NCBI RefSeq assembly: GCF_037975245.1
Contig: NC_092576.1
Coordinates: 7,961,001 to 8,025,000 of the forward strand
Origin: Apostichopus japonicus
Taxonomy: Eukaryota; Echinodermata; Holothuroidea; Aspidochirotida; Stichopodidae
Direction: 5' to 3'
DNA length: 64,000 bases
In this document: positions 1-64,000 of the stretch, in pieces
Layout of the letters: the number at the start of each line of letters is the position of its first letter
Position numbering within the stretch: position 1 is the first letter of the stretch
Program-made: the position numbers and the translations under genes
Notes under the pieces: model-generated
What the model was told of the DNA's origin: nothing
The model's database searches: none
Seen by the model: the letters and a program-made list of their open reading frames with translations, nothing else

Positions 1-500
1 GTCTGTTAGAATATCTTGGGCTGGTATTCTCATCTCTCAGAGATTGAACATAGGTAGCAGTTTGTGGCTTATTGACAAGTTCATTACTAGAATTCATGTT
101 GCGTACTTTGTTGTTTGTAAGTTAATGAAATATGTAAAGTGGATCATTGTCATGTAAAGTTGTGAGGTATATTAAGTTACTAGAATAGTGAGGCTGCTGT
201 CACAAGTCCTTTTTTGGTCATTATTTTCATTATAAATTATTGCTGTACTGTATAAAGTAACTGAGTGTACGTAACATTACCACTAACGTGAAAACTTGTT
301 TGTGACAACTTTTAGCAAACATTTGGATATGATCCAACCAAATACTGTCAGCGCACTATTTTATTTATTTCTCCCTCTCTCCACCTCTCTCTCTCTCTCT
401 CTCCCTATTGTGCAATAATCTTTAACTTCCATGTATTTATTTATGGTAAATCACAGACCACGTGGGTTACTTCCCCACACACTTTCCTGTTACTCCTAAG

Positions 501-563
<63 letters not shown>

Positions 564-1068
564 ATATATTTATATAGTTGAGACTAGTGGAACACTAGTT
601 GTTACTTAGTTTCACGCGTTGAGCAATCATCAGACAACTGAATATATTTTATAAGCCTCAACTATAGAAATATTACTAACACTAAAGTTTTCTATTTAGA
701 AACTAATATTCATCTGGTCTCATTCATCTGGTCTCTCTGTGTAAAATTTTCATAAACCTGCAGAATTAGACATTTACAAATTTAATTGACATGATTAGTT
801 TGTGTGCTCTCAACAATATCTCTCATTTTAAATGACAGTTTTGTATATTCAAATTTCATTTTCATACTTTGTATCGGTAGTTGCTATTGACAAAGGAAGT
901 TTTATAACACAAAAGTGTAGTGTCTATGGATGGATAAACCTATCTTCTATATATTAGATAACGTCAATATCTTGTGTGTGTTTAGTTTCTCTCCATAGGG
1001 TTTTGATGGTCACCCACCCTTTCTATAAACTGTTTCACAAAACGTGTGCTTTGTTTTTATATGCAAAA
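1..1068. other. Intergenic, AT-rich; no gene seen
   Basis: I see no coding exon here. The stretch holds a pyrimidine (CT)n run near 371-405 and a TA microsatellite that turns into a TATG run (separate entry). The remainder is unremarkable AT-rich sequence. Confidence 0.6.
503..570. repeat. (TA)n / (TATG)n compound microsatellite
   Basis: About 18 TA dinucleotides (roughly 503-539) run directly into about six TATG units and then back into TA. It is plain microsatellite sequence. Confidence 0.9.
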
Positions 1069-1428
1069 GTGGCTATTCTTACGACTAGTCGTAACAATAA
1101 TTCCCTTTTACGCATGCACAGTTGCTTTAACGTGGCTATTTTTAGGACTAGGAGTACCATTTTTACGACTAGGAGTAACAATAATTCCCTTTTACGCATG
1201 CACAGGTGCTTTAACGTGGCTATTTTTAGGACTAGGAGTACTATTTTTAGGACTAGGAGTAACAATATTTTCCGGTTAAGGGTTGGGTTAGGGCTAGGTT
1301 AGGGGTTAGGGTTAGGTTTACCCCTACTACATGGGCAGTTGCTTTATTTACTTTACTGCGCATGAATTCGCCGATGTCGTAAGAATAGTTTATAAATAAT
1401 TGTTACGACTAGTCGTAAGAATAGCCAC
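1069..1428. mobile_element. 360-bp element with 30-bp perfect terminal inverted repeats
   Basis: Positions 1069-1098 are the exact reverse complement of 1399-1428, so the stretch is bounded by 30-bp perfect inverted repeats. Each contains the palindrome ACGACTAGTCGT. Inside are about 2.5 copies of a ~70-bp tandem repeat (about 1075-1265) containing the word CGCATGCACAG, followed by TTAGGG-like sequence (1273-1320). The shape is that of a miniature inverted-repeat element. No transposase is present. The target-site duplication is unclear, although TTTTATAT occurs just outside both ends. A simple long inverted repeat of other origin cannot be excluded. Confidence 0.6.
1273..1320 (+). repeat. 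Interstitial telomere-like TTAGGG repeats
   Basis: Irregular copies of TTAGGG/GGTTAG occur in a row, interrupted by variants such as GGGCTAGG. They sit inside the inverted-repeat element, not at a chromosome end. Confidence 0.7.
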
Positions 1429-1929
1429 AGCCTTTTATATATGCTGTAGACGTCTACATTGTCTGTGTTTATTTGTTGCATTATGATTTAATTTCTTTTT
1501 CTTCCAACTTCATTTTATGGAAAGTAACTCCAGAAGTGACAACTTTCCTTCCTCCAGGCTCTCATTTTACAAAGGGGAATCATGTCCAGCTCGTCGCCAG
1601 TTGGTATATTCCAGTATTAAGAGATGGGTGTTTTGCTTTTGTGTAGAATCTAAAACAAAAATTGTTTTGTCGTTATCAAATTATTTTAAGAATGAAACGT
1701 AATTCACATCCCTAACCTATTTTAATTCAGTGAATTAATATTATTTTTATTTTTATTAATCTCTATAAAACCTTTTTGTTGACCTTTTACCTTTCTTAAA
1801 CTGGATACCATTCTATTATTGAATAGTATCGTCCAATGTAAAACAGGCTGGGACGAGTGGGACATGATCCATATATTAGGCAAAAATGAAAACACCTGCA
1901 GTGAAATGAAGAAAAATATATAAGTCCAC
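1429..1929. other. Intergenic; nothing recognised
   Basis: There is no coding exon, RNA gene or clear repeat in this stretch. Short open frames lack family features. Confidence 0.5.
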
Positions 1930-2275
1930 TTACAGTTATTCTTTGTAAACAGTGTAGATTGTACAATGTTATTCTTTGTAACCAGTGTACATTGTATACT
2001 GTTATTCTTTGTAAACAACATTGTCATTCTTTGTAAACAGTGTAGATTGTATACTGTTACTCTTTGTAAACTGTAGATTGTACACTGTTATTCTTTGTAA
2101 ACAGTGTAGATTGTACACTGTTATTCTTTGTAAACAGTGTAGATTGTACACTGTTATTCTTTGTAAACTGTACATTGTTATTCTTTGTAAACAGTGTAGA
2201 TTGTATACTGTTATTCTTTGTAAACTGTACATTGTATGCTGTTATTCTTTGTAAACTGTAGCTTGTATACTGGTA
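1930..2275. repeat. ~33-bp minisatellite
   Basis: About ten copies of a unit built around TTATTCTTTGTAAACAGTG and TAGATTGTACACTG lie in tandem. Full units are about 33 bp and shortened ones about 21 bp. Reading frames through it encode only repeated low-complexity peptide, so I do not call a gene. Confidence 0.85.
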
Positions 2276-3757
2276 TTCTTACAAGGAAACACTTTATTTC
2301 ATTTTTATTCTTGCAAGGGATTGTCAAGGTTAGTTTGTTTTTCTTAAAGCAATATTTTCTTTAAAGTATCCATCATCAGGGTGGGTGGCGGAGCTGGGTG
2401 CGGGAGGGGAGAGGTGGGTGTGGGAGGGAGAGGTGGGTGACAGGATTTACTACATGTGTGTAATAAACAATGGACATTTGAAAAAATACATGTTGACTGG
2501 GGAATCCAATAGAAAGTGTAAATGCTATTTTTTGTTGCACTTAAGAAATGTTTGTGATTTATTCGCTACACCAGCAGAAACTCAACATATTTCGTTGGGA
2601 TATAACCTAGTTTAAATGTCATGTCTGGAGGCTGGTATATCTCGATGTGGAGACATATTGGAAGGATCGAGGGACTTTGAATTCTCTTGGCTTTTCTTTC
2701 AAGTCCTCACAGTTAAGAATGGCCATAAAAATGTTACCCATAATACAGCACAATTTATATATATACTATGGATATCTCATGTCACGAAACAGAAGGTGAA
2801 ATCAATTTAGCTGTGCATATTTATGCCGAGAATGTGACTCATGAGTAATAGTATAGTAGATACGAAACTAGCCATCGAACCATCAAAACATATTCTGGAT
2901 AAAAAAAAAGATGTGGAATATTATAATATCAAAATATTTAATGATATAAGATTGTCATTTTTGCAATTTTGTATACTCATCGCTCTTTTGTGACATCATA
3001 GCACAACTTTAATCAATCTGAGTTGGGAATATAAGTGTATTTGTGACCTGTTTGGGTATTAAATAATACCCAATTTAAATATGCTTGTGTAGTTATTGCA
3101 ATAAATGGTCCCAAAAATATTTGGCCCAAACAACATGGCTCTAAATTAAATTTACCCCTTCCAAAATTGAACAACAAATTCGTCCCAAATGGTCCCAAAA
3201 TATATTGGGCCTCATAATTTCGGTCCCAAAGAATGTGTCCCAAAAATGTATTTGAGGTGGAAGTGAAATATGGCCCGACGTGACCCAAAAATGGGCCCAG
3301 AATTTGCATGGGACCAACTATTAACCTACAACTGTATACCAAGTTTGGTTACAATTCGACATGTTGCGAAGTTATTTGCAAGGTACAAGTTTTTACGTTT
3401 GACAACAAAACCATATTTATGTTCATAAGGTCCGTGCCAAAAACCATAGGGCACACATTTCTCACTATAACGTTGGCGAGGTATGGATCTTAGCGGATAA
3501 CTGGCTCGAGATGACTCTCAACTGAATTTATCTTTTGTAAAGAACTTTATTCTCATGAAATTACAGGCATGAAACTTTCTCAGCAGGCTACAGTCATGTA
3601 TACCCACAGCGCTTAGACATCAAAGTATATAGCAAGAGTGACAGTGTAAAGCAATTTCTTCACATACTTAACAAAAAATAACACTTACGAATTACACAAA
3701 GATACAGTTTAAGTACTTAAAACATTTAAAATAGTACTTTCAGAGCTGACGTAAACC
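2276..3757. other. Intergenic; short degenerate GGTCCCAAA repeats only
   Basis: No gene is recognised. Between about 3103 and 3300 the words TCCCAAA/GGCCC recur seven or eight times at irregular spacing, which looks like a decayed minisatellite. The rest shows nothing. Confidence 0.45.
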
Positions 3758-4221
3758 CAGGCATGAGACTCTTCCGCGGAAACGCGGATTTCAGATTTTT
3801 TTTTTTTTCATTTTCGCGTTTGTTCTCGTAATTCGCGATTTTTATTATTTTATATTATTTTTTTATTTAATTTTTTTTGGTTTTTGTTTTTGTTTTTTGT
3901 GCCGAACATGCTGGACTGTGAAGGGAAGGAACACCGAATTTGACCAGTGGTGGAATCAAGTAGCACAAAGCAAGCAAAAAAGCCTTTTTTTGGTTCAAAA
4001 AAGCTAATGGATAAATTATACAAGCAGAAACTCCACAATTTTTGGGCGAGTTACGTGATGTGATAGATTCCATCTAGAGTCCACCATTTTGCATTTAAGC
4101 CCTCCTTACCTGACAAAAAAATTCTAAAGGGGAGGGGGACACCCCCTCCCCTTAAACCCCTCCCCCAGGACGGCGATCAATAAATTTCAGATTTTTTTTC
4201 CCCGGCTCAGTCTCATCCCTG
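3758..4221. mobile_element. hAT-type miniature element with perfect 8-bp target-site duplication
   Basis: The left end begins CAGGCATGAGACT and the right end, read inward on the minus strand, begins CAGGGATGAGACT. The element is flanked by an exact 8-bp direct repeat, CGTAAACC (3750-3757 and 4222-4229). An 8-bp duplication with CAG-type termini is the mark of hAT transposons. The interior is 464 bp of T-rich and C-rich non-coding sequence, so the element is non-autonomous. Confidence 0.85.
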
Positions 4222-5751
4222 CGTAAACCTGATTAATATATTTTGGAAAGTTTGAAAATATAGACTTGGCACCAATGTATAAAATATATAAAATGTATAA
4301 AAAAAAATAAAATATGCTTCAAACATGTTTACATTGTTTAAAATCAATTACAAATATATTAAGGACATCTCTGGTGTTGAATGTGACGAAGGATTCCCTG
4401 TTCTTTATATGAAATTAACAGGAACAGTTGTTAGCAAACCGTTAACAAAAGTAACAGTATTTGCTGTTACTCTGTCGTTCAGCCTCTGAAGAAGATCCTG
4501 CTAGCATTGAAACGTCAGGCCCACTTACTTTTACACATTCTTCTTATACAGGTTTTTTTTTTTATGGATAAGCGGTTTGCTAACAGTTTCATTTTATTTA
4601 GAAACACATTTTGATTGATTTATGATCATTAAAAAAAAAAAAAAAGAACATGGGATTTTGAACATTTAGGACTGCACTAATAAGGATCATCATTGCCGTC
4701 ATCATCATCACCAACACCACCATCATCACCACCACCATCATCAACATCAATTATTTAGCCTTAAAGGAGCATTCCAGAGTATAAACTGTTAGCTAGACAA
4801 ATACTTCTCGCACACACACGTGTCTATCTTCTATTCATAGTGTGTTATATGAAAGACTCAAATTCTGACTTTATAGTCATCTCTTAACATAGCAATCAAT
4901 CTAGCTGGACCTAGAATAGTGTTTGATTCAATCAAATAAACTTACAAATAACCATCAGTGAATCTTTAGACAGAACATGATACATTGACAGAGTATAATG
5001 CAAATGTCGCAAGGCAAACTCAATGCAGGCATGGACAGAGGGCAGCAGATAGAACTAGGTCAGGGCCTGAGGTCAAGTACATCACTGTGTCCCCTTTTTA
5101 AGGAGTTCATGTTAACTTCAGTACGTGATGTAAATCAGACTTATGCTTGGCAACCGTGGGTAGTGCAGGCTCCCTGATCCCTACAACCTCTAATCATATT
5201 TTCCTACTAACGGTGCCTGTTACTGCTTTAATGAGTGGTACCTATGAGCAAGGTCGACACAGCACATACAGGCTGATAGAAGGGTGGATGGACGAGCTGG
5301 CTTGGGAGTCTTGATAGCTGCCACATCTTTGTACATACTTTGCTTATGGAAGACTTTATCACGTCGCTTTAGTGGAAGAGGCCCAATGTTTTTATCTATC
5401 TTCTAGAAAAATAACTCAAATTTCATTGTTAACGAATACTATGGAAAAATTTTCACAAATCAGTGAACAATCTGCATGTCTTTCACTTTTGTTGGTGACT
5501 CTTGGAGTGAATACTGAGTGAGGTAACACTGCATATAAACCAAAACATGTGGTATGCTTGCATTATCTTATGTACATACAGTTCTGGGAACTGTTTTCAA
5601 TTTATAATACACAGATTTGTCAAAGTAAAGCCTTGAAAGGGTCACCAGTGAAGCAAAAAAATCTCTTGTGATCGACATTAAAATATGGAGAAAAGTAGAA
5701 ACCATCCATGCCGATACAAATTGAACAATTACCCTCCAATCAATGAATGAT
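4222..5751. other. Intergenic; CAT microsatellite and a possible retroelement trace
   Basis: No gene is recognised. A degenerate (CAT/CAC)n run lies at about 4687-4750. Around 4485-4530 the words CTGAAGAAGATCCTGCTAG and GAAACGTCAGG resemble a motif often seen at the ends of retroelements, but this is recall only. Part of the right end is probably the 3' untranslated region of PLSCR-A; I found no canonical polyadenylation signal on the minus strand. Confidence 0.35.
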
Positions 5752-8700
5752 CTAATATCTGTTGTTCTTGTTCTTCTTCTGCTCATAGAACATGAATTCA
5801 ATTAGGATGAGTGCCCCCAACAGCGTAGCCTTCATTTTGACGTCGAGGTCCATCGGAAACTGAATTCCAAAGTTATCAGCTTTGGTGAAGCATTCCTTGG
5901 CAAATCCAGCCCATTGCTTGGTAATATTACCAACCTCATGGTCCTCGTCCAAAGACAGTACCTTGTCAAACAAAAGTAAAAAAACAAAAAAATATTATCA
6001 AAAACAAAAACACATGATTCTTTTGGCAAGAAAACATATGCCACAGTCATGGTCATTAATTATCAATTTTCTTCCGTATCGTTAGTGATGATATTTGTTT
6101 GGGTTTCCAAATTCCAGATCGTTTGGGCAGCGATTGAGGAATATAAGCTCGACGAAACGAATTAATCACCTGTAACTGGGACAGACGTAGTAAACATGGC
6201 AGCGACTACTCGCATCAAAAGTCTGAACATGGTTGACAATCACTTGATTTCCTAGCATATTTCAATGTTAAATTGTGTATGATATTTACAGAGTTTGTTG
6301 CACAATTTACTAGATGGTTATCGATAACAGACTGATAAGCTGGTAACTAACTGCATTGGGTCATAACTTACGCTTTGATACCTCAAGCGATTCTCCGAGT
6401 TTTCGAGATAACATAACAGGTTACTTACCTTGAAGTCAACGTCACAAGTGCAACAGACACCCTGGCAAAACCAGCAGGGTCCACGTATTTTCAAGACGGG
6501 ATCCATATTGGCATCGAGAATCTCATAATGGGCCTTCCATGAACTTCCCCTGCGGATTAAAAGAAACAAAATGAATGAATGTTACAGTGTGGGCGGTCTT
6601 TGGTTGACACTTACCTGTGAATGGAAAATAACAAAATATACCAATCTCACAGAGGGTATTACCCTTAATTTTACGAAAAATGAAACATGACTTCCTTCTT
6701 TGGAATAAACAATAATCAGTTGTCCGCCTAGGATACCTAGAGCTAGTGTACGTAACAAACATACAGGAGTACGACCTTTCACACAATATCAATCATACAG
6801 AAATATATGACCTGTCACGAATAAACATTTAATACATCATGGCAAATTTCAAGGGATGAATAAGGTTATTGATTTATTAAAATGTTCGGAAATTCTCCTC
6901 TACTGATGTACATTTTAAGTATTGGTTGAAACAAAAGAGGTACCCGTGGATTGACCTACGATCGATTGGTGCTGGTTAGTAAGAATGAACATCCGTTGTT
7001 GCCGACTGCCACAGACCGGTGTAAATTCATAACACATATCTAGATTGGTTGGCAAACATCCTTCTCAATACAGTCATGACGGTCGTTTTTTAAACTACGC
7101 CAATTCATGACGGTAAAGCCTGGCTATAGAAAAACAGTCGTCCTCAAATTCACTCGAGCATGAATCATTAGTTACTTGATACCATATAGGCTATCCGAAA
7201 TACTGTCATTAGGATTCATCCATGAGTGCACCTACTTAATTGACCAGCCACCATATGATTGGAAACACAAGTGCTCTAATGGCCAGCACTACTCTCCGTG
7301 TGTGAAGACAAAATTTGACTTGACAACTGCAATAGTATGCAGTGTGTTTAATCATGAATTTGAGCAGAGCATTACAAACTCGGTTAGATATATTCATTCT
7401 CCCCTAATTTTAGCCCAAAGCAGGGGACTCGAGTGGTATTTGCTACAGGCAGGGATGATCGTAATGTTACCTCTGCCGGACATGTCCTATCGGCTGGCCA
7501 GGAGGAGACTCAATAGCGATGGTGCGGGAACAATGGTCGCAGCTCCCTGCGCACCAGCAGCACCCCGAGCAACATTGGAATGGCCGTACCATCCTCAGAA
7601 CCTCTTGGTTCAGGTTGTTGACGACATGCATCGTAAAGCCCCGCCCAGGGCCACAACACAGCCTCATGCACAGCTCAGACTCCTCGAAGGCAAAGAAAAC
7701 CTTTAAAAATCAAAGGTGGAATTGGTCATGCTTATGCCAAATGTACTCTGTGGCAGGCATGGTAACACTAAGCAGGAATGGTTTGGAAAAACATAATGTG
7801 GGACAGGTACAGGCCGGCATCTGAGCTGCAATGCATTATTACCTTGAGCAATTAATAACTACCAGTTTTGAAGCAACATCCTTTGATTTTGTTTTCTTTT
7901 ATGTACCTCAGAAGGGTTCCATGTGCACGGCTCATTGCCACATTAAGATAACACTTGTACTGTACATCAATGCTGCAGTATGTACATGTAATCAATATCT
8001 ATGCGATGAAGTGCCTAAAAGTTTTTATCCCAAACGAGAGCTTACATTTTATCCAAAAAAAAAGACTTCACTACTCCCCCCAATTCCCTGGCCCCGCTGC
8101 CCCCCCAAGATATACCCTCTCTTTCACAGGCTCACCCATTGACTTCCCTGTCCCTTCAACCGTTAAAACCTACGATCAAATTTCAAAAAAACTTGGTAAC
8201 CAAATGTTGTGTCCTTGTGCCATATTTTGTTGTCTGTTGTTCAGACCGGATACACTTACCTGCTGTCCAAGAGCATTCTTAATCTGGTAACGATTTTGGG
8301 TCTCAATCCCAGTGAAAGCTTCAAAGAGTTCCACCTGTTGGTGAACAAGTATCTGGTCCAACTGTGTCAAGTACTCAAGGCCAGGGGGACATCCAGGAAT
8401 AGACTGTTGGTAAAATAAACATAGATTGTTAGCAGAACCAAGTCAAAAATGTCCCTATAGACTCTATGATAGAGAGACTTACGACAAATGCACAGGCCTA
8501 CGATTTATCTACTCCGTATGTACAGTATATATCGTATCAGAAATTTCTTTCTTCTTTCTAGACTGAAGAGAAATTATGGTTATAAACTTAATTTAATGGT
8601 GCTGCAAATTTGTCAATCCAGTGTCTAAAATAGGAGGAGTTCAAACCCATCAGTTTATGGTGAAATTCTGTACTTATTCTTGAACTGAAGTTTCAAAATG

Positions 8701-10207
8701 CTAACATTAGGAGATGTTGAAAAAACTGTTAATTTTGGCAACATTTTTTAAGAAATGTTCTCTACCCAAAAGAAATTAAACAAGAAGTAGGGAAAAGGTG
8801 TTAACATTTTAAGCAGCAATGACCCTGGCAGAGTATTAAAGAGGTGTTGCAAAAGAGTAGTAGAAGGTACAGGCAGGTTCACTACATAATTACTATTAAT
8901 TTATTATTTAGTAATTACTATCATTAATAGTGATCAAAATCAGAGGGGAACACTGAAGAAGCCAGCTAGAGGCTCAGACTATAAGGGGTGGTGGTGGATA
9001 ACCACTGTTTCTGTCATATAAAAAGGGGATGAAGAGACGAATAGAATCTGCTTTATTGGCTCCAATTATAGCATGCTATAGCTAGGAAAGTTTTGTGATT
9101 AGTTTATCGACCTGCCACGGTCGTAAATCCACCTCAGGCTCTATGATTAGCCTGCATTGCTATTTAACACCATTAGGCTCTTTGTGTAAACACTGTGTGG
9201 AAATATGTTCATGTCTACATATGTAGTTAATCATACAGCGTTCACACAAAGACCCTCATACAAGAAAAAGTATATGGTGAGGCATTGCAGACTAATTGGT
9301 AAAGAGAGGTCATTTTACGACCAAGGCAGGCAGGCGCGTAGCCAAGGGGGGGGGGGGGGGGGCGAAGGGGGCATATTGAGCATATTTTTTAAAAATTTTT
9401 TTTATGTTTTTATGATATCGCTAGTATTTTCGAAAGAGAAATTCTTAAGATGCAACTTACATGGCCTGGGAAGTGCCATTTCCAGCGATCTGGGAGGCAT
9501 TTTCAGCCAAAATTTTCTTGTACGCTTCGCGCCAACCGGTGGCGCTACGCTTAGATAGTTTGCATTGCCAAATCTTCAGTTTCGCCCCTCCCTTGGCAAA
9601 TTCCTGGCTACGCGCCTGATTAGGCAGGTCGATTACGTAATCTCAAGAAACTTTTCCATGATAGCATGCTATAGTTGGGGTCTATACAGAAGACCTTTAA
9701 GTGATGCATCATCAGTGAAGATTGATGGCAGATGGGTATATAGGGTTTTCATCATTAAGGCCTGTAGTATCTAGGGCAAGGAATGATTTACTCTCCACAA
9801 CTTGTGTAGTAACTTTAGGATTATGGAAGTGTGTTTTCAAAAGCACGCAGTGAGTTGTGAAAGTACTGAGGTCATGTGTACAGAAACAAAGATAGGCCAA
9901 CACAATTTTCATTGCAGAACTTTATACCTTTGTTGCATGGAAGTTGCAGGTCAGTCTGGGAATATTACAGCCAGAGTGCCTAAGTTATGAGCAGACAGAT
10001 TAAGCTTGAAAGTGAAATATTTACATTAGGCCTATTTTCTGTTTACAATGGGTCCAATACACTTACGGGCGGTGGTGCCATCCATTGTATTTGTCCAACA
10101 GCTGAAGGCGCTGGTTGTCCCCCATGTTGGTATGGTGGTTGTCCCCGTCCTGGTGGGATTGTCACAACCTCATTTTTTAATGACCCATACTGAAACGTTT
10201 CTGCCAT
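5752..10207 (-). CDS. Phospholipid scramblase (PLSCR-A), five coding exons
   Basis: Coding exons on the minus strand are 10207-10067, 8403-8260, 7700-7471, 6549-6429 and 5961-5752. Together they give 846 nt, or 281 residues. Family role: Ca2+-activated, membrane-anchored protein linked to bidirectional lipid movement across the plasma membrane; some members also act in signalling and the nucleus. What is seen: a Pro/Gly/Gln-rich N-terminus (about 1-50), the scramblase start CPPGLEYL (52-59), a cysteine cluster (C138, 139, 142, 143, 145, 149, 152) fitting the palmitoylation site, a Ca2+-binding-like loop [13 protein letters not shown] (238-250), and a C-terminal hydrophobic helix (about 255-271) ending in a short polar tail. 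All junctions are GT-AG, with phases 0, 0, 2, 0. The start is the first ATG of exon 1. It faces PLSCR-B. Orthology to a particular vertebrate PLSCR is not resolvable. Confidence 0.93.
8199..8432 (-). other. PLSCR-A exon 2 and flanking intron, unusually similar to PLSCR-B
   Basis: Exon 2 (8403-8260) differs from PLSCR-B exon 2 at only 4 of 144 positions by my count. The first ~62 nt of the following intron differ at about 4, and the last ~29 nt of the preceding intron at about 4. Other introns show no such similarity. Confidence 0.75.
9331..9618 (+). mobile_element. hAT-like miniature element in PLSCR-A intron 1
   Basis: It starts CAGGCGCGTAGCC and ends GGCTACGCGCCTG, an inverted pair of 13 bp. 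The interior matches the element at 42452-42756 in inverted order over most of its length, including the shared word TATGATATCGCTAGT. A poly-G run follows the left end. No clean 8-bp target duplication is seen here, although AGGCAGG occurs next to both ends. Confidence 0.75.
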
Positions 10208-11596
10208 GTTTGGTATGGGAAGGCTGGACTAGAATATTGTATCTCAAACTTAAAACTGTTTCCTGTATAACCAACAAGATCGAGAGACAAAAAAATACCC
10301 CATCTTACTTGAAGCTGTTTATACATGTACATGAACAGAGACTGCAAAAGAACTCTTTAAGTGTAGGAACATTCAAGTTACATGTATAGTAACACACTTG
10401 AGTGCATGGTTATCAGCTCTGGATTTTTAATCATATCATAGAATGAATACATAAATTCAATACCTCAATATTGATGCAACCGGTTTACCTGACTCATCTT
10501 TAGAAATATAGTCTGGTGACACAAAACATAATAGCCTAACAAATATTAAAAAACATATAGGCTCTACGTAGGCCCCTAGGCCTACTTATGAAAATGTTAT
10601 GAAGTTTTTGGGTGATGATTCAGTAAAAGGGGTGGGTGCTGTCTAGCCTAGGGACAGGTTATCGATATCAAAACTTTTAATCCTTTTGTTTCTTTTAGTT
10701 TTAGTTTAAGATAAATATATAGATGCCTAAGTTATGGTAAGTATATGACAGGTAGCTTATTCAGTACCTGTTAGTGTTACTGTCATAAGTCATATTGTAA
10801 CATAGCTCCTAGTCTACAGTATAGCCCTACATATCTTGAAAATTCGTTCCACTGGGCACCGAACTTTAGAATTGGGTGCAACACGTTACTTCTGTGTAAG
10901 GTCACTGTGGACATTTCTAAGGGAATCACCAGCCAGCCTAACTTAGTGTTGGCCTAGCCTAAAGCCTAAATGTAAACAGCCTAACCATTACTATTGACGT
11001 TTTCGTAACAAAATTCAATTTGGCAGGAATGCAAAGTTGCGATATTTCTGGCGCTTGTATTAATCAAATTCATATTACATGGTAGTGTTGGTGTCACCAT
11101 GGATCCCTTACATATGCTTACCACCACACTCTGACTAACTGTCTAAAACGGTTCCCTTAGATCTCCCTTGCCTCGATGTGTGCGACTCACTTCACCGGAC
11201 TTTGTACTTGCAGACAGAGCTCAAATTCTTGTTTCTAAAAATAACAATGACGAAATGTGAGGGGAGAAGTTACTTACGCAATCTAACAAGTGGAACGATC
11301 GGAAGTAGCAATCGTAATTAGTAGTTATAAACTGAGTGCCAGTCAATCGAGGACATTACACATGCGTTAAAAACCTTCTGAAAATTGACTAGAACATCGG
11401 TTGTTGGAACAATTAATTCCTTGCGCAATCCTGTTCCTCCTAAAGTCTGATGCATTATGGGTCCTCCAAAACTCCAAATCATGACACCTACTCGATCGCT
11501 CGATTGATATCAGAATACTGAAAAGCAGTCATAAATATTATGACAATTGGGGGGGGGGGGAAGGAGTAGGCAATATAAATATTTACTTCAATCGGT
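10208..11596. promoter_or_regulatory. 5' region of PLSCR-A with a possible untranslated exon
   Basis: Upstream of the PLSCR-A start, on the minus strand, TTCTAG near 10236 could be an acceptor. GTAAGTA (11277-11271) could be the donor of a 5' untranslated exon beginning around 11.3-11.35 kb. This would put the promoter near 11.35 kb. Both sites are guesses from splice consensus; no TATA box or transcript evidence is available. Confidence 0.3.
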
Positions 11597-12211
11597 AGTG
11601 GCGTCATAAATGGGTGGCCTGGGGGTGGGGAACGTGCCCGCCCAAATTAATTGTGCTCCCAGGTGCCCCCCCCCCCCCTCCCACCATAGATGCGATTTGT
11701 AGTGTTAAAAAACATTACTCAAACAAAAAAAGTGCACAAAGGGGGACGAAAGGTTTTCTGTCTTCTGTAAAACATCTTTCCACCGACCATCACAATAACC
11801 ATGCAGTTATAATTGTTTTCTCACTAAAACAAGGTCACAGTGGCCCGGCGTGAATCGCGCTACTACCCTGCATGAATTTTAATTTTCAACACCTCTTAGT
11901 TACAAACATTATCAAAGCAAGACGGTTAATTTCCTTCTTTTGTATAACTTTTTTATCCACCTCAATTAAAAACATAAATATCGGACGGACTAAGCCCGAA
12001 AATTCTTGAAAATAAAGTTACTGCAAGTTGCAAAATATAGCACCAGATTGCATGTTAAGACCCTTAGTTAATAAAACACAATTTAGGGACAGTGTCCCCA
12101 TACCCTTAGACCCCATCCCCAGGACGGCCTTCCCAATAAACATTGTGCCCCATGATTAAGTGTTGTGCCCCCCCCCCCACCCCCAAATTGAAATGTCTGG
12201 CATCGCCACTG
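11596..12211. mobile_element. Possible decayed hAT-like element
   Basis: Left edge TAGTGGCGTCATAAA and right edge (minus strand) CAGTGGCGATGCC share the AGTGGCG terminus typical of hAT-like miniature elements. Poly-C runs follow both ends. No matching 8-bp target duplication was found, so the boundaries are uncertain. Confidence 0.3.
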
Positions 12212-15200
12212 CAGTTCGGTAACAGAAATATAAACGCAAAGAATAGCTATATAGTTTGGCAGGGGCGGACCCAAATTAATATCGTTAGTGTTGGTGCAGG
12301 AGGCTAGCTGGGTTGGTGCGACCATATGGACTACCTACCTCACTAGTGTCAGTTTAGTTTAGAGACCCAAGGACCAGGAAGCCTAGCTTACATATAGTAG
12401 CTTATTTGAGACCCTCTCAGTGTTAGTTCGTGGATGCACCGACTTTTATTTCAAGCCTTCTCTTTTCGATAAGTGTTCAGCAGATAACGAGTCAGGGGTG
12501 TGAATTCGCTCCCATTACTGCTCCCGGGACCACCATTTCACGACCCCATCCGACGGACGAGAGAACTGTATGCCCCAGCATCTAACCACTTCCTCAAATA
12601 CTGTTAGAGGTATAGGCAACGCCCCCCCCCCCCTGTTCGACATCACTGCAGTGCAGCCATGACGATCACAAAGTTGTTTCGCAACCAAGTGAAGAACAGA
12701 AACAAACCATTTCCCCAAGTTCACAAACCAGATATACCAAATCTACGGAAGACTCACATCACCACTGCCGCAGCAGATTTTTGAATAGGTCAAGAGAATC
12801 TGGCTCATGGGGGAATTTTGATACTGGACCCTAAGGATTATGAGGCGGACACTCTAACCGCTGAAGCAAGCCTTTGTCCCTTATCCCAAATTGTTTTCCT
12901 ACTTCTCGCAGATATTTTGTAACGCCGACCAAATCGGGTGAAAACAAAATAAACGGATCGATTTACTGTCATTTTATGACAATTGGCCATAAATGTTTAT
13001 GTCGGAATTGGGCGTGGGTTTGCAATTCGTTACTCATATGAACATTAGGGAGTGAAACGTACGTGGTATACTAAAAATATTGATTTGATGTATCTCACAC
13101 CAAAATACAATAGACAAATATTGAATACAATACAGATGGTGTATACGTAGGGATATTTAACACAGTTAAGTGTAACCAGCAGACTAAAGCCCAGCTATTT
13201 CCACTGTGGTCCCTGTACACACAAAACAATAACTAATTATTAAATACCCCCACCCTCCCCCCCAAATAAAAAAAAATAAAAAATCTAAAATCTTTGCAAA
13301 GAGAGTTACAGTAGAACCCGCTTTTTTTCTCCCCAGAAATTTGAGCCGGAAATTGATTAATCCTCTTCATAAACCTTCACACACTTTTCTTTTACCAGGA
13401 CTGAAGGCATCACTGCATGAGTTCAATAACATTTGAAAATCGCCAAATTTGTCGTTTTTTTGGTGTGTAAAACGCGAAACTAGCAACGCTGAAGTTGGGC
13501 ACCACAGTAACCAAAAATACATCAGCCTACATAAAGTTCAACGAAATTAACTTGAGGGGAACAATTCGATTTCGACAAAAATGTCACATTTTCAAGAGAA
13601 GTAAATATTCTGTAGTGAAATGTTCGAATGTCTGGGATAACTGGTCAAAGTTTCGACATAGGCATGTTATGGTATAGTAATAAGTTACACTTGAAACTTT
13701 CAGATGCCGAAATGTTGACGTCACAATAGTCGAAATTAGTTTGATATATTTGTTAGGTGGAATTTTGTAACCTGTTCGGGTTTTCGAGAAGACAAAAACT
13801 CGCCTTTCAGTTGTGAAAATTTTAAAGAAAATACCGGTAAATGAAATTCTGACTTGAATTTCAAAATAATATTTGAAGATAGAACAGTCGAATTTCCTAA
13901 TAAGAGGGAACTTTAAAATGAAGCAATCGAAATTTTTTAAGAAGTTCCATCTGGTGGCAACATATATCATGATGTATACAGAACTATGGATTCCTACTAC
14001 TGCGGAATCCCCAAGCGTACAAACTGACCACATAAGGTTTCCTCCTCACCCTCTCCGCCTGCACCTACTCCAGCTGGGAGTTGTTCGATTTTGAGACATT
14101 TTTGTTCTCTCGTAGCAACTTTCAAGCACAAAATACATGCCAGAAATATATTTCCTTAGACCACTTCTTTCCTCGTTGTATTTACTTTCATATCAATTCC
14201 TTTCTTTCTAAAATGCACACTAAACATTCTTCAAAATAGCCCTCTTACTGACCAACGCGTATGACTCATCACCTTGACCGAAAATCCTGTGGCTCTGTGC
14301 GGACAAGTTGTTTGGACTATTCCATTCATCAGGGGGTCTTAAATGGTGTTTCAATAATTATAGGATTGCATTAGATAAATTAATTGGCACTTACTTGCTT
14401 CAATATTTATGATGCATATTCCACGGTCATTTTCTTTGAAATAATATTAAGTTCAATAAAATATGACGTTTTGAAAGCGAAACTCGGCTGTGGCGATGTA
14501 GGTGAACACTGTGCATTGCGTAGCTGTACCCTATTGCAGAGTACAGGATACACATATTACGTAACGGCCGTGCCCACCGAAGAAAGCGAAACTTGTATTT
14601 TTCTTAGAAGACATTCGATTGGATTGTACTTGGTCCGATTGAAGATAGTGACCAATGAAAATGAATTTAACATCAATGTGAAGTTAAGAAAAAATCCTTT
14701 CCAAAGCCGTTTGAACTAAATTTGTCAATGAATATTCAAGAGGATGGTTACGCAAACAAAGTACGGCTATCAAATGGTGATTTTCTTCAGTATTTACTGT
14801 GTGTTTTCAATGAGGGTTTTGAGTTCGATATTTATTAACCTTGCATCGTAAATCACCGAAGTCCGGTGGAAGTTTGAACTGTATTGTTAAGAAAATAACA
14901 GAACTTTAGAGACAACACATTTCTCTGTTTAGTGCCGTTTGAACTAAGTTTATTCGGTATTAACTTTTCACGCTATGGCTGTAGGAAAATGGTCTATATG
15001 GTAAAGTCATAGGCCTAAACTGCGGCGGTGGAACTCAGTTCGCGTGCCGCACAAGGAATGGCGCTAAGGAATTGATATGAATATTACTAACTATGTACTG
15101 ACATGCTATGAGGCGTAGGAGGCGCGGGGGGAGGGGGGGGGGGTCTGGGGGAGGGCTGCAGCCCCCGACCTAATATTTTTGTGAAAATTCGGGTAATATG

Positions 15201-15516
15201 CTGAGAATTTTTTCGGGCACCTACTGAAAGACAAATAAATTGCAATGATGTATAGCTAAAGGAAATCAAAAATTTCAAAAATATCTCCTTGGCAATTATA
15301 ATAAAGTTCTAAGCTTGCCCGACTAATTCGCCATTTCGGTAATAACACGGCAAAGTATTGTATGTAATTGGCATGCGATGTAATAATAGATGCATGTCTA
15401 TGTGATATGTACATTAACTTGTTGAACGCGCGCGAAGCGTACGAAAAATGTTGGTTATATTTTTCGGGCACGTCGTTACCAAAGCTGAATTTGAATGCAA
15501 TAGAATCAGCATAACT
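12212..15516. other. Intergenic; tRNA-like remnant and TE scraps, no gene
   Basis: No coding exon is recognised in these 3.3 kb. A tRNA-like remnant (own entry) lies at about 12.8-12.9 kb. Around 15100-15175 there is a poly-G stretch followed by TTCGGGCAC, a word found again near 15460, suggesting an old mobile element. The longest frames (for example 13584-14033 on the minus strand) show no domain and no splice support. Confidence 0.45.
12822..12880 (-). repeat. tRNA-Met-like remnant (SINE head or pseudogene)
   Basis: On the minus strand CAGCGGTTAGAGTGTCCGCC followed by TCATAATCC resembles the D arm and anticodon arm of a tRNA with CAT anticodon. The T arm is badly decayed (no GGTTCGA), so this is not a working tRNA. 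It is more likely a tRNA-derived SINE fragment. Confidence 0.4.
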
Positions 15517-15875
15517 CAGTGGCTGAGCTAGGGGTATTGGTCGGGGGGGGGGGGGCGAGAAAGGTCTGTAGGGGCGCTTTCGACACTATCTAAACGGAGC
15601 GCCACCACAGGTTGGCGCGGATCGCGTATAATTTTTTTTGAGTAAAGTTACTCCCTAGATCGCCGGAATTGACCCTTTCCGGGCCTTGCTAATTTGCAGA
15701 TAATGTGACAAATGTCAATAGGTAGATGAGAGCGTAATAAAAAAGTAAATAATCGCGAATAAGTAAAAAGTGGTAAAAAGCTGAAAATTAAGGGCGCCAG
15801 CAGTCCATTTGAGTCCGTCAGGGGGGGGGGTGATGGGGGCGCCCGCCCCCTGACTGTATGGACGCTCCGCCACTG
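15517..15875. mobile_element. hAT-type miniature element
   Basis: Left end CAGTGGCTGAGC and right end (minus strand) CAGTGGCGGAGC are inverted repeats with one mismatch. Flanks GCATAACT (15509-15516) and GCATTACT (15876-15883) match at 7 of 8 positions, consistent with an aged 8-bp target-site duplication. Long poly-G tracts sit just inside both ends. There is no coding capacity. Confidence 0.75.
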
Positions 15876-15893
15876 GCATTACTATGGATGTAT

Positions 15894-16230
15894 CTATAAA
15901 TCAGCATCATCTGCAAACAAAGAGCATTGAGATGACAGATTATTTGTAAAATCATTCATAAAAAGTATGAACAATGTTGGCCCAAGGACACTCCCTTGGG
16001 GTACCCCATATCTGACTTTAACCCACGAGGGGTTATTACCATAAAAATGAACTCTTTGTAATCTATCAAACAAAAAAGACTGGACCCAGTGCCAGACTGG
16101 TCCAGTAATATTAAATTGAGTTGTTAATTTATGCAAAAGTACATTATGGGGCATTTTATCAAAGGCTTCAGCAAAATCGATGAATAGAGCATCTATAAAA
16201 GGAGGCTTACGCTTGTCAAGAATACTTGAC
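15894..16230 (-). pseudogene. LINE-type reverse transcriptase fragment
   Basis: On the minus strand an open frame of about 110 residues contains, in order, FIDFAEAFDK, the segment YGVPQGSVLGP, and FADDADL, which ends at a stop. These are consecutive motifs of the palm and catalytic core of non-LTR retrotransposon reverse transcriptases; the FADD box holds the catalytic aspartates. Only the middle of the domain remains. Endonuclease, C-terminus and 3' tail are missing, so this is a dead fragment. It abuts the hAT element at 15517-15875. Confidence 0.85.
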
Positions 16231-19200
16231 CACGAATAGCTGTATTTTGAAGAGAAACAAATAAATGAAATGATTGTTAGGCGCTCTCACAAGTATCGTG
16301 ATATGATAAGCACTGACGTAGTTCTGTATACAGCACGGGACGAGTGAACTAGTATGTAATATATCGTCATATTACGTATGCGTACGTGTGATGGATGATA
16401 ACCTTCCCAAAACACAGTTTACCACTTAGCACTGTACGTACAGTCATGAGCGTTGCACAACAGACACATCCCTGATAGTGTTTACTACTAGCATAGTACT
16501 AGGTTAACTTGCCAGGTCCATATCGCAACAGAGGTATTTGGTAAGTTACTATCTTAAATTATTATGATCCTTTACCTTTGGCAAAGGTGAGATGTCTCAT
16601 TAGTACTGAAAGTTAAATTATTTGGCAAAGTTTTGGATGGAGAAATTATCATTTTTGCGACTGGTTTTCCGTTCGTAAACGTCACCGATATATTTAGAAC
16701 AATTTAGTGTCAATGTAATATTGGCCTAGGGCCTACAAAGTACAATAGGCTAGAGCCTGTTATTAGTAGAACGAGTTAGGCTAGGTCCACTCTAGAGTAG
16801 GTCCACTCTAGAGTCTATAGGGTGTTTAGGCATTCTCATCTTACCTGTGTCCAATTTGACGGGTAAATCGACATTGCATAGAAATACTACAGCCTAGCTT
16901 ACAAAGATGGATAACTTCTAGGGCTTAAGATTGTTAATTGCATAGACTAGGCCTACTTACCGCTACCAGAACCCATGCACTAACTTAAGCCTAGACAAGG
17001 AGTGTCACTGTCTGCAAGGGTGAAAATCAGCTGGCCCCAGGCGTTCGGATCATCTGAACTGGCGCCCGGATATGCACAAAAATACACCAAAAAAAAAACA
17101 CAAATAGGCTAGGCGCCACTTTTTCGATTTAGTAATAGTAGTGGTCAGCTCACTCGCACACCACATGTATTGTACACTGGTTACACTGGTTACTATGTAA
17201 TGCATTAAATGATTATATGAGACATTTTATCTTGATAATGATTACCATGTACAATAATTGCAACACAGCCTAATCATTTAAACGGAATAGAACATGCTAC
17301 TGGATCGTTAAAAAGTTTTCCAATAGTAACTGACTTTAGCCTTAACATGATCATATCCCCAAGAAGAAATGCATTAAATGATTGCATCATTACCTTGACC
17401 TAAATTGAACTATCGAGTGAAAATGTCAAGTTTTCTGCTTCTACTTGTACCATTAATAACACTATACAGAACTAGGTACAGTATACATGTGGTCTGTTCC
17501 AAACATTCCTTGCTAAGGCCAGCTCGTACACATACCACTCTTGTGAAAGCAGTAGATTATTGTAAAGGCTTCCCCAATTATGTCCAGAGCTCTTGAAGGC
17601 GTTTAGTACCAATAACTGCACTGTTTTTAACCTTTGAGTTTAAAAGTGTTGAGCTTCAGCACGGACTACTGTAGCAAAGCTCCCAACTTTCCAGAAGCAA
17701 GATGCTGGTCCATCACCAATCTGTCTATATATAGCTTTGGCCTGGGTCCCCCCACCCCCCCCCCCCCCTTTGAAAGTTCTGATGATGCCTACGAGCATAA
17801 TGGTACGTGGCATTTATTTAGGAGCTTGACAAACCATAATCGCAAAAGTCCTGATGTTGCGACTAATAATGAGTGATATCGGTAGCAAGCCACAGACATT
17901 TTACGTGGATATGAAGACCTTTGGAAAGATTTGGTGATCACTAATTTGAAATTATTATTTTGTGCCACTCTTTCTTTGGTTAATAAGGAACATTGAAATT
18001 ATGCAGATTTTAGAATTTTAGATTTACTGTAGAGTACATGAAATTGCCTCAAGCCACGCCTTCCACCCAAATTTTGATGTTCTGCTGAAGTATGCTGAAG
18101 TATGAAAAAAATTTCCATTTGAATACCATTGACTTGTCAGAAAATTCCTTTCTGATGATGTCATTACATTCCAAGCTATTCTAAGGGCATTGGGTGTTTC
18201 TCCTTTAAATCTTCCAGGGGATATTGTTGAAACTTATGTTTCAAACTGCAAAACTAACAGCAAAATCTTAAAAAAGCCAATTTTTGTCAGAATATTTAAT
18301 AATATAGGTGACAAAATGTACATTGTATGTTTGTGATTTGCTTTACCCCAGATATTAAAAATGTTTTTTTTTAGAGGCTAGTTCATGAATGAACAGTTCA
18401 AAATGCCCTAGAATTAGAGTTAGAATTATTGCTCATGAATATTCATACCCTAACTGTATGGTGATCGGCAGAGCTTGACACCTCAATTAGGCCATCAGCT
18501 GAAGCTCAAAATGTGGCTGTAAAATCAGTTTCGTTCCAGCAACACCGGGTCTAGACTTTTAATGCATTTTTGGGTAGCTTAATGCATCACAATCATTATA
18601 TCAAAAGTTCTCCAAAAAATTTCCTGCAGTATTTTTGTAAGAAACCCTTGAAATTGGGTATGTTATTTAGACATTACGTGCTACGATGCTATGTATTAGG
18701 AACACATGTGCTAACGTTAGATTTGGTACAGTGGTGCATGCATACCACTCTTTTCTTATATGTTTAATTACGACTGATATATTTTTTTTTGTATAATAGT
18801 TGGGTCAGGGTTACAAGAATGGTGGAAGAGGATTCTGGTCTAAGGGTCAGTGAGGGTTGTTTTCAGGCATTACAAGTTGTGCCCCCCCCCCCCTCCATTT
18901 TCGCCAAAATGGTAAAAAATCACATTTTCAACTTTGAAATATGAAATACAATTTTTGCACATTATAACTTAAGGGTTTTAATTATAAAAATGTACCACTT
19001 TTAATAAACTCAGATATAATGTTTTGTAATAAATCAAATATTTTGAGATATTCCCCCTATGTTATAAATGCATTTCGTCTGTGCATGTATGCGTAAATAT
19101 ACACATATAATGAAAAGTTCCTCTCCATAATTGTTACACTCCCCATCCAAACTGTTTTACAAATGCAACCCCCTCCCCCTCTACTTTACATGTAGCTAAA

Positions 19201-20395
19201 TCCCTAGTTACAATGAGATGTACCAATGCCCCAAGACCAGTGAGCTATTTCTTTTGTATAAATCAATATATAAGTTGGCACACTAAGACGTCATGGCATA
19301 TCATAGATGTGAAATAAAGTTATAGTCCATATATATCCGTTACCTTAGTACTCTTTCTACAGTCTTCTGCAAAACTAGGTACTTTCTCCTTGTTACTGAA
19401 ACGACATGTTTATAATTCGTATTCCTGCAAAAAGAGTTTCCAAGGGAGTTAACGTATAAAAGAAAAGATCGACAAGGTTTCGAATGGTATTTTGAATAAT
19501 AATAGTTCTATATTCTACAAATAATATGAATAATAAAGGTGAATGGTACAAATAAGTGAATAACGAAGACAGTTAACTTAAGCCCCAGATAGAAAGAAAT
19601 AATGTATCTATTAAGACTGGGTCGATACACTCAATGGTGTAGTAGAGCTGGGCCTTTGCGATGATTCAAGATACAGGTTCTTCATCAAAAGGCGCGGAGC
19701 GGAATTAATAAGTGATTAAAAGTTCATCCAAGGACAGTTGTACTAGTCTTAACAGTATCCACTTCAATTCACTGCTTGGTAGTCAGATATGGTATGGAAA
19801 AGGGAAAGTCTATTCCGTAGTAGAGGTGAAGATAATTAGATGAAATAAAAGTCACTAAAGACTTGAATATCCTTCAGTCAAAACTTAAACAGATGCACAG
19901 AACATATTAACAATATGAATAAAACAGGTAACGAAATGTTACGGCAAACAATAAAGAACTGTGATATTGGAACAGGGTCAGGGGATATGTGAATATGCAA
20001 GAGGTAAAGCATGCCCATAACACCCTCCTCCCCCCTCCCCTCCCCTCTCAAAAAAAAGTGTGATTTGAAGAAAATGTGGATATTTATCAAAGGTGTCTGG
20101 TAGGTAGGGTAATCTACGTAAAACTACTAATAGCTAAAATGAATATATGAATAAGATCATGTTTTCTGGTTCCTTTAAACTCTGGGGAACAAAATAATGA
20201 CAACATGACTTTGAAAAAGTTAACCCTCTTCACAAACTTCAAACTTGATTAAAATTTCAGACTAAGATATCAAGATTTAACACCATCACAGTTCATCCTC
20301 CAAATCATCTTCCCCTGCATCAACAATCTCAACATCTTCTTGGAAGTTGCTGCAATTTCTATATTTACATAGGTCTGTACACGGTAGTTGTGCAT
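16231..20395. other. Intergenic; no gene recognised
   Basis: About 4.2 kb without a recognisable exon. A poly-C tract near 17750-17768 and another near 18883 look like scraps of mobile elements. Around 16785-16820 a 17-bp word containing GGTCCACTCTAGAGT is repeated twice. A ~70-bp stretch (about 18486-18560) recurs inverted at about 22502-22572. Confidence 0.45.
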
Positions 20396-22035
20396 TCATT
20401 CAGGAACATCTTCCTTTAAGACATTTGCCGACTCTACAGCTACTGCTGACACACTGAACAAAACATCTGGGTCAGGTGGCTTCGTCATCCAAGTGATTAT
20501 AAGGTCATCATTTTCAAGTTTCCATCCATGTCCCTCTGGTGAGAGTGCATCAATCCTTTGCTGCAATGCCCTACTGTGAATAGCAGCCTGGTTGGTGCAG
20601 CGCTTAACATGCTGGATCAGAGCATCTTTTGTTGGTGGTAAACTCTGCTCTGAGGAGGAGATGAACAGAACACCTTGTACCATGAAATTGGATATTTTTG
20701 AGTCTCACATTTTATGATGGGGTACCAATATAATTACAATTCAGCTAAAAATATGTTGCAAATTACTTTAATAATTTCAATGGAAAGATTAACCTGATAT
20801 TGCATCTCAAAGCGTTTAGAGAATTTTTTAATTTTCCTTGGGGAGGACCCCCATATTCCAAAAGTCCTAGATCCACCCCTGAACACTCAATGAACCACAC
20901 ATTGAAGAGAGTACTTTACCTTTCAAGATCTGTATGTCTTCCTTGTCAAGAATTGTATCTAGTTTCTTCAACATAGAGAGTGGTACCTCACTTCAATGGC
21001 AACACGGTCTTTTCCTCTAATATTCATAAAATCTGGGCTCATCTTTTTTCCGCTCTGCTGCTTGTCGAAGCAATACCTTAATAAAATGAAATAAAAAAAG
21101 CAAATTGTTTTGCATTTTCTGTTGATCAAAATGTAAGTTTGAACAAATAAGAACTAAGACAATTTTATTTATATAACATGTGATCTGCTCATCTTCTATG
21201 GACAAACAAAGACACATTCAAATTTTGCAAACCAGTGTCATGCAAAAAAAAATTAAAAAAGGCTTTTTTTGACAGTACAGTACATTATCTCTTAATGTTA
21301 TGGTTTAAATTATACAATGGTAGATTATATCTGTTACTAATAATAAAGGAGACAGATACTTGTTCATTTTGGTAAAGCTAGACAGGCTGACCATAAGACC
21401 TTGCAAACCTAACCTTATTGCACCTTTGTTACACTTATTTTTCTAACTAATATAATATCTCTATCATTCAAATAAAGGGCCACAGTAAGAAAACTATGAC
21501 GCCTGTATTTAACACTTAGGCTAGTGCCCAGATGGAGAATTTGAAACAAATTTCCGTTCCTACCACCATATAACAAAACAAATCAGATGACCATGCCACT
21601 AATTATATTATGTTCAGGTCCAACACTGTGCCCTTTGACTTGGATTATATCCCTTAAGAGCTACTGACCTTGCATTATGCAACTTCTCTTAACACTTCAA
21701 CTATGCCACAGAAGTACAAGTAGAGTCGTGTAGTATGCTTAGGCTTACCGCCATCGAAAGTCTCTGCCTGCTGCAGCTTGTCCCGTTTGCAACGCCTAGT
21801 AATGTATTGTTTCTTTTCCCACATATAATAAATTGAACAGGCAATACACCAGAGCTTCTGCTTGGTTTCCTCGATCTTTTCCGTCAATTCTTCGTTTAAA
21901 ATCATATGGGGTCTCCTCTGGAACTGTCCGTTTTCTTGCAGCAATGTGCTTGCTATCAATGAACCGCCTGTAACACTTATCGTGGAACCCCATCATACTA
22001 TGCTGTTGAACACACGCTTGATCGTAGTAGGCCAT
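20396..22035 (-). pseudogene. Degenerate copy of an uncharacterised animal gene family
   Basis: Several minus-strand pieces appear in consistent order. Piece 1 (22035 to about 21749): MGFHDKCYRRFIDSKHIA, then after a frameshift KLWCIACSIYYMWEK and LQQAETFDGG, ending at a GTAAGC donor. Piece 2 (about 21076-20945): LLRQAAERKKDEPRFYEY, then in another frame RGKDRVAIEVRYHSLC. Piece 3 (20683-20396): LPPTKDALIQHVKRC, GHGWKLENDDLIITWMTKPP. I recall similar segments (C-Y pairs, 'VAxEVRYH', 'GHGW...ITWMT') in large, uncharacterised, lineage-expanded invertebrate families, possibly mobile-element-linked. Function is unknown. At least two frame breaks and mismatched intron phase suggest a pseudogene. 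Confidence 0.5.
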
Positions 22036-22208
22036 GGAGTAATCAGTAGTACGGCGATATCACTGTCTCCGCCGCTGAGATTAAGCCAATCTTTAGCGCA
22101 GGAAGTAACTTAAGTCCATCGTTTATTCGTCAGTGCCTTGAATGCTTCAAATTTTACAGATTCAATGTGCACTGAGCACTGTAGATTTCCGTGTGTCGGA
22201 GACTGCCT

Positions 22209-22255
22209 AGCGCCCGCAACGAGGTAAATGAATCATTTACCTCGTTGAGCGCCCG
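22209..22255. mobile_element. 31-bp perfect palindrome flanked by an 8-bp direct repeat
   Basis: AGCGCCCG stands at 22209-22216 and again at 22248-22255. Between them 22217-22247 is a perfect palindrome: 15-bp arms beginning CAACGAGGTAAATGA around one central A. This looks like two transposon ends joined with everything else deleted, still with an 8-bp target duplication. Confidence 0.6.
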
Positions 22256-24340
22256 TGGGAGCCGCCATGTTTGTTGTTTTCTACAAAGATTGCACACAGA
22301 ACTCATGGCTCATTGGACAATTCATATCACATGGTACAGATATCTCACTGGCGCACAACTTTTGAACGTAAAACGGCAAGTTTCTTAACATACGCAATAA
22401 AAATATAGTTCGATCTTTCGAGCGGAATTGCAAAAAAACTGCAGGAAAGTACATGGAGAACTTTTGGATCATTAATCTTAATTAATTTATGTATTCAATG
22501 CTGTAGAGAAATTTTAGACCCGCAGTTGCTGGAACGAAACAAGCGAATTTCGACCTTCAGCTGATGGCCTAAATGATCGATCAGATTTCACCCTTTTTGG
22601 GGGCTATTAAGTATATATAGCACCTGCTGAGCTATACTGTGACATGCATTAATATAATGACTCAGCAATTTAATCGTGTAACGAAACCACTGTTCATTCA
22701 GTAACAGGATTCATCTTTGTGAAACGTTTTTCCAAGGCAGTCAGTCCAAACTGAAGTACTTCATTATATATTTAAAAAAAAATACTGGCAAAACAGACTG
22801 CATTGAATATAGCTGGTGATAAAGTACAGTTTAACTGGACCTAGATTTAGGTAATATTTCAAAGTATCGATCGATTTATATAGTTTAGAATTTAAGCCAA
22901 AAAAAAAAACACCCGAGACAGTCATCATCACATCAGTAAAGGTCACAATGACAAACAATAGGAAAGGAAAAGTTGGTGAGGTGTGGTGCAGTACGTACTT
23001 ACTCTGTGAATCAGTAAAACTGCAACCTGTGGCTCTTGTAATACACACTCAACAGTTGTTTGTCTTTGAGGAATGCCTTTGTAGAATCCCACCAGGTGCA
23101 TACAGCTACACAACTAAACCCTTGGGGCAGTGGTGCAGTGAACAATACCTAATATATTTGTACCCAATTGTGTCTGCAGAGACCAATAGACTCAAGATTG
23201 AGTTCAATACTACCTGTACAGCAAAAACCACCCACACACTTCTTACAATACTAGTTGGCCATGTACAGCAGGTTCTGTACGTTCCATTGCATTCATAATA
23301 ATAGCAATTGTCATACCATACATACATTCAGTACATCTGTAAGTCTAGTGAAGTGTGTGTGTCTAAATGCCCCTTTTTGTATCTTCGGTATTTTTCCCGT
23401 TGATCTGTTATTTACCAGATTACCAGTCTTCATTTTGTCCTTTTGTGTATATTCTTATCCTGCGAAATATCGAGAGGGCGTAGTCAAATTCTCTTTCATT
23501 CCCCAGCATTGTAGCGTGTGAAGTCCATGTTGATTTATTGTGACTGTGCTCAAGACCTGCTCTAGTGAATCAGCCTTTTGTTGTACATTTGAATACCATT
23601 TAAAGAACTACTAAAAGGTTACCTCTTCAGTTGCTAAACTGTATGCATTACCTTGAAATGAAAATTTATTTCACAATAGAATTTTGGAATGCTATCCATT
23701 TTCATTAAACCTTGTCATGCACAACACCATATCCCATAGGCTGTGAAATTCTGCAGGCCTGCCCTACTGTACGACACATGTACATAGCAATATAAATATA
23801 CACAGTGTATTGTGTAATTAATGCATGGCTATCATATTTTAGTCTTTGTAGTACTGTAAGGGTACAGATTTGGTACATGTATGCGTGTACTATAAAAATG
23901 AAGTGGTCATTTCTGTAACAAGGTGTTTGTACGGTCTGAGCAAGTGATAATAATCACATTGTATAAAGCTTTCACTATCACACACCATGATTCTGTATAC
24001 ATGTATACAAGTGGTGTTCAGTTAGTAACAGGGGTACAGTACTGCACTGATACATGGTTATTGATTATCAATACTGTATTGTACTACTGTATGTGCCATA
24101 GACTTCTGCACTGCAGAGTGTCATAGCCTTACTTACTGTAGCTGGTAATGGAGGACAGGGTAAACAGTACTTATTGATTGATGGTGTGTCTTTAATGTTC
24201 TGTACTGTGTGTGTCATGTAAACATTGAGCTGCTGTCTGCTCTGACAGGGACTGTTCAATATTGTTTGGCAGTATAAAATACATACTATATATTGGAAAT
24301 TGTAGTGAGTTGGAAAATCCAGAACAGTGAAAAACTTCCA
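22256..24340. other. Intergenic; nothing recognised
   Basis: No exon with family features. The right part is rich in GTAC/CAGTAC words that foreshadow the large minisatellite starting near 24600. Confidence 0.4.
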
Positions 24341-24408
24341 GCCTCCACCGGGAGTCGAACCCGGGCCTCCTGCTTTACATGCGGATACCCTAACCACTAG
24401 CTATAGAC
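24341..24408 (-). repeat. tRNA-like sequence (SINE head or tRNA pseudogene)
   Basis: On the minus strand an A-box-like TAGCTAGTGGTTAGG is followed about 30 nt later by a perfect T arm, CCGGG-TTCGACT-CCCGG. The acceptor stem does not pair and the anticodon stem is poor, so a working tRNA is unlikely. It is probably the head of a tRNA-derived SINE. Confidence 0.5.
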
Positions 24409-24599
24409 ACTGATTGTATGTCCAGAGGTTTGAATAATATAGTTGAGCTGTACATACAGTATTGTTCAAGTTAACACCCTGATGACAGGGATGGTGACAT
24501 GTTTACAGTAACTCTTTTCAATATGTATTTGCAAAGAACACCATTTGGACTGCAATTGTTTGCCAAAGGCTTGGGTACTTCAGCAAGTCCTACTAACCA

Positions 24600-25876
24600 G
24601 GTACTGTACAGACCTACATCACAGCATGTACTGTACAGACCTACATCACAGCATGTACTGTACAGACCTACAGCACACCATGTACTGTATATACATACCT
24701 ACAGCACAGCATGTACTGTGCAGACATACAGCACAGCATGTACTGTACAGACCTACAGCACTGCATGTACAGTACTGTACAGACCTACAGCACATCATGT
24801 ACTGTACAGACCTACAGCACAGCATGTACAGTACTGTACAGACCTACAGCATGTACTGTACAGACCTACAGCATGTACTGTACAGACCTACAGCATGTAC
24901 TGTACAGACCTACAGCACAGCATGTACAGTACTGTACAGACCTACAGCACATCATGTACAGTACTGTACAGACCTACAGCATGTACTTTACAGACCTACA
25001 GCATGTACAGTACTGTACAGACCTACAGCATGTACTGTACAGACCTACAGCACAGCATGTACAGTACTGTACAGACCTACAGCACAGCATGTACAGTACT
25101 GTACAGACCTACAGCATGTACTGTACAGACCTACAGCACAGCATGTACAGTACTGTACAGACCTACAGCATGTACTGTACAGACCTACAGCATGTACTTT
25201 ACAGACCTACAGCATGTACAGTACTGTACAGACCTACAGCATGTACTGTACAGACCTACAGCACAGCATGTACAGTACTGTACAGACCTACAGCACAGCA
25301 TGTACAGTACTGTACAGACCTACAGCATGTACTGTACAGACCTACAGCACAGCATGTACAGTACTGTACAGACCTACAGCATGTACTTTACAGACCTACA
25401 GCATGTACAGTACTGTACAGACCTACAGCATGTACTGTACAGACCTACAGCACAGCATGTACAGTACTGTACAGACCTACAGCACAGCATGTACAGTACT
25501 GTACAGACCTACAGCATGTACTGTACAGACCTACAGCATGTACAGTACTGTACAGACCTACAGCACAGCATGTACAGTACTGTACAGACCTACAGCACAG
25601 CATGTACAGTACTGTACAGACCTACAGCATGTACTGTACCTAGACCTACAGCATGTACAGTACTGTACAGACCTACAGCATGTACTTTACAGACCTACAG
25701 CATGTACAGTACTGTACAGACCTACAGCATGTACTGTACAGACCTACAGCACAGCATGTACAGTACTGTACAGACCTACAGCACAGCATGTACAGTACTG
25801 TACAGACCTACAGCATGTACTGTACAGACCTACAGCATGTACTGTACAGACCTACAGCACAGCATGTACTGTATAG
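24600..25876. repeat. 1.3-kb modular minisatellite with higher-order structure
   Basis: The array is built from a 22-bp core (words GTACTGTACAGACC and TACAGCAT) that can carry either, both or neither of two 5-bp additions (CAGTA and CACAG). Units are therefore 22, 27 or 32 bp. The CAGTA addition creates the 14-bp palindrome GTACAGTACTGTAC. A CTTTAC variant recurs at 24986, 25197, 25386 and 25685, which marks blocks of about 190-300 bp copied as groups. All three forward frames are open because no unit contains a stop, so the long frames are not evidence of a protein. Confidence 0.95.
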
Positions 25877-27425
25877 GTTTGTTATTTTACAGAATCAGGT
25901 TTCCTAGACTTACCATATTTCCTGCCCTAAGGATTTCCTGACATTGTGACAATGCCTGTAAAGTCTGTACACTTAACCATTCCACATGAGTGTTTCTTTT
26001 CATATTGATGTATTGAAATTTTGAAGAAGAAAACTAAACAAATTCAAACTTTGGAGAGAAACAAAACTGTTTAAAATGTGTAGCTTTGTGCATCTTCAGT
26101 ACTCAGTGTGCAGGGTATTGCATCATACTGTACAAAACAACTTGTTTGCTAGGCTCTCTGTTTGTACTAGCTTTAATGTAGGTGTACATGTACAATGGAT
26201 TAAAGACTTCAATTTGAAAGCTGTGTTTACAATATAGTACTGTACTGCAGTAAGCAACATAGTGTAGGAGTGTTGGTCCGGGCAGTTTCAGATTAATATG
26301 ATAGTGAAGTTGTTGAGCAGATAATTAGCAGTGGACAAGTCTGCCCAACACCAGCCATTTTGGCTACTAAAGTAACCCTGTTTCAACATGAGACATAGTT
26401 ATCAAGCAATAACAACAACAAAAAGTCTTCATTGTTAATTTCTGTCTTATAAAGAATATGAACTTAGAAAACAGTTAACAATGTTCTCTGAAAGTGGGAA
26501 TGCTGCTAAAGTGGTTCTTTCCGACTGAGTGATAATTGAAGAAAATGGGATCCCCTGCCGGTTGAACAAGTTATCATGTGATACAAACGTCACTTAGACA
26601 ATTAAACAAAAAGTAAAAAAGAATAATTAATAATAAATGAAAGATAAGATTGGTATACACTAGTCTGTGCTTTACAAATTCATAGGAAACTTCCGTAACA
26701 ATTTGATATAAAAGCAATGAATATGAATAGGAACCTTTCAAAATCTTTAGAATTACTGTATGGAAACCTAATTTACTTGATACACATTTATTCAACTAGC
26801 TTTGGTAATATAGAAAGTAGAAACACCCAGTAATTGCATCCAAATGCAAAGGAATTGCCCTTAATAGTGCCCAATACTGTCAGGGATAGTAATTGTGTAC
26901 AACTAACACCATTGTGAACCAGCGAAAAATGCTTGCACATAACGCACACTACGATTACACAGCAGGCCTATAGGGTACGCAGAACTGAGATATGGATTGA
27001 AATTTCGAACACCTGAGAACTTTGCGGTAACAGTTCCCAAATCCATATATTCTGTTTAGCTCTACACTAAGGATGAGAATGCCACATTTAAGGAATGAAT
27101 CTGTTGTCGCTAGGACAGAGGGCGGCATTGCTTTTATTTTTAAATCGGGGAATACGTTGAGACAAGATTAGCAGAGAGAATATATTTAATAATAAGCATA
27201 CATGGTACATCTTGCATAAGAATGATAACATTTCCCTAACAAATTTAGTTACGTAACTCAAGGACACTGTAAATAGCAATACATGATTATACCATTCATG
27301 TGTCTGACTACATTACAGTAACTCTCCCTCTCTCTCTCTCTCACTATCTCTCTTTCCTAGTTTGGAGCGATTAGTGTTTAAAGCTACACAAACGTTCTCC
27401 GCTCTCAGAGGCTCTAGATAGTAAA
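25877..27425. other. Intergenic and 5' flank of PLSCR-B
   Basis: No separate gene is recognised. A (CT)n tract (about 27324-27352) lies 75-100 bp before the PLSCR-B start codon, in the promoter or 5' untranslated region. No TATA box was clear. Confidence 0.4.
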
Positions 27426-30400
27426 ATGTCGGATAATAAGTATACCGCTGAGAAGACCCAGTATGGAATGGGCGAAGCAGGGGTGACCACACCGCCAGGA
27501 CAGCAGGCTCAGCCGATACCAGGACAACCGATTGTGAGTGGTCAACCTCTACCTGGAGCTCCCGGACAGGTGCAATGGATGGCTCCACCACCAGTGAGTA
27601 ATCCCCTCATCACACAACCAACCATTACCATAGATAATATGTGTACTTTGTAAAAATGTACATTTCTCCCATTACCTTGGGCCAACTTCCTTTCTACCCC
27701 CCTCCCCCCCCCCCCAGTACCACTAAAATATTTTCTCAGTAGTCTCCAGTCAGCTGTAACTACTTTACAGTGTAGATCCCACCCAGCTAATTCTGTATCT
27801 AATATTTGCGTTTAATAGGTATGTTGAATTGTTTTATTGGTACAGGGGGTTGAGGAGGTCCCCCCGTACCACTAAAATATTTTCTCAGTAGTCTCCAGTT
27901 AGCTGTTACTACTTTACAATGTATAGACCCCACCCAGCTAATTCTGTGTCTAAAATTTGCTTCCACTGGTTTAATACGAATGTTTAATTGTTTTATTGTG
28001 TATATTTAGTTGTGTACAGTATGTATGTTTTATCGTGTTTTATTGTGTTTAATATGGTTGAACTCCTACTGTACTAAAACCCCACTACCATTTACCACCT
28101 GCACAGTGTACATTGCACTCAAATAATCTCCATGGTACATCAATAAATTTACTGCACACATAACCAGATTTTTGAGAATAGATGGATCAATATTTTACAG
28201 GTTTACAGGTCTACGTGGAATACTGTAGTTATACGTTACCAGCTAATACTTTAGTGTGGGAAAATATTTAGGTGCATTAGTAGAGCAGAGACAGGTAAGT
28301 TTCTTGTCAATACCCCAAGCCAGATCTGGTTCTTTTTTGCTCCTGATTGCAATTTTCTGCATCTTTTGCACAGGTTGGACTGGATTAGGGCCTAACCCAT
28401 AAATATATTCAATCATAAATAAACATCAATTTTGTTTTGAAAAGAAATAACACATAACAATATTCTTACCATGTATCAAGACAAAAAAAAATAATAATAA
28501 AATATATCCATTTTTTAACAATTTATGTTCATTTTAACAACAGGCTATTCCTGGATGTCCCCCTGGCCTTGAGTACCTGACACAGTTAGACCAGATACTT
28601 GTTCACCAACAGGTGGAACTCTTTGAAGCTTTCACTGGGATTGAGACCAAAAATCGTTACCAGATTAAGAATGCTCTTGGACAGCAGGTAAGTTTATCCA
28701 GTCTGAACAACAGACTACAAAATATGGGACAAGGACACAACATTTGGTTCTTTTATTTTGGGGTGGGGGGGGGGCATGTGTGAGAAATTTCCAGACATCA
28801 AAAAATGAGACATACACGTTTTGGAGCTTGCCAATTTTCATGTTCTACAGGCTCCAGCTTTCATAACTTTAATGAGTATCAAGTCAAATCTGAAGAGTGG
28901 TTTCCTGGTGGGTCCTGGAACAGTTCCCATTGCTCCCGGGGCCAGGGTGGGGGGAGGGGAAGGTATGGCCTAGAACATTGGAGACCTACAAATCTAGTTG
29001 ATACTTCTAATTGTGGCTCCGTCGTGCAGCATGACACCAACGTCGGACCTAGAAGTGAAATCAGTGAGGGATTGAAGTGTCATAATCTTAAGACACCTTC
29101 CTGTTTAAATCCTTCAAGTCCTTGAAGTCCTTCACCCTCTCACTCACTCCCTCCCTTCTCAGGCCTCAGTCTTTCCCCCCTCACTCACTCCCTCCCCCAC
29201 AGGCCTCAGTCCTTCCCCCTGTCACTCACTCCCTCCCCCTCAGGCCTCAGTCCTTCCCCCTCACTCACTCCCTCCCCCCTCAGGCCTCAGTCCTTCCCCC
29301 TCACTCACTCCCTCCCTCCCCCCTCACTCACTCCCTCCCCCTTCAGGCCTCAGTCCTTCCCCCTCACTCACTCCCTCACCCCACAGGCCTCAGTCATTCC
29401 CCCTCTCACTCACTCCCTCCTTCAGTCCCTCCCCCTCTCACACCCCCTACCCCTCAGGCCTCAGTCCTGCCCCCTCTCACTCACTCCCTCTCCTCTCACT
29501 CCCTCTCCACCCTCAGTCCTCCCCCTCACACTCCCTCCCCCTCTCTCTCCATTAATCCTTTCCCGTTTTCTTGATAAGATGTTCTTTGCCTACGAGGAGT
29601 CTGAACTGTGCATGAGGCTGTGTTGTGGACCTCAGCGTAGCTTTATGATGCATGTCCTCAACAACCTGAACCAAGAGGTTCTGAGGGTGGTGAGGCCATT
29701 CCAATGTTGCTCGGGGTGCTGCTGGTGCGCAGGGTGCTGCGATCACTGTGCCCTCACCATCGCCATCGAGTCTCCTCCTGGCCAAGTGATCGGACACGTC
29801 CGGCAGAGGTAACATCCAAAAACATAATACAGCATCATGTAATTGGTCCACGGTGGTGTCACTTCAAAATATCAAATTCCCTTTTCCTTGCAACCGTGGC
29901 GGACTTTAACCATTGTTCTATCGTCTGAGAGGACAAAGTTTTGTTTTTGATGACCAATTATCCTCGTGCGATCAGACAGATCGGACAAATACTACAGAAA
30001 AAAAAAGTATCATGTTTGAACTTATATTTAGCAAATTATACACAATCGTTTGATCGATTGGTTCAGTGACAAAGGAAAACACCATTAAGCTGCCCTTCAA
30101 TAGATAATTCGAGAAAGGTAGACTGTCTTGTCTTTGAGTTTAACACATGCAGTAAAGTAGTCTATTTTGTGTTGTTTTTTAAGGGAAGTAATACATGCAA
30201 GGCCCATTATGAGATTCATTTATGAATTTTTTTTGTTCACATGGATATGATAGGAATGACTATTTATCCATTTATTTTCATTCACAAGGTGAAAGCCAAA
30301 ACCAAAGACACTATGACAACTATGACACTCATTTCTATTAATTTTTTTACTTTTTTCATCCACAGGGGAAGTAAATGGAAGGCCCATTATGAGATTCTCG

Positions 30401-33400
30401 ATGCTAACATGGAACCAGTCCTGAAGATTTGGGGCCCTTGCTGTTTCTGCCAGGCGGTCTGTTGTACATGTGACATAGACTTCAAGGTGAGTCGAGAGTC
30501 ATTGGGGAGTAGAGACTCCCGCTTGTTATTTAATTTTTTTTCATTTTTATCTCAATACATTACATGTATAGAGATATTGTAACAGTAAGTGGGACTCTCT
30601 CTTCTCTTAAAAATTTTTCAGCGTCTTCATGCAAAGTTCTTTTTCTCTGGAATTTCCAGAGCAAGCATATATCATATAGGCCAACAAAAGTTACTATTTT
30701 TTATTCCAGAATTGTATCTCATTCTATGACTTTTTCACCGATTTATGTCCAAATTTGGCCAAATCCCTCTGAAAAACAGTTGAACTGAGGCCTTTTTGCA
30801 CACGCTCCAAAACTTGTTTGTTTCATTGTTTTTGATGATTAAGCCCCGCCTCCAAGTCTTGTGTAGCAGATTGGCTATGACTCAAGCCCCGCCTCCAAGT
30901 CTGGTTTGTAGCAGATTGGCTATGCCTCATGGCAGCTACATGTTAGATATACGAAAATGGTCACCCTCACGACCAATGCACACTAATTCCATATACACAT
31001 TGTTGTGCATTTAATTTATATTAGGACTTCGTCTGTTTATAGCTCCATGGTTTTAGTAATATCAATTTAAGAATTGTTCTTTTGTTCAGGTAGTTTTTCA
31101 GAGCAAGAGTCATGATAAGTTTGTTTGATTGCCCATCAGGTATTTTGTATAATTACGTATACACTTTGTTGTGCTGCTGAAGGCTACAAGTTTAGGCTAG
31201 GCCTAATGCATTCTATATTAGGCCTTCATTTAGTAATAGCCACATTAGCATTGTACTGGTGGTGTTCAGGCAGTTTTGGGCCATGGTACAGTCAGTTTGT
31301 TTGATTGCCTTACAGTGTGTTTTAATTTTTAAGTTAAGTTTCCAACTTATATATTAACTGTGACTCCATAAATTTAACATAATGTTAATGGGATAATACA
31401 ACAACTATTCATTTGGAATAGAGTGTATATTGTGCATTTCTAGAATGAAGCATCATTATGAATTAACAGCTTGTTTGGTATATTTCTTTAACCCCCCCCC
31501 CAAAAAAAAAAAGAATTAAAACAAAAATTATAATCTATCACATTTTATTTTCACTGGAGTATGTATAAAAGAGGAGCCGGCCATAGCATTACAACTTTTA
31601 TAAGACTATAAAAATTGGATAAGGTTATGTCTTATTTATAAGGATATAATAAGGTTATAAGAAGTATGTTTAGCTTTCTTTTGAACCTGTGATGTTTGAC
31701 ATCAAATATACAAAGAATTAAAAGAAAATACTAAAATGGAGAGGAACTGGGGTGGCTATTAGGGGAGGAGGAGGCCACCCATCACTTTCAATTTAAAACT
31801 TATATTCTACATATGCACATTATTTTTTCCAAGTCATAAATCCACGAAATCTTCATGTCAAAATTATTGAGATGGAAAAACGTGGGTTGTTTTGATAATT
31901 GGAAGTGTACACAGTTTTGATGGTAGTCACCACTACAGTCTACAGTAACCTACAGTAGGTCGATAGGCCTAGCTTTCTCAAGGCGGGCATCAGGAATATG
32001 GTCGAGTTGTTTGCCTCTTCTTATTTGACTGTTGTCATTGACGTCAAACTATATGACCAAAAGTATTATATATATTGATATTGATAATTGTAGAGACAGA
32101 GCAAAGATAAGAAACTAGGAATCGAAATTAGAACTTCCAGTATTGAGATACTGCGTCATTGATGCTCTTGTTAGTAGAGGGCGCCGTCATGTCAATCTAA
32201 ACGTCTATAATCTCTACACTTTATGGGTGTCTGAATCAGAGTAAGACGATACCCTGAATGAGCTGATCAGAATGTTAGTGGGATGAAACTCGCATGCAAG
32301 ACACACTGCATGATTGACTTGTTCATGTTCCTACCCGTGCAGTTCTGACCGCACCAAATGATTGCCTCGGTAGACACAAGTTAAATCTCAAGATCTCTTC
32401 AGGCTCATTTATTCCGTTCTCCTGGTTAATGACGAAGGGAGTTGTGTATATAGTATTATTGATCGACTCGACGTTCGGCTGTGATTGGTCAGTCAATGAA
32501 CCTGTCCAAATCTCGTGGCGTTAGATTCGGGGGACATGACAGCTCCCTCCCTCTTCGTTGATGTCGTGTAAGGCTGAGAGCCTCATTGCTAGCAATCAAC
32601 ATTCAACGGTCAACGTTGTGTCGAATCACCAGGTTTTAGCTATAATCGATCATCTGTATAGTGTGTTAATAATATTATAGAACGAAACAAGAAAGAAATT
32701 CAGAATTTTCATAGTCAACTTAATCGTCAAAACTGGTGGGTGGTCAGCTTCAAAATACAATCAAAATCTTGATAAAATGTTATACAGAAAGGAAAAAAAT
32801 TGTAAAAACATTTTGCTGTAAATTTTGTATTGAAATGTTGTCAGTATTATCGGCTCTCTAAAACTCTTACGGCTTCCACTGGTTCTTGTCCTGGGGGTTA
32901 AAACAGACCTCTTCTGCGTAACTGGCTATCTCAGGAGGGGAGGCTGGTCATTTTTAACAGTAAAGGTCTTTGTATGTATATACGTATATCAGATCCTTCT
33001 GCAAGCAGGAACTCGCGAAGAAGCCTCATTGGCTTATCAAAGCTGCAAGCTGACCGAAGTCAGTCTCTTAAATTCATATTTAACGTCCATGATTATGAAC
33101 TGTTAATTGTCAACAATTCTGTAACTGGACGACAAACATTAATCTGGGAGTGACTCGAACCGGGGACCTTATGATGCAACCGGGGACCTTATGATTTGTG
33201 ATAGTTTTAGAAACCTAGGTCGCTGTCCAGTCGAGTAGGGCAGTTCGTTAGGCTTACTTAACCCAAGAGACCATTGAATCAGTGAGAACCAAAGACTCTT
33301 TCTTGCTCGACAGTAAATTTCTTAGTTAATGGATGTTGTCTGCTTTTGCCTATTTATAAAGTTGATGACCTTGCAGGAGTCTCAGGAGATTGGTAAGATC

Positions 33401-33992
33401 AGCAAGCAATGGGCTGGCATCGCCAAAGAATGTTTCACCAAAGCCGATAACTTTGGAATGCAGTTCCCGCTGGACTTGGATGTCAAAGTGAAGGGGACAC
33501 TTTTGGGGGCGCTGTTTCTAATCGAATTTATGTTCTTTGAACAGAAGAAGAATAACAACAACTAAAGCTAGATGTTCAAAAAAAGAGTTAAGATGTTATC
33601 TCACTTTTGTGTTTTGTGGCTGTTCACCCCTTGTCTGCACTTTTTGTTGACGCTTCATGTTGGTTGAGCTCTTTTCGTATATATGTGTTTGATAGGGGCG
33701 ATAATGTTAGCTCAAATGAATGAGATCTTACTCCTTAGCAACCTCCTTTTGTGCTAACCCATATCTTGTTCGCTTTTGTTTCTACGTATTCTTAAAGTTG
33801 ATGACGCTCGACGAATCGCAGCAGATCGGTAAGATCAGCAAGCAGTGGTCCGGCATCACCAAAGAATGGTTCACCAACGCCGACAACTTTGGAATTCAAT
33901 TCCCCATGGACCTCGACGTCAAAGTGAAGGGGACCCTCTTGGGGGCGCTCTTCCTAATTGAATTCATGTTCTTTGAGCAGCAAAACCAATAA
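27426..33992 (+). CDS. Phospholipid scramblase (PLSCR-B) with two alternative last exons
   Basis: Exons are 27426-27593, 28544-28687, 29579-29808, 30366-30486, then either 33362-33565 (5A) or 33798-33992 (5B). This gives 288 or 285 residues. What is seen: a Pro/Gln/Gly-rich N-terminus (1-56) ending QWMAPPP as in [14 protein letters not shown] at 108-115, a cysteine-rich cluster (C147, 148, 151, 152, 154, 157, 158, 161) matching the palmitoylation site, a Ca2+-binding-like loop around 247-260, and a C-terminal membrane helix (about 264-280). Family role is Ca2+-dependent scrambling of phospholipids. Phases 0, 0, 2, 0 match PLSCR-A. AATAAA at 34168-34173 lies downstream of both last exons; none lies between them. 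The ends use GT-AG sites throughout. Confidence 0.93.
27716..28000. repeat. Tandem 150-bp duplication in PLSCR-B intron 1
   Basis: A stretch beginning GTACCACTAAAATATTTTCT at 27716 is repeated from 27866 with small differences, through TGTTTTATTG. It is a simple local duplication within the intron. Confidence 0.8.
29125..29560. repeat. Pyrimidine minisatellite just upstream of PLSCR-B exon 3
   Basis: Eight or more copies of a unit of about 38 bp, CCCTCACTCACTCCCTCCCC plus CAGGCCTCAGTCCTTCC, fill the end of intron 2. Each unit contains a C/T tract followed by CAG|G, the consensus of a 3' splice acceptor. The real acceptor (GATAAG, 29573-29578) lies about 20 bp beyond the array. Confidence 0.9.
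30182..30218 (+). pseudogene. Fragment duplicated from the start of PLSCR-B exon 4
   Basis: The segment opens GGGAAGTAA and continues AAGGCCCATTATGAGATTC, matching the first ~34 nt of exon 4 (30366-30400) with a small insertion. It lies 150 bp upstream in intron 3, lacks the rest of the exon and carries an in-frame stop, so it is a dead exon scrap. Confidence 0.75.
30841..30930 (+). repeat. Two tandem copies of a 44-bp unit with GC-box and inverted CCAAT words
   Basis: Each copy has CCCCGCCTCCAAGTCT followed by GTAGCAGATTGGCTATG. The unit pairs a GC-box-like word with ATTGG (inverted CCAAT), as in many promoters, but it lies inside PLSCR-B intron 4. Any promoter role is speculative. Confidence 0.6.
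32985..33260 (-). mobile_element. tRNA-derived SINE in PLSCR-B intron 4
   Basis: On the minus strand the head contains CCGGTTCGAGTCACTCC (a B box) and a 21-bp tandem duplication around CATAAGGTCCCCGGTT. The body matches the plus-strand copy at 39287-39515, sharing TAATGTTTGTCGTCCAGTTA and TTCTTCGCGAGTTCCTGCTT. It ends in a TATG/TATA-like tail. It sits about 100 bp before exon 5A. Confidence 0.8.
33362..33565 (+). CDS. PLSCR-B alternative terminal exon 5A
   Basis: The acceptor TTATAAAG precedes TTGATGACC, and the exon reads [17 protein letters not shown] through [10 protein letters not shown] and a TAA stop (67 residues). It carries the Ca2+ loop version [13 protein letters not shown] and the membrane helix. 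An in-frame internal TTGCAG at 33372-33377 could be a second acceptor that drops five residues. Confidence 0.85.
   Translation: MMTLQESQEIGKISKQWAGIAKECFTKADNFGMQFPLDLDVKVKGTLLGALFLIEFMFFEQKKNNNN
33798..33992 (+). CDS. PLSCR-B alternative terminal exon 5B
   Basis: The acceptor CTTAAAG precedes TTGATGACG, the same context as exon 5A. It reads [17 protein letters not shown] through FFEQQNQ and a TAA stop (64 residues). The Ca2+ loop version is [13 protein letters not shown], and the cysteine of 5A (KECF) is a tryptophan (KEWF). Both exons are intact and splice in phase from exon 4, so they are probably alternative last exons or 5B is reached by skipping 5A. Confidence 0.85.
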   Translation: MMTLDESQQIGKISKQWSGITKEWFTNADNFGIQFPMDLDVKVKGTLLGALFLIEFMFFEQQNQ

Positions 33993-34167
33993 TTAAACTT
34001 TCATCTGAATGGAAGTTTAGTTTTGGTTTGTATGATGTGGTTGGAGAATGCATGAATTAAGCACTTATCTTTTGCCTTTGCCAAAATGATAGACTAGCTA
34101 ATGTGACTAGTTGCAGATATCTTTTATACTTATTAGAGTAGTGTTACTATGACAGTGTAGGCTAAAA

Positions 34168-34173
34168 AATAAA
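34168..34173 (+). terminator. Polyadenylation signal of PLSCR-B
   Basis: AATAAA lies 176 bp after the exon 5B stop. It is the first such hexamer after either stop and probably serves both isoforms. Confidence 0.6.
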
Positions 34174-35974
34174 GAGATCTAAACAAGATAGGAAGATAGG
34201 TAAATAAGAGATTGCACATCTTGTTGAGTGCAGAGAGAGGGGTGGAGGATGGAATGCTGAGGTGGATTTAAACGGAGACAGCATTTTGCATTTGGTCAGC
34301 AATCTTATATATAAAGCAAGGTTCCACTCTGGTCATGCTAATGTCTGTGAATTGGATGGTACCATGTTGCTACTATTAAAATTGTTAAAATACATGGGGG
34401 GGGTGGGTGGGGTGGAGAGGGTGCAGTGGAGGGCATTCTTGTTAATATTTGATGAAGCAATGGTGAGTACATTTATTTGTGCTAAGGCAGTGTACCACCT
34501 GAGTCATCATGCCCCCCCTCCCCCCCCCCCAGTCGCCGTTCTCCGTAACAAAACGAAAGATTTCTAACAGTGTAAAGTTAGTCAAAAAGTTTTGAAAAAA
34601 TGTTTGTAATCTCTTTGTAGTATAGTAGAAATTAGTTAGTGTAATGTATATATAACTTCAAGTATATTCTATAGCTTTTAACATTCAGTGTTCATTTAGT
34701 TGTTTTTTTTCGATATCATCATTCATCGCTAGCTTACTGCATCACCATGGCAGTTAAACATGAATATTATGGAGGGGATTTAAAATGGTTTTTATTTTAT
34801 TTTATTTTATTTTATTTTATTTTTTTGGGGGGGGTTCTGTTTTGTGTTTTTAGGGCTAGTTACCTACTTGGCGGATATTGTACTATTATACTATATACTT
34901 CCATAAACGATTGTTTTGTAACACACAAATATTTAAGCCAGAATGGAATACGATGGTTTGTTGGATGCCGTTCACAGAAAGAAGAAATAAAAGGCAGGTT
35001 TGGGTTGCTATCAGCTATACCTCCCATTTTGGAATTGCTCCCACCTGTGAAATTGTATTCTGTGGCAATGTTGACAATGTCCATGAGCCATGGATCAAAA
35101 GGAGATGTTAACAGCTGATCAGATTGATGAGTTTTCACTTCAGCTAAATATTTCTCAAAAACTTTCTACAGGATACAGAAATATAACCCGTATTGGTACT
35201 CAGGATGGTAATAGCCTGTAACATGTCAGTGTTTGTGCCAGGTAGGAAGGCGTGTAGTAATAGCAGCACAGCATGAGTATGAATGCAAGTGAAACTCCCA
35301 TTGGTGTGGGTACATGTAGAAGCAGGGAAGCAGCCATGTATACCAGGGTGGGGGGAGCTTAGGGGGGGGTCTTTAGCCATGACCCCTGTAATTTTTAGGA
35401 AAAGAGGCACGTTTGATATATTTTTAAAACAATGTTTATTATTATTATTTTTGTTTATTATGATATTAGTATCAGGAACATTTTCAGGTTTTTTTTTTTT
35501 TTAGTATTATTATTATTATTATTGTTAATTTTTTTTTTTTTAATATCATATTAGTATTAGGAACTTGTCTGAGGCTTCTATTGATTTGGCTATGACCTTT
35601 AGGCTGGTTATTCTGGTATTCAATGGCTGTCAGATCAAAACAGAACCATTCTGTACAACCCTAATGAGGGTTTGTTGTCTTTTAGTTTCTTTCGTAAAGT
35701 GGCCTTTGTATTCTTGCAGTTTGCAGGAAGCTCATGATGAGCTATGGAATAGACTGTAAAGGCTGAATATGTTGTAGCTGCCATGAAGACGAAAGCATCT
35801 GTACGGGTAGCGTGATATCATATGCATTAGTTAGGACTATGGAGGCTGTTAAAGGAGTAAAGTAGAAGGCTGTTGCATGATTTAAGTAGGTTTGTGTTCT
35901 TCATGGTTAGGCCGAGATAGCTGGTCTGTATTACTTAAATGGTTATATGAGGCATCCATACTAAGGTAGCCTAG

Positions 35975-36190
35975 CTGTTTAACTAGGGTAAGAGTGGCGT
36001 AGCCTGGCTATATAATGAGGGTAAGGGTGAGGTAGCCTGGCTATATAATGAGGGTAAAGGTGAGGTAGCCTAGCTGTATAAAGAGGGTAAGGGTGAGGTA
36101 GCCTGGCTGTATAAAGAGGGTAAGGGTGAGGTAGCCTGGGCTATATAATGAGGGTAAAGGTGAGGTATTCCAGGCTGTAGGATTGGGGCT
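35975..36190. repeat. ~33-bp minisatellite
   Basis: Six or so copies of a unit containing GGGTAAGGGTGAGGTAGCCTGG and CTATATAATGA lie in tandem. Diverged copies with TTAGCCAGGCTG continue to about 36315. Confidence 0.8.
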
Positions 36191-38149
36191 ACAGGTGATT
36201 TAGCCAGGCTGTGTTATTGATTGCTAGTTGAGGTAGCCCAATATGTATCATTATAGCTAACAGTGAGTTAGCCAGGCTGTTTCATTGAGGCTTAGATGAG
36301 TTAACCAGGCTACGTTGAAGTAACCAGATTACACATCTCCGGCTAATTTCCTGGCAACGCCATCTACACCATATATAATGTTCATGTATTTGTGAGTGTT
36401 TGTGATAGTCATAATAATAGTGTTTGTTATATTGATAGTGTTTGTGATTGTTATATTGAATTATTGCCAAATAAGGTCTACAAACCAAGTGCAACTTGTT
36501 ATTGTGTTGAAGGCAAAGAAAATCCCACTTGGTATTGGTGATTGGGGAGGGTTAGGTGGAGGGGAAGGTTTAGGTGAGGGGGGGGAGGGGGAATGAACTG
36601 CCTTGTACAGAATCCGCACTGTCTTTTGACAGTTGAAACTTGAATTGAAAAAAAAAAAAAAACTGCAGCTGATCAATTGAGTACAGTTGTAAATTGTACG
36701 TAATTACAAGTCATTATGCCATGAGACACAGATTTTAATATTTTATTTATTAGTCTTAAAGTTGTTTATTGATGGCATGATTGACAGTGTTCACCACAGC
36801 TTTCTGCTAGAGTGGTTGTGTAGGGTCTCATAATTTCATTTTTAATTCAGAAATAGTTCGGGAGTGTCTCGATGCTTTTATGAAACAGTGGAAGCTTTTT
36901 TTTGTTAGTTTGCCCTGAACTTGTGACCGCTGATGTCTTTCAAAATTCAGGGACTGCTTTTCTTTTGATAGCTTTGCATATGATTTCTTGGCCGTATCAT
37001 CCATCATTGTTGTTGGAGCTCGTTGTGAAATTGCGAATGAACAAACCTAGTTGATGGAACCACAGGATCATACGTTCAACTGTATTGGGAAGTTAATAAG
37101 AAATATGTGTTGTATAATCATTTTTATTATGATAAGACATTTCGTTGCAGAAATGATACGATGAAACTTACAGAACTAATGGCATCAAACTTCTTTTTTT
37201 TTTAAATCCTAACTTTTAATAGTAACTAAAAAGATATCATCTTGAATGACCTTTCTGATGGCAGCGACATTGGTACTTGAAATATGCATATAACATAATT
37301 AAATTAACATTGGTGTTTTTGTGTAGCATGTTAGCCAATATTCGGAAGATTATGTCTTACCTACAACTGGAGGGAAATTTGTAAAAGTTAAAGGGCACAT
37401 TTTTCATTTGCTGTTTCTCTTTCATAAAAACCCCCTTGTCCTTTGTAAAATGAATGTCCTGCTAGCTGTAGTACCCACCCTCTTTTAAAAAAAAAGCAAA
37501 ATAAAACAAAGACATTGTAAGAAGTAGTATCAGAAACCGTGAAAAATAGTCCAGTTAATCCTCATCCCCCCCCCCCCCCCACCTCCAAAGAAAAAGGACA
37601 ACTCAACTAATCATTTAGTATTTTGTCAACTTATCAATTACATAGACAATGATTTTGATTCAAAGTTTGTGACAATTGACATTTTTAAATTCATGTCGTG
37701 GGGAAGTTACACTTTTGTTTTCCTCGGCTAGCATTCCACAAATCTTGCGTTCTGTGTTGCCAGTTACTCGGTTATGCATATTCATGAATTTAGTTTTTGT
37801 GCTTGTATTTGCATGTAATTTACGTGTTTGCTTGGAACTTGCTTGTTTTGCTTGTGATTTGATTAAAATTTTTGAATGATACAGGAACTTAATAGGTATG
37901 CTGTTATACATTTATATATATATACTTTATGTATATCAAGTGTAATATTTTTTTTTAAATTGTAAAATATACGCTAACAAACTAATCTTTCATTTACGTA
38001 CTAGATGAAATTCGAGAAAAAAATTAGAAGCACCTCAATTCTAATGTGTTCTTTTCTTTCAGTCTGGCCTTATGATTAATTAATATCAAATAACGGCCTC
38101 CAATAGCCTATATGTAAGTAAGTGGTAACATTTTTACCTCTCAACTTGA

Positions 38150-38700
38150 CCCCCCCCCCCCCAAAAAAAAAAAAAAACACACACAACTGCTGCGTACTAT
38201 ATACAACATAAGTAGTAGTTCGGGTCGGGAGGAAGAAGTGTACTCTATATAGAGCCCCGCCCCTCCCCAAATAACTAACTTCGTCCATTCCTCAGCAACA
38301 CAACCGCTGCGAAGTACAAGATTAGTAGTTTAGGTCGGAAGGAAGAGGTGTACTCTATATAGAGCCCCGCCCCTCCCCCAAAACTTACATGGTCCCTTCC
38401 TCAGCAACACAACCGCTGTGAAATACAACATAAGTAGTACAGTAGTTCGGGTCGGGAGGAAGAGGTGCACTCTATTCAGAGCCCCGCCCCCCCCCCAAAA
38501 AAAAAGGTCCCTTCCTCAGCAACACAACCGCAATGAACTACAAGATAAATAGTAGGTCCGTGCGGGGGAAGAGTTGTACTCCCCCCATAAATTACTTCGT
38601 CCGTTCCTCAGTAACATTACCGCTGTGAACTACAACTTTATTATTTAGAGTCGGGAGGAAGAGAGTACTAAATATGGCCCGGAGACAAATCAGAAAGAAT
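38150..38700. repeat. ~110-bp tandem repeat, about five copies
   Basis: Each copy has TCGGGAGGAAGAGGTGTACT, the 12-bp palindrome CTCTATATAGAG, CCCCGCCCCTCCCC, and CCTTCCTCAGCAACACAACCG. The first and last copies are partial or diverged. Confidence 0.85.
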
Positions 38701-39286
38701 AAAATAAGCACGACAGACTAGGTGGCGGCATGCGAAATTTGTATGAGGTAGCATACTTTGCATAATTTTACCCGTTAACTTACACATTGAACCATCAAAC
38801 AAATTATACAAGTGGCGTGAGTAAATGGGGGAGGGGTTGCTGGTTGAGGGCGGGCCACTTCTTCTTGATAAAATCCATTATCCGACTCTGGCCCTTCCAT
38901 ATAGGCTCAGCCCATATGTAAATATGTCGGGGAAGTTTAGACATTGATCCCCTCTCCATTACCTTCAAATTCTGTTGGCGCCACCGTAACTAACCTTAAA
39001 ATGTCCCTATCATGACTCTGGGAAAACCCCCTCAAGATTGTATTGATTTCTTTGCGTGTTGAGTTAATTGGATGCTAATTATTTAGCCATGGTTTGTGCA
39101 TCCTTAAGCATTGCGTAATAATGTATTGTTAACAAAATATCGGAACTCGGCAAAACAAGTAAAAATGAAACATGCATATGCAGTAAATACAAAATAGATG
39201 TAAAACTTTAATAGACTACAGAAAAATGCTTCTGTTATTAAGTTTACTGTTGTTTGTAATTATATTGCACATTGAAACATATATAG

Positions 39287-39515
39287 GAGTGTTAGCTCAG
39301 TGGTTAACCATATTGTCCCGAGTTCGAGTTACTCCAAGATTAATGTTTGTCGTCCAGTTACAGAGTTGTTGAGAATTCATAATCATGGACGTTAACTATG
39401 AATCTAAGGAGACTGACTTCGGTCAGCTTGCGGCTTTGATTAGGCACTGATGGCTTCTTCGCGAGTTCCTGCTTACAGGAGGATCTAAATTACATACATA
39501 CATACATACATACAC
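39287..39515 (+). mobile_element. tRNA-derived SINE with (CATA)n tail
   Basis: The head GGAGTGTTAGCTCAGTGGTT fits a tRNA A box, and GAGTTCGAGT fits a B box. GGAGT and ACTCC at the head ends can still pair like an acceptor stem. The body matches the minus-strand copy at 32985-33260. The tail is about five CATA repeats. Confidence 0.85.
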
Positions 39516-40023
39516 CCATACCCACATACATAGACTCTCCCTGTTCTTTACGCCCCTATCGACTGCTTTCTACAAAGAAACCGTGACGTAGCCGTATCAG
39601 ACCATTTAGGCATGGGATCATAAGGTTTTTGTCACTTGTAAGAAACCGATACACTCGGCAGCAAATCATTTTACTACCCTGATCTTTGTCTTCATAATTT
39701 CCACATTTCGGACCGCCTGTTCGTTCATGCACCTTTTCATGTCTTTTTGAATAATGGCCTGTCTTCATAAGGGACTGATGTCCACGAACACGAGGGACTA
39801 TTGTCCAGGGTCATTATACGCTTCATCAACACCAAACGAGGGACATGTTTTAAAGTCAGTCAGAGGGTTTTGGCTAGTTAATTGGAGCCGATTGAGTACT
39901 CGATTTAATGATTGGAATAAGTCTGATCTCACTCCGCACTTCTATTAAGCTATACCGGTATTATGAGCAATCGAAGTGTAAACAGCGCCACTCTAGTATT
40001 GAAATAGTTTCTTATTTTTTTCA

Positions 40024-40146
40024 GTCCGTCCGTCCGTCCGTCCGTCCGTCCGTCCGTCCGTCCGTCCGTCCGTCCGTCCGTCCGTCCGTCCGTCCGTCCG
40101 TCCGTCCGTCCGTCCGTCCGTCCGTCCGTCCGTCCGTCCGTCCGTC
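40024..40146. repeat. (TCCG)n microsatellite
   Basis: About 31 uninterrupted TCCG units, followed by decayed (CCAT)n to about 40190. The reading frame through it encodes only a Pro-Ser-Val-Arg repeat and is not a gene. Confidence 0.97.
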
Positions 40147-40849
40147 AATCCATCCATCAACCCATCCACCCATCAACCCATCCATCCATATATCTATTGC
40201 TACACGAGGTTGTCGTTTTACTGCAGGAATAGAAGTTTATAGCGTATATTAACAACAAACATTTTGCAAGTGAAAAATAAGTAATGTCACACAACGATAA
40301 AACACTACCTGTAAAAAAATATTGTAGAATGAGAAGAGAAGCAAGGTGGAACGGGGGAGGGGGTAGTTGGTAGGGAAGGTTCTGAGAGTAACCTTCACGT
40401 TTACAACGTCAATATGTTTATTCTGAGACAAATTTCGACTATAAATAAGGTCTATGAACAGGTCTTAACGCTAGTTTGTGCTATTGAAGAAAACTACTCT
40501 GAATTGTTGTGCGGTTGGAAAGGATAATGCATAACAGGAACAATAATATAATTTAGCTCCAAATCATTTTTTTTTCACATGCGCCAAGAGTGTACGGCTG
40601 CAGGAAAGTGAGCTATCGTTAAATGCTTCGATTTCAAACGAATTCGAGGACCGTGTGTCATATAGAATTAAGTGATACACAGTAGGCCTATTTGCACCCA
40701 AGGACTGAATTATGGCGTTTCAGCTGGAATAGTGTTAATATTTTGGAGCATTTTGGAGTATTTTCAATTCAATTTTGTGTGACAGTGTAGGTCTCTGCCA
40801 TTTACTAGGCCTATACATGGCTGTTAGATACAGCATGCACAGACTTAAG

Positions 40850-41505
40850 GAGATTAGAGGATTACTTGCGAGGAGACCTCCTGTATTGATACAGCAGTAT
40901 TTCTGTGCGTGTATGCAGTTCTCTTACCACTTTTAAAACTGCTTTGAAAATATATTATTTTAGACTTGCTTTACTGTGTAATTGACTATGTTTTAACAGT
41001 TATTATTCATAGATATTACGTTTGGAACTATTTTCTTAATTCTTAACATTTGTTTTTTATTTATTAATTTTTTAATTATTATTATATTTTGTTTACTACG
41101 TTTATAAGGGTTCTATTTATTATCGTTTAGTATTGGGTGTTTATTACTATCTGCTTTAGGCTTTTACATTAATTGTCTTACTGTACTATAGTTTCTCATT
41201 CTTATTTATATTTAAACATTGACTACGATTTAATCAATTATACTATTTACGTACTTCTGAATTTGTTTTGGACTATTGCGCTATGGGCTTTTTCTTTTAA
41301 TTTATTTTTTAAAATTATTTTAGTATCGTTTAGTACCGGTGTTTTTTTTTAAATTGTTGCTTTTGCATTTTTTGTCTTATTGGTTCTTTATATTTAATAT
41401 TTTGGTTTGTGTTACCATTTGTGTTTAGGTTTAACATTTGTAAAGCGCTTTGCTGGTTATGCGCTATATAAATATTTATTATTATTATTATTATTATTAT
41501 AAGAT
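40850..41505 (+). mobile_element. 3' end of a CR1/L2-like LINE
   Basis: The segment near 40922-40980 reads in one frame as TTFKTALKIYYFRLAL, similar to the C-terminus of many non-LTR retroelement polyproteins. About 450 bp later comes TGTAAAGCGCTTTGCTGG and GCGCTATATAAATATT followed by (ATT)n, the usual 3' tail of CR1/L2-like LINEs and their SINEs in marine animals. Family assignment is from memory. Confidence 0.55.
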
Positions 41506-42451
41506 ACGTATTCGGAAGGATGCGCTACCTACTTCAACAATTTCATACAAATATTTACCACGTACCAGTAAAATCTTCCTAATATAAAACAACAATTTAC
41601 TCTCTGTAACGTGAAAGTTACAACTCCAGGATTGTTTTATTTTTCAATAAAATATCAATGACATAATTTTATCGCTTGAAGTTAATATATTGAGAAAATT
41701 TAATAGACAAACCAACGCAGGATAAGCGCATGGAAGTTATTCGGCTGGAATGACATAAAATATAATGCAGGTATATTGATATTAAACGTAATAACATCTA
41801 TAAAAATATGTACTCCGGCTAAAAGCAAATAATTCCATACTACTTCATCAAAAAATAGGAGTACGTTTTATATTTCTATATTAAATTTAATAGCTAGCAA
41901 AATTTATATTATAGTTTAGACATAGAACTTCATGAAGATGCAATCGTTGTCTTTACTGACGAAGTGAAGGAAAATCACCAAACATATGGAAGAAGGTCTC
42001 TGATATTTTGTGGTTGATTGTGTTTTTAAAACTGATTGTATACTTTTACAGAAACATAATGGTGAAAACGTTAATGTTCTTTTCCAACTATATTGGTTAT
42101 TATGCGACAATAACTGTATGTAAGAAGAAACGCCGGGCTGCAAGCAAAGTTTGAATTGCGTATATGAATTTAGTCGTGTAAAGGAATAGGCCTTCTCACT
42201 TACCTACAACTTCTGAATGTGCATTATTATGTGAACTCCCCCCTCTCGCCCCTTCCCCCCAAAGAAATGTGTCATGTCACATTCTTCCGTGGACAACATT
42301 TTTTTCATTGTCTTTAATTTTTTTTTCACATTCCGGACTCTCATCGTTGTATTGCTTTTGTCTGAAGGCAAGTTTTAATAAATTCGCTTATAAGTGTGAT
42401 ATTCGAGACTGCAAAACATTTTGAAAACAGTTGACATTGTAGGCCTACACC

Positions 42452-42756
42452 CAGGCGCGTAGCCAGGAATTTGCCAAGGGAGGGGCGACCCTGTAGGCAA
42501 ACTACCAGAGCCGTAGATTCTGCAGTGGAAACTATCCATGCGTGGCGCCACCATGAGTTGGCGCTACGAGTACAAGAATATTTTGGCTGAAATTGCCTCC
42601 CAGATTGCTGGAAAAGGCACTTCCCAGGCCTTGTAAGTTGCATCTAAGCTTGAAATGACTAGCGATATCATAAAAACATACAAAAAAATATGCACATGGG
42701 GGGGGACGGTCGCCCCCTTCGCCCCTAACCCCCCCCCCTTTTTGGCTAAGCGCCTG
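42452..42756 (-). mobile_element. hAT-type miniature element with perfect 8-bp target-site duplication
   Basis: It begins CAGGCGCGTAGCCAGG and ends GGCTAAGCGCCTG. The flanks are exactly CCTACACC on both sides (42444-42451 and 42757-42764). The interior matches 9331-9618 in inverted order. It is absent from the matching place in unit 2. Confidence 0.88.
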
Positions 42757-43043
42757 CCTACACCCTTAATGCAAGGTTCACGTGTACTAAATGCTGACAT
42801 TTGACATACCCGTTCTTTTCTTCATCTTCTTTTCAGATGAATTTTAATATGCATTGGGAAGGTCGTTAACTGCAGTTTTAATGAACTAAAAGACTCAACT
42901 TAGTCTAATATGAACAAACTGGACTGACTAAATGATACGTCATTTTACTTTCTGCCGTTCAGCTGTCAAGACTCAATTTTGTTTTTACTCAACTGTTAAG
43001 TTAAATATTTTAAATATTTTTCAATTAGGATAAATCTATCAGC

Positions 43044-44577
43044 ATGAATGTCCAACCATCCATTCCGAAGATTGCTGTCTGCATGGTTTGGCTTGTTTCT
43101 TATGCATATTTTTGCGAGTCTCAAGAAATAATAGCTGGTCTTCGATATGCCAAGAATTTTGGACCTAGTGGGAGATTTCTCGTTCAACGTTCACATCTTG
43201 AAGACGCTATCCAAGAGCTTGGCTTAGAAGGTAAGGAAATATCAAAAAGGACTGAAAAAAGTTGAGAAATCAGATTGTTTGTAACTATTACCGGATATAT
43301 GATTTGATATAATTCCACGTTTTAGATTCACTTCCTGGCAGCACATTGTCCGTTTTCAAGGGCCTTAACTCAGGAATTCACTCACCGATAAAGCAATTAA
43401 ATGTCTCTAAAGGTTGTTTTCTGCAAAGGCATACAATAGTCTCTAAAAGAAGCATCTCTATAATATCTCAAATGTTCACGTGAGATGTATCCTAATTGAT
43501 TAAAAGCTTAAGTGTTGCGTTTGATTCGTTCTTTGATTCTAATTTGTGATTATTATCAATAACAATGAACGTTACAAATTGTATGCTATCATAACTTGAT
43601 CCCTCGTATTTAAAGGTGATAGGATAACCATTTAAAACAACAATATCATACTATTTTGGTTTTGATATTAGGAACACAAAATTTGATTTGTTTGGTATTT
43701 TACATGTGTAGCAATCATGTCTAGTTTCAGCAACTTGATCATAAGACTGCATTGACTTTTGATTTATTAAGAAAACCAAAAAATAATAACATTAGACACA
43801 AGAACACTAACTGTTTGTTTTCTAAGATGAAATAATTAATTTATTGTTTTTCATGTAGGTATGGTTCAACTGTTGACATCTTCTGAGTACGATGATACCA
43901 TTGGTGAAGTAGCAGTTCAGGTGCAAAGTTGTACGGATCTGACCATTGCTGACGAACTCTCTACTTCCCAACAGGACCAGATATCCACTTCCGGGACCGT
44001 CCTTTTCATTGGTTTACCTGTTGTTTCCTCTGACAGCGGTGCCCACTTGTTAATCTCGATGGCATATTTAACTGACGCAGCAAAACCGTTATTAATTCCT
44101 TACATGACTAGTGCAGATGCAATTCAATATATTGACAGCATTGAAATGGGAGAAGATTACATCATCCTACGAGATAATGACGACGTAATGCGGATCAGTG
44201 TCTACCATGATCAAAATTGTGTTGATAACGAAGAACTGGGCAAGGATTTGGACAATTTTGTCGGGGGACACGACGTTCGTCTTTCTAACTATCCAGCGAA
44301 ATTCGACTGGGGTTGTGATAGTCTTAGGGATGACGTCAGTTTTTGTGAAGTCCTCGACCCTTTCATGTGTGCCATCCAGAGTACCAACGGCAACGTGTGT
44401 ACAACGATGTCAACAACTCTGTCAAGGAGATGTCTAGCAGATATGGAGATTGTCGAAATGACCGGGGTCTTTGAAGAGGCTGCCCCATTTCTGGCTAGTA
44501 AAGTTCCAACTAAAAGCTTTGAGGCTGGATGGATTATAAGAGAGCACGGTGTAGGCATTGTGTTTCCTTGCTTCTAG
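43044..44577 (+). CDS. Unrecognised secreted cysteine-containing protein, copy 1
   Basis: Two exons, 43044-43230 and 43859-44577, join in phase 1 to encode 301 residues. The GTAAGG donor and ATGTAG acceptor are clear. The N-terminus (K9, hydrophobic 10-23, cleavage near 24-26) is a signal peptide, so secretion is expected. The mature part has eight cysteines in exon 2 (C87, 183, 215, 225, 233, 243, 254, 300), an even number suited to disulfides, and is acidic. No N-glycosylation sequon of the N-X-S/T type and no membrane helix are evident. I do not recognise the family. A polyadenylation-type ATTAAA lies at 44648-44653. The gene converges on the C-type lectin gene on the opposite strand, and the same pair recurs downstream. 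The two-exon layout with a leader exon recalls some invertebrate immune effector genes in architecture only. Confidence 0.82.
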
Positions 44578-44653
44578 TGTCTCCTGTTTTACTTCTGTAA
44601 TAGGATTACCACGCACTACTCACCTGTAGTTTTTCTCAGAATCAATCATTAAA

Positions 44654-47600
44654 ACCGTGAGACATTTTTTTTCTGCCTCTTTTATTTATTACATTTTAGA
44701 GGGAAAGTAATTGTAAAAAATTATCATTGAAAGTAAAATCATAAATTACGGAAAGACATATGTTTCAAAATGATAGAATATAATAGTACGTCAGAAAAAG
44801 TATCAGCATGTTAAAAGTTAATGTCAAAATGCCAATATTGAATTAAGTATGTTTTCCACACAGCACACTAGATCGGTGCATGAACCTGATTTCTTTGATA
44901 ATTTTAACTATAATTAAATACATTTATTAGGGAATGCGTAGAATGACGTGGAACGCTATTATGATTCTGCAATCAACACTTGTATTCAACATGATAATAA
45001 ATTATTCCCACTGCATATTGTTTATCGCGTGATAATGTAAGTATTTTTCTTGTCTATAATTGTCTCCTTTCTATCTCTTGGTACCGCTGTTGAAATTTCG
45101 CTGAGACTCCAAGTCATGCATTTTTAAAACTCAGCCCTTTGACACGCTAAAATATAAATAACAAGTTCAGGGAAAGTGTTTAAACAAAACATTGTGTAAT
45201 AATTCACCAATGGCACCAAACGTGAGTGTGTATACGTGTTGTAGGCATCCATGTATCGGTGCAGATTGGTTGGAAAATTAGTTTTTTACTTGTGACTGTA
45301 ATGGACATGACCGAATTCACAGGTAAGACCTCTTTGCGACACGAGATGAGATGCCTTAAAGTCTCAACGTCTGTTTTCCAAATTTTAACTTCGACCTTTC
45401 CAGCTTACTGCCCTAAAAGCTCAGTAAAAATGACACCGTTCTATACAGTTTTCATAAAAAAAATGATTATTTTTATTGAATTATCTGTCGTTAAACATAT
45501 TAAGCTGAATAAAATTCGCCAGATTTTTTAACGAGTCCGTAGATTCTTCAAACTTCATTCAAACTTTGCAAGCCCCGCCCAACAGGTCGCGCGTAAATCA
45601 AATCTCTTTGTTTTGTTTACGACCATGAGGCCTGCGTGCTAGCCTGTGTTAGGTCAATTTTCTTGAACAGTGTATATCTTTCTTTCACCGTAAAATTGTG
45701 GACGAAAAGTGGATGATACGAGTATATATAGGTTTCACTTGTGTGATGAACATCCTGATATGGGCGGTCAGCAGTGATTTACGGTAAACCATTCCCGCCA
45801 GAAGCGCAATAGAAAATAAATAAAAGGCTGTTACAACAGTCAAGTCTGGATGAAACAAAAGCATGGATAAGTGACTTAGTCGACATTTGATCAAGATATT
45901 TGCGAATTTGGCTATTTTTTTCTGATAGCGAGTGCAGCAGAGGGGTAGATGTTATGAACATGTGGCACCAGTGTAAGTTTATAAATAGTTACAGGTGTGA
46001 CGTATAGGTTACTCTTGAATGTTCAAACTCTTGTCTATGACTTTCACGTCGTACCGATATCCATACGCAGATCCAGTGGGGTAAGGTGGGGTACAACTCT
46101 TTTTTTTCAGCCCCCATAAAAAAAAATAAAAGTAGATATTAGCACAACCTTGCATTTTAACCGTACCTGCCGTAATTATTCACCCAACTGAAAGCCTAAA
46201 AATGCCTCAAAATGAGTGTATCAGTTTCTTTGGCGGGGGAGATGGGCATGGAAACCCTCCACCCCTACATGAGAATCCGCTTCAACGACCTCAGGCCCTC
46301 CTCTTCAAAATGTTGCATCCACCACAGTTATCGCATTAAATATTTTCTCGGAGATTAGTATGAGTGTAATGGCTTAATGATGTGATATATATCACATAAA
46401 AGTTATAATACCGCTGACTGTGTAGTGTCCGAAAACTTTATGCAGATGTTTGGACATCCCTCTCTGGACAATGGTTCCGTCCATGCTAATTAGGGTGACC
46501 GTGCAGTGACCTTTTATAAGTTTCAACCCTTTATAGTGTTAATGTTTAAATAGTATTATCTAAAATATTTCTATCATTTGAGGTCAAAATTGTGGAACTT
46601 GGTTGAAAAATTATCGAGGTACAAGGATTGTCATAAGATCACGTATAAAAATTAGGTCCCCAAAATAGCTTTTTTTGATACATACATACCAATAGTAATA
46701 AACTTTTTGTTTTTGGTGTATTTTATGTTAAAGTAGTATTATATAAAATATTTCCTATCATTTGAGGCTAAAATTGTGGAAATTTGTTGAAAAACTGCGG
46801 ACACGCCCCCTCTATCAGGCTATACAATACATAAAGAAATCACGTATATACACCCACACATTGTGCAAGTTGTTCTTACAACAACGGATTGGTGGCGCTT
46901 TCCGATATTCATTGCTTTACTGTTATAAGGAATCATGTAAAGAACATAATATTTATTACTTTTTGAAAAGAGTTGTAGGGTGCGCGAAATATGATTTTTG
47001 GAAACTATGAAGTTTATTAACTGTTTTTCTGTTTTTGGACGGGTTTTAGGCGATTTTCCGAAGATATTGCAAATATCCAATTCTCTATAGCCCTGATCTT
47101 CCCAGGGTACTTTTTTTAAATGTGTTGGGCTTGTTGTAGAACATTTATGAAGGTGCTGGCCTGTATCTATGTGGCGCGTAGATTTGTTTGAAAGCAAAAA
47201 AGGTCACTTTTTGAATAGCACCCCCTAAAAGTAAATTTTGCGAAGGTACCATTTTTTTCAAAAGTTATATTTCTTTGGGGCATATTCCGACCAGTGAAAG
47301 GTCAAGGAAGTTGCCAGGTGGGACAAATCTCTCTCATTTACCTACCTATACTTTATGAGTTGTGTTAACCTGAATATCGAATATATGATGGAGAGTAGGG
47401 GTGACGGGTGGGGTGGGGGTGGTGGGGAAAGGTTGGTATAATGCTGTAAGATGGGAAGTGTCATAAACCTTCATGTAGCTAACAAATGCAATTGACATTT
47501 TGAGTAGAAGATGAATCAAACAACATGATTTCTCCCTGATATTATCAGCTGAAGGAATATCAGCAGTGATTCCAAATATGCCAGATTTTACTCGCACTCT

Positions 47601-48727
47601 CAACGTAGTTATCCACACTGAGGTTTATAATTGTCTATGGTCAAATAAATCGAGGATCAGAGCCTCTACAAATGTATTTCTAAAAGCTTCTATCATTTTT
47701 AGGTTGCTAAAGTTTGGGAATCAATACTGATGATCTTATAGCTACTGAACTGTTATCATTAGTCAGTGTTTTGTTTTACAGGTCAGGAGCCCCTGTAGCG
47801 TCGGGTAAAAGGTAAGGACTGTTCTAGGGTTGATTCGACGGATAGGCTTCAAAGAGTATCCATTTGAAATGTAACATGTCGCAATCTTGATGTCGAAGAA
47901 TAAGTTGTTGATTTCCATTAGCTTATTCTCTCCATCTTGGTGATATATAACTTTATGTAGGAATATCTTAGGGTTGGCTATGATGAGGTTACATAATTAA
48001 CTAAATATAACTTTAAACCAGATGTGTATGAGCACGTGAGACCTATTTCGTGCTCTTTTGCAACATCAATAAAGGAATCAGAGAATACAAACCACTTAAT
48101 TCCCATTTCTTCAATATTTTATGCCATTATGTTAAAGTATTGATGACAAATTAAAGTCTGGAGTAACATTGAAACCTACATGCAACTAATCATGCATTTA
48201 CCCTTCCAAAGACCATTAAAATTAAAAACGGAAGTGTAAACATATTTTTTAAACCTTCACAGAATATTGATTACAACTCGACAATGGTACAGTAAACAAC
48301 GTCCGCTAAAAACATTTTCTAATTTCAAATGATAGTCCAGAGGAAAAAAAAAAAGACTAAATATATTGATTATTCATCCAAGAAAAAAAATCGCTAGCAA
48401 TTTTTTACCATGCGTTTTCCAAATATTGCTAATTGTAGTTGTCACAGTTTATACCATATATGAACATGAAACAAACATTATAATGATGTCACAGTTGTAC
48501 ACCGATAAGCAACATGTTGTGTTTTCTTTACTTTTTAACTTATTTCTACTGGATTGGTTAGGGTTCGAATTTACTTAGAGAATGTGAAGTTATCAATTAA
48601 AACACAAATGGAGAACATCTTAAGGTATTTAAGACATTATATAAATTCGTCAGTGTGTGTCGCTTTTCTTAAAGTTCATATTTTGTGCAAAAACGTGTAA
48701 ACTTCAACTGTTTTGATCTAAAAAATC
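44654..48727. other. Intergenic within unit 1; no gene
   Basis: About 4 kb lie between the two convergent genes. Short open frames here and their counterparts in unit 2 are alike only because the whole segment was duplicated. Compared with unit 2, unit 1 lacks about 280 bp near 45810; in unit 2 that block is bounded by AAATAAA at both ends, which fits a short-homology deletion. Confidence 0.5.
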
Positions 48728-51914
<3,187 letters not shown>

Positions 51915-51990
51915 GATTCAGTCTTCTCAGGTGAGACGTAGAGGTCAGTAATCGAAAGTGAATTGTGAAGAAACGATGGCTTTGCTCAAG

Positions 51991-51998
51991 TTTTTATC
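51991..51998 (-). promoter_or_regulatory. TATA-like box of lectin copy 1
   Basis: On the minus strand GATAAAAA lies about 80 bp before the start codon and is kept at the same place in copy 2 (about 63809-63816). Conservation may simply reflect recent duplication. Confidence 0.35.
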
Positions 51999-52191
51999 TC
52001 TTTTGCATCTCCAAGTTTGCATAACTTTCATTCGGTGACGCGGAAGCGAATCAACCTTTAAAGGACAAGTTGACCATACAGCCTTGGCAATAGTGTTTAA
52101 GTGCTGGTTGTTTCTTTTGCTAAGAAGCCAGTCGCGGTACTAGTTTTAAGACAGCTGTATGCGTCAGGAGCGCTTGAATGAATATTATATA

Positions 52192-52971
52192 CAGTCACGT
52201 ATCCAGGGGGGGGGGCGTTGGGGCGGCGCGCGACCTCCGGGTAAGAAACAGAAGAAAGAAGAAAAGGGGGAAAACACTGGGGAAAAAATAGGAGGAAGGA
52301 GAGGAAGGAAGGGAAAAGAAAAAGAAGATAGAGAGAGAGAGAGGAGAAAAGGAGGGAGAAGAAGAAAAACGCAAAGACACCGGGAAGAGAAGGAGGAACA
52401 GTGACATAATTAAAGCGCTGATCCCTGTGTGCGCCTCACCCTACCCCTTACACCGACAACTCCATATTTGTCGTTTTCATTTTTCCTCTTTCACTAATGT
52501 ATATATATATATATATACTATATATGGTCTATCATAACGCGTGTGTGTGTATGGGCGCCTTAAAAAGTTGTACGATTGTGCTTGGCTGGTCTTGAACTCT
52601 ACCAAGTCGTCGGGGAACATGACGCATTTGGTATTAAACCAGGATCTGTATGCGAACTGCACTAGACCTATGTCCTTCGATTCAACACTGCCATCTCGAG
52701 AGAAAATGTTAAACCCTCAGACCTGAATGCTAATTGTTACCCAAACCTAGTACCGCAACTCTTACAATGAATATAAAAATAAATTCCGCATGCGATTGGA
52801 GAATTGAGAACATCTCCTGTCAATATAATGTAGTGGATCCAATGGCGTACCATGGGCGGAGGAGGGGGGGGGGCAGAAATGTTCTTGTTCGCTGCGCGCT
52901 AACCGATGGTCGCGCTCCGCTTGGATAGTAATTCGCGCCCCCCGGGTTAGAAAATCCTGGATACGGGCCTG
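52192..52971. mobile_element. Candidate inverted-repeat element between the two units
   Basis: The left edge CAGTCACGTATCCAGG and the right edge on the minus strand CAGGCCCGTATCCAGG form a 16-bp inverted pair with about three mismatches, each followed by a G-run. The interior has a GA-rich block (52245-52400) and a TA microsatellite (52499-52525). It stands exactly where unit 1 homology ends. Flanks are TA-rich, so no clear target duplication can be read. Confidence 0.55.
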
Positions 52972-53824
52972 TATATATTAGGCTTATCTGTGTAACACGT
53001 TGCTATAGCCCATGTTTTTTAAGCTGCCATACAGTCCTTTACTTTTTAAAGAAGCGAGGCTATATGTACCCTCATATGTGAATGGTTTTATGATTGCACG
53101 CATCTCTGAATCCATCTTCAAGTTCGATTATGTTTTTCTCCAGGCTTTTTGTTGACATCAAAATATAATGACATATAATTTTATCCATTGAAATAATATT
53201 TTGAGAACATCAATATATATACCAACGCAAGATAACCGCAGTGGAAGTTTACTCGACTGGAATGAAATAAAGCATCATGCATGATATTGATATTAAACGT
53301 AATAACATCTAAATAAATATGTACTAGATATAAAAGCGAATAATTCTTTATAACTTCATCAAAAATTGAGTATCGTTTATGGTTCACTATTCAAATTTGT
53401 AGCAATTAACATTAATGTTTTAGTTTAGACAAAGAACATCATGAAGATGCAATGTTTATTTTTATTGAAGTAGTAAAGGAAAATCAACAAATATGCAAAG
53501 ATGTCTGTTGCAATATGGTTGATTGTACTTTCAAAACTGATCGTATTCTTTTACAGATACTCTAATAGTGAAACTGTTTATGTTCTTTTCCAACTGTATT
53601 GGGCATTATTCGACAATAAATGTATTTAAGAAGAAAAAACCGGGCTGCAAGCCAGTGACGACTGAATTTATCAACTAAACTTACTCTAATATAAAACAAA
53701 CTGGACTGATTAAATGATACGTCATTTTACTTTTGCCGTTCAGCTGTCAAGACTCAGTTTTGTTTTTACTTAACTGTTTAGTTAAATATATTAAATATCT
53801 TTCGTTCAGGATAAGTCTATCAGC

Positions 53825-56349
53825 ATGAATGTCCAACGATCCATTCCGAAGATTGCTGTCTGCATGGTTTGGCTTGTTTCTTATGCATATTTTTGCGAGT
53901 CTCAAGAAATAATAGCTGGTCTTCGATATGCCAAGAATTTTGGACCTAGTGGGAGATTTCTCGTTCAACGTTCACATCTTGAAGACGCTATCCAAGAGCT
54001 TGGCTTAGAAGGTAAGGAAATATCAATAAGGACTGAAATAAGTTGACGAATCAGATTTTTGTAACTATTACCGGATATATGATTTGATATAATTCCACGT
54101 TTTAGATTCATTTCCTCGCAGCACATTGTCCGTTTTCAAGGACATTAACTCAGGAATTCACTCACCGATAAAGCAATTAAATGTCTCTCAAATAATACCT
54201 TTAAAATGCCCTTAAACTCCATCTCATGACCAAATATGTGTGACTAATATTTCTTGGTTATGCTATTGAAGTCTTTGATTACCTTAAATAGCAGTAACTC
54301 ATTTCTTTGTGTTTTTTAACTCTTTTTCTCGTTTATGGTTCTATAGTTAGTGGTATTTGTATTTTGTAAAGGGGTGTTTATGTTAATAAGTTACTCCAAG
54401 CTTCTTGTGAGCACTCCTCAGTCTCTTTAAAATTATCATATTCTGTGTATTAGTATGTTGTTTATTTCAAAATCATCTGAAATAAAGTTCTATGAATAAA
54501 ACAAAAAGAAACAAAATAGGATAAATTAATGTCATTACACTATGAAATCTAATCGTTGCCAAGACCATAAAATGCGTCCTAATACACAGACGTATATCAC
54601 GAGCTGCAAATCGCCCAAAATCAAATATGATTTTGTTGCTAGGATAGAGGGTCTCACATTCATAGTTCTACCTATACCATACTCTAGGTAGACTCACCAT
54701 GTTATCGACGAAATATTGTAACAACCAACTTTTGGCATATTCATTTACTGTCAAATCCTATTTCATACACTTACAACACATCGGAAACATGTTACTATAT
54801 TTTCTTAAGCTAAAGTGGTTGCATAACTTGTTAAAGTACTGTTTCAGTTTTCTCAGCAATTCTTAAATGCAAGTACTGTACCTTTTTTCCAAACTGCCAC
54901 TATTTAAGTGTCCATGTTTTGGTTAAATGCTGGTACATGTTTTATCAAACTTTGTCCAGGGGTACCGTCAGTAAGATATCTTGTGGTATTACTAAAAAGT
55001 ACAAAAAGATTACAACTTTTTAGAATGCATATTATTAACAATTTATCAAGTTGGTTTATACACAAAAACTAGTGAAAATAATTTTGTCGTTAATCGACTT
55101 GTAGAAACTTTAGACAGGTTTGCTAGCACCTCCCCATTGGATAACTGGCGCGTTTGCCATCTTTTTCATACATGACCAGTACCTCCAGTGTTGTTCCTCT
55201 GCTCTTCTGCACAGGCATACAATAGTCTCTATAATTTCTCAAATTTTCACACGAGATGTATCCTGTTTGATTAAAAGTTTAAGTGTTGCATATTATTCTT
55301 TTTTTCGAATCTAATTTGTGATTATTATCAATAACAATGAACGTTACATATTGTATGCTATCATAACTAGATCCCTCATATTAAAGGTGATAAGATAACC
55401 ATTTAAAATAATAATTTCATAGGTTTTTGGTTTTGATATTAGCAACTCAAAATTTGATTTGTTTGCTATCTTATATGTGTAGCAATAATGTCTAGTTTCA
55501 ACAACTTGATCATGAGACTACACTGACTTTTGATTAATTAAGAAATCCAACAAATAATAGCATAAGAAACACTTTAACTAACTGTATGTTTTCGAAGAAG
55601 AAAGTAATTAATTTTTTGTTTTTCATGTAGGTATGGTTCAACTGTTGACGTCTTCTGAGTACGATGATACTCTTGGTGAAGTAGCAGTTCTGGTACAAAG
55701 TTGTTCGGATCTGACCATTGCTGACGGACTCTCTACTTCCCAACAGGACCAGATATCCACTTCCGGGACCGTCCTTCTCATTGGTTTACCTGTTGTTTCC
55801 TCCAACAGCGGTGACCATGCGTTAATCTGGTTGGCACTTTTAACTGACGCAGCAAAACCGTTATTAGTTCCTTACATGACGAGTACAGATGCAATTCAAT
55901 ATATTGACAGCATTGAAATGGGAGAAGATTACATCATCCTACGAGATAATGACGACGTAATGCGGATCGGTGTCTACCATGATCAAAATTGTGTTGATAA
56001 CGAAGAACTGGGCAAGGATTTGGACAATTTTGTCGGGGGACAGGACGTTCGTCTTTCTAACTATCCAGCGAAATTCGACTGGGGTTGTGATAGTCTTAGG
56101 GATGACGTCAATTTTTGTGAAGTCCTCGACCCTCTCATGTGTGCCATCCAGAGTACCAACGGCAACGCGTGTACAACGATGTCAACAAGTAGGTCAAGGA
56201 GATGTCTAGCAGATATGGAGATTGTCGAAATGACCGGGGTCTTTGAAGAGGCTGCCCCATTTCTGGCTAGTAAAGTTCCAACTAAAAGCTTTGAGGCTGG
56301 ATGGATTACAAGAGAGCACGGTGTAGGCATTGTGTTTCCTTGCTTCTAG
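53825..56349 (+). CDS. Unrecognised secreted cysteine-containing protein, copy 2
   Basis: Exons 53825-54011 and 55631-56349 join in phase 1 to 301 residues, the same architecture as copy 1. The leader exon differs from copy 1 by a single base (P5R). Exon 2 differs by 30 bases by my hand count: six silent and 24 amino-acid-changing, altering 21 residues. Six changes fall within twelve residues (58-69 of the exon 2 part, about 121-132 of the protein). All eight exon 2 cysteines are kept. The intron is 1619 bp against 628 bp in copy 1 because of a block at about 54190-55200. ATTAAA at 56420-56425 is a likely polyadenylation signal. The product is probably secreted; function is unknown. Confidence 0.82.
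54190..55200. other. ~1-kb block present only in the copy 2 intron
   Basis: Copy 1 passes from ATGTCTCTAAAGG straight to TTCTGCAAAGGCATAC. Copy 2 has about 1 kb between the same words. No terminal inverted repeats, poly-A tail or coding sequence were seen, so it may be an insertion in copy 2 or a deletion in copy 1. Confidence 0.7.
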
Positions 56350-56425
56350 TGTCTCCTGTTTTACTTCTGTAATAGGATTACCACGCACTACTCACCTGTA
56401 GTTTTTCTCAGAATCAATCATTAAA

Positions 56426-59400
56426 ACCGTGAGACATTTTTTTTCTGCCTCTTTTATTTATTACATTTTAGAGGGAAAGTAATTGTAAAAAATTATCATT
56501 GAAAGTAAAATCATAAATTACGGAAAGACATATGATTCAAAATGATAGAATAAATCAGTACCTCAGAAAAAGTATCAGCATGTTAAAAGTTAATGTCAAA
56601 ATGCCAATATTGAATTAAGTATGTTTTCCACACAGCACACTATATCGGTGCATGAACCTGATTTCTTTGATAATTATAACTATAATTAAATACATTTATT
56701 AGGGAATGCGTAGAATGACGTGGAACGCTATTATGATTCTGCAATCAACACTTGTATTCAACATGATAATAAATTATTCCCACTGCATATTGTTTATCGC
56801 GTGATAATGTAAGTATTTTTTTTTGTCTATAATTGTCTCCTTTCTAACTCTTAGTACCGCTGTTGAAATCTCGCTGAGACTCCAAGTCATGCATGTTTAA
56901 AACTCAGCCCTTTGACACGCTAAAATATAAATAATAAGTTCAGGTAAATTGTGTAAACAAAACATTGTGTAATAATTCACCAATGGCACCAGTACGTGAA
57001 AGTTTATACGTGTTGTAGACATCCGTGTATCGGTGCTGATTAGTTGGAAAATTAGCTTTTTATTTGTGACTGTAATGGACATGACCGAATTCACAGGTAA
57101 GACCTCTTTGCGACACGAGATGAGATGCCTTAAAGTCTCAACGTCTGTTTTCCAAATTTTAACTTCGACCTTTCCAGCTTACTGCCCTAAAAGCTCAGTA
57201 AAAATGACACCGTTCTATACAGTTTTCATAAAATAATGATTATTTTTATTGAATTATCTGTCGTTAAACATATTAAGCAGAATAAAATTCGCCAGATTTT
57301 TTAACGAGTCCGTAGATTCTTCAAACTACATTCAAACTATGCAAGCCCCGCCAAACAGGTCGCGCGTAAATCAAATCTCTCTGTTTTGTTTACGACCGTG
57401 AGGCCTGCGTGCTATCCTGTTTTAGGTCTATTCTCTTGAATAGTATATATCTTTCTATCGGTCTTACCGATGTATCTTGCGAAATTGTGTTATTTCCTCC
57501 CATTGCAAGGACTAAACAGGTGTTTTCAGACGTTTCCTCCGTAAAATTGTGGACGAAAAGTGGACGATACGAGTATATATAGGTTTCACTTGTGTAATGA
57601 ACATGCTGATATGGGCGGTCAGCAGTGATTTTACGGTAAACATTCCCGGAAGAAAAGCAATAGAAAATAAATTCGTTCTTCCGATTGCGACAGCTTTTTT
57701 TCAATAAACCCACTTGGTCAGAGTGCATTTAGGATGAGAAATATTGAATCTGCTTCGGAAGTTTGTTTTCAAAATTCTTCAACAAACATATTTTCTATGT
57801 TGGTGACACCTATCGTGCATCATTTAGCTTGAGTAATTAGTATCAAATAAGTTTCGAGCTGGTGAACAGAGCTTTTCCCTATAGGACCTACTTGTAACAG
57901 TTCACTGGATTTGGTAAGCCGGAAGTCCAAATAAAAGGCTGTTACAACAGTCAAGTCTGGATGAAACAAAAGCATGGATAAGTGACTTAGTCGACATTTG
58001 ATCAAGATATTTGCGAATTTGGCTATTTTTTTTCTGATAGCGAGTGCAGCAGAGGGGTAGATGTTATGAACAGGTGTCACCAGTGCGAGTTTATAAATAG
58101 TTAAAGGTGTGACGTATAGGTTACTCTTGAAAGTTCAAACATTTGTCTATGACTTTCACGTCGTACCGATATCCATACGCAGATCCAGTGGGGTAAGGTG
58201 GGGTACAACTCCCTTTTTCAGCCCACATAAAAAATGAAAGTAGATATAAGCACAACCGTGCTTGTTAACCGTACCAGCCGTAATTATTCACCCAACTGAA
58301 AGCCTAAAAATGCCTCAAATGAGTGTATCAGTTTCTTTGGCGGGGAGATGGGCATTAAAAACCCAACTCCAACATGAGAATCCGCTTCAACGACCTCAGG
58401 CCCTCCTCTTCATAATCTTGCATCCACCACTGTCATCGCATTAAATATTTACTAATACAACATGATAACAAAATGTTGGAGGTAATTGAAATGTTTTCTA
58501 GAGATTGGTATGAGTGTAATGGCTTAATGATGAGATATATATATCACATAAAAGTTAAAATACCGCTGACAGTGTAGTGCCCGAAAACTTTATCCAGATG
58601 TTTGGACATCCCTGTCTGGACAATGGTTCCGTCCATGTTAATTAGGTTGACCGTGCAGTGACCTTTTATAAGTTTCAACCCTTTAAAGTGTTAATGTAAA
58701 AATAGTATTATCTAAAATATTTTCTATCATTTGAGGCTAAAATTGTGAAAATTTGTTGAAAAAATGACCGAAATATAAGGATTGTCATTAAAATTGCGGA
58801 CACGCCCCCTCTATCAGGCTATACAATACATAAAAAAAATCACGTATATACACCCACACATTGTGCAAGCCTTGTTCTTACAACAACGGATTGGTGGCGC
58901 TTTACCGATATTCATTTCTTTACTGTTATAAGGAAGCCTGTAAAGAACATAATATTTATTACTTTTTAAAAAGAGTTGTGATTTTTGGAAACTGTGAAGT
59001 TTATCAACTGTTATTCTGTTTTTGGACGGGTTTTTGGCGATTTTCCGAAGATATTGCAAATATCCAATTCTCTTTAGCCCTGATCGTTCCAGGTAGTTTG
59101 TTTTAGTGTGTTGGGCTTGTTGTAGAACATTTATGAAGGTGCTGGCCTGTTTCTATGTGGCGCGTAGATTTGTTTGAAAGCAAAAAAGGTCAAAATGTAG
59201 AACTTTCCCACTTTTTGAATAGCACCCCCTAAACGTAAATTTTGCAATCATACAATTTTTTTTTAAAGATATTTTTCTTTGAGGCATATTCCGCCCAGTG
59301 ATAGGTCAAGGAAGTTGCCAGGTGGGACAAATCTCTCTCATTTACCTACCTATACTTTATGAGTTGTGTTAACCTGAATATCGAATATATGATGGAAGGG

Positions 59401-60631
59401 AGGGGTGGGGGTGGGGGTGGGGGTGGGTGGTGGGGGAAGGTTGGTATAATGCTGTAAGATGGGAAGTGGCATAAACCTTCATGTAGCTAACAAATGCAAT
59501 TGACATTTTGAGTAGAAGATATCCACACTGAGGTTTATACTTGTCTATGGTTAATCAATTGGAGGATCAGAGTCTCTACAAAAGTATTTCTGAAAGTTTC
59601 TAGCATTTTTAGGTTGCTAAAGTTTGGGAGTCAATACTGATGATATTATAGCTACTGTCAGTGTTTTTTTTTATTACAGGTCAGGAGCCCATGTAGCGTC
59701 GGGTAAAAGGTAAGGACTGTTCTAAGGGTTGATTCAACGGTTATGCTTCAAAGAGTATCCATTCGAAATGTAACATGTCGCAATCTTGATGTCGACGAAT
59801 AAGTTGTTGATTTCCATTGGATTATTCTCTCCTTCTTGGTGATATATAACTTTATGTAGGAATATCTTAGGGTTGGCTATAATGAGGTTACATAATTAAC
59901 TAAATATAGCTTTAAACCAGATGTGTATGAGCACGTGAGACCTATTTCGTGCTCTTTTGCAACATCAATAAAGGAATCAGAGAATACAAACCACTTTATT
60001 CCCATTTCCACAATATTTTATTCCATTATGTTAAAGTATTGATGACAAATTAAAGTCTGGAGTAACATTGAAACCTACGTGCAACTAATCATGCATTTAC
60101 ACTACCAAAGACCATTTAAATTAAAAACGGAAGTCTAAACATTTTTGTAAAACCTTCACAGAATATTGATTACAACTCGACAATGGTACAGTAAACAACG
60201 TCCGCTAAAAACAGTTTCTAATTTCAAATGATAGTCCAGAGGAAAAAAAAAGACTAAAGATATTGATTATTCATCCAAGAAAAAAAAATCGCTTCTAGCA
60301 ATTTTTTACCATGCGTTTTCCAAATATTGCTAATTTTAGTTGTCACAGTTTATACCATATATGAACATGAAACAAACATTATAATGATACCACAGTTGTA
60401 CACCGATAAGCAACATGTTGTGTTTTCTTTACTTTTTAAATTATTTCTACTGGATTGGTTAGGATTTGAATTTATTTTGACAATGTGAAGTTATCAATTT
60501 AAACACAAATGGAGAACATCTTAAGGTATTTAAGACATTATATAAATTCGTCGGTGTGAGTCGCTTTTCTTAAAGTTCATATTTTGTGCACAAACGTGCA
60601 AACTTCAACTGTTTTGATCTAAAAAATCCAA
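56426..60631. other. Intergenic within unit 2; no gene
   Basis: Counterpart of 44654-48727. A G-rich (GGGGGT)n-like run lies near 59400-59440. Unit 2 lacks about 85 bp present at 47515-47605 of unit 1. No exon is recognised. Confidence 0.5.
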
Positions 60632-60932
60632 TTAAAGACATGGAAGTTTACAAATGAAAGGAAATTGATCGTTAGTGAATGTATGGACGTCCACCCATTG
60701 ACCATTGCAGTAACTTCCGCCGGAAAAGGCACCGTACCCATCAGGGTGGGCATTGGGGTCATTTCCGCACCAGTTCTGGTAGTCGTAGTAGGAGCCGTCC
60801 GTCCAGGCGGGTGAAACACCATCCTTTAATCGAAGACCTATGAAGACTTGGGGATTCCAGCCATCAGTAGCCTTTAAGGTAAAGCAAGTAATATCTCTTA
60901 TAACAGATATCATGGACAGGAATACGTGTATA

Positions 60933-60963
<31 letters not shown>

Positions 60964-63732
60964 CACATATATTACAAAGTTGGATTGATTATTTGTATTC
61001 AAACATAAGAAGGGAATTTAAAAGCTTGTAAGTTCCTTCTGTCTAAGATATTCAACTTTAAAACAATTCAAGTCCTTGGAATGATGCGCTAAAGTTAAAT
61101 TGGACTTGATTGCAGGTCTTAATATTAATGTTAAATTGATTGTTTTGTGACACAAACTGGAGTGATAACATTGATTTTAGCTGTGTACTGTTTGAGCAGC
61201 ACTTCAGGGGGTTAAATAGATTTTGAAAAGGCAACACTTAAATTCTCTATTGTGGAAACTTTGAATTATTTATTTTCATTTTGTAAATGGTTTAATGTAG
61301 AGGTTAAGGTTTCATTCACACTTTCCAGTTGCAAGGTCTTATTTTTTTTCGTCACTGTCATGTTTCGTAACATGTTATGTCGTGATATGAAACATTACTT
61401 TCTACATACTACACAATTTCTAAGTATTATAAAGCATTTTATTATCAGAACGTAACTGATGCATAACCCATTAATTTCTTTGATTAAATTTAAGGATCTC
61501 TTTTCATTATGAATTTTTCCTATGTGGTTTTATAAAGTGGGTCATGAAACCCCGATTCCTATTAAAAAGAGGACATACACCCATCCATGATTGTTAACTT
61601 ATTTGACCGATATTTGGAGAACAACTGACCTCTAAACAGATAAAAAACATTTTTCTCTGTTTGGGTGATATTCTACTTTAAAAAGTCTGTAAGCTGTAAG
61701 TCTGTGATTTCGTTATGCCACTAACATCTTATAAAAAACCTTTTCGATTTCTCTTTGATTTTCTCTTTATAATTGCAGGGTAGCATGTTAACAGTTTTGA
61801 AACCATTGCCATGATTAGATCATTTTAAGGGTTTGGATTTCTAAAAAACCCATGGCAACTCCGATACAGAAAATGAACATTAAAATAAGGAAATAATACC
61901 ATAAAAAAATGCAGTCCATGTGACTCTATGATGCCATAGTTTGACTTCATCAAATCTTCAGCGTTTGTGTAAAGGAACATTAATTATATGTGATCCCCAA
62001 GATTGAGTAAGATTTTTCTTAGCTGTTTGGGGAAGGTATTGATGACAGTGAGCACTATCAAGTAGACAAACAATAATGGCTTGATCGAGGTCTCTTTAAA
62101 CATTGCTGGATATTATAGTTACCCCTGGAACCATTGAAGCTAGGGCTTCATATTCCTCGGTTGAATGGACTGAAGCAAGATGTCCGAAACCATAAGGGCC
62201 TGGACTAAAATGTCGACACGTCGATTCTGCTTCTTCAAAGGTCTTAGGAGTATCGACGTATCTGTGACGGAATAAAAACGTAAAGTAGTTTTCATCGGTA
62301 TACAGGTTATTTTTACACGATGACATGTATATAAATTAATCAAAGGAGATTCTGTAAACCGTTACAACGATTCCCACTAAATAACGAAAACGAAAAAGTG
62401 TCTATTGACAAAGTTGTTTGAAATGGTTCTTGTTAAGTGTGTTTCTGGGGAGAATGGGATAGTTAAATTATGATGAAAGAACCAGTTATGTGTAAATTTG
62501 GTAATAACTAAACTTACAAATAATTGGTCGTCTATCTTTCTATGGGAAGGGAATCTACGAACAAGGACATTTTACAACGACATTCTAAGACTCAAAGAAG
62601 TTAAAGAGACTTTTCCACATTGTACGCGGGACTAAAAGTTTACTCAGTGCCTGTAAGACACCATAAAATAACTCGCCCTTCCTTTTTTTCTCGGGACTAT
62701 AGTCGTTGGATATATTAAGAGGCGGAAGATTACCTAACAGTCCTCGAGATATTTGCTGAAAACCTTGACCTATGTATAATATCCCTACTAAATGAGGAAG
62801 GTGGAAGATTGATCCATCAATCTGTTTACTCCATATTTCTTGGAGATATTTTGTCACATGAGCCAAAATATAAATGAGAATACCAAGGAGACATCCAAAT
62901 GATACAATTTGTGCTTAAATATCCGAAGAATTCCATTTATAAGTAGAACTTAGCTTTCGAATACACTGCTAACTGAAACATCGACACTTTTACATGTTAA
63001 ATTTTAGGAATCATTCATTCTTTGACGTAAATATCGAAGGCACCAATGTATGATGATTTTGATCAATGAAGCATTTGTATTTTGTAGCATTTTATGAAAT
63101 TTGAAATGATGTGCGAATTTGTATGAAATTGGTTCGTTAAAGAGATTATTACACGTTTAATATTTAAACAGACAACTATTGATGTCAAATGCCCCCAAAG
63201 CGGAATCAGCCGATGAAATACCTGTATTTGCTTTCGAAACAGCAAATTTAGAGAGCTTTAACCTTTTCATCGTTTTGTCTAAGATATTGTCTCGTATCTA
63301 TTCCATTCCGAATGGACTCTTCAGATGCACATACACCTGATCACACTGTCAGAGTCTCGAGGCAAGGCGACTAGTGTTGAGAGTGGATCAGTTAATTCGT
63401 TTGGTTTCCGTGCCCAGGCTCCCATCGTTCATTTCCGTGATGCTCGCCTGACGTTACGCCGTAATTATTCTCACGGTTATAATATCAATTTAAGTGAACT
63501 TTGGTTGAAAATTAAATAACTTGTTTGGTTATATGCTCATTCTCTAATATTGGTGAATTTTCTATAAGAAAATGAAATTAACTACAACCTATTTAACAAA
63601 ATGAAATATAATTTCTGCTTACTTGTAACAGCCAGAACCAGGAATTGCCATCCAGTCGGGGTAACAGGAACAAGCACTGCATCCTCCAAGGAGAGTTAAG
63701 GCAAAGACGACAGTGACCAGAGACAGAGCCAT
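60632..63732 (-). CDS. Secreted C-type lectin, copy 2
   Basis: Minus-strand exons 63732-63623, 62261-62123 and 60871-60632 (phases 2 and 0) encode 162 residues. It has the same signal peptide and single C-type lectin-like domain as copy 1. By eye, exon 2 is identical in the two copies. Differences elsewhere are few: V10F in the signal peptide, S87G, N137Y next to the conserved C138, three silent changes, and a stop one codon earlier so the final Glu is lost. As in copy 1, the penultimate conserved cysteine is missing and the Ca2+/sugar motifs are non-standard. It is probably a secreted recognition protein; the ligand is unknown. Confidence 0.92.
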
Positions 63733-64000
63733 GATTCAGTCTTCTCAGGTGAGATGTAGATGTTAGTAATCGAAAGTGAATTGTGAAGAAACGATGGCTT
63801 TGCTAAAGTTTTTATCTCTTTTGCATCTCCAAGTTTGCGTAACTTTCATCCAGTGACGCGGAAGCGAATCAACCTTTAAAGGACAAGTTGATCGTACAAC
63901 CGTGACAATAGTGTTTAAGTGCTGGTTGTTTCTTTGCTAAGAAGAAGCCCGTCGCGGTACTAGTTTTAAGACAGCTGTATGCGTCAGGAAAGCTTGAATG
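63733..64000. promoter_or_regulatory. 5' flank of lectin copy 2
   Basis: This stretch corresponds to 51915-52180 of unit 1 with few differences and should hold the promoter. It includes the TATA-like GATAAAAA on the minus strand about 80 bp upstream of the start codon. Confidence 0.35.

What the first reader, a model, noticed from the sequence alone, without database searches (positions are those of the whole stretch)
43044..56349. Undescribed two-exon secreted protein family with diversifying copies
Two tandem genes encode 301-residue secreted proteins that I cannot place in any family. In exon 2 I count 24 amino-acid-changing and 6 silent base differences over 717 nt. That is roughly 0.044 per replacement site and 0.034 per silent site, a ratio near or above 1. 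Changes cluster at residues about 121-132 (6 of 12). The leader exon and all eight exon 2 cysteines are conserved. This pattern fits a scaffold with a variable surface, as in immune or recognition effectors, but relaxed constraint is also possible.
Basis: partly seen in the sequence, partly recalled or inferred. Interest (0 to 1): 0.75.

Follow-up and report, generated by a model that had tools for sequence, protein, structure and literature searches.

The report
Large acidic secreted-protein family, sea cucumber
Two neighbouring genes in what is almost certainly the Japanese sea cucumber belong to a large, apparently unnamed family of acidic, cysteine-rich, probably secreted proteins with about 95 copies found in the genome; the two copies keep intact reading frames and show no proof of selection for change.

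Summary
Genes A (43044-43230, 43859-44577) and B (53825-54011, 55631-56349) each encode 301 aa in two exons, with 23.5 replacement and 6.5 silent differences in exon 2. They lie in a tandem duplication that also carries a C-type lectin.
'Diversifying' is not shown. The dN-dS interval spans zero. The divergent stretch starts in the intron (54 of 431 bases differ; background 5-6%) and runs into exon 2, so the cluster is at least partly mosaic divergence. The frame is maintained: no indel where 5.7-8 are expected. Four sampled paralogue groups give omega 0.40-0.58; some close pairs exceed 1, and positive-site signals are confounded by likely gene conversion.
The larger finding is a two-clade family: at least 79 intact exon-2 frames plus 16 partial or interrupted ones on 16 contigs, one array holding 22. 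All 54 sampled frames are acidic. Sampled members have no convincing match in Pfam, NCBIfam or PDB. Function is inferred only: extracellular binding, perhaps defence.

The parts
43044..43230 (+). gene A exon 1: leader with probable signal peptide (62 codons + 1 base)
   Evidence: hydrophobic stretch from about residue 9 (hydropathy only, no signal-peptide program); similar leader exons on C13 and C16
43231..43858 (+). gene A intron, phase 1 (GT...AG)
   Evidence: its 3' part 43412-43858 differs at 54 of 431 aligned bases from copy B
43859..44577 (+). gene A exon 2: mature acidic cysteine-rich domain and stop
53825..54011 (+). gene B exon 1
   Evidence: one residue differs from A (P5R)
54012..55630 (+). 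gene B intron; holds about 1 kb (54192-55204) without counterpart in copy A
55631..56349 (+). gene B exon 2: mature domain and stop
   Evidence: 91% protein identity to A
43412..44130 (+). raised-divergence stretch spanning intron end and first part of exon 2 (contains residues 121-132); limits chosen after seeing the profile
   Evidence: intron part 12.5%, exon part 7.7%, rest of exon 2 2.0%
41649..52180 (.). duplication unit 1
   Evidence: blocks 86-95% identical to unit 2, leftmost 0.5 kb 79%
53160..64000 (.). duplication unit 2, running to the window end
48728..51914 (-). C-type lectin copy 1, exons 51914-51805, 50436-50298, 48970-48728 (163 aa)
   Evidence: best PDB match sea cucumber lectin CEL-IV, E=4.8e-25
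60632..63732 (-). C-type lectin copy 2, exons 63732-63623, 62261-62123, 60871-60632 (162 aa)
   Evidence: 3 silent and 3 replacement differences from copy 1 in the first 162 codons

Best explanation
Shown: A and B are young tandem copies of one gene in a large family (at least 79 intact exon-2 frames and 16 partial or interrupted ones found) in a genome that is almost certainly Apostichopus japonicus. The product is a probably secreted, strongly acidic, cysteine-rich protein of about 276 residues after the likely signal peptide; in A and B a leader exon is joined by a phase-1 intron to one exon coding the rest, and relatives in the window's clade show the same acceptor place. The family grows by segmental and tandem duplication; array copies show signs of sequence exchange, and some copies are broken. 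Selection in the groups tested is on average purifying and moderately loose; the pair's ratio near 1 rests on few changes, many of them in an older or exchanged stretch, and does not demonstrate diversification. Inferred: the protein is a soluble, disulphide-held extracellular binder, for example in coelomic fluid or mucus, with copy number and loose constraint giving a varied set. Defence or recognition is my first guess (about 35%), conspecific signalling or gamete function and structural or storage roles come behind it.
For: Gene models; 0 indels in 906 coding bases against 71 in 8047 noncoding (8.0 expected, P=0.0003; 5.7 expected and P=0.003 if indels in low-complexity surroundings are set aside); coding divergence 31/906 against 441/8108 background, P=0.009 (that background still held 492 lectin coding bases, which makes it slightly too low); family searches and tally; the two clades joined by profile comparison, probability 99.2, E=1.6e-19 over 216 columns; tree; one-ratio omega 0.40-0.58 in four groups; acidity of 54 of 54 sampled frames; a phase-1 acceptor candidate at the homologous place in 24 of 27 window-clade frames by script, the place picked by eye; leader exons on C13 and C16; intron-and-exon tract; four-gamete violations in arrays; genome identity from sizes.
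Against: No transcript, proteome or structure was examined; secretion rests on hydropathy. M8 against M8a is nominally significant in three of four groups (P=0.0027, 0.0044, 0.011; the fourth 0.057) and M2a against M1a in two of four runs (C7 P=0.0005, C18 P=0.043, the latter partly an artefact; C1/C14 0.066, C1a 1), so some site-level positive selection may be real. Single close pairs exceed 1 (for example C12 1.22, C23 1.21, C7 1.53). In residues 161-301 of the pair dN exceeds dS (0.026-0.027 against about 0.005), on nine changes. No donor for the divergent stretch was found: the nearest paralogues other than A and B are 43-52% identical in protein. Four-gamete violations can also come from repeated mutation.
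Confidence: 0.6

Rival explanations
1. One reading: recognition or immune effectors under diversifying selection, with a conserved cysteine scaffold and a variable surface. (It overlaps with the functional guess above; the odds do not add to 1.)
For: Pair dN/dS 1.07-1.25 in exon 2; replacements at family-variable columns; a hot patch in the C7 array; nominal M8 signals in three of four groups; close pairs above 1 in C1a, C7, C12 and C23; a C-type lectin gene lies in the same duplicated unit.
Against: The dN-dS interval spans 0; the variable stretch includes intron; one-ratio omega 0.40-0.58 in four groups; 422 of 1596 (C18) and 171 of 496 (C7) informative site pairs fail the four-gamete test, a sign of exchange that inflates site tests.
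Confidence: 0.25
2. Relaxed constraint: redundant duplicates drifting towards loss.
For: Ratio near 1; 16 partial or interrupted places in the family.
Against: No indel in 906 coding bases against 5.7-8.0 expected; coding divergence below the background; all eight exon-2 cysteines kept; 79 intact frames. Absence of stop codons alone says little (P=0.33).
Confidence: 0.12
3. Waterborne or gamete signals comparable to the expanded ependymin-related proteins of crown-of-thorns starfish.
For: Probably secreted, cysteine-bearing, multiplied in one species; the starfish case is described in PMC9759900 and PMC6280359 (passages seen).
Against: No Pfam ependymin match listed for the 34 aligned members at E up to 1; more and differently placed cysteines. 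No expression data seen.
Confidence: 0.2

Closest known systems
SpTransformer (185/333) genes of sea urchins
   Same: Two exons with a leader, an intron and a variable exon 2; clustered copies from segmental duplication; echinoderm (PMC8634487, passages seen).
   Different: SpTrf exon 2 is a mosaic of 25-27 elements with imperfect repeats, and the genes are flanked by GA repeats; here exon 2 aligns as one colinear cysteine-rich domain. No SpTrf sequence was compared.
Ependymin-related proteins (PF00811)
   Same: Secreted, cysteine-containing, expanded in echinoderms (PMC6280359, passages).
   Different: No Pfam match listed in 34 members; median 213 aa with 4 or 6 conserved cysteines there, against 6-11 cysteines in the last 235 residues of 54 frames here.
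PSP94-like tandem genes of A. japonicus
   Same: Tandem genes with conserved cysteines in the same species (PMC5638244, passages seen).
   Different: PSP94 is a protein of 94 amino acids; no sequence was compared. The paper counts 74 tandem clusters of more than 5 repeats, so the arrays seen here may be among them unnamed.
C-type lectin CEL-IV
   Same: The neighbouring duplicated gene matches it.
   Different: It is the neighbour, not the family in question.

Membership tests
Ependymin-related (EPDR) | match to the Pfam ependymin profile | tested here: not met
   22 + 12 members scanned one by one, no PF00811 among the families listed at E up to 1
Ependymin-related (EPDR) | profile-profile similarity to A. 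japonicus EPDRs | not tested
   the genome search for PF00811 did not complete (first, last)
SpTransformer | two exons, leader then mature protein | tested here: met
   A and B; acceptor place and leader exons in relatives
SpTransformer | mosaic element and repeat structure in exon 2 | tested here: inconclusive
   exon 2 aligns as one colinear domain, but no repeat search was run on exon 2 alone
SpTransformer | sequence homology | not tested
   no SpTrf sequence was compared
the family described here | colinear domain with invariant C121, W151, C153, C163, C181, C192, P237-C238 (exon-2 numbering) | tested here: met
   A1, 22 sequences; C171 nearly invariant; the first cysteine of A and B (C25) is not invariant
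the family described here | second clade (C18, C7, C23, C3, one C19 copy) homologous to the window's clade | tested here: met
   hhalign of A1 (22) against A3 (12), E=1.6e-19
gene family under diversifying selection | dN above dS with the interval excluding equality | tested here: not met
   for the pair; one-ratio omega below 1 in four groups
gene family under diversifying selection | a class of sites with omega above 1 | tested here: inconclusive
   nominal signals in three of four groups, with signs of exchange between copies
immune effector | expression in coelomocytes or induction by challenge | not testable with these tools
   no expression data

The most novel reading that the evidence does not exclude
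A previously unnamed sea cucumber repertoire of about a hundred acidic secreted proteins, diversified by tandem duplication and gene conversion with selection at a few loop sites, used for recognition at the coelom or body surface: a holothurian counterpart in genome design, not in sequence, to the sea urchin SpTransformer system.
Probability: 0.2. Interest if true: 0.75.

Novelty: new variant of a known kind. Interest (0 to 1): 0.5.

Why it matters
About 95 places of a probably secreted family, sampled members of which have no convincing match in Pfam, NCBIfam or the PDB, would be a sizeable gap in the annotation of an economically important animal. Its arrays, broken copies and exchanged tracts make a natural case for how lineage-specific secreted repertoires grow, and existing coelomic-fluid or regeneration data sets could be re-read for it.

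Tried and rejected
Diversifying selection on the pair: not demonstrated. Pseudogene or free drift: disfavoured by the indel and divergence tests. Known-family placement: Pfam (best E 0.027), NCBIfam (best 0.05), PHROGs (120, 4 members, none at E 0.01), PDB by sequence (12, gene A, best E 0.14) and by profile (43, 77, none up to E 10). Close relatives in viral contigs (22; 7 stretches matched a peptide pattern, none confirmed), bacterial and archaeal genome contigs (23; 14 stretches, none confirmed) and plasmids: none; these searches reach close relatives only, and no other animal genome could be searched.

Literature: searches returned no paper; some returned listings (titles and starts of abstracts seen), none of which names such a family. 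Seen as passages: PMC10344927, PMC5638244, PMC6280359, PMC8634487, PMC9759900; PMC13228809 as outline with abstract (52) and passages (53). A text search cannot find an unnamed sequence, so absence from print is not shown.

Faults found on the way; a global alignment went wrong at 42101-43400 because of the 1-kb insert in B; searches replaced it. Searches counted 492 lectin coding bases as noncoding; one search recounted the indels without them (71 in 8047, differences 487), and the background of 5.4% becomes about 5.7% (433 of 7616 once the tract is taken off); the P values were not recomputed; the C18 M2a site list is partly an artefact of L048's different start; one search trimmed it. One search was a first tally (92 places) and mistook one broken C16 copy for full; one search replaced it.

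Rows dropped or sampled: the tree (97) leaves out L014 and L035; the C1 group (62, 63, 69) leaves out L035, so 10 of 11 C1/C14 frames of that group; C18 14 of 22; the C7 cluster 7 of 7; C23 4 of 7 full frames; the C23 group also held L043. One search printed at most 14 pairs per group and none for C18. A1 holds the open piece of L014, a copy split in two frames; the 54 frames include L014 and L035. The tally leaves out leader-exon matches and matches above E 0.001. The site models are my own code with FastTree branch lengths scaled together, not codeml.
Full report
Observation. Genes A and B are present as described: 301 aa each, two exons, phase-1 intron. Exon 2 has 30 base differences in 717 nt, 23.5 replacement and 6.5 silent; dN/dS is 1.07 at kappa 1 and 1.25 at kappa 2, and 1.13-1.31 for the whole gene. 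The bootstrap 95% interval of dN-dS for exon 2 is -0.027 to 0.041. Six of the 21 exon-2 replacements fall in residues 121-132; with random placement a 12-residue window that dense has P=0.013.

Setting. Self-comparison shows a tandem segmental duplication, corresponding points 10.8-12.2 kb apart, from 41.6-52.2 kb to 53.2-64.0 kb, 86-95% identical in its blocks (79% in the leftmost 0.5 kb) and cut by the window end. Besides the gene it carries a three-exon C-type lectin on the minus strand; the joined protein's best PDB match is the sea cucumber lectin CEL-IV, E=4.8e-25, while its exons one by one gave only a sub-threshold Pfam Lectin_C match. The lectin copies differ at 6 of the first 486 coding bases, 3 silent and 3 replacement. 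Copy B's intron holds about 1 kb that A lacks.

Organism. The window lies in an assembly of 671,581,487 bases in 35 contigs. Contig 16 has 46,036,110 bases and contig 23 has 18,203,763. The published A. japonicus assembly is given as 671.60 Mb, chromosomes of 18.21-46.02 Mb, 34 scaffolds (671,643,915 bases) (PMC10344927, passages). The totals differ by some 60 kb and the contig count by one, so the species is an inference from sizes, backed by the CEL-IV-like lectin.

Selection on the pair. Background divergence in the duplication, outside genes A and B and the intron tract, is 441 of 8108 bases (5.4%); without the lectin exons about 5.7%. The 3' part of the intron, 43412-43858, differs at 54 of 431 (12.5%, P=6e-8 against the first background); the first 272 nt of exon 2 at 21 of 272 (7.7%, P=0.0004 against the rest of exon 2; not tested against background); the rest of exon 2 at 9 of 447 (2.0%, below background, P=0.0007); the 3' flank at 40 of 1108 (3.6%). 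The limits were chosen after seeing the profile. The clustered replacements thus sit in a stretch that is also divergent in noncoding sequence; in residues 63-160 dN/dS is 0.80-0.93. In residues 161-301 dN exceeds dS (0.026-0.027 against about 0.005), on nine changes. The coding sequence as a whole differs less than background (31 of 906, P=0.009) and holds no indel, where 71 in 8047 noncoding bases predict 8.0 (P=0.0003), or 5.7 (P=0.003) if 20 indels in low-complexity or homopolymer surroundings are set aside. The frame is maintained; neither strong diversification nor free decay is shown. Absence of stop codons alone is uninformative (P=0.33).

The family. A protein search of the genome gave 88 matches at E up to 10, leader exons and weak ones included; searches with three relatives gave 58, 59 and 40 at E up to 0.001. 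Merged by hand, without leader exons and matches above E 0.001, they make 95 places on 16 contigs: 79 with an open frame of at least 230 aa and an uninterrupted match of at least 170 residues, and 16 partial or interrupted. One of the 79, C1:6252241 (L035), loses the family's C-terminal end. By the tool's own statement such counts are lower bounds, and two further query types did not complete. The C18 array holds 22 copies in 108 kb, in part with a period near 14.7 kb. A tree of 52 frames has two main clades of 25 and 27; A and B group with a C13 copy (100/98; a long branch, place unsure) and then with three C16 copies (94/84). The clades are homologous by profile comparison. In 22 window-clade members cysteines at exon-2 positions 121, 153, 163, 181, 192 and 238 are invariant and 171 nearly so. 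All 54 sampled frames are acidic: median net charge -23 in the last 235 residues (range -29 to -9), pI 4.06-5.17. A codon boundary of the form xxA|Gxx, a phase-1 acceptor candidate, stands at the homologous place in 24 of 27 window-clade frames (not in L013, where it would fall on the stop before the frame, nor in L014 and L034, whose printed stretch does not reach it); such boundaries also occur elsewhere, so the place was picked by eye. Leader exons similar to the window's (41-53% identical) were read at four places at C16:11.46-11.52 Mb and one on C13; the GRFL(V/L)Q(R/Q)S-LE core is shared by the four C16 ones and loosely by C13.

Selection in the family. Pairwise group means of dN/dS are 0.74 (C1a), 0.57 (C1b/C14), 0.29 (C12), 0.33 (C16rel), 0.54 (C18), 0.62 (C7), 0.34 (C23 with L043) and 0.29 (C19), and 1.30 for the window pair; single close pairs above 1 are L025-L027 1.06, L025-L032 1.02, L036-L037 1.22, L041-L058 1.53, L041-L061 1.10 and L040-L063 1.21 among those printed. 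One-ratio omega is 0.40 (C1/C14), 0.48 (C7), 0.58 (C23) and 0.48 (C18) on trimmed alignments, 0.40-0.64 before trimming. M8 against M8a gives P=0.0027, 0.0044, 0.057 and 0.011; M2a against M1a gave 0.066 (C1/C14), 1 (C1a), 0.0005 (C7) and 0.043 (C18, partly artefact). The C7 signal rests mainly on one patch of adjacent codons. Four-gamete violations are 422 of 1596 pairs in C18, 171 of 496 in C7 and 1105 of 18145 in C1/C14, so exchange between copies is likely and the site tests cannot be trusted as they stand. The window pair's replacements prefer family-variable columns (20 of 21 scored, P=0.027 one-sided), with 5 of 20 in the most conserved third.

What it is not, as far as tested. Pfam lists no match better than E=0.027 for 34 members, NCBIfam none better than 0.05 for 22, PHROGs none at 0.01 for 4, PDB none by profile and only E 0.14 or worse for gene A. 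No close relative in viral contigs, bacterial and archaeal genomes or plasmids. Ependymin membership is not supported by Pfam; the sharper profile test did not complete.

How it most likely works. Shown: a hydrophobic leader, a maintained cysteine-rich acidic domain, copy number growth, signs of exchange between copies. Inferred: secretion, disulphide bonding, soluble extracellular binding. The specific role is open; I put defence or recognition first at about one in three. Conspecific signalling, storage and matrix roles remain.

Noticed in passing
48728-51914 and 60632-63732, minus strand: Duplicated three-exon C-type lectin related to CEL-IV; copies of 163 and 162 aa.
   Followed up: partly
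5761-8431 and 28516-33980: Inverted repeats, blocks 81-95% identical, about 20 to 28 kb apart.
   Followed up: no
9328-9618 and 42452-42759: Inverted repeat, 76% identical; the second copy lies in a 0.7-kb stretch of duplication unit 1 (42146-42892) that has no counterpart in unit 2.
   Followed up: no
24586-25876: Minisatellite array open in three plus-strand reading frames.
   Followed up: no
24339-24411, minus strand: tRNA-Tyr(GTA) candidate.
   Followed up: no
15894-16286, minus strand: Reverse transcriptase fragment (RVT_1, E=7.6e-16).
   Followed up: no
54192-55204: About 1 kb in copy B's intron without a counterpart in copy A.
   Followed up: no
43291-43411 (query 248-368): Part of intron A has 75-84% identical copies at 12 other places listed (C1, C7, C18, C21, C23), besides the copy in B: a dispersed repeat.
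   Followed up: no
L066, L067 (C16:11463350-11477300): Leader-exon relatives for which one search lists no exon-2 match within 35 kb; the leader may be shared with other genes, or the exon 2 is lost or diverged.
   Followed up: partly
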